A model generated the notes under the pieces. The model was not told the origin of the DNA. It saw only the letters and a program-made list of their open reading frames with translations, and searched no databases. A program made the position numbers and the translations under genes. A DNA stretch of 38,472 nt from Gammaproteobacteria bacterium (GTDB lineage: Bacteria; Pseudomonadota; Gammaproteobacteria; JAPPPA01): the NCBI GenBank assembly GCA_030425645.1, contig JAUHZK010000014.1, positions 1 through 38,472 on the forward strand, given 5' to 3'. Positions 1 to 38,472 of this stretch are shown piece by piece. Numbering within the stretch: the first letter of the stretch is position 1; every line of letters begins with the position of its first letter.

Positions 1-1
1 G

Positions 2-91
2 ACTCCAACCAAGCAGAAGAAAACTGTTGTCGAATATGGCGCACACATTCCAACCTTGGTGAATATGTCGGAAGATGGTCTATTAGACTAA
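2..91 (+). CDS. 3' end of an unidentified gene (partial)
   Basis: An open frame enters from the left edge and ends at TAA (89-91), giving about 29 C-terminal residues that finish in SEDGLLD. The composition looks protein-like (VVEYGAHIPTLV), but the piece is too short to assign to a family and could be chance. If real, its last 9 bases overlap the end of the convergent lipoprotein gene. No function can be given. Confidence 0.4.
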   Translation, partial: TPTKQKKTVVEYGAHIPTLVNMSEDGLLD

Positions 92-628
92 TTTTCGCTC
101 AATTCCAACCCTGTATTGCAAATAGCCTTTCTTTTCAACGTATTGGTTCGACATCCACTTGTATAGCTGTGGTACATCAACCATTGGTAACTTAATAGGC
201 AAGAACAGCGCGTTTTTACCTTGTACAGCTCTTCTTTTATACGGAGAGATCTCGATCAAATAATGATCCGATAGCTCCTCAACGGAAACTGTAGAGTAGT
301 AACTGACGCAAGACTTATATCGAGTTGAAGTGCTCGGGTGATAATCCCCCCGACAGGCTCGAGTTTCTAGTTCGGACTTAGGCTCATCAACAATGAAGTT
401 AACTGAATAGAATGTGTGCACACTACTAGCCCTAGAACGATTCTCGAAGTCGCCCAATGAAACGCCCTTAAACATTCCTGAATTATTTTCTAACGTTTTA
501 GGTACCTTAACTACGAACGGCGATGCCGTGATACTGCTTTCGCTCGGCGGAGCAGTCTGAAGAACTGCACACGCAGATATAGTCGTCGAAAAAATAATCG
601 TTACGGCTAATTTTATTATTTTGGTCAT
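83..628 (-). CDS. Small predicted lipoprotein, unknown function
   Basis: This 181-aa protein begins with a typical lipoprotein signal peptide: MTKIIK, a hydrophobic stretch, then lipobox ISAC with the acylated Cys at residue 20. The mature part has no domain I recognise. It contains two further Cys (in TRACRG and KSCVSYYS) that could form a disulfide, and ends in a basic segment (YRVGIERKLV). A good ribosome site (AAGGAACGAGG) lies just before the ATG, which supports this start. It is a single gene, convergent with a possible + strand gene at the left edge. It is expected in the periplasm, anchored to the inner or outer membrane; residue +2 is Ala rather than Asp, which in enterobacterial rules favours the outer membrane. 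Confidence 0.8.
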   Translation of the reverse strand: MTKIIKLAVTIIFSTTISACAVLQTAPPSESSITASPFVVKVPKTLENNSGMFKGVSLGDFENRSRASSVHTFYSVNFIVDEPKSELETRACRGDYHPSTSTRYKSCVSYYSTVSVEELSDHYLIEISPYKRRAVQGKNALFLPIKLPMVDVPQLYKWMSNQYVEKKGYLQYRVGIERKLV

Positions 629-657
629 CCTCGTTCCTTAAAGTGTGATTCGATAAA

Positions 658-682
658 AGGTCAAATAAGCACAACATGACCT
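658..682. promoter_or_regulatory. Inverted repeat AGGTCA-N13-TGACCT upstream of the lipoprotein gene
   Basis: Perfect 6-bp arms (658-663 and 677-682) separated by 13 bp lie 30-54 bp upstream of the lipoprotein start at 628, a usual place for an operator. No convincing -35/-10 pair was found with it. Arms of this size can arise by chance. The rest of the gap (683-919) holds no gene that I can support. Confidence 0.25.
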
Positions 683-761
683 GTGTCTGCTTATGAAGCA
701 TATTTCACTAAACACAAACCATAATCAACAATTAACATCATGAAAATCAGGCTCTTGGAAC

Positions 762-778
762 GCCTAGGTTTTCTAGGC
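762..778 (-). terminator. Weak hairpin, possible terminator of the protease unit
   Basis: GCCTAG (762-767) and CTAGGC (773-778) form a 6-bp stem with a 5-nt loop about 140 bp beyond the stop of the 920-1699 gene. There is no T tract directly after it on the minus strand, so a terminator role is weak. Confidence 0.2.
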
Positions 779-919
779 CCTTTCAACAGTCTGCCAATTC
801 TTACTTTATGCTCTGATTCTGTCCCGGCTTATGCTCCCGCGCGCACAACAACTAATGATCACGCTTAGCCTATTAGAAATACGTAGTCTTCGTTCTGCCA
901 TCCATGCCAGCATCACAAA

Positions 920-1699
920 TCATTCAGTAGCAAGCTCAGTAATCCAAGCAGAAACCTCGTTGGCGTGACGCCTCACGAGAGATGCGTCTTTCTCAACATA
1001 CCCATTTGAGCGTTCGGTTTTATCTAAGGCCATTGATAATTCAACTGAATATGAGTCGCCCTCCTCATACCGGAGCCCTTCGAGGGTTGAGTATAAGTTC
1101 GAGTCGTCTTGAGACACCAACCTCAACTTTAGAGGCGACCTTTTGAACTGAATACACTCAATGTCTTCGCTTTGAACAGACTCCAGCCCAAACAGCGAAA
1201 ACCGATCGCCTTGAAACACTAAAATTCCATCAGAGGCGCTTTTGTGCACCCCCAAAAGACCACTCAATCCAGCACGTAAAAAAATGAAGCGGTAGCCCGC
1301 ACCAGTCCAGTTGTTTGCCACCACCCAGGATACAACCAGAATCCACTTACGCACCTCGTCTGAATCTAGCTCGGTTGTTAATTCTTTGTTGACCTGCTTT
1401 AAAAATTCAAGCAAATCTGGGTTTTTAATGTGTTTTTCAAAAAAGGACTGTTCGTTGTTAGTCGGGTTCCAACCGCTATTTCCAAGCAACTTACCCAAGC
1501 GTATTGCTGCCTCAAAAAATTCCACAGACACGCCTTTATTCGGGCAAACGCTTGGCTCGTTCTTATCTGGTGCCAAGTTATCGATCAATGCCCGTTTCCA
1601 GTGAGCAATGTCCCTAGAGCGCTGTCTGACGTCGCTCACTACTTTAAGTAACGCCCAACCAACAAAACCGAGCACAAATATAGTTAACAAGATTTCCAT
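920..1699 (-). CDS. Unknown protein with one N-terminal membrane segment
   Basis: The 259-aa product starts with a hydrophobic helix (about residues 2-20, MEILLTIFVLGFVGWALLKV) followed at once by basic residues (RQRSRD). This fits a membrane anchor with the bulk of the protein in the cytoplasm. The remainder is mixed alpha/beta without a recognised domain; a second moderately hydrophobic stretch (ILVVSWVVANNW) is probably a buried helix. Its ATG overlaps the stop of the upstream protease gene in a TAATG junction, so the two are translationally coupled and probably functionally linked. It might be a membrane partner or immunity-like protein for the protease, but nothing in the sequence shows that. 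No family was recognised. Confidence 0.75.
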   Translation of the reverse strand: MEILLTIFVLGFVGWALLKVVSDVRQRSRDIAHWKRALIDNLAPDKNEPSVCPNKGVSVEFFEAAIRLGKLLGNSGWNPTNNEQSFFEKHIKNPDLLEFLKQVNKELTTELDSDEVRKWILVVSWVVANNWTGAGYRFIFLRAGLSGLLGVHKSASDGILVFQGDRFSLFGLESVQSEDIECIQFKRSPLKLRLVSQDDSNLYSTLEGLRYEEGDSYSVELSMALDKTERSNGYVEKDASLVRRHANEVSAWITELATE

Positions 1700-4131
1700 T
1701 ATCGGTTCCCCACAGTAAAGCGAAGAGTAGCTATGTCACCATTCACAGAAGCGGTAGCAGAACAATACTCAAAGCTTTCGCAGAAAGTACCGTTGTTATT
1801 CAGGTCAATAGCTACAAAGACACTGGTGATCGCTTCATCTGCATCGACGTTAGTAAATGTCACCTTCGTCAGTTCGCCAGATTTAACGTCATCGTAGTCA
1901 AAGACTTTCAGTACGCTTTGATTGTTATTACTACCGTTGACACCAACAAGCTTCAGTACGCCAACGTAAGAGGCTGCACTGTTGCTTATATCAGCAATCG
2001 CGCCACTGTGCAGAACGTCCATGGTTAGGCTGTCATCTGGCAGGGTGAAAGTAATTTCATTGGTGCCAAAATCTAAGGCCAATTCTGCTTTAGGTCGAAA
2101 ACGTGCATCAAAGGTCGACGCGGTAATGTTTTCTACCTGAACGAATTCGAGTGTGTCACCGGTGGTTGCTACGGTTAGCTGTTCAGTGGCAGTGCTTGCA
2201 TTATCCAAATGCACGGTCACCACGAAGTCACCTGTGCCGCTATGGCGGTATTGATATTGGTCAGCCGTTAAACGGAACGGGGTTGCGGCCATGCTCGCCG
2301 CCACACCTACCGCTGTATCCACTTTTAGCGCAGTAGCGCCAAGCCCTCCCACTTGAGGCTCATCGTTAAACAGCCCCTCATGTAATGCACGTTCGAACTC
2401 TCGGCCATTCATGGTCGGATATTCTTCTTTCATCAGCGCGACCAAACTCGCCACCAATGGCGCTGAATAGCTAGTGCCGCTGCGCGCTACATAGGTATCC
2501 CCATTATGGGCAGTCAGAATACGGTCGTTAACGTCGCTGGTGGCTGCACCACCAAAGGTACTGAGGTCTACAGCAGGGCCTCGCGCGGTGTAATTCGTCG
2601 CAACACCGGCCGCAGTCACAGCACCCACCGTTAGATAGCCCGCCTTTCGAGTAATTGGCATATCGTGGCGAGCCTCATTGTCATTACCGGCCCCCTGCAC
2701 AACAAACCCGCCGTTATCAATAAAAGACTCTAGCTTGGCCACAATCGATGCCGGGTAGCTTCGAGCCGTACTTTGCGATGAGCTGCCTGAGACAAACGAC
2801 ATGTTAATAACGTCGGCTTGAACCACGTCGATACAGCGCTCAATGGCCTCGTATATATGTTCGCCTAGAAGCCCCACGGCTTGAACAAAATGCAATTCAG
2901 CACCAAACGCAGCACCGGCCATGCCGGTATTATTATTGGTACCAGCACCGACTACGCTAGCCACTGATAGGCCGTGGAAACGGCTTTGATTAGTATCTAA
3001 CTCTGTAGAGTCATTCACCACATTCCACTGAGAAGCCAAGCGGCCAACCATGTCTTCATGATTAAAATCTCCACCTGTATCAATCACGCAAACTTTAGCG
3101 CCAACGCCTGTTGATGTCGTCCAAGCCGTTTGGAAATCAAGATTGCTGGAATCTAGGTAGTCCTGTTTATCTGCTTCAGGGTCATTAACCCCGGTGAGCG
3201 CTTGTGTGGAAACATCGTTAAATGACGCGGTGAGGTCTACAAAGCCGAACTCCACATCATTTGCCCATTTCACCAACGCCTCGGAGATCGCACGGTGAGC
3301 GTAATCGCCTACGGTGATTGGTTCACCATAACTGGCCAGAAGGTTTTGGAATAACTCAACTGGCACTTCAATGTAATTGGCGTTTTGATCGCTGTCGGTG
3401 AATCCTTCTGGAATAAAGGTCAACCCAACCCAACCGCCATTAGGGTCACGGGCAACTGCGGTAAACTCGATGTCTTGCTTTGGCTCTGTCTTGATTGAAT
3501 TTTGGCTGTTGCTTTTTGAAACCGTTTGGTTGCTGGCGGGAACCGGCACTGTATGACCAGCTCGGAAGGCGACTTCCGCGCCCAAAGTGCCTACTGGTTG
3601 CAAATCAAAAACCAAGGTCTCACCACCGCCGCTATGTGTGTAACGGTAAGTAGTTTGGCTGCCATCAATTCGCTGATTATCGCGAATAAATCCATCACTA
3701 CCAAACACCAGGATACGCAACGATGCTCCATCGCCCGTTGGCAGAATTCCAAACTCAACAAAATCACCATCAGCCAATTCAGCGCGCATTGACTTTACAT
3801 CATAGGTAATGTCGTTTCCGTCTCGAGATAGGCCTGACAACTCAATTAGATGGCCTTTAGAGATAGTGTAAGTACCAACTTCTTTTGGCTCTGACATGCC
3901 GCCGGCATCACTAAAATACGAACCCGTCGTATAGGCGCCGTTAAAGCCCGTGGCAATAGCGACTTCACCGCCTAGCTTATTAACAACTGGGGCCGGAGGA
4001 GGAGGAGGAGGGGTCCCACCACCCGAGCCACCACCAGAACCACCGGTGCTTCCGCCGCCACCGCCGCCACCGCCGCCACCGCAAGCAGAAATCGCAGACG
4101 CAACTAGGGCGTAAAATACATATTTGAGCAT
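1699..4131 (-). CDS. Subtilisin-like (peptidase S8) lipoprotein protease
   Basis: This 810-aa protein has a lipobox (ISAC, acylated Cys17), then a Gly-rich and Pro-rich linker (residues 17-47), an N-terminal domain (about 50-320), a peptidase S8 domain (about 335-605) and a beta-rich C-terminal region. The catalytic triad is visible: Asp351 in CVIDTGGDF, His386 in RFHGLSVAS and Ser554 in GTSYSAP, with the oxyanion Asn483 in AGNDN. All key residues are intact, so it should be active. It should be tethered to a membrane, with the flexible linker holding the catalytic domain away from the lipid. It is first in a two-gene unit with a TAATG junction to the next gene. A GGAG ribosome site precedes the ATG, and a predicted promoter lies at 4263-4291. 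Substrates are unknown. Confidence 0.92.
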   Translation of the reverse strand: MLKYVFYALVASAISACGGGGGGGGGGSTGGSGGGSGGGTPPPPPPAPVVNKLGGEVAIATGFNGAYTTGSYFSDAGGMSEPKEVGTYTISKGHLIELSGLSRDGNDITYDVKSMRAELADGDFVEFGILPTGDGASLRILVFGSDGFIRDNQRIDGSQTTYRYTHSGGGETLVFDLQPVGTLGAEVAFRAGHTVPVPASNQTVSKSNSQNSIKTEPKQDIEFTAVARDPNGGWVGLTFIPEGFTDSDQNANYIEVPVELFQNLLASYGEPITVGDYAHRAISEALVKWANDVEFGFVDLTASFNDVSTQALTGVNDPEADKQDYLDSSNLDFQTAWTTSTGVGAKVCVIDTGGDFNHEDMVGRLASQWNVVNDSTELDTNQSRFHGLSVASVVGAGTNNNTGMAGAAFGAELHFVQAVGLLGEHIYEAIERCIDVVQADVINMSFVSGSSSQSTARSYPASIVAKLESFIDNGGFVVQGAGNDNEARHDMPITRKAGYLTVGAVTAAGVATNYTARGPAVDLSTFGGAATSDVNDRILTAHNGDTYVARSGTSYSAPLVASLVALMKEEYPTMNGREFERALHEGLFNDEPQVGGLGATALKVDTAVGVAASMAATPFRLTADQYQYRHSGTGDFVVTVHLDNASTATEQLTVATTGDTLEFVQVENITASTFDARFRPKAELALDFGTNEITFTLPDDSLTMDVLHSGAIADISNSAASYVGVLKLVGVNGSNNNQSVLKVFDYDDVKSGELTKVTFTNVDADEAITSVFVAIDLNNNGTFCESFEYCSATASVNGDIATLRFTVGNR

Positions 4132-4229
4132 GTTTTATCTCCATCCAATCTAGATTTAAAACAGCAGGATCACTCTTCCGTTGATTCCCGCAAATGGACA
4201 TTTGTCGACTGGAGTTTGGCGATAGAATT

Positions 4230-4261
4230 TTTTGACCACTGAGCATGCCCGACGGTCAAAA
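4230..4261. promoter_or_regulatory. Nested palindrome at the protease transcription start (candidate operator)
   Basis: Perfect 8-bp arms TTTTGACC (4230-4237) and GGTCAAAA (4254-4261) flank a 16-bp spacer whose exact centre is the palindrome GCATGC (4243-4248), with 5 bp on each side. It lies directly downstream of the predicted -10 box and covers the expected start site, so a bound protein would block transcription. The regulator is not identifiable. Confidence 0.5.
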
Positions 4262-4262
4262 G

Positions 4263-4291
4263 ATTAGAATCGCGCTTCGCACTAATGACAA
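4263..4291 (-). promoter_or_regulatory. Predicted sigma70-type promoter for the protease unit
   Basis: On the minus strand TTGTCA (4291-4286, 5/6 to TTGACA) and TCTAAT (4268-4263, 5/6 to TATAAT) are separated by exactly 17 bp. Transcription would begin near 4256, leaving a leader of about 125 nt before the protease ATG. Confidence 0.6.
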
Positions 4292-4378
4292 AGCCAAATC
4301 GTATAAATTGGGATAAAACGTCGCTAAAGGAAATTAGCTAACAAGCTGAAACGCTTGAATGGCGGGACGTAGGGACTA

Positions 4379-4547
4379 ATAAGACCGATTAAAAATGATT
4401 AGTTACAACTAACCACTTAGTCTTATGAGCGTGGCGGCCGCGTGCCTCAAACCATGTTTGATGAGCTTGAACAAACGCGACAAGCGCTCCGATAGGTAAA
4501 CCTATTTCTGTACTGCAAACCCCGCTACTGCGGGGTTTGTTGTTTCT
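4379..4547 (+). ncRNA. Candidate structured small RNA or leader/attenuator
   Basis: In the largest gene-free gap, a run of stem-loops ends in a strong intrinsic terminator. The elements are: an outer stem ATAAGAC/GTCTTAT (4379-4385 with 4420-4426) enclosing TTAGTT-AC-AACTAA (4399-4412); TCAAAC-CAT-GTTTGA (4447-4461); GAGCTTG (4463-4469) pairing with CAAGCGCTC (4481-4489) with a bulge; ATAGG-TAAA-CCTAT (4492-4505); and the terminator (4516-4539). No + strand protein gene lies upstream for this terminator to serve. It may be a small RNA, or a leader controlling the DUF3307-gdhA unit that starts about 100 bp on. No convincing + strand promoter was found and it matches no RNA family I recognise. 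The 5' boundary is a guess. The rest of the gap (4292-4378 and 4548-4644) shows nothing certain. Confidence 0.45.
4516..4547 (+). terminator. Strong intrinsic terminator
   Basis: A perfect 10-bp stem CAAACCCCGC (4516-4525) / GCGGGGTTTG (4530-4539) with loop TACT is followed by a T-rich run (TTGTTTCT). The T-rich side shows it acts on + strand transcription. Confidence 0.8.
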
Positions 4548-4644
4548 GTACCCAACAAAAGTTAATGCCTTAACTATTTGCATTTACTGGATACATAGTC
4601 CATGTTTGCTTAGACATAAAAACGCAGCCAAGAATCCAATATAA

Positions 4645-5010
4645 ATGGACTTTAGCCATACCGCCTTAGAAGCGCTATTCCTATTACTTGCTGGTCATGC
4701 ACTGGCAGACTTTGGTCTCCAAACCGAGTTTGTCGCGCGCTTCAAAAGTCAGCAAATGCAATTCAAAGACAGCGTTACCAAACGCGGTGATTTGGTTTGG
4801 ATTCACATCTTGGCGGCGCACAGCCTGATTCATGGGCTGATGGTCTTTCTAATCCTACAAAATATTTGGCTCGCGATAGCTGAAACGGTGGTTCACGCCC
4901 TCATTGACCATGCCAAAAGCGCCGATCGTTTTGGCTTTCATACTGACCAGTTTCTCCACCTAGGCAGCAAGCTTGCGTGGTGGGTTATTTGGATAGTGAC
5001 ACTTAGCTAA
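4645..5010 (+). CDS. DUF3307 family integral membrane protein
   Basis: The 121-aa product begins with the pattern typical of DUF3307 (LLLAGHALADFGLQTEF, with His, Asp and Gln in the first helix) and has further hydrophobic segments around residues 48-68 (HILAAHSLIHGLMVFLIL) and near the C-terminus (LAWWVIWIVTLS). Conserved His in the membrane parts are seen (AGHALAD, AAHSLIHG, VVHALIDH). DUF3307 proteins are small inner-membrane proteins of unknown function. It ends 18 bp before gdhA and probably shares its transcript. The ribosome site before the ATG is poor. Confidence 0.82.
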   Translation: MDFSHTALEALFLLLAGHALADFGLQTEFVARFKSQQMQFKDSVTKRGDLVWIHILAAHSLIHGLMVFLILQNIWLAIAETVVHALIDHAKSADRFGFHTDQFLHLGSKLAWWVIWIVTLS

Positions 5011-5028
5011 CGCGCGGGAGACATCGCC

Positions 5029-6393
5029 ATGACATTAGCACTCACAGGACAAGCTGCAGAACATTACCAGCAATTTATGGAGGGGCTAGCACGGCGAAAC
5101 CCCGGTGAAGAGGAATACCACCAAGCGGTTGGCGAGGTAGCGCAAACCATTATTCCTTACATCATCGACAAACCCATTTACCAAGACGCACAAATTCTGG
5201 AGCGACTAACCGAGCCAGACCGAATCATTATCTTTCGTGTTTCTTGGGAAGACGATAACGGCAATGTGCGCGTCAATCGCGGCTACCGCATTCAGCACAG
5301 CAACGCCATTGGCCCATACAAAGGCGGGCTACGTTTCCACAAAGACGTCACGCTCTCTACCTTTAAATTTTTGGCCTTTGAGCAAACCTTTAAAAACAGC
5401 TTAACCAGCTTGCCAATGGGCTCAGCCAAGGGCGGCGCAGACTTTAACCCGAAAGGAAAATCAGACCGCGAAGTGATGCGTTTTTGCCAAGCGTTTATGA
5501 CCGAGCTGTCTAGACACATCGGCCACCAAACCGACGTACCGGCTGGCGACATTGGCGTGGGCGCCCGCGAGGTGTCTTACATGTTTGGGCAACACAAGCG
5601 CCTCTCAAACGAATTTACCGGCGTTCTGACCGGCAAAGGATTGGCATTTGGTGGTTCGCTCATTCGTACCGAGGCTACCGGCTACGGCGCGGTCTACATG
5701 CTGCAAGACATGCTGAAACACGCAGGCCAAGACGTTGAAGGCAAAACTGCCTGCGTTTCTGGCTCGGGCAACGTCGCCCAATATGCGGCTGAAAAGTTCA
5801 CCCAACTTGGCGGCAAAGTACTCACCCTTTCCGACTCAGGTGGGTTCATTCACGACCCGGATGGTATTGACGCAGAAAGGCTCGCACACATACAAGAGCT
5901 AAAAAACGTCAAGCGTGCGCGCATCAGCGAGTACGTCAAACAATATCCCAACGCGCATTACCACGAAGGCCTACGCCCTTGGGCCGTGCCTTGTGATGTC
6001 GCCCTGCCCTGCGCCACTCAAAATGAAATCTCGGCAGAAGAAGCCCAAACCTTACTGGACAACGGCTGCATGGCGGTTTCTGAAGGCGCTAACATGCCCA
6101 CGGTGCCAGACGGCATTAACAAGTTCTTAGATGCCAAAATTCTTTATGCGCCGTCTAAAGCAGCGAACGCTGGCGGCGTTGCCGTGTCAGGGCTGGAAAT
6201 GACCCAAAACAGCATGCGCCTGAGCTGGACACGTGACGAGCTGGATAACCGATTACGTGAAATCATGTCGGGCATTCACGCTCAATGTGTAGAACACGGC
6301 ACTGCAGACGGCCACGTAAACTATCTAAATGGCGCAAACATTGCAGGGTTTATAAAAGTGGCCGACGCCATGCTTGCCTACGGCGTGCTGTAA
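5029..6393 (+). CDS. gdhA: NADP-type glutamate dehydrogenase
   Basis: GdhA makes glutamate from 2-oxoglutarate and ammonium with NADPH, in the cytoplasm, usually as a homohexamer. At 454 aa it is close to the usual length of the hexameric NADP enzyme (about 447). Diagnostic parts are present: GGLRFHKDVTLSTFKFL and EQTFKNSLTSLPMGSAKGG with the substrate and catalytic lysines, PAGDIGVGAREV with the catalytic Asp, the nucleotide-binding SGSGNVAQYAAEK, and the C-terminal NGANIAGFIKVADAM. The enzyme often reads PMGGGKGGSDF where this one has PMGSAKGGADF, a mild variation beside the catalytic Lys. GGGAG precedes the ATG. It lies between a DUF3307 gene and the flavin/iron-sulfur fusion gene (31-bp gap) and may be cotranscribed with both. 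The terminator and hairpins upstream at 4379-4547 could be part of its control. Confidence 0.97.
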   Translation: MTLALTGQAAEHYQQFMEGLARRNPGEEEYHQAVGEVAQTIIPYIIDKPIYQDAQILERLTEPDRIIIFRVSWEDDNGNVRVNRGYRIQHSNAIGPYKGGLRFHKDVTLSTFKFLAFEQTFKNSLTSLPMGSAKGGADFNPKGKSDREVMRFCQAFMTELSRHIGHQTDVPAGDIGVGAREVSYMFGQHKRLSNEFTGVLTGKGLAFGGSLIRTEATGYGAVYMLQDMLKHAGQDVEGKTACVSGSGNVAQYAAEKFTQLGGKVLTLSDSGGFIHDPDGIDAERLAHIQELKNVKRARISEYVKQYPNAHYHEGLRPWAVPCDVALPCATQNEISAEEAQTLLDNGCMAVSEGANMPTVPDGINKFLDAKILYAPSKAANAGGVAVSGLEMTQNSMRLSWTRDELDNRLREIMSGIHAQCVEHGTADGHVNYLNGANIAGFIKVADAMLAYGVL

Positions 6394-6424
6394 CCCTTAT
6401 CTAGAAACCCTTTTTTCAAGACTT

Positions 6425-8836
6425 ATGAGCAAATATCAAATAGCGGTTATCGGCTCAGGCCCCGGCGGACTAAGCGCCGCGGGCCATGCCGCTGAGCTAG
6501 GCCTAAAACACGTATTGTTAGAAGCCAAAGCCAAACACGCAGACACCATTCAAAAATACCAAAAAGGTAAACACGTAATGGCGGAACCTGGCATTTTGCC
6601 GCTGCGCAGCCCGTTTGAATTTGATGTAGGGAAACGCGAAGACATTCTCGACTCTTGGGAGAACAGCCTCAAAACACTCAAAGTTAATATTGAATACAAC
6701 GCCGAAGTAGTCGGCATTACTGGCGAACAAGGCAACTTTTCGATTGAACTCAAAAGCGGTAAAACCGTTAACGCCGAAAACATCATCATGGGCATTGGCC
6801 TGCAAGGTAATCCGCGCAAAGTGGGTGTCGAAAATGATGATTTTGAGCGCGTTCAGTACCAGCTAGACGACCCCAACGAATACAAAGACGAAACTATTCT
6901 GGTCATTGGCGCCGGTGACGCCGCCATTGAAAACGCCGTTGGTTTGGCAAACCCGAAAAACCGTAACAAGGTTTACATAGTTAACCGGCGGGACGAATTC
7001 GCCCGCGCCAAACAAGGCAATATCGACCTTATTCTCAAGTCAGCCGAAGACGGCATCGTTGAAATTGTATACAGCGCCAACGTTGGTGAAATCACGCTGA
7101 CGCCAGATGCAAAAACGCCAATGAACGTGATGCTAAAGACTGATACGGGCGAGCTCACCATACCTGCTGACAGGATTATTGCCCGATTGGGCGCTATTCC
7201 TCCGCGCAGGTTTGTTGAAAGCTGTGGCATTGAATTCCCCAACGACAGCCCCGGTGCCCTGCCCGAGCTAAGCGCTCAATACGAAAGCAACGTCGCCGGC
7301 CTTTATGTGATTGGCGCATTGGGCGGTTACCCGCTGATTAAACAAGCCATGAACCAAGGCTACGAGGTGGTTGAGTACATCCTCGGCAACGAAATCAAGC
7401 CGGCCGACCACCCATTGTTGGAAGAAAAGCTGGCTGGCCTGCCCTTTGGCTTAGACGTAGACGAAACCCTTAGCCTCTTCCAAGAACGCTTGCGCGTATT
7501 CACTGAGGTCAACGCGTTAATGTTTCGCGAGGTGGTGCTAGACAGCACTATCCACAACCCGGCTGCCGACGAAATCGTATTTAAAAAAGGTGACTACACC
7601 AACACCTTTTATACCATTGCTAACGGCACGGTAGATGTGCTGCTAGACGAAGCCGGCAAGCATCGCATCACGATTCCTCAAGGCGCATTCTTTGGTGAAA
7701 TGGGCCTACTCTCTGGCCGGCGGCGCACCGCCACTATTGTGGCGGGTAAGGATTGTGTCCTCATTGAAACGCCACGGCGAACAATGAACAAACTGATCGC
7801 CTCAGACGATACGGTGAAACGCGTGCTCGATGAGACGTTTATTATCCGCACCATTCAAACGCGATTTGCACCCAACCGCAGTATTCCGGAGCTACAACCA
7901 ATTGCTGCGGCGGCAACGCTAAATAGCTATAAGCCGGGCGATAACATCGTTAGCGAGGGCGATGAAAACCAAAGCTTTCACCTCATTCGCAAGGGCTCAG
8001 TGCGATTATCAAGGCACATAGCAAACGCCGAAACCGTCATTGGCTACCTGTCAGCCGGACAGTACATTGGGGAGGCCGCAGCACTTTCTGGTAGCAATCA
8101 GCCGGCCACTATTACCGCCAATGTCGCTTCCGAAACTATTGAGCTAAGCGCCGAGGCCTTTAACCAGCTAATGGAGCTGGAGCCAAGCATTCGTAATGAA
8201 GTCCGCGGCACCCTGCAGTCGCGCATGAATAACGACACCCGCATGGAGGCCAAGCCGAAGAATGGCGCGGTGCTGTCTTTTATGATGGAACAAGGCTTGG
8301 GCGAAGCGACCAACGCGCTGGTGATCGATGAAAAACTTTGCGTTGGCTGTGACAACTGCGAAAAAGCCTGCGCGGACACTCACGATGGAATTTCCAGATT
8401 AGACCGCGAAGCCGGCATGAGCTTCGCATACTTACATCTGCCTACCTCTTGCCGCCACTGCGAAAACCCGCACTGCATGAAGGAATGCCCACCCGACGCC
8501 ATCAGTCGTGCTGACAACGGCGAGGTATACATCAAAGACAGCTGTATTGGCTGCGGCAACTGCGTTCGCAACTGCCCTTACGGTGTTATCCAACTCGCCG
8601 CCAAACCACCTAAAAAGCCCTCTTTATGGCAGTGGCTGCTCTTCGGGCGAGGTCCAGGGCCGGGCCAAGACCCTAGCTTCAAATCACCCAAAGATGTGGT
8701 TAAGAAAGCGGTTAAGTGCGACCAATGCGTAGACAACAAAGGCGGCCCAGCCTGTGTTCGCGCCTGCCCCACGGGCGCGGCAATGCGCCTAGGGCCAGAG
8801 CAACTATCAGAATTGATTGCGGATATTGATAGCTAA
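6425..8836 (+). CDS. Flavin oxidoreductase / two cNMP-binding domains / four-cluster ferredoxin fusion
   Basis: This 803-aa soluble protein joins three modules. Residues 1-325 are a TrxR-like pyridine nucleotide oxidoreductase with FAD motif GSGPGG (10-15) and NAD(P) motif GAGDAA (162-167). No CxxC lies between them, so it is of the YpdA/ferredoxin-NADP reductase-like kind rather than a thioredoxin reductase. Residues about 375-470 and 490-590 are cyclic-nucleotide-binding domains. The first keeps the phosphate-binding cassette (GEMGLL, Glu425, then RRRTA); the second has lost its Arg (SNQPAT after GEAAAL). Residues 635-785 hold four Cys quartets (639/642/645/649, 676/679/684/688, 707/710/713/717, 765/768/777/781), as in DmsB/HybA-type four-[4Fe-4S] subunits. 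Start at ATG 6425 is chosen because it opens directly on the FAD-binding strand. The stop overlaps that of the convergent giant lipoprotein gene. The electron partner is unknown. Confidence 0.9.
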   Translation: MSKYQIAVIGSGPGGLSAAGHAAELGLKHVLLEAKAKHADTIQKYQKGKHVMAEPGILPLRSPFEFDVGKREDILDSWENSLKTLKVNIEYNAEVVGITGEQGNFSIELKSGKTVNAENIIMGIGLQGNPRKVGVENDDFERVQYQLDDPNEYKDETILVIGAGDAAIENAVGLANPKNRNKVYIVNRRDEFARAKQGNIDLILKSAEDGIVEIVYSANVGEITLTPDAKTPMNVMLKTDTGELTIPADRIIARLGAIPPRRFVESCGIEFPNDSPGALPELSAQYESNVAGLYVIGALGGYPLIKQAMNQGYEVVEYILGNEIKPADHPLLEEKLAGLPFGLDVDETLSLFQERLRVFTEVNALMFREVVLDSTIHNPAADEIVFKKGDYTNTFYTIANGTVDVLLDEAGKHRITIPQGAFFGEMGLLSGRRRTATIVAGKDCVLIETPRRTMNKLIASDDTVKRVLDETFIIRTIQTRFAPNRSIPELQPIAAAATLNSYKPGDNIVSEGDENQSFHLIRKGSVRLSRHIANAETVIGYLSAGQYIGEAAALSGSNQPATITANVASETIELSAEAFNQLMELEPSIRNEVRGTLQSRMNNDTRMEAKPKNGAVLSFMMEQGLGEATNALVIDEKLCVGCDNCEKACADTHDGISRLDREAGMSFAYLHLPTSCRHCENPHCMKECPPDAISRADNGEVYIKDSCIGCGNCVRNCPYGVIQLAAKPPKKPSLWQWLLFGRGPGPGQDPSFKSPKDVVKKAVKCDQCVDNKGGPACVRACPTGAAMRLGPEQLSELIADIDS

Positions 8837-11800
8837 GGATTAGCCTGGCCAGAGTCGCACCGAGGATCGTCTAGCTCGTAGGCTCCCATTGAAAAACCGA
8901 AACCAGGGTTGCCTTGGTCTGGCGTCCTAAGCACGAGTTCAAAATCGTCACTCACAAACGGCTCCTGGCTAGCCACGGATGACGAACCCCCAGCTACCAC
9001 TCCACACGGACTGAAAGCCGTTAACGTTAAGTCGCCGTCTGGCGTTGCTGGGTCGTTGTCCGGACCATCAAAGTCCGCAAACAGAGGGTCAACTGAGACA
9101 TTATCAGCCGCATTATTCCCCGATGCATGCAGCTCAGAGAGGGAAATATAGTCCGCTGGCGTACCTTCTACGATATCTCTATACAAAGTAGAGCACCCAT
9201 ACAGATCATTGTTATTGATCGCCGAAGGATTGATTTCCACTTCTTCAGTAATACAAACGCTATCAACACTCTGCCCCGCTACAGCAGCACCGATAATATT
9301 GTTTGTTGCATCAAACACGCTCGCCTGGAAACCGTTCAGGTTGGTATACACCAAACCCATTGCGCTGCCACTACCTTGGTCTCCGGGGTAACCCGACCAA
9401 ATCGTATTGTTGATCACTCGCATTTCCCCAGCATTAGTTGCCAAGGTTGCCAATCGCACCCCATGAGCAAATCCGCCATCCAAGGCAGTGGCGATGCCGC
9501 CGTGAATAAGGTTGTTGAAAATTGAGACTGAGTTGTCGGTCAGAGCAGAAAGCCCCATTGTGTCGCCGTCTGAAGCCACAGCAACGCCGCCGTACAGCTC
9601 ATTGCGAAACACCTGTGTCTCACCGTAACCATTTAGGAATAGCGCCTTGGTATTGTTCTCAGCCAAACCACCATCTAAGTAGTTACCATCTAATACGGTT
9701 ATGCCAAACCCACCTTGGCCCGTCGCGCCGGCCCCTTCCGATCCCAGCATTACTGCCCGAGATTGGGTTGCATTTGGCGCTGCTGGGTCCGTATCGGTAT
9801 TTCCAACGATTTCATTATTTTGGATAAAGGGGGAATGCCCGGGCAACACACTAATGCCATAGGTCACAGTGGTGCTGCCAGCACCACCGGAAATAGAGTT
9901 ACCAACAATAGTAGGGAAAGTCTCCAAACCGCCGGCAGCACCAATTTGAATGCCCTCGCTCATTTGCGAACCGTTCACACCACCGTTGCCACCCGAAATC
10001 AAATTACTCGTAACAATTGCGTCGCAGCGCTCACGCAACACCAACGCACGGGTCACATCATCTGCATCGGTCGTATCGTCCGCAGCTAAGGCCAAACCTG
10101 CAATCAAGACGAGGTTTTCTGACTGACCAAAGTTAGTACCATCACAGAGCAATGTCGTTTGACGGTCGTCCCCTGTAGCCGCATCTAACAAATCAATTTG
10201 CGTGTTACACAATCCAGGCTCGCAAACTGGTACTTCTTCAAAATTAGCGTTGTAGCCACCAATTACATTCAATACTTTAGTAATACGCGCCGGAAACGTC
10301 TCGTTACTACCGGCTGAGGCTTGGTAACTACCAACAGCCACTCTAATCTCATCGTCTTCTTGCGCTTCTGATAAGGCTCTCCCTAGCGTAGCGCATGGCG
10401 CTGTTCTAACCGTACAGTCCACTTCAGAGTCATTACCTGCGGCAGACACATAACGCGCTGCACGCTCGTATTCCACTGCGCCGATGGTAATACCATCTCC
10501 AAACGTGGCAGCAAGGTCACCGAATACGCATTCGCCATGGTGCACGCGTAACCTCTCATTCCCGAAAATGTCATCACTAGGTGCTGGGGTACCTAAACCA
10601 CCCATCAACGCGACGCAACTGCTGATTGGGTCGAGGTCAAACTCCTGTAACAAAACAAGGTCTGCCCCATTATTTTGTACATCAAATAAACCAATGCTTT
10701 GCGCGTAATCAATCTGTAAGCCGTCGGCAAACACAAGCTCTTCAGCCAAGGCCAAGGTCGTATTATTAACCTCTACCGCTCCACCACCCTGCGCTTCTGT
10801 AAATTCTGTGGCGCAGTTAGAGGCGGCGTTATGCTCAAGCTGCCAAGCAGCCGTATTGTTATCCTTGTTAATGCAAACAACTCCCGGCGTCTGCAGGGTG
10901 CCGGTAACAATAAGGTTATTAAATAGATCCGCTTCCGCATTAGGATGACCAGCAACCACCGCTTGGTCTTGGCCATAGATCGTATTGTTCACGATTGCTG
11001 CTTTGGCGGCACCCGAATCCCCTACTCGTACTACATCGTCACGGGCAGCAATAACATTATTTTCAACACTAATGACTTCATTAGCGCCAGGTGAAGATGC
11101 CGAATCTGAGCCTGCAGATAGCAGCAACGCATGGCCTTGCAAGCCAGACGAGATGCCTCCTTCAATGTAGTTGCCATTGAATGCCGTGCCATGGCTCCCA
11201 TTGGCATACACCGCAGCCGCTAGCCCACCAGCACTACCACCGTATATTAGGTTATTGGTAAATATTGCTGCCGGGTGTGGGCCGTTACCGCCGTCACCCA
11301 CCAACACCGCCATGCTGTCTTGGGTAATGCCGCCTCGCGCGTTAAAGATATTCTTATGGAAGTTGGCCGCACAAGAACCTTCTAGCCTCAGGGCGGCTGC
11401 TGTACCGGTTTCACTCTGCGCTGTAGAGCCTAATACTCTGAGGCCCTCCACGAATGTGATGTCGGTGATATTTGATGGGCATCGCAAAGGTGCAGGAACG
11501 GCCGGAAATACGCCATCGCCAGTACCTATCGATTCTAAAATCGTGGCATTTGATTGCACATCCTGGAGTGCAAAAGCTGAATCCCAGCCGCCCGAAATCG
11601 ACACATTAGGCTGAAGAATAACAGCACTGGCATCATCGCCACCGTCAACACTATAAGTGCCACCCTCAACCAACACTAGCACCTCAGCGTTGGCATGCTG
11701 CTGAGACTCAAGCGACGCTTGTGTAACCCCTTGTCGAATGGATAAACACGCTGATGCAATATCAAAACCACAGCTTGGCGTATCACTGCCCGTTGGGCTA

Positions 11801-14800
11801 ACAAATACGGTTTCATCTAACACCGAGTTAACCGTCACTGTAAATGTTCGGCTCACGAGGTTATTCACTTCACCCCCGTCATTTACCGTCACGGTGATTA
11901 CCGCCGTGCCGTCTTGGTCTGGAACGGGAGTAAACCTCACTGACCCTGTCGTATCAGGACTGGTGTAAGTAACAGACACAGTTGCGATTAATGCAGTATT
12001 GTCGCTTGTAGCCGTCACCACCAACGTTTGCGATTCGCTGCCACCGGCTGTCATCCCAGTTAAGCCAACAGTTTGCTCGCCAGCGTCTTCATCAATGGCA
12101 GCCGGGTTACTAATTGCGTCTAACGTTGGAGTGTCGTTAACCGCATTCACTGTCACCGTAAAGGTACTAACCACGGTGTTATCGGTTGCCCCGCCGTCAT
12201 CCACCGTGACCGTAATGACGGCCACTCCGTTTTGGTCCGCAACCGGTGTAAAACTCAAACTTCCTGATGTTTGCGGGCTTGTATACGTAACGGCTGGGTT
12301 AGGAATTAGCGCCGTGTTGTCGCTAACCGCTGTGACTGTTAGCGTTTGAGATTCGCCTCCCCCTGCGCTAATACCACTAAGACTGATGGTTTGCTCCGCC
12401 GCGTCTTCGTCAATTGCAGCGGGATCTCCGATGGCATCCAAGGTAGGCGCGTCATTCACCGCGTTGACGGTAACGCTAGCATTAAATACTTCGCTGTCAG
12501 TCTGGCCGTCATTCACCACCACAGGAACGGTTAACGTGCCATTAAAGTCTGGCGAAGGCGTAATTTGATTCCCGGTAAAGCTGTAGTTGTCACCCTCAAG
12601 CACCTGCAGGCTCAAGGTATCGTTCTCTACATCACTGGTCGTAAAATCAGCAAGAGACAGCGTAAGAGCGGTGTCCTCGTTGGTGCTCAGCGGCTGCTGT
12701 GCGGTAATTTCAGGTGCATCATTGATGGGGCTAACCGTAACGCTAGCGTTAAACACCGCACTGTCGACTTGGCCGTCGTTTACTAGCACAGGTACCGTTA
12801 GCATCCCATTGAAATCAAGAGCTGGCGTGATTTGATTGGCGCTAACGCTGTAATCATTTCCTGCCTGAACAACCAACGTTAGCGGGTCGCCCTCAACGTC
12901 ATTTGTGGTGAAGTTCGTTAACGATAGAGTCAACGGCGTGTCTTCGTCCGTAGCCAAGGCTTGCTGCGCAGTAATTTGCGGAGCGTCATTAACCGCATCT
13001 ACTGTTACCGCGGCATTAAATATAGCGCTATCTACCTGCCCGTCATTCACCACCACAGGAACAGTCAAGGTTCCATTAAAGTCTGCCGAAGGCGTAATTT
13101 GATTCCCGTTAAAGCTGTAGTTGTCGCCCTCAAGCACCTGCAGGCTCAAGGCATCGTTCTCTATATCACTGGTCGTAAAATCAGCAAGAGACAGCGTAAG
13201 AGCGGTGTCCTCGTCGGTGCTCAGCGGCTGCTGTGCGGTAATTTCAGGTGCATCATTTATAGGGTTAACCGTAACGCTGGCATTAAACACTGCACTGTCT
13301 ATTTGGCCGTCGTTAACCACCACCGGCACGGTTAAAACACCGTTAAAGTCAGCAGCAGGCGTAACGTCGTTGCCATTAAAACCGTAGTTATCACCCTCCA
13401 GCACGACTAAGCTTAAATTGTCGCCCTCTGCATCACTCGCAGTGAAATTGGCTAACGAGAGGCTGAGTGTTGTGTCTTCGTTTGTCGATAACGGTTGTTG
13501 AGCGCTAATCTCTGGCGCGTCATTCACCGGAGCAATAGAAATGGTGAATACTGTCGAGGCACTCCCTCCATTACCGTCGTCCGCAGTAACTTGGATATCA
13601 GCACTGGGCAAATCAAGGTCATCAGGCGTGCCCGAAAATGTCCGAGCAACTGCGTTGAAGGTCAACCATTGCGGCAGGCCCATACTGTCGACCTCCGTAG
13701 CGGTATAACTGAGCGTATCGCCGTCCACGTCGGAAAATGTCGTGTCTGAGAACGCAAATGTAAACGGTTGCTCTTCCGTCGCGTTTTGATTTGCTATTCC
13801 GCCTTGAACGGCAGGAGCGTCATTCAATGGGTTCACAGTAACAGTGACGACACCCGTATCCGTCGCACTTCCGTCGGTCACTTCATAAGTCAGCGTCGCG
13901 TCGCCATTAAAATCTGGAGAAGGCGTGAAGGTCACTTCCGTTCCATTAAGTGAGGCACTACCGTTTTGTGCGGTGAGCGTATTGGCAACGATTGATAACG
14001 TGTCGCCATCATCAACATCCGTGTCGTTGAGAAGTGGACTGATCGTAATGGCAACGTCTTCATCTGTCGTGATGAAGTCATCAGTGGCTATTGGAGGATC
14101 ATTTACGGGGTTTACCGTTATTTGCACATTGGCGTCGGCCTCATCAAAGCCATCAGATACCGTGTAGTTAAAGCTAATTTCACCAAAGAAATTTTGCGGG
14201 GGCAGAATTTGAACTTGGCCGGGACCGGCCACCGTCAGCTGACTACCTTCTTGACTAACGGGTGTTAACCCAACAATTTCAAGTGCCTGTCCGTCTGGGT
14301 CGCTGTCGTTGCCTAACACGCCAAGCGTCAGCGCCCCATCCTCATCTATATCTGTAGCATCATCTTCCGGCTCAGGAAGTTGGTTAATTTGTACCGACAC
14401 ATTTGCAAAGACCGCGCCACCATCTTCATCTACCACGGCAAAAGTTACATTGTCCGTTAAGCCTTGAGCGCCGGCCTCTAAATTTGTGTAAACCAGAAAA
14501 TCGACAGGGTCATGCTCTGGTTCCAAGGCAACCTCACCAAAGGAAATCTGCCCGAGCTCAGGCGGGTTAATCAACACGAACTTGAGGTTAGTGGTATCAG
14601 TTTCAGCATCACTAGCTTGCAGTAGCGCGGTATCAATCGTGATCGAAGCCCCCTGACCTATAAATAGCGGCGTATCAAGCGGCACGATCGTTGGAGCAGC
14701 ATTACTAGGTGGGGGAACCTCTGCCCAATCGGACTCGTTGGGTTGTGGCGGCGCTACATTTTTGTAAGCCCCATCATTGTCATTCCGAAAACGCTGAATC

Positions 14801-15588
14801 GCGGCTTGCCAGTCAATATCCGGCATTGGTTCGCCGCCAATACTAATTGGAGAATCACCGCGGCGACCATCCACCGCCCCATCACTTAAATCGTCTAATA
14901 CCGCCGAGATAATTTCGGTGTCCATTTGACCGCGGCCAAGCCGCACTGAAACCTCATTGGCCACGACCGCCAAGCTACCAATAATTAAGGCGTACTGCCG
15001 TTCATCGTTAGATGCATCGCCGGGAGAAATAGGATCCACTGCTCTAGTAGTTAACGGATCAAAACCAAAAACACTAACGGCTTGCTCACGCACCGCATCA
15101 AAAGCATTCGCAACACTGATCTGTTGTTGTTGAGCAATTTCTAACGCCCGAACACTCATCGCGTCGGTTAGCAAAGTTAGAGAAACGTTCTCTACACCGG
15201 GAGGCCGATAAACAAAGAGCCCACTTTCTGAATCGACTTGAATTTGACGGCGCCCCGTTCCATCGCTGTCGGGGTCAGACTCATCAATAAAGCTGCCACC
15301 AAAGCTGCGGATAAGCACTGGGCGATCCAGTGGCAGCTGACTCAAATCTCCGCTAAACCCACCGTTCACGCCAGTTTCACCGAGTGAAATCTCTTCCGAA
15401 ACGGGAGCAGCGGTAAATGGGCTAACGGCAACAGCGGTTACTTGTGCTTGGGCAACAGGCCCCTTAACCACTCGACCAGTGACTTTTGAACTGGACGCAT
15501 CAAGCGTTTCAGCACCTCCGCCACCACCGCCACAGGCAGATAGAAGCGCCGCCACCCCAAGCAACGCCCAACGAATTTTGCTGTTCAT
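8833..15588 (-). CDS. Giant repeat-containing lipoprotein with cadherin-like and beta-helix domains
   Basis: The 2251-aa product carries a lipobox (LLSAC, Cys19) and a Gly run, then an N-terminal domain (about 30-290). Next comes a long run of cadherin/Ig-like repeats (about 300-1265) marked by NDAPxI, NEDT and TVPVVVNDGQ motifs. Two right-handed beta-helix modules follow, each opened by a DUF1565-like strand (VFVSPTGSD and RYVSAAGND), rich in Asn-containing turns. Asp-rich motifs (DVDDGDT, DSDPDGQ) are likely Ca2+ sites. The architecture suggests a surface adhesin or matrix protein; a polysaccharide-binding role for the helices is possible, but no catalytic residues can be named. It is last in the minus-strand unit, 21 bp after the FecR gene, with a good AGGGG ribosome site. 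Its stop TAG (8833-8835) overlaps the stop of the convergent fusion gene. Confidence 0.88.
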   Translation of the reverse strand: MNSKIRWALLGVAALLSACGGGGGGAETLDASSSKVTGRVVKGPVAQAQVTAVAVSPFTAAPVSEEISLGETGVNGGFSGDLSQLPLDRPVLIRSFGGSFIDESDPDSDGTGRRQIQVDSESGLFVYRPPGVENVSLTLLTDAMSVRALEIAQQQQISVANAFDAVREQAVSVFGFDPLTTRAVDPISPGDASNDERQYALIIGSLAVVANEVSVRLGRGQMDTEIISAVLDDLSDGAVDGRRGDSPISIGGEPMPDIDWQAAIQRFRNDNDGAYKNVAPPQPNESDWAEVPPPSNAAPTIVPLDTPLFIGQGASITIDTALLQASDAETDTTNLKFVLINPPELGQISFGEVALEPEHDPVDFLVYTNLEAGAQGLTDNVTFAVVDEDGGAVFANVSVQINQLPEPEDDATDIDEDGALTLGVLGNDSDPDGQALEIVGLTPVSQEGSQLTVAGPGQVQILPPQNFFGEISFNYTVSDGFDEADANVQITVNPVNDPPIATDDFITTDEDVAITISPLLNDTDVDDGDTLSIVANTLTAQNGSASLNGTEVTFTPSPDFNGDATLTYEVTDGSATDTGVVTVTVNPLNDAPAVQGGIANQNATEEQPFTFAFSDTTFSDVDGDTLSYTATEVDSMGLPQWLTFNAVARTFSGTPDDLDLPSADIQVTADDGNGGSASTVFTISIAPVNDAPEISAQQPLSTNEDTTLSLSLANFTASDAEGDNLSLVVLEGDNYGFNGNDVTPAADFNGVLTVPVVVNDGQIDSAVFNASVTVNPINDAPEITAQQPLSTDEDTALTLSLADFTTSDIENDALSLQVLEGDNYSFNGNQITPSADFNGTLTVPVVVNDGQVDSAIFNAAVTVDAVNDAPQITAQQALATDEDTPLTLSLTNFTTNDVEGDPLTLVVQAGNDYSVSANQITPALDFNGMLTVPVLVNDGQVDSAVFNASVTVSPINDAPEITAQQPLSTNEDTALTLSLADFTTSDVENDTLSLQVLEGDNYSFTGNQITPSPDFNGTLTVPVVVNDGQTDSEVFNASVTVNAVNDAPTLDAIGDPAAIDEDAAEQTISLSGISAGGGESQTLTVTAVSDNTALIPNPAVTYTSPQTSGSLSFTPVADQNGVAVITVTVDDGGATDNTVVSTFTVTVNAVNDTPTLDAISNPAAIDEDAGEQTVGLTGMTAGGSESQTLVVTATSDNTALIATVSVTYTSPDTTGSVRFTPVPDQDGTAVITVTVNDGGEVNNLVSRTFTVTVNSVLDETVFVSPTGSDTPSCGFDIASACLSIRQGVTQASLESQQHANAEVLVLVEGGTYSVDGGDDASAVILQPNVSISGGWDSAFALQDVQSNATILESIGTGDGVFPAVPAPLRCPSNITDITFVEGLRVLGSTAQSETGTAAALRLEGSCAANFHKNIFNARGGITQDSMAVLVGDGGNGPHPAAIFTNNLIYGGSAGGLAAAVYANGSHGTAFNGNYIEGGISSGLQGHALLLSAGSDSASSPGANEVISVENNVIAARDDVVRVGDSGAAKAAIVNNTIYGQDQAVVAGHPNAEADLFNNLIVTGTLQTPGVVCINKDNNTAAWQLEHNAASNCATEFTEAQGGGAVEVNNTTLALAEELVFADGLQIDYAQSIGLFDVQNNGADLVLLQEFDLDPISSCVALMGGLGTPAPSDDIFGNERLRVHHGECVFGDLAATFGDGITIGAVEYERAARYVSAAGNDSEVDCTVRTAPCATLGRALSEAQEDDEIRVAVGSYQASAGSNETFPARITKVLNVIGGYNANFEEVPVCEPGLCNTQIDLLDAATGDDRQTTLLCDGTNFGQSENLVLIAGLALAADDTTDADDVTRALVLRERCDAIVTSNLISGGNGGVNGSQMSEGIQIGAAGGLETFPTIVGNSISGGAGSTTVTYGISVLPGHSPFIQNNEIVGNTDTDPAAPNATQSRAVMLGSEGAGATGQGGFGITVLDGNYLDGGLAENNTKALFLNGYGETQVFRNELYGGVAVASDGDTMGLSALTDNSVSIFNNLIHGGIATALDGGFAHGVRLATLATNAGEMRVINNTIWSGYPGDQGSGSAMGLVYTNLNGFQASVFDATNNIIGAAVAGQSVDSVCITEEVEINPSAINNNDLYGCSTLYRDIVEGTPADYISLSELHASGNNAADNVSVDPLFADFDGPDNDPATPDGDLTLTAFSPCGVVAGGSSSVASQEPFVSDDFELVLRTPDQGNPGFGFSMGAYELDDPRCDSGQANP
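11821..12456 (-). repeat. Two tandem 318-bp units coding Ig-like domains
   Basis: Two 106-codon units lie head to tail (12139-12456 and 11821-12138). Both encode NDxPTLDAI, AAIDEDA, SESQTL or GESQTL, SDNTALI and FTVTVN in the same order. They follow the 267-bp repeats within the same protein. Confidence 0.85.
12457..13524 (-). repeat. Four tandem 267-bp units coding cadherin-like domains
   Basis: Four 89-codon units run 13524-13258, 13257-12991, 12990-12724 and 12723-12457. Each starts with NDAP and includes FNG, LTVPV and VNDGQ. Units 2 and 4 are nearly identical at the DNA level over about 200 bp, while unit 3 between them is clearly diverged. Confidence 0.9.
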
Positions 15589-15609
15589 ATTGACCCCTAA
15601 TTAACCCCT

Positions 15610-17412
15610 TTAAGGTTGTGGCTGAGACGTTGGATTCCCAACGACAGCCGCTCCCGTTACTACTCGCTCTATGCCGTCTATGCTGCCATTTAGACCATAA
15701 GTAAACCCTGCGCCTGCCGGTACAGAGTTGCCACCGGCGTCAACAATATTTGGCGAGAAACTTCCATTGTAGAAACCCGTGTCGAATTCACAGGTCACTT
15801 GTCCGCACGCTTGCCCGGTAACGCTACCGGTTAAGAAACTTCCCGAAAATGGTAAAGCACCACCATTCAAAATGTCACCTGTGCCGCTAGCCTGCCAAGT
15901 GGCGCCATCAATATTTAGGCCCAGATCTAACGCAACAAAACCCTCGGTAAAGTCGGCAAACATATTCGCTGTACCTAATACACCAGCATTGCCAAGATCA
16001 TTTGTGGGCTCTGTAGCTCCGACTAATACGTAATCTGCCGATGCAGTAATGTTAGCTAGCGGCTCGCCCGTTACCGGTAAGCCGTAAACCCAATGCACGC
16101 TTTCTTCGCCAGACAAAGTCACCGTCTCGTTATTACCGTCTGGCCCAGGGTTTGCAGTAAATTCACCTTCAGCCCACCGGCCCCATTCAAAGCCCGTAGC
16201 GGTATCAGCACCCTTATTGCGAATTTGCGCTGTATCAACGCTGACACCCACGATACTTAACGTAGTTTGAAGGCCTCCGCCCTCTGTCTGGAATGGCGAA
16301 TACTGCGATACAAACTCTCTTAAGGAACCATCTGTTGCGATCACTGCCTGAGCGTCATCATTCACAGCTTGGCCCAAAACAATTTCTGGCAAGTTATCAT
16401 TTTTAATACCACTGAAAGAAACGGTGCGGCCGTCTGATGCCAACTCTTGAGGCGTTTCTAAATTTTGGCCCGCCGTGGTTTCTGGCGGATTTTGCGGACT
16501 CGGCGGTTCATTAGAGGTTTGCGTACCGGAAGAGATAGGCGCGTTTTGCTCGTTGTTTAAACTGTCGCCACTGCTTTGGTTGTCACTCTCGTCATTTTCA
16601 GCTTGACTCCCCTCACCAGTGCCTTCTGTGCCACCTTCTCCAGACTCGTTTGGTGACTGGCTGTTACCGCTATTACTGGCATTGCCACTATCGGCACCTT
16701 GTTGCCCTTCACCTTCACTCTGGTCACTGCCTTCACCTTCGTCCCCATCTTCATCACCACCCAAAATTCCAGCAGGTGGACGTAAACGAAGCGCGGGAGC
16801 AATGCCAGATTCAGCACTTGCGTACTCTCCAGCGTTTACATCAATGGATCCAAATTGGTTAAAGATGCGCACAATGCCGTCTCGTACCGCCACGTTTAAC
16901 ACGAACCCGCCGTTCCTTCCCGGAAGCAACACCGCCGTGAAGTCGGTGCCACGAATCCCCATCGTCGCGACGGGGGTTTTGACGCTCATAGCGTCTGGAT
17001 TATCTTTGGTAATACTGCCTGACACGGCACGCATGCCGCCTTTAAGCAGGCCCAAGACGGCAGAACCACCTCCACCAACGACAAGACTCGCGTCATTGTT
17101 GGCAGTTGTAGGCGCGTAAGTTTCTATCACTAACTCGGTAGACGGGCGCAATGCCGTACGAGCGCCATCAACAAACTGAATTTGAGCGCGCCCCTTTTCT
17201 CCAGTCACGACTTTATCGCCTTGGTAAAGCTCAGTACCTTTCGCGCCGTTCTCAACGCTACCATCAACACGCACGATTTCGACGCCACGCACCGCAAACA
17301 AAATAGAACCCACGGAGTCGGCAGCGTGCGCAATCGACGCGCCCGCGCTAGCGAGGCAAAGCAATAGGCCGTAAAGAAAAGCCTTGGGTAGCATCAACTT
17401 AACGGAAGTCAT
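15610..17412 (-). CDS. Secreted FecR-domain protein with acidic linker and C-terminal barrel-like domain
   Basis: This 600-aa protein has a signal peptide (MTSVKLMLPK, hydrophobic core, cleavage after AHA near residue 30) and no lipobox. A FecR domain follows (about 40-200; GKGRAQIQFVDGARTALRP-type pattern and MGIRGTDFTAVL). Next is a long acidic, Ser/Gly/Glu-rich disordered stretch (about 215-330), then a C-terminal beta-rich domain with alternating Gly/aromatic strands (WGRWAEGEF, YNGSFSP) that recalls the small barrels of TbpB-like proteins. It has no sigma-factor partner, so a FecR-type signalling role is unlikely; stand-alone secreted FecR domains are common beside CHASE2 cyclases. Its ATG overlaps the end of the upstream TPR/barrel gene by 14 bp, so the two are coupled and the TPR/barrel protein might export it. 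The last point is inference. Confidence 0.82.
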   Translation of the reverse strand: MTSVKLMLPKAFLYGLLLCLASAGASIAHAADSVGSILFAVRGVEIVRVDGSVENGAKGTELYQGDKVVTGEKGRAQIQFVDGARTALRPSTELVIETYAPTTANNDASLVVGGGGSAVLGLLKGGMRAVSGSITKDNPDAMSVKTPVATMGIRGTDFTAVLLPGRNGGFVLNVAVRDGIVRIFNQFGSIDVNAGEYASAESGIAPALRLRPPAGILGGDEDGDEGEGSDQSEGEGQQGADSGNASNSGNSQSPNESGEGGTEGTGEGSQAENDESDNQSSGDSLNNEQNAPISSGTQTSNEPPSPQNPPETTAGQNLETPQELASDGRTVSFSGIKNDNLPEIVLGQAVNDDAQAVIATDGSLREFVSQYSPFQTEGGGLQTTLSIVGVSVDTAQIRNKGADTATGFEWGRWAEGEFTANPGPDGNNETVTLSGEESVHWVYGLPVTGEPLANITASADYVLVGATEPTNDLGNAGVLGTANMFADFTEGFVALDLGLNIDGATWQASGTGDILNGGALPFSGSFLTGSVTGQACGQVTCEFDTGFYNGSFSPNIVDAGGNSVPAGAGFTYGLNGSIDGIERVVTGAAVVGNPTSQPQP

Positions 17413-19303
17413 AACGCGCTCCTACTGAGGCTTTAATGCCATCGCTGTCGTAAAGCGACAAGGTAGAGTCTGTCAGCGTTGCATCAATGTTAAAGAGCCA
17501 TTTTAAATTTGGTGTAAAGCTCGAAAACTTAGCCATACCTAAGCCAAGCAAGTAGCTCTGATCTACGCGTTTGTCTGTTCCCACAATCGCGGCGTCATAA
17601 CGCGCCTCTAACCCAACCAGCGAGAACGTGAACAAAGTAGAACTCCAAGCCACAAAGTTCAGACTGGCCTGGCCGCCATATACTTGCTTGCTGTTAATCG
17701 CGGCGTCTGCATCCACGTCTTGATAAATACCACCGAAACTGGCGTTCAGCCGATACGGGCCATCCCAGTAACGCGTCGCACCGGCTGCCAAGGTAATGTC
17801 GTTACCGTCTTTTGACGATTGGTCACTTTCGTAGCTTTGCGTGGCAAATCGCAATTGCGCATTCCCGGTCCACTTGCTTGCTAGGCGCGTACCGCCGTAA
17901 ACCGACGCAGCCACGGTATTGTTGTTGAAATCCCCACCCACATGGGTACGGCCGACATCAATACCCGCACCAAGCAACTTATCGCCCAGCTGATATTCAA
18001 AACGCGTAAATGCTTTGGCGGCCAATGTGTTTACAAAACTGGCATCGGTATTACTTCGACCCTCTAACTGACCACCAGCACGCAAGAAATAACGCGGTTT
18101 AAATTGATTGCTGTACAACAAACCTGCTGCATAAGCGGCAAACGGCGAAGACGTTTCCAAACTTTCTTTATTCAGCGTTAAGCCTTGGATAGCAGCAGGC
18201 ACTCCATTGATGCCCGAAAATGGCTGCTCAACACTGGTGGCACCATTAGCGTTACTGTCATAACCCACGCGGCCTTCTACAAACGGCGTCAGGCTGCGTA
18301 GCTTGCTATCCAGATAATCTTGAATGGCCACCAAGTACCGCTCGCTTAGCGCTTTAGCCTTAGGCGGCGGGTTTTGTGCCAATACAGCCTCAAACTGTTC
18401 TTTAGAGTCTGCGTAATCACCATTTGCGTAGTAGGCACGCGCTAGCTCTAAACGAGCGCCACCGTGGTTAGGCTGCAGATTCAATACACGGGAAAGAATG
18501 AAGATTGCTTGGTCAGCCGCACCCGCATCTACGGCTGCGGTACCCAATACATAGTCAAAGCTTACGTCACCCGCACCTTGTGCCTCATGCGGCTGCAACA
18601 GTGCAAACGCTTGCACAGGCTGAGCGTTCGCCAGTAACACCTTGGCCTGTTGAACAAGTACAGCTAAAGAGGCAGGCGCTGCCGAGAGATGAGCCACTTG
18701 CGATTGGTTTAGCGCAGCGGTATCTACCCATGGCTTTGGTTTTGGCACTGGCTTGCTGCGAACAGCGGAGGCAGGCTGATCGTGATCAAATTCCTTCCAC
18801 TGGGTCACATCGCCAACATACGGCAGCCCAAGCATTTTGCGGTTAAGGTTAATGTTTAATAGTTGCCCGCTGTCCATTCGGCTATAACCGGATTGCGGCA
18901 AAGGTAAAACACTCCCCTCTGCTTGGCGCGCAACAGCTAGAGCATCATAAATTCTACTAACGCGGGCCTTTATGCCAGCCGCATCGGTTGGCAGCAATTG
19001 CAGCGCCAACGCCCTAAAACCCACCTGCGCCTTGTCGTAATCAGCAGTCTCTAGATAAGACACGGCTCTCAGGGTTTCAAATTCGGCGTCGCCGGCAAAG
19101 AGGCTCTCTGCTGCGTTAAGGGAATCTAAGGCCGATTGACTCTGGCCTTTGGCTAACAGATAAAACGCCTTGTCTAGAACTGCGCCGTAGTCTGCGTAGC
19201 CATTGCCAAATACCGGCGCCGCTAAACAAGCTGCCACTGCAACCGCAAGCGATTGCTGCCACCCGCGTAGCCACATGCGCCGCCACCTGTAGGTAAACCC
19301 CAT
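17399..19303 (-). CDS. TPR plus outer-membrane beta-barrel protein (Slam/DUF560-like)
   Basis: After a signal peptide (hydrophobic AVAVAACLAAPVFG) come TPR-type helical repeats (AESLFAGDAEFETLRAVSY; YYANGDYADSKEQFEAVL) over about 300 residues. A C-terminal barrel of about 290 residues follows, opened by FVEGRVGYDSNANG and ending in YDFR, with a penultimate aromatic residue as in many outer-membrane proteins. This order matches surface lipoprotein assembly modulators (Slam, DUF560) and TPR-barrel polysaccharide exporters such as PgaA; I favour Slam-like with modest certainty. The start is ambiguous: the frame is open from GTG 19375, while ATG 19303 gives a normal signal peptide with an Arg-rich n-region and ATG 19276 has an AGGTGG ribosome site. 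It sits 3' of the cyclase gene and overlaps the FecR gene by 14 bp. Confidence 0.78.
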   Translation of the reverse strand: MGFTYRWRRMWLRGWQQSLAVAVAACLAAPVFGNGYADYGAVLDKAFYLLAKGQSQSALDSLNAAESLFAGDAEFETLRAVSYLETADYDKAQVGFRALALQLLPTDAAGIKARVSRIYDALAVARQAEGSVLPLPQSGYSRMDSGQLLNINLNRKMLGLPYVGDVTQWKEFDHDQPASAVRSKPVPKPKPWVDTAALNQSQVAHLSAAPASLAVLVQQAKVLLANAQPVQAFALLQPHEAQGAGDVSFDYVLGTAAVDAGAADQAIFILSRVLNLQPNHGGARLELARAYYANGDYADSKEQFEAVLAQNPPPKAKALSERYLVAIQDYLDSKLRSLTPFVEGRVGYDSNANGATSVEQPFSGINGVPAAIQGLTLNKESLETSSPFAAYAAGLLYSNQFKPRYFLRAGGQLEGRSNTDASFVNTLAAKAFTRFEYQLGDKLLGAGIDVGRTHVGGDFNNNTVAASVYGGTRLASKWTGNAQLRFATQSYESDQSSKDGNDITLAAGATRYWDGPYRLNASFGGIYQDVDADAAINSKQVYGGQASLNFVAWSSTLFTFSLVGLEARYDAAIVGTDKRVDQSYLLGLGMAKFSSFTPNLKWLFNIDATLTDSTLSLYDSDGIKASVGARYDFR

Positions 19304-19402
19304 CGATTCGTTCCGAATTTTGTCAACATTAAAGAAACGCACTATTAGTATGCGCCACATGCGTAACATTCTCACGCAAAAAACATATGCTCAGCGTAAA
19401 CC

Positions 19403-19416
19403 ATACATTAATGTAT
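19403..19416. promoter_or_regulatory. 14-bp perfect palindrome overlapping an internal promoter
   Basis: ATACATTAATGTAT is a perfect palindrome in the gap between the cyclase and TPR/barrel genes. It overlaps the predicted -10 box at 19412-19417 and extends to the expected start site, where a bound dimer would affect transcription. Confidence 0.45.
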
Positions 19417-19440
19417 AGCTTAGCTACGGGCTTTTAACAA
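19412..19440 (-). promoter_or_regulatory. Predicted internal promoter for the TPR/FecR/giant lipoprotein genes
   Basis: On the minus strand TTGTTA (19440-19435) and TATACA (19417-19412) are 17 bp apart, each 4/6 to consensus. Start would be near 19405. It would allow the three surface-protein genes to be read without the cyclase gene. Confidence 0.4.
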
Positions 19441-19451
19441 TTTAAGCTCGC

Positions 19452-21689
19452 TTATTTACTGGTGTGCGTGAATACACCATCCCAGTCTTGTCCCGGTGGG
19501 TTCGCCTCAAATACGCTTATTCGCTCAAGGTAAGTCGAATAAACCAAGCGCTCTTCAAACTCGCTCACTAGCCGGCTGATGGTGGCGCGCGCTTGCGCCC
19601 AGTCTTGAGCTCGGTACGCCTCTAGCGCCTCAACCCACGCTGCCAGTTCCTCCCGCTCGCTTGCCGACACGTCCTCGACTTTTGCCACGGGCTCGTAAAT
19701 GCGCACCGGCTCCTGCTTGCCTTTTACGCGTACTGAATCTAACTCTCGATATTCAAACTGCGGCGCGGCAACGGCAGTGTATTCACTCACAATAAATTGC
19801 ACGCCATATTGCTTGGTGAGCCCTTCTAAACGCGAACCGAGATTTACCGTATCGCCTAACACGGTGTAGGCCATGCGGAACTCAGAACCCATGTTGCCAA
19901 CATTCATAGGGCCGGAATTAGCACCTACCCCAATTTTAATTTCTGGCCACCCTTTGCTTTTAAAGTGGGGCTGCAAGGCGTCTAGGGCTTCAATCATTTT
20001 TAAGCCGGCCACCACACTGTGATAGGCGTGCTCGTCGTCATGCAACGGCGCGCCCCAAAAAGCCATCACCGCATCACCCATGTATTTGTCGATAGTGCCG
20101 CGATTTTCGTGAATAACACGAGTAATCGGGGTCAGAAACTCGTTCATTAGCTGTGTCAGTTCTACTGGGTCAAGCCCTTCTGAAATGGTAGTAAAGCTCC
20201 TGACGTCTGAAAACAGCACCGACATCTCTCGGTTTTCGCCTTCCAAACTAACTTCTTCCTCTGAGTTATTCAGATCAGCCACTAACTCTTCAGGAATGTA
20301 TTGCCCAAACACCTTAGACAAATGTCGCTTTTTACGAGATTCAACGGCGTAAGAGTACGCAAACTGCAACAAAAACAAACTGATAGCCAAACCAATACTG
20401 GCGGCCACCGGAATATTCAAGTCATGCGCCTGCCAGCCGTATAAGCCAGCGTAAAAAATCAGCACGACCAACCCCACCAAGCCGCTAACGCCCAATGCCG
20501 CTGGTAGCAAACTCAATAAACTAATAATGCCCGCAATCAGAATTAGCACGACGAGTTCAACGCCCTGCATATATTGGGGGCTACTTTTGAGGCCGCCGTT
20601 CATAATGCCGTGTACAAGATTCGCGTGAATCTCCACCCCAACAAATCTCGCCCCCACCGGCGTCGCTCGCAGATCTAATAACCCTGGCGCACTGGTACCA
20701 ATGAGCACCACGCTATCAAATAAAGTTTCAATATCCGCAGTGCCATTTAGAACATCCACAACGGAAACGTAGGGGAATGCACCAGACCGCCCTTGGTAAG
20801 GCACTAGAGCATTTAGCTGGCCATCGACAGGGATAAAGCGCTCACCTAGCTGCAACCCTTCTAAGTTCAGATCATCCAGCGGTGCACCTTCCGGGTTTGC
20901 AAATACAAACTGTAATGCAGGACTGCCCAACGCGAGGCGAGCCACAGAAAGCGCCAACGAGCTATAAACGTCTCCTTGATATGCCTGCATTAAAGGCACA
21001 CGTCGAAAAATACCGTCGCGATCCACATTCGGGTTACTGAAAAACCCTGCCCGTTCGGCCGCAAACATGTGCATATCATAAGGGGCCACAAATCCAGCCC
21101 CTTCGGCAAATGGCAATGCCAGCTCGCCTAGTTGATCTTTGCCGTATAGAGGCTCTGGCAACATACCCGCCCCTACCGGCTCATCTGGCGCTAAGCGGTC
21201 TTTAAATACGTAACCCAGCACCACATTTCGGCCGATTAACGACCCTGCGAAAGTTTCGTCGGTGTTCCAGCGCTCACGAGCCGAGGCCAATACCGTGGTT
21301 TCTTGGGCGGAAAGCTCAAGCTGCCCTTCCAAGTCATCTAACAAGATGAGCGCTGAAGCCTCATAGGGTTCAGCAAACACAATATCGAAGCCCACCGTGT
21401 TCACGCCGTAATCATCAAACAGACTATCGACCATCTTCGCGAGCACGTCGCGGGACCACGGCCAGTGGCCTAGCTCGGCAATGCTTTTTTCGTCAATATC
21501 AACAATCACCACCGAACGTGGCTTTTCGTCAGGCAAAGCCATGCGCAAGCGCGCGTCGTAAAGGTAACGCTCTACCTGCGCCACCATTTCCAAGCGCCAC
21601 TCGCCCTTGACGTGCATAAAAAACACAGCGGTAACAGCAATAGCAATAGCTAACCGAAATATCAGACCCTTGAGGCGTTTTAGTTGCAC
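19452..21689 (-). CDS. CHASE2-domain membrane adenylate/guanylate cyclase
   Basis: This 745-aa class III nucleotide cyclase turns ATP (or GTP) into a cyclic nucleotide. Order: N-terminal membrane helix (about 9-27), extracytoplasmic CHASE2 sensor (about 30-350; VVIVDIDEKSIAELGHWPWSRD), three close membrane helices (about 370-450), and the cyclase domain (about 485-665). Catalytic features are intact: metal Asp in LFSDVRSF and GDAVMAFWG, Lys in IDKYMGD, and the NLGSRLEG Asn/Arg pair. The start is GTG at 21689 with a weak GAGAA ribosome site; a later ATG would remove the first helix. It heads the minus-strand unit with the TPR/barrel, FecR and giant lipoprotein genes, and is divergent (131 bp) from the cytochrome operon. 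The signal sensed is unknown, and the choice of ATP or GTP cannot be settled from motifs alone. Confidence 0.93.
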   Translation of the reverse strand: MQLKRLKGLIFRLAIAIAVTAVFFMHVKGEWRLEMVAQVERYLYDARLRMALPDEKPRSVVIVDIDEKSIAELGHWPWSRDVLAKMVDSLFDDYGVNTVGFDIVFAEPYEASALILLDDLEGQLELSAQETTVLASARERWNTDETFAGSLIGRNVVLGYVFKDRLAPDEPVGAGMLPEPLYGKDQLGELALPFAEGAGFVAPYDMHMFAAERAGFFSNPNVDRDGIFRRVPLMQAYQGDVYSSLALSVARLALGSPALQFVFANPEGAPLDDLNLEGLQLGERFIPVDGQLNALVPYQGRSGAFPYVSVVDVLNGTADIETLFDSVVLIGTSAPGLLDLRATPVGARFVGVEIHANLVHGIMNGGLKSSPQYMQGVELVVLILIAGIISLLSLLPAALGVSGLVGLVVLIFYAGLYGWQAHDLNIPVAASIGLAISLFLLQFAYSYAVESRKKRHLSKVFGQYIPEELVADLNNSEEEVSLEGENREMSVLFSDVRSFTTISEGLDPVELTQLMNEFLTPITRVIHENRGTIDKYMGDAVMAFWGAPLHDDEHAYHSVVAGLKMIEALDALQPHFKSKGWPEIKIGVGANSGPMNVGNMGSEFRMAYTVLGDTVNLGSRLEGLTKQYGVQFIVSEYTAVAAPQFEYRELDSVRVKGKQEPVRIYEPVAKVEDVSASEREELAAWVEALEAYRAQDWAQARATISRLVSEFEERLVYSTYLERISVFEANPPGQDWDGVFTHTSK

Positions 21690-21741
21690 TAAGTGGTTCT
21701 CAGTAAAAACAAATCGTTATTGAACATTCGTATCAATTTGT

Positions 21742-21770
21742 TTGAAAGCATATGTCACATTCGACATACT
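21742..21770 (+). promoter_or_regulatory. Predicted promoter of the cytochrome operon
   Basis: TTGAAA (21742-21747, 5/6) and CATACT (21765-21770, 4/6) are exactly 17 bp apart, in the 131-bp divergent gap. The start would be near 21777, about 45 nt before the first ATG. No equally good promoter was found for the divergent cyclase gene. Confidence 0.5.
21751..21768. promoter_or_regulatory. Inverted repeat TATGTC-N6-GACATA over the -10 box (candidate operator)
   Basis: Perfect 6-bp arms (21751-21756, 21763-21768) with a 6-bp spacer cover the spacer and -10 region of the cytochrome-operon promoter. The size fits a dimeric helix-turn-helix regulator. It does not match the FNR (TTGAT-N4-ATCAA) or CRP (TGTGA-N6-TCACA) patterns. 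Confidence 0.4.
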
Positions 21771-21820
21771 GACTACGCCTATACCAAATAAAGCTATGCA
21801 GAGCCGTCCGAATACACGCC

Positions 21821-22684
21821 ATGCATCAATCAACCCTTCGATACAAAAAAGCACGCTGGCTTAAACTCGCCACGCTGCTGGTTGTCGGTTCTATCACTGC
21901 TTACGCGTGGCACTCGCCCCAACCCGTTGCAAATGGCGGCACTTGGCTTGGGTACACGCTAGGCACCATCGGTGCACTTTTAATTGTGTGGTTGGCTTGG
22001 TTTGGCATCCGCAAGCGGAGCTACAAAAACCCGCGCGGTACCGTACAAGGCTGGCTTTCCGCACACGTTTACTTAGGTTCTGCCTTAATCATCGTTGGCA
22101 CCCTACACACCGGCTTCCAATTCGCTTGGAACTTACACACCCTTGCCTACGTTTTAATGTGCCTAGTGATTGTCAGCGGCTTCTGGGGCATTGTGGTCTA
22201 CGTACGTTACCCAACCGAACTCAGCAGCAACCGGCAAAATAAAACCCAATCTGAGCTGCTCGCGCAATTGGAAGACGCCGACCGACAGGTTGTCACCGCC
22301 ACGCAAAAATTAGACACCTCTTTGCGGGATGCCGCAGATAGCAGCATTGAATTAACCTCGCTAGGTGGTTCTGCCTTCCGACAACTGAGAAAACGCGACT
22401 TTTCCACAGTAGTAATCGACGGCAAGGAACAAGCGAACCCCAACCAACGGGCGGTTATTTCTCACTTTGCAGCCCTCATGGGCAGCAACGACGCCAATCT
22501 TAACGCTTCGTTGCGAACCGCCATTGAGGCACTCAACCGTCGGAGCGAACTACTAGAGCGAATCCGGAAAGATATACGTATTCGTGCAATGTTGGACATT
22601 TGGCTGATGCTGCATATTCCTGCAACCATTGCACTTATCACCGCACTCACCGCACATGTTGTGGTGGTATTTCTGTACTGGTAA
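21821..22684 (+). CDS. Membrane protein with two bis-His sites, probable di-haem cytochrome b
   Basis: The 287-aa product has about five membrane helices (roughly 14-30, 41-62, 79-98, 105-128, 259-285). Between the last two lies a cytoplasmic, coiled-coil-prone segment (130-258), placed inside by the positive-inside rule. Two helices each carry a pair of His exactly 14 residues apart: His82/His96 in the third and His265/His279 in the fifth. This is the classic spacing for two haem b groups stacked across the membrane in b-type cytochromes. I infer a di-haem quinol- or electron-carrying cytochrome b. It opens a nine-gene operon rich in cytochromes c; the next gene starts 5 bp after its stop. 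The family was not recognised by name. Confidence 0.82.
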   Translation: MHQSTLRYKKARWLKLATLLVVGSITAYAWHSPQPVANGGTWLGYTLGTIGALLIVWLAWFGIRKRSYKNPRGTVQGWLSAHVYLGSALIIVGTLHTGFQFAWNLHTLAYVLMCLVIVSGFWGIVVYVRYPTELSSNRQNKTQSELLAQLEDADRQVVTATQKLDTSLRDAADSSIELTSLGGSAFRQLRKRDFSTVVIDGKEQANPNQRAVISHFAALMGSNDANLNASLRTAIEALNRRSELLERIRKDIRIRAMLDIWLMLHIPATIALITALTAHVVVVFLYW

Positions 22685-22689
22685 GCATC

Positions 22690-24366
22690 GTGATTTTTCA
22701 GATAAAACGATTCAGAAAAACCGCAGATGAAACCATCGCAGACGGCGAAGTTTCACTAGACCAAAACACCCTCACCCTTGGCGCTAGCAACGAGCAAAAC
22801 GTTATTATTGAGTGGCCGGGAGTGCGTTTGCGCCATGCAGAGCTGTACCTGTCCAATGGCGAACTACGCGTTCGCGCAACGACTGATGCTGGCGTCAAGA
22901 TCAACAACAAAACCGTTACCGATACGGCACTAAAACAGAACGACAAAATTTTGCTGGGCAACCACCAGCTTGCGGTTAGCCAGTCAAATGACAGTGTTAC
23001 GGTAGAAGTCACCGTTGACGAAACCCTAACAGCACCATCTCAACCCCTTTATAAAACAAGACTGGCCCACACCGGCTTTTCAAAACGCAAATGGTCTTGG
23101 ATGTTTTTGCTGTTAATTGGCTCCGTATTTTTTGCCGCGCCATATATCAGCCGATACGCCGACATACCACCAACAACCACTGAATATTTACCGACTGACA
23201 GACTTTGGAACACCGGTAGCTTTCACCCTGCGCACCAGTTTTTTGCGAATGACTGTAGCCAATGCCACCAAACACCGTTTCAGCAAGTACAAAACAGCGC
23301 TTGTATGGCTTGTCACCAAGAAATGGGCGCGCACGCACCAGCCACGGAGTTCCCACAAGCTGAACTACAAGAAGCCGCTTGTTTAAGCTGCCACAAAGAA
23401 CACAACGGCAGCAACGAACTGGTGACGTCAGACAAACAACTCTGCGTAAGTTGCCACGCTAACATCGAAAGCTTTACACACGGCACAACCACCCAAGAAA
23501 CCATTACCGACTGGGAGTTCAGTCACCCGGAAATCAGCCTAAAAATGGCCAAATGGGACGCTATTGGCAAAGACTGGCAATGGTCGCAACAACCAGCCTC
23601 TGATCCTGGCCCAGAGCTCAGTGGCATTATCTTCCCGCACGATGTACACCTACGCCCAGAAGGCTTTGGTGATGACTATGGCAATACAAAAGTATTGGAG
23701 TGCAGCGACTGCCACCAGCCAGAAGCGGGCGGCAAGCTGATGCAGCCAATTAATATGGAACAGCATTGCCAAAGCTGTCACCGCTTAGATTTTGATATCG
23801 ACCAACCTGAACTGTTTGTACGCCATGGCAACGTGGCCGCCACCCTGCGTGATATCGCAGGGCAAAAAGGCTTAGACGCACTGAAACCAGCGCTTGAAAC
23901 GCCGCCACCTGAATTAGCCGAACCAACCCTGCTCCGACCTGGCAAAAGTCGTGAATACAAACAACAAGAATTCACGTTGGTGCAACTGGCTGGAGAACTG
24001 ATTGAAAAACGCGGCTGCATTGGTTGCCACGGAGTTAGTCGTAACGACCAAGCCATTGAGAGTGGCGACCTCATCAATGGCTGGCAAATCAATCCCGTTC
24101 ATATCAATCGTCAGTGGATTGATTTGGCCGAATTTGATCACAGCGGCCACAAATCCATCGACTGCGTAAGCTGCCACACCGGCGCACATGATTCAGACAA
24201 GGCTTCAGACGTACTGATTCCAGCCAGAGAAAACTGCAGCAGCTGCCACGGTAACCCCGGCAACTCTGAACTGACGGACTCGCAATGCATTGACTGCCAT
24301 AGCTACCATTTGCCGCAGCACGGCTGGCTACCAAACCCAGACGATGAGAAGGCGGAACATCCATAA
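22690..24366 (+). CDS. FHA-domain, membrane-anchored decahaem cytochrome c
   Basis: This 558-aa protein has a cytoplasmic FHA-like domain (about 20-98; LTLGASN, VRLRHAELYL, INNKTV, NDKILLGNHQLAV), one membrane helix (about 136-152, MFLLLIGSVFFAA) and a periplasmic domain with ten CxxCH haem sites. In order these are CSQCH, CMACH, CLSCH, CVSCH, CSDCH, CQSCH, CIGCH, CVSCH, CSSCH and CIDCH. The FHA residues that hold phosphothreonine are not typical: GA stands for GR and Arg for the usual Ser before RH, so phosphopeptide binding is doubtful. The start is taken as GTG 22690, just after the previous stop; upstream codons overlap the cytochrome b gene and an internal ATG would delete the FHA domain. 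It probably receives electrons from the cytochrome b protein and passes them to periplasmic haems. Confidence 0.9.
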   Translation: MIFQIKRFRKTADETIADGEVSLDQNTLTLGASNEQNVIIEWPGVRLRHAELYLSNGELRVRATTDAGVKINNKTVTDTALKQNDKILLGNHQLAVSQSNDSVTVEVTVDETLTAPSQPLYKTRLAHTGFSKRKWSWMFLLLIGSVFFAAPYISRYADIPPTTTEYLPTDRLWNTGSFHPAHQFFANDCSQCHQTPFQQVQNSACMACHQEMGAHAPATEFPQAELQEAACLSCHKEHNGSNELVTSDKQLCVSCHANIESFTHGTTTQETITDWEFSHPEISLKMAKWDAIGKDWQWSQQPASDPGPELSGIIFPHDVHLRPEGFGDDYGNTKVLECSDCHQPEAGGKLMQPINMEQHCQSCHRLDFDIDQPELFVRHGNVAATLRDIAGQKGLDALKPALETPPPELAEPTLLRPGKSREYKQQEFTLVQLAGELIEKRGCIGCHGVSRNDQAIESGDLINGWQINPVHINRQWIDLAEFDHSGHKSIDCVSCHTGAHDSDKASDVLIPARENCSSCHGNPGNSELTDSQCIDCHSYHLPQHGWLPNPDDEKAEHP

Positions 24367-26342
24367 TGGCTTTACGTCAGCTCATCGGTGCCGCTATCGT
24401 TTCTGCCAGCATTGCTGCCTGTAGCACCGGCGGCGGTGGCGACCAAAGCGGATGCAGCGGCCACTGCTCTACTGACACGCCGCAGTTCCTATCGGTAGCC
24501 GACGTAAACCGCGTCATCTCTCAAGCCGTAGAAGAGGCCAAAGCCCGCAGCGCGGCCGGCACAATCGCGGTTACAGACCGCGTGGGGAACGTGCTGGCTG
24601 TGTATGAAATGAATGGCGCAGACGATACCGCCACGGTTACTAGTGAGCCGCTAGACTCAAATACGGGGGCGCGTAGCAACCAAGGGCTCGAAGGTCTCGC
24701 TTTTATACCCAGCAGCATGGCCGCCATTTCTAAAGCCGTCACTGCAGCTTTTCTTAGTACCGAAGGCAATGCGTTTACCACCCGCACCGCGAATCAGATC
24801 GTCCAAGAACATTTTAATCCCGGAGAAACAGACCAACCTGCTGGACCTTTGTTTGGGGTTCAATTCTCGCAACTGCCCTGTTCAGATTTCAGCAAACGTT
24901 TTTTAGACACTGACAACACTGGCCCCAAACGCTCACCGCTAGGATTGTCGGCCGACCCCGGCGGCATTCCACTCTACAAAAGCGGCGTCCCTGTCGGAGG
25001 TATTGGTGTGATTGCCGATGGCATTTACGGTATCGACAAAAACATTCTCGATAGAGATAGCGATCTAGATGAAATCATCGCCCTAGCCGGCAGCTTCGGC
25101 TTTGAAGCGCCCACCAACCGACGCGCAGATCGTATTACCGCTGACGGCAAAGTACTGCGCTTTACCGACGCCACCAATAGAGACCTAGTGAGCGCCCCTG
25201 CTTCTGCCCCTGCGTTACCAGCAGGAGGGGGGCCAATTTCTGTAAACGGCTATTTCAATGGCGCCTTTCTTGCCGGCACAGCGTTTGGGCAGGCCGATTC
25301 CGGAGTTCGCCTCTCTACAGCCGCAGACTTCCCCGGTGACCCCAATGCGGCAGACTTCGTTTCAGCAAACAGCTTTATCGTAGTGGATGGCACAGACAGC
25401 AACCGTTACCCGCCCATCGCTGGAGCAGGCGGTTTAACGGCCGCAGAAACCTCGGAACTTCTAAAGCAGGCTCTGGATATTGCCAACCGGGCTCGCGGAC
25501 AAATTCGCCGCCCGCTAGGCACACCAGCTAGAGTGTCAATTACTGTGGTCGACGTTGACGGCACCATACTAGGGCAAGTCCGCGGGCGCGATGCGCCGAT
25601 ATTTGGCCTAGATGTCTCACTGCAAAAAGCGCGTACGGCAGCGTTCTTTTCTAGCGCTGCTGCAGCCTCGGTAATCGACAAACTTCCGGATGTCACATAT
25701 CTAAATCCCGATGCTACGGCAGGCCGCACCATCGACATGAGTGACTACACCACAGCGGTACAAAACTTTCTGGGCGACCCAGCCGCGCTCACGAACGGCG
25801 CCTTCGCGTTTGCAGACCGCTCAGGAGGAAATCTATCTAGACCGTATTTCCCCGATGGTATCGTTGGCAACCCGCATGGGCCTCTTAGCAAACCGTTTAG
25901 CGCAGGTGACGATCTGTGGAGCGTCTTTTCATCTGGATTTCAACTAGACCTCGCCTTTAACGGCATAGCTGGTCATGTTGTATTCGTATTAGGAGGTGGT
26001 CCAGACCCAGCTAAGGGTTGCGCTGGCATTGGAGCCCCTGCTGACCCCGATTTCAAGCGCATGGCGAACGGTAGTCAAATTTTCCCGGGGTCCGTACCCA
26101 TTTATAAAGGCAATACTCTAGTCGGCGCCATCGGCGTCTCTGGTGACGGCGTTGACCAGGACGACATGATCGCCTTTCTTGGAGTACACAACGCTGGCGA
26201 GGCCATTGGTGGCATTAACAATGCGCCGAAAGGCATTCGGGCAGATCAACTAGTGCCACAAGGCACGCGCTTACGCTACATCAACTGCCCACAGGCACCG
26301 TTTATCGACAGTAATGAGGAGGACGTTTGCAATGGCAAATAG
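24366..26342 (+). CDS. Lipoprotein with two GlcG/HbpS-type (haem-binding-like) domains
   Basis: The 658-aa product has a lipobox (IAAC, Cys19) and a Gly/Cys-containing linker (GDQSGCSGHC). Two GlcG/HbpS-like domains follow: the first about 40-250 (VNRVISQAVEEAKA, TVxDRVGNVLAVYE-type, GGIPLYKSGVPVGGIGV) and the second about 365-645 (LLKQALDIANRARG, VVDVDGTILGQVRG, GSVPIYKGNTLVGAIGVSGDG). HbpS of this fold binds haem and iron outside the cell; many other members have unknown ligands. Its place among cytochrome genes suggests haem handling, but the sequence does not prove haem binding. It starts at a TAATG junction with the decahaem gene and overlaps the next gene by 11 bp. The two domains carry inserts, making it far longer than single-domain members (about 140-170 aa). 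Confidence 0.83.
   Translation: MALRQLIGAAIVSASIAACSTGGGGDQSGCSGHCSTDTPQFLSVADVNRVISQAVEEAKARSAAGTIAVTDRVGNVLAVYEMNGADDTATVTSEPLDSNTGARSNQGLEGLAFIPSSMAAISKAVTAAFLSTEGNAFTTRTANQIVQEHFNPGETDQPAGPLFGVQFSQLPCSDFSKRFLDTDNTGPKRSPLGLSADPGGIPLYKSGVPVGGIGVIADGIYGIDKNILDRDSDLDEIIALAGSFGFEAPTNRRADRITADGKVLRFTDATNRDLVSAPASAPALPAGGGPISVNGYFNGAFLAGTAFGQADSGVRLSTAADFPGDPNAADFVSANSFIVVDGTDSNRYPPIAGAGGLTAAETSELLKQALDIANRARGQIRRPLGTPARVSITVVDVDGTILGQVRGRDAPIFGLDVSLQKARTAAFFSSAAAASVIDKLPDVTYLNPDATAGRTIDMSDYTTAVQNFLGDPAALTNGAFAFADRSGGNLSRPYFPDGIVGNPHGPLSKPFSAGDDLWSVFSSGFQLDLAFNGIAGHVVFVLGGGPDPAKGCAGIGAPADPDFKRMANGSQIFPGSVPIYKGNTLVGAIGVSGDGVDQDDMIAFLGVHNAGEAIGGINNAPKGIRADQLVPQGTRLRYINCPQAPFIDSNEEDVCNGK
26316..26322 (+). 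promoter_or_regulatory. Ribosome binding site fixing the start of the barrel gene
   Basis: GAGGAGG lies 9 nt before ATG 26332. It overlaps the other possible start (ATG 26314), which it therefore cannot serve, so 26332 is the likely start. Confidence 0.75.
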
Positions 26343-28089
26343 ACTTCTCAGACTCGCCTTGCTAACAGCCATTTTCGGTAGCGCTTATGCCGAGCCAAGC
26401 ACTAACTGCGCACCTAGTAATGCTGAAAGTTTACAGCGTCCAGGCGTTCCCACATTACGCTGGGACGAAGACGACTGCGCAGACTTTAACGAAGACGATA
26501 AACGCGAAATTGAGGCGCTCTCAGACGCCATTTTGGTGCCAGACCGCTGGCGTATTGTCAGCGCCCTCGGCTATCCAGAAAACCTGTTAGACCCCTACAA
26601 CAATAACAACTGGCTCAAGGGTGATCGGCCTGTGTTTGGCGAAGATTGGTTTGTGAACTTAATTGGCATTGCCGACCTCATATACGAGCCACGTAACTTC
26701 CCTATTCCCGTAGGTAACGCCACCACCCAAAGCGCTGGCGACCTAAACTTGATTGGTGAAGGCGACACCACCGTTATTGCCGGCAATCTGATTCTTGAAG
26801 GCGTGGTCTACAAAGGCAACACCACGTTCAAACCACCCGATTACGAATTCCGGCTGACGCCGGTCATCAACTACAACATCTTAGATGCGAATGAGCGCGC
26901 GGTGACGCGGGCAGACCCTAACGAGGGAACACACCGTACTGACAACCATGTTGGCGTGCAGGCGGCGTTTGTTGACTACCACATTCGCAACGTTTCTGAC
27001 CGGTATGATTTCGACTCTATTCGCGTTGGAATTCAGCCGTTTAACGCAGACTTTAGAGGCTTTTTATTCAACGACCAGCAATTTGGTGTGCGCCTTTTTG
27101 GGATTCGTGACAACAACAAGATTCAATACAACTTGGCTTGGTTTCGCCGTATAGAAAAAGACACCAACAGCGGCCTAAACGACCTTAGCCAAGGTCTGCG
27201 AGACGATGACGTATTTGCCATTAATGCGTACTGGCAAGACTGGCCTTCATTGGGTTACTTTTCGCAGTTGTCACTCGTGCACAACCGAAATCGCGAAGCC
27301 GACCAAACCCTGTTTGACAACAACGGCTTTATTGCCCGCCCTGCCTCGCTGGGAGTCGAGGTGCCGCGCGATTATGACGTCACCTACCTTGGCTATAACG
27401 GCGACGGCCACTTTGACAGGCTAAATATCACGGTGTCGGCTTATTACGCGTTTGGCGATGAAAGCCAAGGCACCTTTACCAATGACCCCAGCGATATCTC
27501 TGCCTACTTTTTAGCGGCCGAACTGGGCTTTGACCAAGACTGGGTACGTTGGCGCTTTTCGTTCCTACACGCGTCAGGCGACGATGACCCGTTCGACAAT
27601 GACGCCAAGGGCTTTGACGCAATCTTTGAAAACCCACTATTTGCAGGTGCGGATACCAGCTATTGGATACGCCAAACCGTGCCGCTGATTGGCGGTGGCC
27701 GCGTCACGCTATCTGGCCGTAACGGCATTTTGAACAGCCTGCGCTCGTCTAAAGAACAAGGCCAATCAAACTTTACCAACCCCGGCATCACCTTGCTTGG
27801 GGTGGGCAATGATTTGGACGTCACCCCAACCACGCGGATTAGCTTCAACTTCAATCACCTTTGGTTTGCGGACACCACAGTGCTAGAGGCGGCCCGCAAT
27901 CAAGGTGAAATAGCCACAGACATTGGCTTTGATCTGTCGGTATCGGCTATTTATCGGCCGCTGGCCATGCAAAACATTGTTGGCCGCCTATCTGCGGCTT
28001 ATCTCATTCCTGGCGAAGGGTTTGAGGACTTATACGGCACTAAACAAGCGCCGTTTTCCATTCTTGCCAACCTAACCCTGACCTATTAG
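26332..28089 (+). CDS. Predicted outer-membrane beta-barrel (porin-like) of the cytochrome operon
   Basis: This 585-aa protein has a signal peptide (MANRLLRLALLTAIFGSAYA) and then a long run of alternating polar/hydrophobic strands with many aromatic and Asp/Asn turn residues (YEFRLTPVINYNI, KIQYNLAWFRRIE, LNITVSAYYAFGDE). It ends in LTLTY, a typical C-terminal barrel strand with terminal Tyr. It has no CxxCH. In known porin-cytochrome conduits (MtrCAB and similar) a barrel sheathes a multihaem cytochrome; this protein could do the same for one of the two cytochromes that follow. I see no clear MtrB/PioB signature, and an alginate-export/porin-like barrel is an alternative. Start chosen from the GAGGAGG site. 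The next gene begins 2 bp after its stop. Confidence 0.78.
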   Translation: MANRLLRLALLTAIFGSAYAEPSTNCAPSNAESLQRPGVPTLRWDEDDCADFNEDDKREIEALSDAILVPDRWRIVSALGYPENLLDPYNNNNWLKGDRPVFGEDWFVNLIGIADLIYEPRNFPIPVGNATTQSAGDLNLIGEGDTTVIAGNLILEGVVYKGNTTFKPPDYEFRLTPVINYNILDANERAVTRADPNEGTHRTDNHVGVQAAFVDYHIRNVSDRYDFDSIRVGIQPFNADFRGFLFNDQQFGVRLFGIRDNNKIQYNLAWFRRIEKDTNSGLNDLSQGLRDDDVFAINAYWQDWPSLGYFSQLSLVHNRNREADQTLFDNNGFIARPASLGVEVPRDYDVTYLGYNGDGHFDRLNITVSAYYAFGDESQGTFTNDPSDISAYFLAAELGFDQDWVRWRFSFLHASGDDDPFDNDAKGFDAIFENPLFAGADTSYWIRQTVPLIGGGRVTLSGRNGILNSLRSSKEQGQSNFTNPGITLLGVGNDLDVTPTTRISFNFNHLWFADTTVLEAARNQGEIATDIGFDLSVSAIYRPLAMQNIVGRLSAAYLIPGEGFEDLYGTKQAPFSILANLTLTY

Positions 28090-28091
28090 TT

Positions 28092-31000
28092 ATGCGAGCC
28101 GCCAACACTCTTCTCATCACGCTTAGCCTACTGCTGGTCACCCTAGCGGCAAACGCAGCCGGCGGCGGCTTAGGCACTCCACGCGACATTTCTTACCCGC
28201 ACTACCCAGCGGCGCCAGCCCAGCAAAACCCAGAAGATGCCGAGATAAAAAGCACCGGCTGCATGAGCTGCCATAGCCAGACCGACTCCTACAACATGCA
28301 CAGCAACGACGGCATTAACCTAGGCTGTACCGATTGCCACGGCGGCAACGCCGAGATATTTAAACCCCAAGGTTTTGCCGACAACGGCCGCGATGTTGGC
28401 GATGCACCTTCTCATGGCAAAAGCAGTCATTCTGAAGAAGACCACACCAAAGCAGGTCACGAAAAAGAAAAGGCGCACAAAAGCTACCCTGCCGAATACC
28501 AAGCAGCGCTAGACCAAGCCCACGTACAGCCTCTGTACCCAGACGCTTGGCACTACCCGTCTTCAGCCAATCCCGAGCGCACGTACACCCTACTGAATAA
28601 AGAAAGCCCGGAATTTGTTCGCTTTGTTAACCCATCAGACTACCGCGTCGCTCGGCAAGCTTGTGGAGCCTGCCACTTAGACATCATCAAAGCGTCAGAG
28701 CGCAGCCTTATGAGCAACGCGGCGATGTTTTGGGGCGCGGCAGCTTACAACAACGGCATTTTGCCATTTAAGCGGCCCATAATTGGTGAAGCGTATACGC
28801 CAGATGGCCAACCCGCTGCCCTAGAAGGTCGCCCAGCCGCTTCGCCTGAGATTGCTAAAAAACACAATATTATCGACCGCATTGCACCGTTACCGGCTTG
28901 GGAAACACTTAAGCCCGGCGACATCTTCCGGGTGTTTGAACGCGGCGGACGCAACATTACCAATCTATTTCCAGAAACCGGGATACCAAACGCGCTAGGC
29001 CTAATCCAACGCCTTGAAGAGCCAGGCCGCCCCGACTTTAAACAATCTAACCGCGGCCCTGGTACCGGCCAACGCATCTCTGTACCGGTGTTAAACATGA
29101 CCAAAACCCGACTCAACGACCCGATGAGCTGGTTTATGGGCACCAACGACCAACCAGGCGACTACCGCCATTCAGGCTGTGCAGGCTGCCACGTTATTTA
29201 CGCCAATGATCGCGACCAAAAGAACTCGGCCTGGTACGGGCAATACGGCCACGAAGGCAAAACCATTACAGTGGATCCCACCATTCCGAAGGACGAGCCG
29301 GGCCATCCACTGCAACATAAATTTACCCGTGCCATACCGTCGAGCCAGTGCATCGTTTGCCACATGCACCAGCCAAACATGTTTATTAACACCTATCTCG
29401 GCTACACCATGTGGGACTACGAGTCCGATGCCCCTTCCATGTGGCCGAAAGAACAGAAATACCCCACCGCTGCCGAGATGCACGAAACCTACGAGCGCAA
29501 CCCGGAGGGTGCAGCAGCTCGCGGCAAATGGTCTGACTTAGAATTCTTGAAAAATGTTTCTGAGTTAAACCCAGAACTCAACGACACCCAGTTTGCCGAC
29601 TACCACGGCCACGGCTGGAATTTCCGCGCCATTTTTAAACGCGACCGCGACGGCAACCTACTCACCAAAGACAACGACATTGTTGAGAACGACGATCCGG
29701 ACAAGTTCAAAAAAGGCGTCCATATGTCGTCTATCCACTTGGATGTTGGCATGCACTGCGTGGACTGCCACTACGCCCAAGATTCACATTCTGATGGTCA
29801 TATTTATGGCGAAGTGGCCGCCGCCGTCGAAATTGGCTGTATTGATTGCCACGGCACCGTCAGCGAATACCCAAATCTTAAAACGTCTGGCCCCGCAGGT
29901 CCTGGCCGCACGACCGACCTCAGCCTTATTCGCAATCCAGATGGGCAAAAGCGTTTTGAATGGGTAGGCGACAGCCTAATTCAACGCTCAGCAGTAACGC
30001 CCGGACTTGAATGGGAATTATCCCTAGTGAAAGACACCGTCAGCAAAGGCCACTCGCAGTACAACCAAGACGCAGCGCAAGCTAAGTTAATGTCTACCAA
30101 CACTCAAACCTTAGATTGGGGCTGGGAATACGTAGGCAAAGAATTAGCCCACGCCAATGAGGAGATGGAGTGCTACAGCTGCCACACCAGTTGGACCACC
30201 TCGTGCGGCGGCTGTCACCTACCAATTGAGGCCAACTGGAAAACCGAGCGCCACCACTACGAAGGCGGCGAAACGCGCAACTACGCTACTTACAATCCGC
30301 AAGTTGTGCGCGACCAAACCTTCATGCTCGGCAAGCACAGCACGGTAAAAGGCCACAAAGTCGCGCCAATTCGTTCAACCTCAGCATTGGTGTTGTCGTC
30401 GACCAACGCCAATCGGGAAAAGATTTACGTACAGCAGCCGCCGATCGCATCCAGTGGTTACAGCTCACAAGCCTTTAATCCACACTTCCCTCACACTGCG
30501 CGTAAAGAAGAAACCAAACGCTGCGACGACTGCCACTTGTCTGAAGAAAACGACAACAACGCCATCATGGCGCAAGTGCTCATGCACGGCACGCACTACT
30601 ACGATTTCTTGGGCTACCACGCTTACTTGGGTACAGAAGACGGTATCAGTGCCGTACAAGTGACCGAGTGGGACGAACCACAGGCCGTTATTGGCAGCTA
30701 TTTGCAAAAATACGCGTACCCCGACTTCTACCAACAACACCAAGACCGCCAGCAAGAACTCACCACTGCTTACCAGCATGACGGCGAAACCGTTGGTTGT
30801 TTGCAGCTTCGTGGCGAATACCTATTCGCTGCCGAAGGCAAAAAAGGCATGAACGTCTATGACGTTGCCAGCATCGCCAACAAAGGCATTAGTCAGCGAA
30901 TCATTAAAGCGCCGTTTTCAGAGCTTGGACACGACACGCAGTTAGAGAGCGAAAACGCCACTTGCCTATCGCTGTCCACCACTCAGCCTATTGCGCCTGA

Positions 31001-31991
31001 ACGCAATCAAGGCGACTTAATGCGCATTGAGAACGAGGAGCAACCGTTCCACCCTATTTATGACTATGCGCTGATCACCGATGCCGAAGAAGGCCTTATT
31101 CTTTCAGACATCAACACACTGGCAGACGGCGAGTTCCGCAATAACAAACTAAAACGCGCACTTACTTGGAACCCTGGTGGCTTATTAGATGGTGCGAAAC
31201 ACATCACCACTGCGGGGTACTACATCTACATCACCACTGACAAAGCCGTGGTAGTGCTCAACCTAAACGAGCCGCTAAAACCCAAGCTCGTAACCGTCTT
31301 GAGCATGAACAATCCGCGCGCCACCGCTTTGCAGTTCCGCTATCTGTTTGTTTCAGACGCCGAAGGTCTACGCGTGGTTGACGTCACCAACCCCGAATCA
31401 CCACAGATACTTAGCGACGTGCTCATCCCACTTAAAGACGCGCACAGAATTCACCTCGCCCGCACTTATGCTTACGTAGCGGCAGGCACGGAAGGTATTG
31501 CGGTGATAGATATTATTCAGCCAGACAAGCCTGTACTGAGCCGCAAATTCACTGCCGATGGTGCTATCAAAGATGCCCGCGACATTGTGGTAGCCAGCAC
31601 CAATGCCAGCTTATTTGCCTACGTAGCAGACGGCGAGCACGGCCTAAAAGTAATCCAGCTCACTGCGCCAGATACTCAACCAAACTTCTACGGCTTTAGT
31701 CCAGAACCGAAACCAGAACTCGTCGCTTGGCGTAAAACCCATTCGCCAGCGTTGGCGCTATCGCGTGGCTTAGAGCGAGACCGTGGCGCCGATGAAACAG
31801 GTGGTCAAGTGGCCGTATTCGGCCGCCTAGGTTCTCGTCCGTTTAACGAAGAAGAGATGAAAAAGCTGTATCTAGATGACGAAGGCAAGCCTTGGTACGT
31901 ACCTGCAACTGACGTCAACAAACGCCTACTAGAACAACGCAGCCAAGACCAACGCGATCGTGAAGCGAGTCGTAAGGAGTCCAAGCAATGA
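28092..31991 (+). CDS. Secreted decahaem cytochrome c with C-terminal LVIVD beta-propeller
   Basis: The 1299-aa product has a signal peptide (cleavage after ANA near residue 22) and ten CxxCH sites: CMSCH, CTDCH, CGACH, CAGCH, CIVCH, CVDCH, CIDCH, CYSCH, CGGCH, CDDCH. The C-terminal third (about 900-1230) contains about six LVIVD-type repeats, for example YLFVSDAEGLRVVDVTNPE, YAYVAAGTEGIAVIDI and FAYVADGEHGLKVIQL, which should close into a beta-propeller. A His/Lys/Glu-rich stretch lies near residues 112-135. It is probably periplasmic or outer-surface; the propeller may dock a partner or substrate. It overlaps the next cytochrome gene by an ATGA junction. The electron acceptor is unknown. 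Confidence 0.88.
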   Translation: MRAANTLLITLSLLLVTLAANAAGGGLGTPRDISYPHYPAAPAQQNPEDAEIKSTGCMSCHSQTDSYNMHSNDGINLGCTDCHGGNAEIFKPQGFADNGRDVGDAPSHGKSSHSEEDHTKAGHEKEKAHKSYPAEYQAALDQAHVQPLYPDAWHYPSSANPERTYTLLNKESPEFVRFVNPSDYRVARQACGACHLDIIKASERSLMSNAAMFWGAAAYNNGILPFKRPIIGEAYTPDGQPAALEGRPAASPEIAKKHNIIDRIAPLPAWETLKPGDIFRVFERGGRNITNLFPETGIPNALGLIQRLEEPGRPDFKQSNRGPGTGQRISVPVLNMTKTRLNDPMSWFMGTNDQPGDYRHSGCAGCHVIYANDRDQKNSAWYGQYGHEGKTITVDPTIPKDEPGHPLQHKFTRAIPSSQCIVCHMHQPNMFINTYLGYTMWDYESDAPSMWPKEQKYPTAAEMHETYERNPEGAAARGKWSDLEFLKNVSELNPELNDTQFADYHGHGWNFRAIFKRDRDGNLLTKDNDIVENDDPDKFKKGVHMSSIHLDVGMHCVDCHYAQDSHSDGHIYGEVAAAVEIGCIDCHGTVSEYPNLKTSGPAGPGRTTDLSLIRNPDGQKRFEWVGDSLIQRSAVTPGLEWELSLVKDTVSKGHSQYNQDAAQAKLMSTNTQTLDWGWEYVGKELAHANEEMECYSCHTSWTTSCGGCHLPIEANWKTERHHYEGGETRNYATYNPQVVRDQTFMLGKHSTVKGHKVAPIRSTSALVLSSTNANREKIYVQQPPIASSGYSSQAFNPHFPHTARKEETKRCDDCHLSEENDNNAIMAQVLMHGTHYYDFLGYHAYLGTEDGISAVQVTEWDEPQAVIGSYLQKYAYPDFYQQHQDRQQELTTAYQHDGETVGCLQLRGEYLFAAEGKKGMNVYDVASIANKGISQRIIKAPFSELGHDTQLESENATCLSLSTTQPIAPERNQGDLMRIENEEQPFHPIYDYALITDAEEGLILSDINTLADGEFRNNKLKRALTWNPGGLLDGAKHITTAGYYIYITTDKAVVVLNLNEPLKPKLVTVLSMNNPRATALQFRYLFVSDAEGLRVVDVTNPESPQILSDVLIPLKDAHRIHLARTYAYVAAGTEGIAVIDIIQPDKPVLSRKFTADGAIKDARDIVVASTNASLFAYVADGEHGLKVIQLTAPDTQPNFYGFSPEPKPELVAWRKTHSPALALSRGLERDRGADETGGQVAVFGRLGSRPFNEEEMKKLYLDDEGKPWYVPATDVNKRLLEQRSQDQRDREASRKESKQ

Positions 31992-33283
31992 ACACCATAA
32001 TTCGCCTAACGGCGGCTTTTACCTACGTGCTTTTACTGACCAGTGCTGCGCATGCACAACCGCTACCAGACCAAAGCAAACAGGAACATTTGGGTGTCGC
32101 TAGCTGTGCCTCTAGTACCTGCCACGGCTCTGTTAAGGCACTAGACAAAACCAGAGTATTGCAAAACGAATACGTGACTTGGTCTCGCCAAGACCCGCAC
32201 GCGCGCGCTATGCAAACGCTGCGCAATAACGACTCCCTAAAAATTGCCCAAAACCTAGGACTAAAAGAACCACCCCACCAGTCCGAAATGTGTACCGGCT
32301 GTCACTTAAGCAGTCCTCCTGAGTCAGCTCGCGGGCCTAAATTCACCCAAAACGACGGCATTGGCTGTGAGTCCTGTCATGGTGGTGCCGAAAACTGGCT
32401 AAAACCGCACACCCAGCGAAACCGCAGCCACCAAGACAATATTGCCGATGGTATGTACCCCACTGCCGACCCGGAAGCACGCGCAAGCTTGTGCTTGTCA
32501 TGCCACATGGGCAACAGCGACAAATTCACCACACATGAAATCATGGGTGCAGGACACCCACGGTTAAGTTTTGAGCTGCAAACCTTTACCGAACTGCAAC
32601 CCGTCCACTATCGAGTAGATGCCGATTACCTTACTCGCAAACCACATAACGCGCCTCTGAACACCTGGATGAGCGGTGTTTATGCCAACGCCATCAACTG
32701 GTTAGAACTAATCGCTTCAGATTGGGTAAGCCCAAACACCCTATTCCCTGAGCTAGCCGTGTTCGACTGCCAAGCGTGCCACCACCCAATGGGTGATAAA
32801 CGCTGGAAACCACGAGAAACCCGTGGGCTGCCACCGGGTACCGTACGCTTGGCCGACAGCCACTTGATGATGGCCTGGCTACTGACATCTGAGCTACAAC
32901 CCACCCAGAAGGCTGCCCTAAAAGATTGGTTACACCAACTGCACAAGGCTTCAACCGACTCTGTCCCAGCACTCAAGCAAACCGCTAAGGCCGGCATCGC
33001 TCAGCTAAAACAGCAGCAAACGCAACAGACACAAGCTAAACCTAGCCAAGCGCAATTACGCGAGTTATTGAACGCGATGGCCTCTGCTGGCAAAAAAGGT
33101 TGGTTTGACGATTACAACGCTGCAGAACAAGCCGCGTTTGGCATACAACTTGTATTGCGAAGTTTAAAGCCTCGGAGTTATGGCCGACTTTCAGCGCCGT
33201 TGTTTGATACGGTAAGCGACGAGGACAACTTTAAGCCTCGTCAATTTAAGCAAGCCCTCAACCAGCTTGTTAAGGAGATTTAG
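31988..33283 (+). CDS. Periplasmic five-haem cytochrome c (cytochrome c554-like)
   Basis: The 431-aa protein has a signal peptide (cleavage after AHA, about residue 23) and four CxxCH sites (CTGCH, CESCH, CLSCH, CQACH). Near its start there is a CASSTCH, a CX4CH haem site like those of some cytochromes c3 and c554-like proteins. The order GVASCASSTCHGS ... MCTGCH ... GCESCHGG ... LCLSCHMGN fits the cytochrome c554 family, whose best-known member accepts electrons from hydroxylamine oxidoreductase; no such enzyme is present here. The C-terminal third is helical and Gln-rich (KQQQTQQTQ). It overlaps the upstream decahaem gene by 4 bp, and its stop shares a base with the GTG of the sigma factor gene. 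Confidence 0.87.
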   Translation: MNTIIRLTAAFTYVLLLTSAAHAQPLPDQSKQEHLGVASCASSTCHGSVKALDKTRVLQNEYVTWSRQDPHARAMQTLRNNDSLKIAQNLGLKEPPHQSEMCTGCHLSSPPESARGPKFTQNDGIGCESCHGGAENWLKPHTQRNRSHQDNIADGMYPTADPEARASLCLSCHMGNSDKFTTHEIMGAGHPRLSFELQTFTELQPVHYRVDADYLTRKPHNAPLNTWMSGVYANAINWLELIASDWVSPNTLFPELAVFDCQACHHPMGDKRWKPRETRGLPPGTVRLADSHLMMAWLLTSELQPTQKAALKDWLHQLHKASTDSVPALKQTAKAGIAQLKQQQTQQTQAKPSQAQLRELLNAMASAGKKGWFDDYNAAEQAAFGIQLVLRSLKPRSYGRLSAPLFDTVSDEDNFKPRQFKQALNQLVKEI

Positions 33284-33825
33284 TGAGCCAAGCCCACTAC
33301 GTACCGGATCAAACCCTGCTGCTCGACCTTATTTCACGTTGCGCACTGAATGATCAACAAGCATTTCAAACCCTATACCAAGAAACATCAAGCGCTGTTC
33401 TGGGTTCGCTGATACGCCTACTGCCCAACCGCGATAGCGCCGAAGACTGCCTACAAGAAGCCTTTATTCAAGTGTGGAATAAGGCCGACCAGTATCACGA
33501 AGGTAAAGGTAGCGTGTTTGGCTGGATTATCACCATTGCCCGCTACCGCGCGATTGACTGCATCCGAAAAGAACGCCCCGCCGTAGAGTTAGAAAAGGCG
33601 GCGCCTTTTTTAGGGGAAACACCAGAACTAGGCGGCGACCATCGCCAACTACTGAAATGCCTAGAACAACTACCGGACCAAAGCGCAGACATGATTTTAC
33701 AAAGCTACATTGCGGGCTATACCCAGACCGAGCTCAGCGAGAGCACGGGTACGCCGCTGGGTACTGTAAAAAGCTGGATGCGCCGTGGCCTAGCTGCGTT
33801 AAAGAGTTGTTTAAAAAATGACTGA
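33283..33825 (+). CDS. ECF-type RNA polymerase sigma factor
   Basis: The 180-aa product has sigma region 2 (about 20-90; NRDSAEDCLQEAFIQVW and GSVFGWIITIARYRAIDCIRKER) and region 4 (about 118-175; LPDQSADMILQSYIAGYTQ, then helix-turn-helix GTPLGTVKSWMRRGLAAL). It lacks regions 1 and 3, as ECF factors do. The start is GTG at 33283 in a TAGTG junction with the cytochrome gene. The following gene overlaps it by 8 bp and encodes an RskA-like anti-sigma factor, so this is a SigK/RskA-type pair. It may direct transcription of its own operon, though no clear ECF-type promoter was found at 21690-21820. Confidence 0.94.
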   Translation: MSQAHYVPDQTLLLDLISRCALNDQQAFQTLYQETSSAVLGSLIRLLPNRDSAEDCLQEAFIQVWNKADQYHEGKGSVFGWIITIARYRAIDCIRKERPAVELEKAAPFLGETPELGGDHRQLLKCLEQLPDQSADMILQSYIAGYTQTELSESTGTPLGTVKSWMRRGLAALKSCLKND

Positions 33826-34582
33826 AACTAACAGCAGCATTTCCGATACCGAATTACTGGCCGCCGAATACGTGCTCGGGCAGCTTCGTGGCGAAGAGCG
33901 CATGGCAGCCAAAACACAAATGGTTACAGACGCCGAATTGCGCCACTGGGTTAACTGGTGGGAGCAACGGTTATTCTCATTGTCATTGCATCCAGAACCC
34001 GTTGAACCACGTAAACAGGTTTGGGAGCGCCTTTACGCCCGTTTGTTTTCACTCGCTGATGAAAACGATACCGAAACAAACGGAGAGCGCCGCAACACGA
34101 CAGCAAAACTTGGCAGCAATTGGGGGTTGAGCTGGTTTACTGCCGCGTTAGCTGGCTTCGCGCTGATGGCCATGACTGCCCTCACCACGATTTACGTTGA
34201 CGGTCAGCTGGTGCCATCACGCGAAGCGCCCACTCACTATGCGAGCTTGGAAAGTGGCGGAGTGATCAACCACATTATTGAGCGCTATGCCAATGGCGAC
34301 ATTGCCAGTATTGCGGTACACCCTTCCGTAGCCACTGACGAAAGAGTGTTAGAGCTATGGGCCATTGCCGGTGACGGCAAGCCTGTGTCACTGGGTTTAC
34401 TGCCAGCAAAAGGCAAGCAGTTGGTAAGCGCGCCAGCCAGCATAAAAAACTTAACCGGAAGCCTCACCTTGGCCGTGAGCGTAGAGCCGCATGGTGGCTC
34501 GCCTACCGGGCTGCCAACCGGCCCAGTAGTAAACAGCACAAAATTAGTAGAGCGAACCGCTACGGATAGCTTCAGCTTCTAA
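33818..34582 (+). CDS. RskA-like membrane anti-sigma factor
   Basis: This 254-aa protein has an N-terminal helical sigma-binding domain (about 1-80; LLAAEYVLGQLRGEERMAA and WVNWWEQRLFSLSLHPEPVEP, no zinc-binding HxxxCxxC). One membrane helix (about 100-122, WFTAALAGFALMAMTALTTI) and a periplasmic RskA C-terminal domain (about 140-245; VLELWAIAGDGKPVSLGLLP) follow. It should hold the ECF sigma factor at the inner membrane and release it on a signal. Its ATG overlaps the sigma gene by 8 bp, giving stoichiometric, coupled synthesis. The inducing signal is unknown; a redox cue is plausible given the neighbours. Confidence 0.9.
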   Translation: MTETNSSISDTELLAAEYVLGQLRGEERMAAKTQMVTDAELRHWVNWWEQRLFSLSLHPEPVEPRKQVWERLYARLFSLADENDTETNGERRNTTAKLGSNWGLSWFTAALAGFALMAMTALTTIYVDGQLVPSREAPTHYASLESGGVINHIIERYANGDIASIAVHPSVATDERVLELWAIAGDGKPVSLGLLPAKGKQLVSAPASIKNLTGSLTLAVSVEPHGGSPTGLPTGPVVNSTKLVERTATDSFSF

Positions 34583-34593
34583 CGGAAGGAAAA

Positions 34594-35394
34594 ATGGAAA
34601 CCTCTCGCGTACTGGAAATTTCCAGCAAACTCGACATCAGCGACATCGACTGGGATGCCGCCAAACAAGCCGGCATTACCGCTGAAGAAGAGTTTATTCT
34701 GACCTACTTCAGTGACATCGAAGCCCAAACCATCATGTACATGCGCGACCTGCTTCACACCAGTGCAATTGATGATCCGGGTGTGATTGGGTTTTTGTCT
34801 GCATGGAACTACGAAGAGTATTTTCACGGCGAAGCACTGGCGAAATTACTCGACGTTTGCGGCAACCCGCTAGAGAAGAACCGCATTGCCGAAGTACGCC
34901 GAAACGCTACCTTCGGAGAAAAGCTCTTGGCATGGGTAACCAGCAAGGTCTCTCGTTTACTCAATGACCGCTTTGTGACGCTGTACATGACGTGGGGCGC
35001 GGTACAAGAGTTCACTACGCACGCAGGCTATCAGCGCATTCGCGACACCACCAAAAACCCAGTGCTCGACGAAATTGTGAAGCGCATCATGAAACAAGAG
35101 CGCGTGCATTTTTCTTGGTACTACAACAACGCCAAAAAACGCCTAGAAGCCAACCCCAGCCACCAAAAACTGGTGCGTTTTATGTTGGAACGTTTCTGGA
35201 GCCCGGTCGGCGCAGGCGTCAAAACCGATGAGGAAGTTGCCAGACTGTTCACCGACCTCTTCGGCGAAGGTTACGGCGACAAACTAGTAACCGAAGTTGA
35301 CGACAAGATTGGCCAACTACCGGGCATGAACGGCATTCAAATTATGGGAAGCTGGTTTAGCGGCAACGTACAGCCGTTACTTGGCCGCGCTTAG
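34594..35394 (+). CDS. Ferritin-like di-iron protein related to acyl-ACP desaturases
   Basis: The 266-aa product shows the four-helix di-iron ligand pattern: Glu43 (SDIEAQT), Glu75 and His78 (EEYFH), Glu139 (VQEFTTH) and Glu169 with His172 (QERVH). This is the E, ExxH, E, ExxH arrangement of soluble fatty acyl-ACP desaturases and related ferritin-like oxidases. There is no signal peptide, so it acts in the cytoplasm. It lies 11 bp after the anti-sigma gene with a GGAAGGA ribosome site and is the last gene before a terminator, so it belongs to the cytochrome operon transcript. A role in lipid desaturation or in oxidative stress control is possible; the substrate is not known. Confidence 0.82.
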   Translation: METSRVLEISSKLDISDIDWDAAKQAGITAEEEFILTYFSDIEAQTIMYMRDLLHTSAIDDPGVIGFLSAWNYEEYFHGEALAKLLDVCGNPLEKNRIAEVRRNATFGEKLLAWVTSKVSRLLNDRFVTLYMTWGAVQEFTTHAGYQRIRDTTKNPVLDEIVKRIMKQERVHFSWYYNNAKKRLEANPSHQKLVRFMLERFWSPVGAGVKTDEEVARLFTDLFGEGYGDKLVTEVDDKIGQLPGMNGIQIMGSWFSGNVQPLLGRA

Positions 35395-35407
35395 AATCTA
35401 GAACTTA

Positions 35408-35431
35408 GGCAGCTGGAACAAACCAGCTGCC
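35408..35431. terminator. Hairpin terminator between convergent genes
   Basis: A perfect 9-bp stem GGCAGCTGG/CCAGCTGCC with loop AACAAA lies in the 51-bp gap between the di-iron gene and the convergent DUF2505 gene. Only short T runs follow on either strand, so it may act as a modest bidirectional terminator. Confidence 0.65.
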
Positions 35432-35445
35432 GCGTTTATGCATGC

Positions 35446-35949
35446 TTAAGCGTGCGCTTTTAAATAATTTCGGGTCGCTTCAATGTCTTCGCGGAATTTA
35501 TCGGACGCGATTCCCGCCATAAAGCTTTCTAGCTTGCCGCCGATTAAGGGAATACCAACGCTTACACGCCCTTCAATACTAATAACCGCCTTGCCATCAT
35601 CGCTATCAGACATGGTCAAGTCAGCCTCAATGCCGCCGCTCATACCAGGCAGCTCACCTTTAAACCCACCGTGCTTTTCGGCGCCGGTTTTCTGCCACCA
35701 AACCTCGTGAATAACGGTCATTTCCTCTTTCACTAATTTTTTAGCAAAACCCGGCGCTTTGTCGCGAATACGCACTACCCGCTCAACGCGGCTATGAAAT
35801 TTATCGTCAGAATCTTCGACTACCGTCACCCGTAATTGGTTGGCCCCCATCGCTGTGTATTTCTCGGTGATGTAGTGCTCGGTTGTCATTAACCCGATGG
35901 CTGTGTCAACGTCATAATCTATCGGGTAACTGTCGTTAAAGGTTTTCAC
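35446..35949 (-). CDS. DUF2505 family protein
   Basis: The 167-aa cytoplasmic protein matches the DUF2505 pattern: an N-terminal strand around MKTFNDSYPIDYDVDTAIGL, the middle AGFAKKLVKEEMTVIHEVWW and a C-terminal amphipathic helix (KLESFMAGIASDKFREDIEA). The fold is expected to be of the START/SRPBCC type, with a hydrophobic pocket, and the function is unknown. It starts 3 bp after the stop of the serine hydrolase gene, so the two are likely cotranscribed. A lipid-like ligand would fit its acyltransferase and hydrolase neighbours, but this is only inference. Confidence 0.83.
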   Translation of the reverse strand: MKTFNDSYPIDYDVDTAIGLMTTEHYITEKYTAMGANQLRVTVVEDSDDKFHSRVERVVRIRDKAPGFAKKLVKEEMTVIHEVWWQKTGAEKHGGFKGELPGMSGGIEADLTMSDSDDGKAVISIEGRVSVGIPLIGGKLESFMAGIASDKFREDIEATRNYLKAHA

Positions 35950-35952
35950 GCC

Positions 35953-37176
35953 TTACGCTCCTTGTTGTTCTTGAGGGCCACGCGATTCATTCGGCCGCGG
36001 CACGTTTAGCAATTCGAATACGCCATCCAAAATGCCGTATATATCAGCTGGGTGATGATTCAGTTTTACTTCGCTGCGTGTATGGCCTAGCCGTACCACA
36101 ATGGCATCTAAATCCGGTATTGCCACCACGTACTGTCCCAAAATGCCACGCGCGTAAAATATCGGGTGGCCTTCGTGCTGCATCACCCACCACTGGTATC
36201 CGTACCAGTGCGACGGTGCGCGTTCCTCAGGCATTGGCACGCCATTTGGCACAATAGACTGCTGTACATATTCTGGCGACACGATTTGTTCGCCCATGGG
36301 CGTAACCCCAGCATTCATATACAGCTGCGCAATTCGAGCGAAATCTCTCGCGTTGGAGTAAAAGCAGCAATACGCCTTTTCTACGCCGTTTTCATCGTCC
36401 AAACTCCATTGAGCATCATGCACCGCCCCAATTTTTGACCACAGTGCTTCGCTGGCGTAGTCGCTCAAACTTTTACCGGTAGCAGCCATCACCACTAGCG
36501 CTAAAACCTGCGTATCGCCGCTTTTGTATCGCCATGTAGTGCCCGGCACTTCTTCGATGCCAAGTCGGTCAACCAAGCCAACCAAGTCTTTACCGTAATA
36601 AGCCTCGGTAGTGTCTGAAACCGGTTTGTTATACGCCTCAAAGAAGTTTAGGCCAGAAGCCATTTGCAGCACTTGACGAATGGTAATGCCGCTTTTGTCA
36701 GCAGACTTAAAGGAATCCACGTAGTCCGCGACGGGTTGGTCTAACGATTGGATATAACCATCTTTAAGCGCGGTGCCCACCAATATCGAGACAATCGACT
36801 TACCGGCTGAAAAGGAATTAGAGTTTTTATAGCTACGGGCTTCGTCATTGGGTGCATAACCTTCCCAATAACGCTCGGCTTTAATTTCACCATGCTGAAT
36901 GACTAAAAACTGGGTGGTTTCGAAATCCTCTAACACCTTAGTAAGCGCCGCTGGAAACTCCACTTCGTTATAGTCGGGAGCTTTGGGCCACTGGGTGGCA
37001 CCTAAGGATGCGGTAACGGTGCGATATGGAAACAAGTCCAAATCATCAATCTCAGGAGATTGATACAAAATGGCGGTATAGACGTATGTTTTGCCAAACA
37101 TCAGCAGCCATAAATTCACAGCCACAAACAGAAAAACAGCCGGTTTCCACAATCGCGCCAGCATAAATGTCCCCAA
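35953..37176 (-). CDS. Membrane-anchored serine hydrolase (class C beta-lactamase / NylB-like)
   Basis: This 407-aa protein has an N-terminal membrane helix (about 11-28, KPAVFLFVAVNLWLLMFG) with no clear cleavage site, then a beta-lactamase-like fold. The nucleophile motif SxxK is SAGK (Ser123, Lys126), and the second motif Tyr217 is in WRYKSGDTQ, typical of the 6-aminohexanoate-dimer hydrolase/esterase branch rather than of true beta-lactamases. A C-terminal block (WYGYQWWVMQ, ARGILGQYV) completes the site. It probably acts in the periplasm on an ester or amide; antibiotic hydrolysis is not implied. It is followed 3 bp later by the DUF2505 gene and preceded by an 81-bp gap after the acyltransferase gene. 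Confidence 0.88.
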   Translation of the reverse strand: MGTFMLARLWKPAVFLFVAVNLWLLMFGKTYVYTAILYQSPEIDDLDLFPYRTVTASLGATQWPKAPDYNEVEFPAALTKVLEDFETTQFLVIQHGEIKAERYWEGYAPNDEARSYKNSNSFSAGKSIVSILVGTALKDGYIQSLDQPVADYVDSFKSADKSGITIRQVLQMASGLNFFEAYNKPVSDTTEAYYGKDLVGLVDRLGIEEVPGTTWRYKSGDTQVLALVVMAATGKSLSDYASEALWSKIGAVHDAQWSLDDENGVEKAYCCFYSNARDFARIAQLYMNAGVTPMGEQIVSPEYVQQSIVPNGVPMPEERAPSHWYGYQWWVMQHEGHPIFYARGILGQYVVAIPDLDAIVVRLGHTRSEVKLNHHPADIYGILDGVFELLNVPRPNESRGPQEQQGA

Positions 37177-37257
37177 GTATTGTTATTGGTCTAGGAGTGT
37201 ACCCAAATAGGTGGCACAAGCGAACAACCGTAGCGCCAGCAAGACTTCGCAATACAG

Positions 37258-38094
37258 CTAAATGCCGTGACGGGCCTTCAAAAATGCAATTAATTCGCGC
37301 AGGTTAATGTCTTGTTTCTGGTTATCAGACGCCGCAAGCGACAAGTTCTCGGCCAGCGTTTGGCGCAACTCATTGGCGAGCTGATCTCTGGGTTGGGCGC
37401 TATCAATTAACGGTAGAAACTCTACCGTGCATTGCAGTTGTTTTTCGGCCAACACCCGCCGCAAATGCGGCAAGAATTTCATGTTGTCGATATACGGCGC
37501 TATGTCTTCGCCGTTTTCGGCCAAACCGTAACGAATAGTCACCGGTTGAATCGGCACATCCGCTTGGGTTGCGGCAGACAATAAACGAGGAAATACATAG
37601 CTAACCTGGTCGCCCGCCGTTGTGGTGCCTTCTGGGTAGACAATCACATTTCGACCAGCATCTAATAGCTCAGCCATACGATCCCGCACGGTATTGGCTT
37701 GGTTAGCCCCGCGCTTGATAAATACGGTACCGCCAGACTTCACCAAGTCGCCAATCACCGGCCACTCTTCCACTTCCTGCTTAGCCACAGGCACGCAGTT
37801 AGGAAAGCTACCCAATATTGGCGCGTCTATCCAAGAAATATGATTACAAGCCCATAGCGCGGCCTGGTCTGTCGGCTTACCAAGCACTCGTACGTGCACG
37901 CCCATCAACTCAACCAAGTCGGCTTGGAACTTGGCGATTCGCACCTCATCAGAAGCTTGCCCAAGGGTCTTAACTAAGGCCAAACCTTTCACAATCTGGC
38001 CGGCTAACAAAGGCCAGCGCCACAACTGCCGAATATTGCCGTGGATGCGTAAACCGGCAGTGGGACTATTAGGTACGGGCGAAATGACGGACAT
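37258..38094 (-). CDS. PlsC-family acyltransferase (likely OlsA-like)
   Basis: The 278-aa enzyme moves an acyl group onto a lyso-lipid. It has the acyltransferase blocks in order: NHISWID (the catalytic His and Asp four residues apart), GGTVFIKRG, and VYPEGTTT, then IQPVTIRYG. The N-terminal region has a short hydrophobic segment for membrane association. General phosphatidic acid synthesis is possible, but its ATG overlaps by 26 bp the remnant of an OlsB-like gene, so it more likely finishes ornithine lipids as OlsA does. The insertion element upstream may have removed its native promoter and its partner gene, leaving its present expression uncertain. Confidence 0.88.
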   Translation of the reverse strand: MSVISPVPNSPTAGLRIHGNIRQLWRWPLLAGQIVKGLALVKTLGQASDEVRIAKFQADLVELMGVHVRVLGKPTDQAALWACNHISWIDAPILGSFPNCVPVAKQEVEEWPVIGDLVKSGGTVFIKRGANQANTVRDRMAELLDAGRNVIVYPEGTTTAGDQVSYVFPRLLSAATQADVPIQPVTIRYGLAENGEDIAPYIDNMKFLPHLRRVLAEKQLQCTVEFLPLIDSAQPRDQLANELRQTLAENLSLAASDNQKQDINLRELIAFLKARHGI

Positions 38095-38341
38095 AACGAG
38101 TAGACATATTATCTACATTTAGCAAGATAAACACGTCTGCCACTTTAAAGTCCGCATCCCAACTGGGTTCGCCACAAATTTTTGCACCTAAACTGACATA
38201 GGCTTTGAGTAACGGTGGAATTCGTAGCGCAGTCAGGTTATCGCCTTCCACCAAGGCTGGAATTTCTACCCTTGGCAACACGCGTTGGCCGTCGTCGCTC
38301 ATGTATTTACGGCGAAAGCGATCCATGATTGCGTAGACATC
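38069..38341 (-). pseudogene. Truncated OlsB-like ornithine acyltransferase (3' remnant)
   Basis: About 90 C-terminal codons of an OlsB/hemolysin-type GNAT acyltransferase survive: FRRKYM, LPRVEIPALVEG, IPPLLKAYVSLGAKICGEP and WDADFKVADVFILLNVD, ending RYVRHFART. Intact members are roughly 250 residues or more, and the GNAT catalytic core is missing here. The frame continues into the insertion element up to an ATG at 38374, but those first residues come from the element's end. The missing 5' part should lie beyond the element, outside the window. OlsB joins a hydroxy fatty acid to ornithine, the step before OlsA. Confidence 0.75.
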
Positions 38342-38472
38342 TGAGCGGGTAATCCCCCGATAAAACGGACACATTGAAAAGGTACTATTAGATACCTAAA
38401 GGAATGTGTCATGAACAAACGCAAACACTACTCATCTGAGTTTAAACAGGAAGCTCTCGCACTGGTCGACAG
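38342..38472 (+). mobile_element. Left end of an IS3-family insertion sequence (partial)
   Basis: A TG-starting end (TGAGCGGGTAATCCCCC, then CGGACA) is followed 69 bp later by the start of an IS3-type OrfA. The left boundary is set from the TG terminus and the break in the OlsB-like frame; it may be off by a few bases. The right end and target duplication lie outside the window. Confidence 0.7.
38411..38472 (+). CDS. IS3-family transposase OrfA, N-terminal fragment
   Basis: Only 20 codons are in the window (MNKRKHYSSEFKQEALALVD), the start of the helix-turn-helix domain that binds the element ends in IS3-family OrfA proteins. An AGGA ribosome site (38400-38403) precedes the ATG by 7 nt. The gene runs off the right edge; OrfB with the DDE catalytic core would follow. 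Confidence 0.85.
   Translation, partial: MNKRKHYSSEFKQEALALVD

Follow-up and report, generated by a model that had tools for sequence, protein, structure and literature searches.

A conserved multihaem gene unit that may connect NADP(H) to the cell surface in Proteobacteria

Nine genes packed on one strand of the window (the whole stretch of 38,472 nucleotides analysed here) raise the question whether they encode an electron conduit across the cell envelope that is distinct from the known ones and, as the initial annotation had it, self-regulated. All nine open reading frames were recovered on the plus strand, spanning 21821-35394, and the junctions from g1 to g9 measure, at the most plausible starts, +5, -1, -11, +2, -4, -1, -8 and +11 bp, so that the tight packing is confirmed (Table 1). 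The start of g2 is probably the GTG at 22690 rather than the TTG at 22600, and that of g4 probably the ATG at 26332. A scan for sigma-70 promoters scored below shuffled expectation and was uninformative; a block around TTTGTTTGAAAGCATATG is common to the regions upstream of g1 in both copies of the locus in this genome.

Table 1. Features of the locus and its neighbourhood, with the matches or motifs on which each description is based.
Feature	Position	Strand	Basis
NADP-type glutamate dehydrogenase	5029..6393	+	Pfam ELFV_dehydrog
c5: YpdA/TrxR-like FAD/NAD(P), two cNMP-binding and DmsB/HycB-type [4Fe-4S] domains	6425..8836	+	Pfam, PDB profile matches
CHASE2 and adenylate/guanylate cyclase gene	19452..21689	-	Pfam CHASE2, Guanylate_cyc
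g1: five-TM di-haem cytochrome b, PCC3/PCC4-type inner-membrane protein	21821..22684	+	WX3HX13H motifs
g2: inner-membrane decahaem cytochrome, N-terminal cytoplasmic FHA-type domain	22690..24366	+	Pfam FHA, CXXCH
g3: lipoprotein, HbpS/GlcG-like domains	24366..26342	+	Pfam PF03928
g4: 18-strand outer-membrane barrel, AlgE-like fold	26332..28089	+	AlphaFold2, Foldseek
g5: exported ExtM-like decahaem domain, C-terminal LVIVD beta-propeller	28092..31991	+	CxxCH, LVIVD
g6: periplasmic pentahaem c554-type cytochrome	31988..33283	+	Pfam Cytochrome_C554
g7: ECF sigma factor, lineage-specific addition	33283..33825	+	Pfam/NCBIfam
g8: RskA-type anti-sigma factor, lineage-specific addition	33818..34582	+	Pfam RskA_C
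g9: ferritin-like di-iron protein (putative), lineage-specific addition	34594..35394	+	sub-threshold FA_desaturase_2

The conserved unit differs from the nine-gene run: it consists of c5 and g1-g6, i.e. six of the nine operon genes plus a gene that lies, at this locus, 13 kb upstream of g1. The c5 product (803 residues from the ATG at 6425) is 50-60% identical to that of the gene immediately preceding g1 in relatives, and by homology c5 is the first gene that the conduit operon lacks here. Among named relatives with enough upstream sequence (58 loci), c5 is found in 55 and is colinear with g1-g5 in 53; g6 comes next after g1-g5 in 60 of 68 loci, and g1 is present in all 12 barrel-bearing genomes of a 398-genome sample of the phylum. 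In alphaproteobacteria, c5-g1-g2 form one unit and g6-g3-g4-g5 another. In roughly one locus out of three, g6 is followed by PP2C and FHA genes. The initial annotation, which had named conserved synteny as the check on its nine-gene unit, was thus right to hold g1-g6 together; it omitted c5, as well as the FHA-type domain of g2, the LVIVD repeats of g5 and the second copy of the locus, and it included g7, g8 and g9, which stand outside the conserved set.

Across the conduit loci compared, homologues of these three genes occur beside the conduit in this genus only. The second copy of the locus, which is otherwise whole, lacks both the ECF sigma and the anti-sigma gene, and g9 is kept in both copies; self-regulation is thus a local addition, and the idea that the conduit carries its own transcriptional switch was abandoned, as was that of the sigma factor, anti-sigma factor and di-iron protein as integral parts. 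The identities proposed for g7 and g8 stand (g8 reaches 91 bits against the NCBIfam antisigma model, with a cut-off of 100, in addition to its Pfam match); for g9, whose one Pfam match is below threshold, the di-iron assignment is kept as putative.

The cytochromes themselves are strongly constrained. Motif counts gave the 25 c-type haem sites anticipated, 10 each in g2 and g5 and five in g6; 24 are CxxCH and one is Cx4CH, the latter in g6 beside four of the former. Since ten CxxCH motifs recur in 62 of 64 homologues of g2 and in all 90 of g5, and the haem motifs of g6 are invariant (76/76), these numbers lie far beyond chance. Beyond the haem motifs, g2 has ten and g6 five further invariant histidines, matching the number of haems in each, which fits wires of bis-histidine haems. 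The N-terminal FHA-type domain of g2 is degenerate and does not retain the conserved phospho-binding residues; a phospho-switch acting through it is therefore doubtful. In g5, propeller strands appear in the structure model, which has a pLDDT of 45.5 and is usable in the propeller only. No Pfam family matches g1; its five helices carry two WX3HX13H motifs in 62/62 homologues, which supply the four haem-b ligand histidines that had been expected as a minimum, and SGxxG in 60/62. This two-helix HX13H pattern is of the NOX/FRE type.

What would feed electrons to g1 is suggested by c5, which combines NAD(P)/FAD domains, a pair of cNMP-binding domains resembling those of PKA-R, and a [4Fe-4S] domain that includes a match to Fer4_11 (PF13247). 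The arginine motif of TrxR-like proteins, of the NADPH-binding kind, is found in 22 of 30 c5 homologues and is thus not universal; the cNMP-binding arginine is kept in 29 of 30 for each of the two domains. At this locus, the second cNMP domain lacks the key arginine (Q576), which counts against gating. Two kinds of neighbour bear on the same point. NADP-type glutamate dehydrogenase genes adjoin the conduit in independent lineages: they flank 15 of 100 conduit loci, and of the 11 whole genomes that could be assessed, 8 have one no more than about 4 kb away from conduit genes; the one in the window is probably co-transcribed with c5. The CHASE2/cyclase gene is divergent from g1, has been duplicated along with the conduit and has homologues adjoining conduit genes in three other loci (L036, L126, L133); it is a possible source of the cyclic nucleotide that c5 would sense.

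On this evidence, the unit is best read, with a probability of roughly 0.45, as a trans-envelope conduit in which a NOX-like di-haem cytochrome b makes the link to NADP(H); cyclic nucleotides would gate it, and it would probably serve electron export. With support from the glutamate dehydrogenase encoded nearby, NADPH would reduce c5 at its FAD and [4Fe-4S] clusters, the protein being switched by bound cyclic nucleotide; c5 would pass electrons to g1, whose pair of b haems would carry them through the inner membrane in the manner of NADPH oxidases and ferric reductases. From g1 they would move to the inner-membrane decahaem protein g2, on to the periplasmic pentahaem cytochrome g6, then to an outer-membrane module of barrel g4, decahaem-propeller protein g5 and lipoprotein g3, and finally to an extracellular acceptor, probably so as to relieve the cell of surplus reductant or to reduce an oxidant outside it.

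Quinones are common reaction partners of five-TM di-haem cytochromes b, and a porin with multihaem cytochromes would equally suit export from the quinol pool, in an Mtr-like anaerobic respiration with c5 as a regulator only. This is very improbable: the constant proximity of c5, with its flavin, NAD(P) and [4Fe-4S] domains, argues against it, as do the many hosts (sphingomonads, Halieaceae) that are regarded as aerobes, and the genome has a haem-copper oxidase and lacks MtrB_PioB. The chain might also run inward, with Fe(II), Mn(II) or a cathode as donor and quinone or NADP+ being reduced. Fe(II) and Mn(II) reduce NADP+ poorly unless energy is supplied, c5 has no recognisable quinone site and many hosts are known as heterotrophs; we consider uptake unlikely, even though some relatives come, by record name alone, from biocathode- or manganese-associated samples (Biocath_Gamma_022, MnTg04) and PCC4, a homologue of the inner half, is known from iron-oxidiser genomes (He et al., 2017; PMC5566968).

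In the preferred reading, i.e. export through the NADP(H)-linked conduit, the outer-membrane side includes g4. Its AlphaFold2 model (pLDDT 77.6) has 18 strands and bears out the predicted outer-membrane barrel, with AlgE as the best PDB match (Foldseek, E 3e-17), and Pfam found no MtrB_PioB (PF11854) match either in g4 or elsewhere in the genome. With 18 strands and an AlgE-like fold, g4 may leave too little room for a multihaem wire, which counts against the conduit. The barrel might instead admit a soluble oxidant, such as an oxyanion or another small molecule, to be reduced either within the periplasm or on the cell surface, with no wire across the outer membrane. The AlgE/Occ-type fold would fit such a reductase, as would the distant similarity of g5 to ExtM: ExtI is proposed to admit selenite and tellurite, and an extI mutant is defective in their reduction (PMC5877670). 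Yet the ExtM match is weak (56 bits against an NCBIfam cut-off of 800), relatives of ExtI, ExtO, ExtP and ExtQ were not detected, and no haem of g6 or g2 clearly lacks an axial histidine, as a catalytic haem might; a reductase is thus a rather improbable reading. No homology was detected between g4 and the barrel that neighbours an ExtM-like protein with 11 haems in another locus (L103). The lipoprotein g3 matches PF03928 in three stretches, in agreement with the GlcG/HbpS-type assignment first given to it, and a lipobox is present in most gammaproteobacterial homologues inspected.

Conservation of the conduit genes extends to many Proteobacteria of the sea and of soils, including cultured gammaproteobacteria (Marinobacter, Alcanivorax, Halieaceae, Steroidobacter) and sphingomonads, and some copies are on plasmids. 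Extracellular electron conduits known so far serve mostly quinol respiration in anaerobes or iron oxidation. A constant first component such as c5 would couple NADP(H) to cyclic-nucleotide sensing, and if the conduit works as suggested, regulated exchange of electrons with the outside would be common among aerobes. That there exists a widespread, undescribed system of this kind, in which a cNMP-gated flavo-iron-sulphur protein and a di-haem cytochrome of NOX-like type join NADPH directly to the surface, in presumed aerobes and linked to NADP-type glutamate dehydrogenase, is a tentative proposal and on balance doubtful; cultured hosts such as Sphingobium and Marinobacter put the conduit within experimental reach.

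Of the known systems, PCC4, itself a predicted system only, is the closest (He et al., 2017; PMC5566968). Its five-TM inner-membrane protein shares two WX3HX13H motifs and SGxxG with g1; its subgroup II has a PF13247 iron-sulphur protein upstream of the inner-membrane protein, as c5 directly precedes g1 in relatives; the iron-sulphur protein comes with cNMP domains in the PCC4-like clusters examined, L171 and L174; and both systems have decahaem and c554-type multihaem cytochromes and an outer-membrane barrel. Four parts have detectable homology to PCC4-like clusters. The differences are that the TrxR-like flavoprotein is here fused to the cNMP and [4Fe-4S] domains, whereas L171 and L174 have a separate FNR/2Fe-2S protein; that the haem numbers here are almost invariantly 10, 10 and 5, against 10, 5 and 4 in the three periplasmic multihaem cytochromes of PCC4; and that the HbpS lipoprotein and the ExtM-like decahaem-propeller protein are additional here. 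PCC4 has no extracellular multihaem cytochrome; g5, which is exported and has a beta-propeller, may lie on either side of the outer membrane. Between g4 and the presumed L171 barrel, one representative outside the sequences of He et al., hhalign gave a probability of 0.3%. By sequence comparison, then, homology to PCC4 extends over the inner-membrane half and not over the outer one. The initial annotation was justified in proposing a conduit-like set, which is conserved as a unit; for the inner half, shared with predicted PCC4 clusters, the claim to novelty has to be limited. A literature search, mostly outside subscription journals, found PCC3/PCC4 and ExtI, and no paper describing this gene set.

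PCC3 has the same kind of inner-membrane protein, extracellular and periplasmic multihaem cytochromes and a porin, but its cytochromes contain low-complexity repeats and have a median of 34 and 21 haems, against 10, 10 and 5 here; He et al. drew both PCC3 and PCC4 as electron uptake to quinone (PMC5566968). MtrCAB, PioAB and MtoAB share the general plan of decahaem cytochromes and an outer-membrane barrel; they differ in the barrel, MtrB_PioB having about 26 strands, and in the NADP-linked input proposed here. The view that the set is not Mtr, Cyc2 or Nrf is borne out by the barrel and by the family searches, which gave neither a Cyc2 nor an Nrf assignment and no match over the cut-off to the DmsE/MtrA family. 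The Ext selenite/tellurite cluster of Geobacter (extHIJKLMNOPQS; PMC5877670) likewise combines a barrel, several multihaem cytochromes and a b-type cytochrome, but its Rieske, rhodanese and selenoprotein partners are missing here; g1 and g4 have no NCBIfam match to the ExtI porin or the ExtO, ExtP and ExtQ models, and membership was rejected, as the matches fall far below equivalog cut-offs. With NOX and FRE, finally, the unit shares two HX13H pairs on helices 3 and 5 and a cytoplasmic NAD(P)H-flavin donor; here, however, this donor would be a separate flavoprotein with [4Fe-4S] and cNMP domains, and the electrons would pass on to c haems.

The nine open reading frames described in the initial annotation are confirmed as nearly gapless and on the plus strand, and its count of 25 c-type haem sites is correct when the first motif of the pentahaem c554-type cytochrome g6, CASSTCH (Cx4CH), is included. 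The motifs hold across homologues and are thus not accidental: ten in 62 of 64 for the decahaem protein g2, ten in 90/90 for the second decahaem protein g5, four plus one Cx4CH in 76/76 for g6, and two WX3HX13H motifs in 62/62 for the di-haem cytochrome b g1. Comparison of homologues yields further invariant His, 10 in g2 and 5 in g6; judged from sequence, this number would be enough for bis-His ligation of every haem, an arrangement more in keeping with electron transfer than with catalysis.

The synteny check proposed at the outset was run across GTDB species genomes by a search with g5, which returned 355 stretches coding for relatives (80 loci kept); because only g5 was used for selection, conservation of its neighbours is an independent result. 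Of the named loci, 58 have 9 kb or more of upstream sequence; among these, g1, g2 and an additional upstream gene, c5, are each present in 55, the HbpS-like lipoprotein g3 in 56 and the outer-membrane barrel g4 in all 58, with c5 and g1-g5 fully colinear on a single strand in 53; g6 lies 3' of g5 in 60/68 loci. Named hosts include Halieaceae, Alcanivorax, Marinobacter, Steroidobacter, Woeseiaceae, Zhongshania and alphaproteobacterial MAGs. By tblastn, g5 also occurs on 13 plasmid records from sphingomonads (12 Sphingobium, 1 Sphingopyxis), next to annotated cytochrome c family, heme-binding and hypothetical proteins and, in Sphingobium, cyclic nucleotide-binding proteins. The barrel is found in 12/398 sampled Pseudomonadota genomes and 13/369 of the window's class; its occurrence is thus patchy.

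Coordinates of the conduit genes, their neighbours and related loci
Sequence	Positions	Strand	Feature
window	21821-35394	plus	g1-g9
window	5029-6393		NADP-type glutamate dehydrogenase (GDH), recurrent conduit neighbour in gamma- and alphaproteobacteria
window	6425-8836		c5
window	8833-15588	minus	gene for 2251-aa protein
window	4645-37176		duplicated segment
G000 (same genome), contig C12	22001-52000		second copy of segment (L097, L136)
L017	14961-23680		PP2C phosphatase, double-FHA protein, Ser/Thr kinase, SEL1/caspase-like genes
L102	7231-9669		11-haem ExtM-like cytochrome
L103	6879-9254		11-haem ExtM-like cytochrome
L104	6808-9267		11-haem ExtM-like cytochrome
L105	7563-9878		11-haem ExtM-like cytochrome
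L170	9193-14338		PCC3-like cluster

The c5 of the window is 50-60% identical to the gene directly 5' of g1 in relatives and is, by homology, the conduit's missing first gene; 13 kb of opposite-strand genes, for the 2251-aa protein, a protein with a FecR domain, a TPR protein and a CHASE2 cyclase, separate it from g1. Its product is a fusion of an FAD/NAD(P) domain resembling YpdA and thioredoxin reductase, a pair of cyclic-nucleotide domains of the PKA/PKG regulatory type and a [4Fe-4S] domain similar to DmsB/HycB. Of 30 c5 proteins, 22 have the TrxR-like residues linked to NADPH binding and, in each of the two cNMP domains, 29 have the arginine that binds cNMP; in the window's protein the second domain has Q at this position. 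Cyclic nucleotide sensing by c5 is probably the more general means of control; the initial annotation assigned this role to an ECF switch (sigma factor g7, anti-sigma factor g8). That pair is a lineage-specific addition: the region is duplicated in the same genome (c5 88%, g5 84% identical), and the second copy lacks both g7/g8 and the 2251-aa gene. The segmental duplication comprises DUF3307, GDH, c5, TPR/FecR, the CHASE2 cyclase, g1-g6, the di-iron gene g9 and downstream SRPBCC-like and beta-lactamase-family genes, at protein identities of roughly 42-91%.

Direct exchange with NADP(H) would proceed via c5 and g1; the constant placement of a flavin/NAD(P)/[4Fe-4S] protein beside a NOX/FRE-like di-haem cytochrome argues for this route, while He et al. 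(PMC5566968) drew a link to quinone. Electron export, energetically the simplest direction, is the proposed one. A haem-copper oxidase is encoded in the host genome, which lacks an MtrB-type barrel. On the outer side, the structure predicted for g4 (pLDDT 77.6) has 18 strands and best matches the alginate exporter AlgE in the PDB (E 3e-17), followed by other porins, with MtrB absent from the 50 best matches; this barrel may or may not be able to house a cytochrome wire. The decahaem protein g5 is exported and bears an LVIVD beta-propeller; g3 carries HbpS-like domains and is a lipoprotein.

In sphingomonad-like alphaproteobacteria the genes form two units, c5-g1-g2 and g6-g3-g4-g5, at times oppositely oriented or widely separated. 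g1 is also present in 12/12 barrel-bearing genomes of the phylum sample. Three alphaproteobacterial-type genomes carry c5-g1-g2 without g5; the inner module could therefore serve other partners.

GDH, annotated as NADP-specific in Sphingopyxis, adjoins the conduit in 15/100 loci; this is a minimum, since many flanks stop just 5' of c5, and gene numbers alone would predict well under 1%. In G010, G139, G178, G352, G265, G310, G427 and G400 the sole strong genome-wide GDH match is no more than about 4 kb from conduit genes, whereas in the whole genomes G404, G447 and G419 it lies away from them (G001 and G006, too fragmented, were left out). Relatives of the CHASE2 cyclase sit beside the conduit in L036, L126 and L133. 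FecR-domain genes lie 5' of c5 in five loci, and about a third of loci carry PP2C and FHA genes 3' of g6; the larger group listed for L017 occurs 3' of g6 in Halieaceae and their relatives.

Elsewhere in the class, the 11-haem cytochromes of L102-L105 score well under the ExtM cut-off in differing gene contexts, with a barrel gene adjoining in L103; in another genome of the phylum, L170 places 24- and 27-haem cytochromes next to a g1-like inner-membrane protein.

The initial annotation held the conduit to be distinct and to match none of the Mtr, Pcc, Cyc2 and Nrf systems. Its inner half agrees with PCC4, a porin-cytochrome class predicted by He et al. (PMC5566968), for which no experimental test was found in the literature searched. 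Loci of the phylum sample called PCC4-like by gene content (L171, L174) show this same succession: c554 cytochrome, cNMP/[4Fe-4S] protein, inner-membrane protein, decahaem protein. Across such loci these four match the conduit's profiles at 51-66, 149-200, 46-71 and 25-62 bits, respectively. Their flavoprotein, in contrast to c5, is of the FNR type with 2Fe-2S, and their haem set and barrel differ as well; by these sequence comparisons the conduit is thus best placed as a sister of PCC4, outside the class as its authors defined it. It is a real, conserved variant of the predicted porin-cytochrome systems and, as far as the literature searched shows, one previously undescribed.
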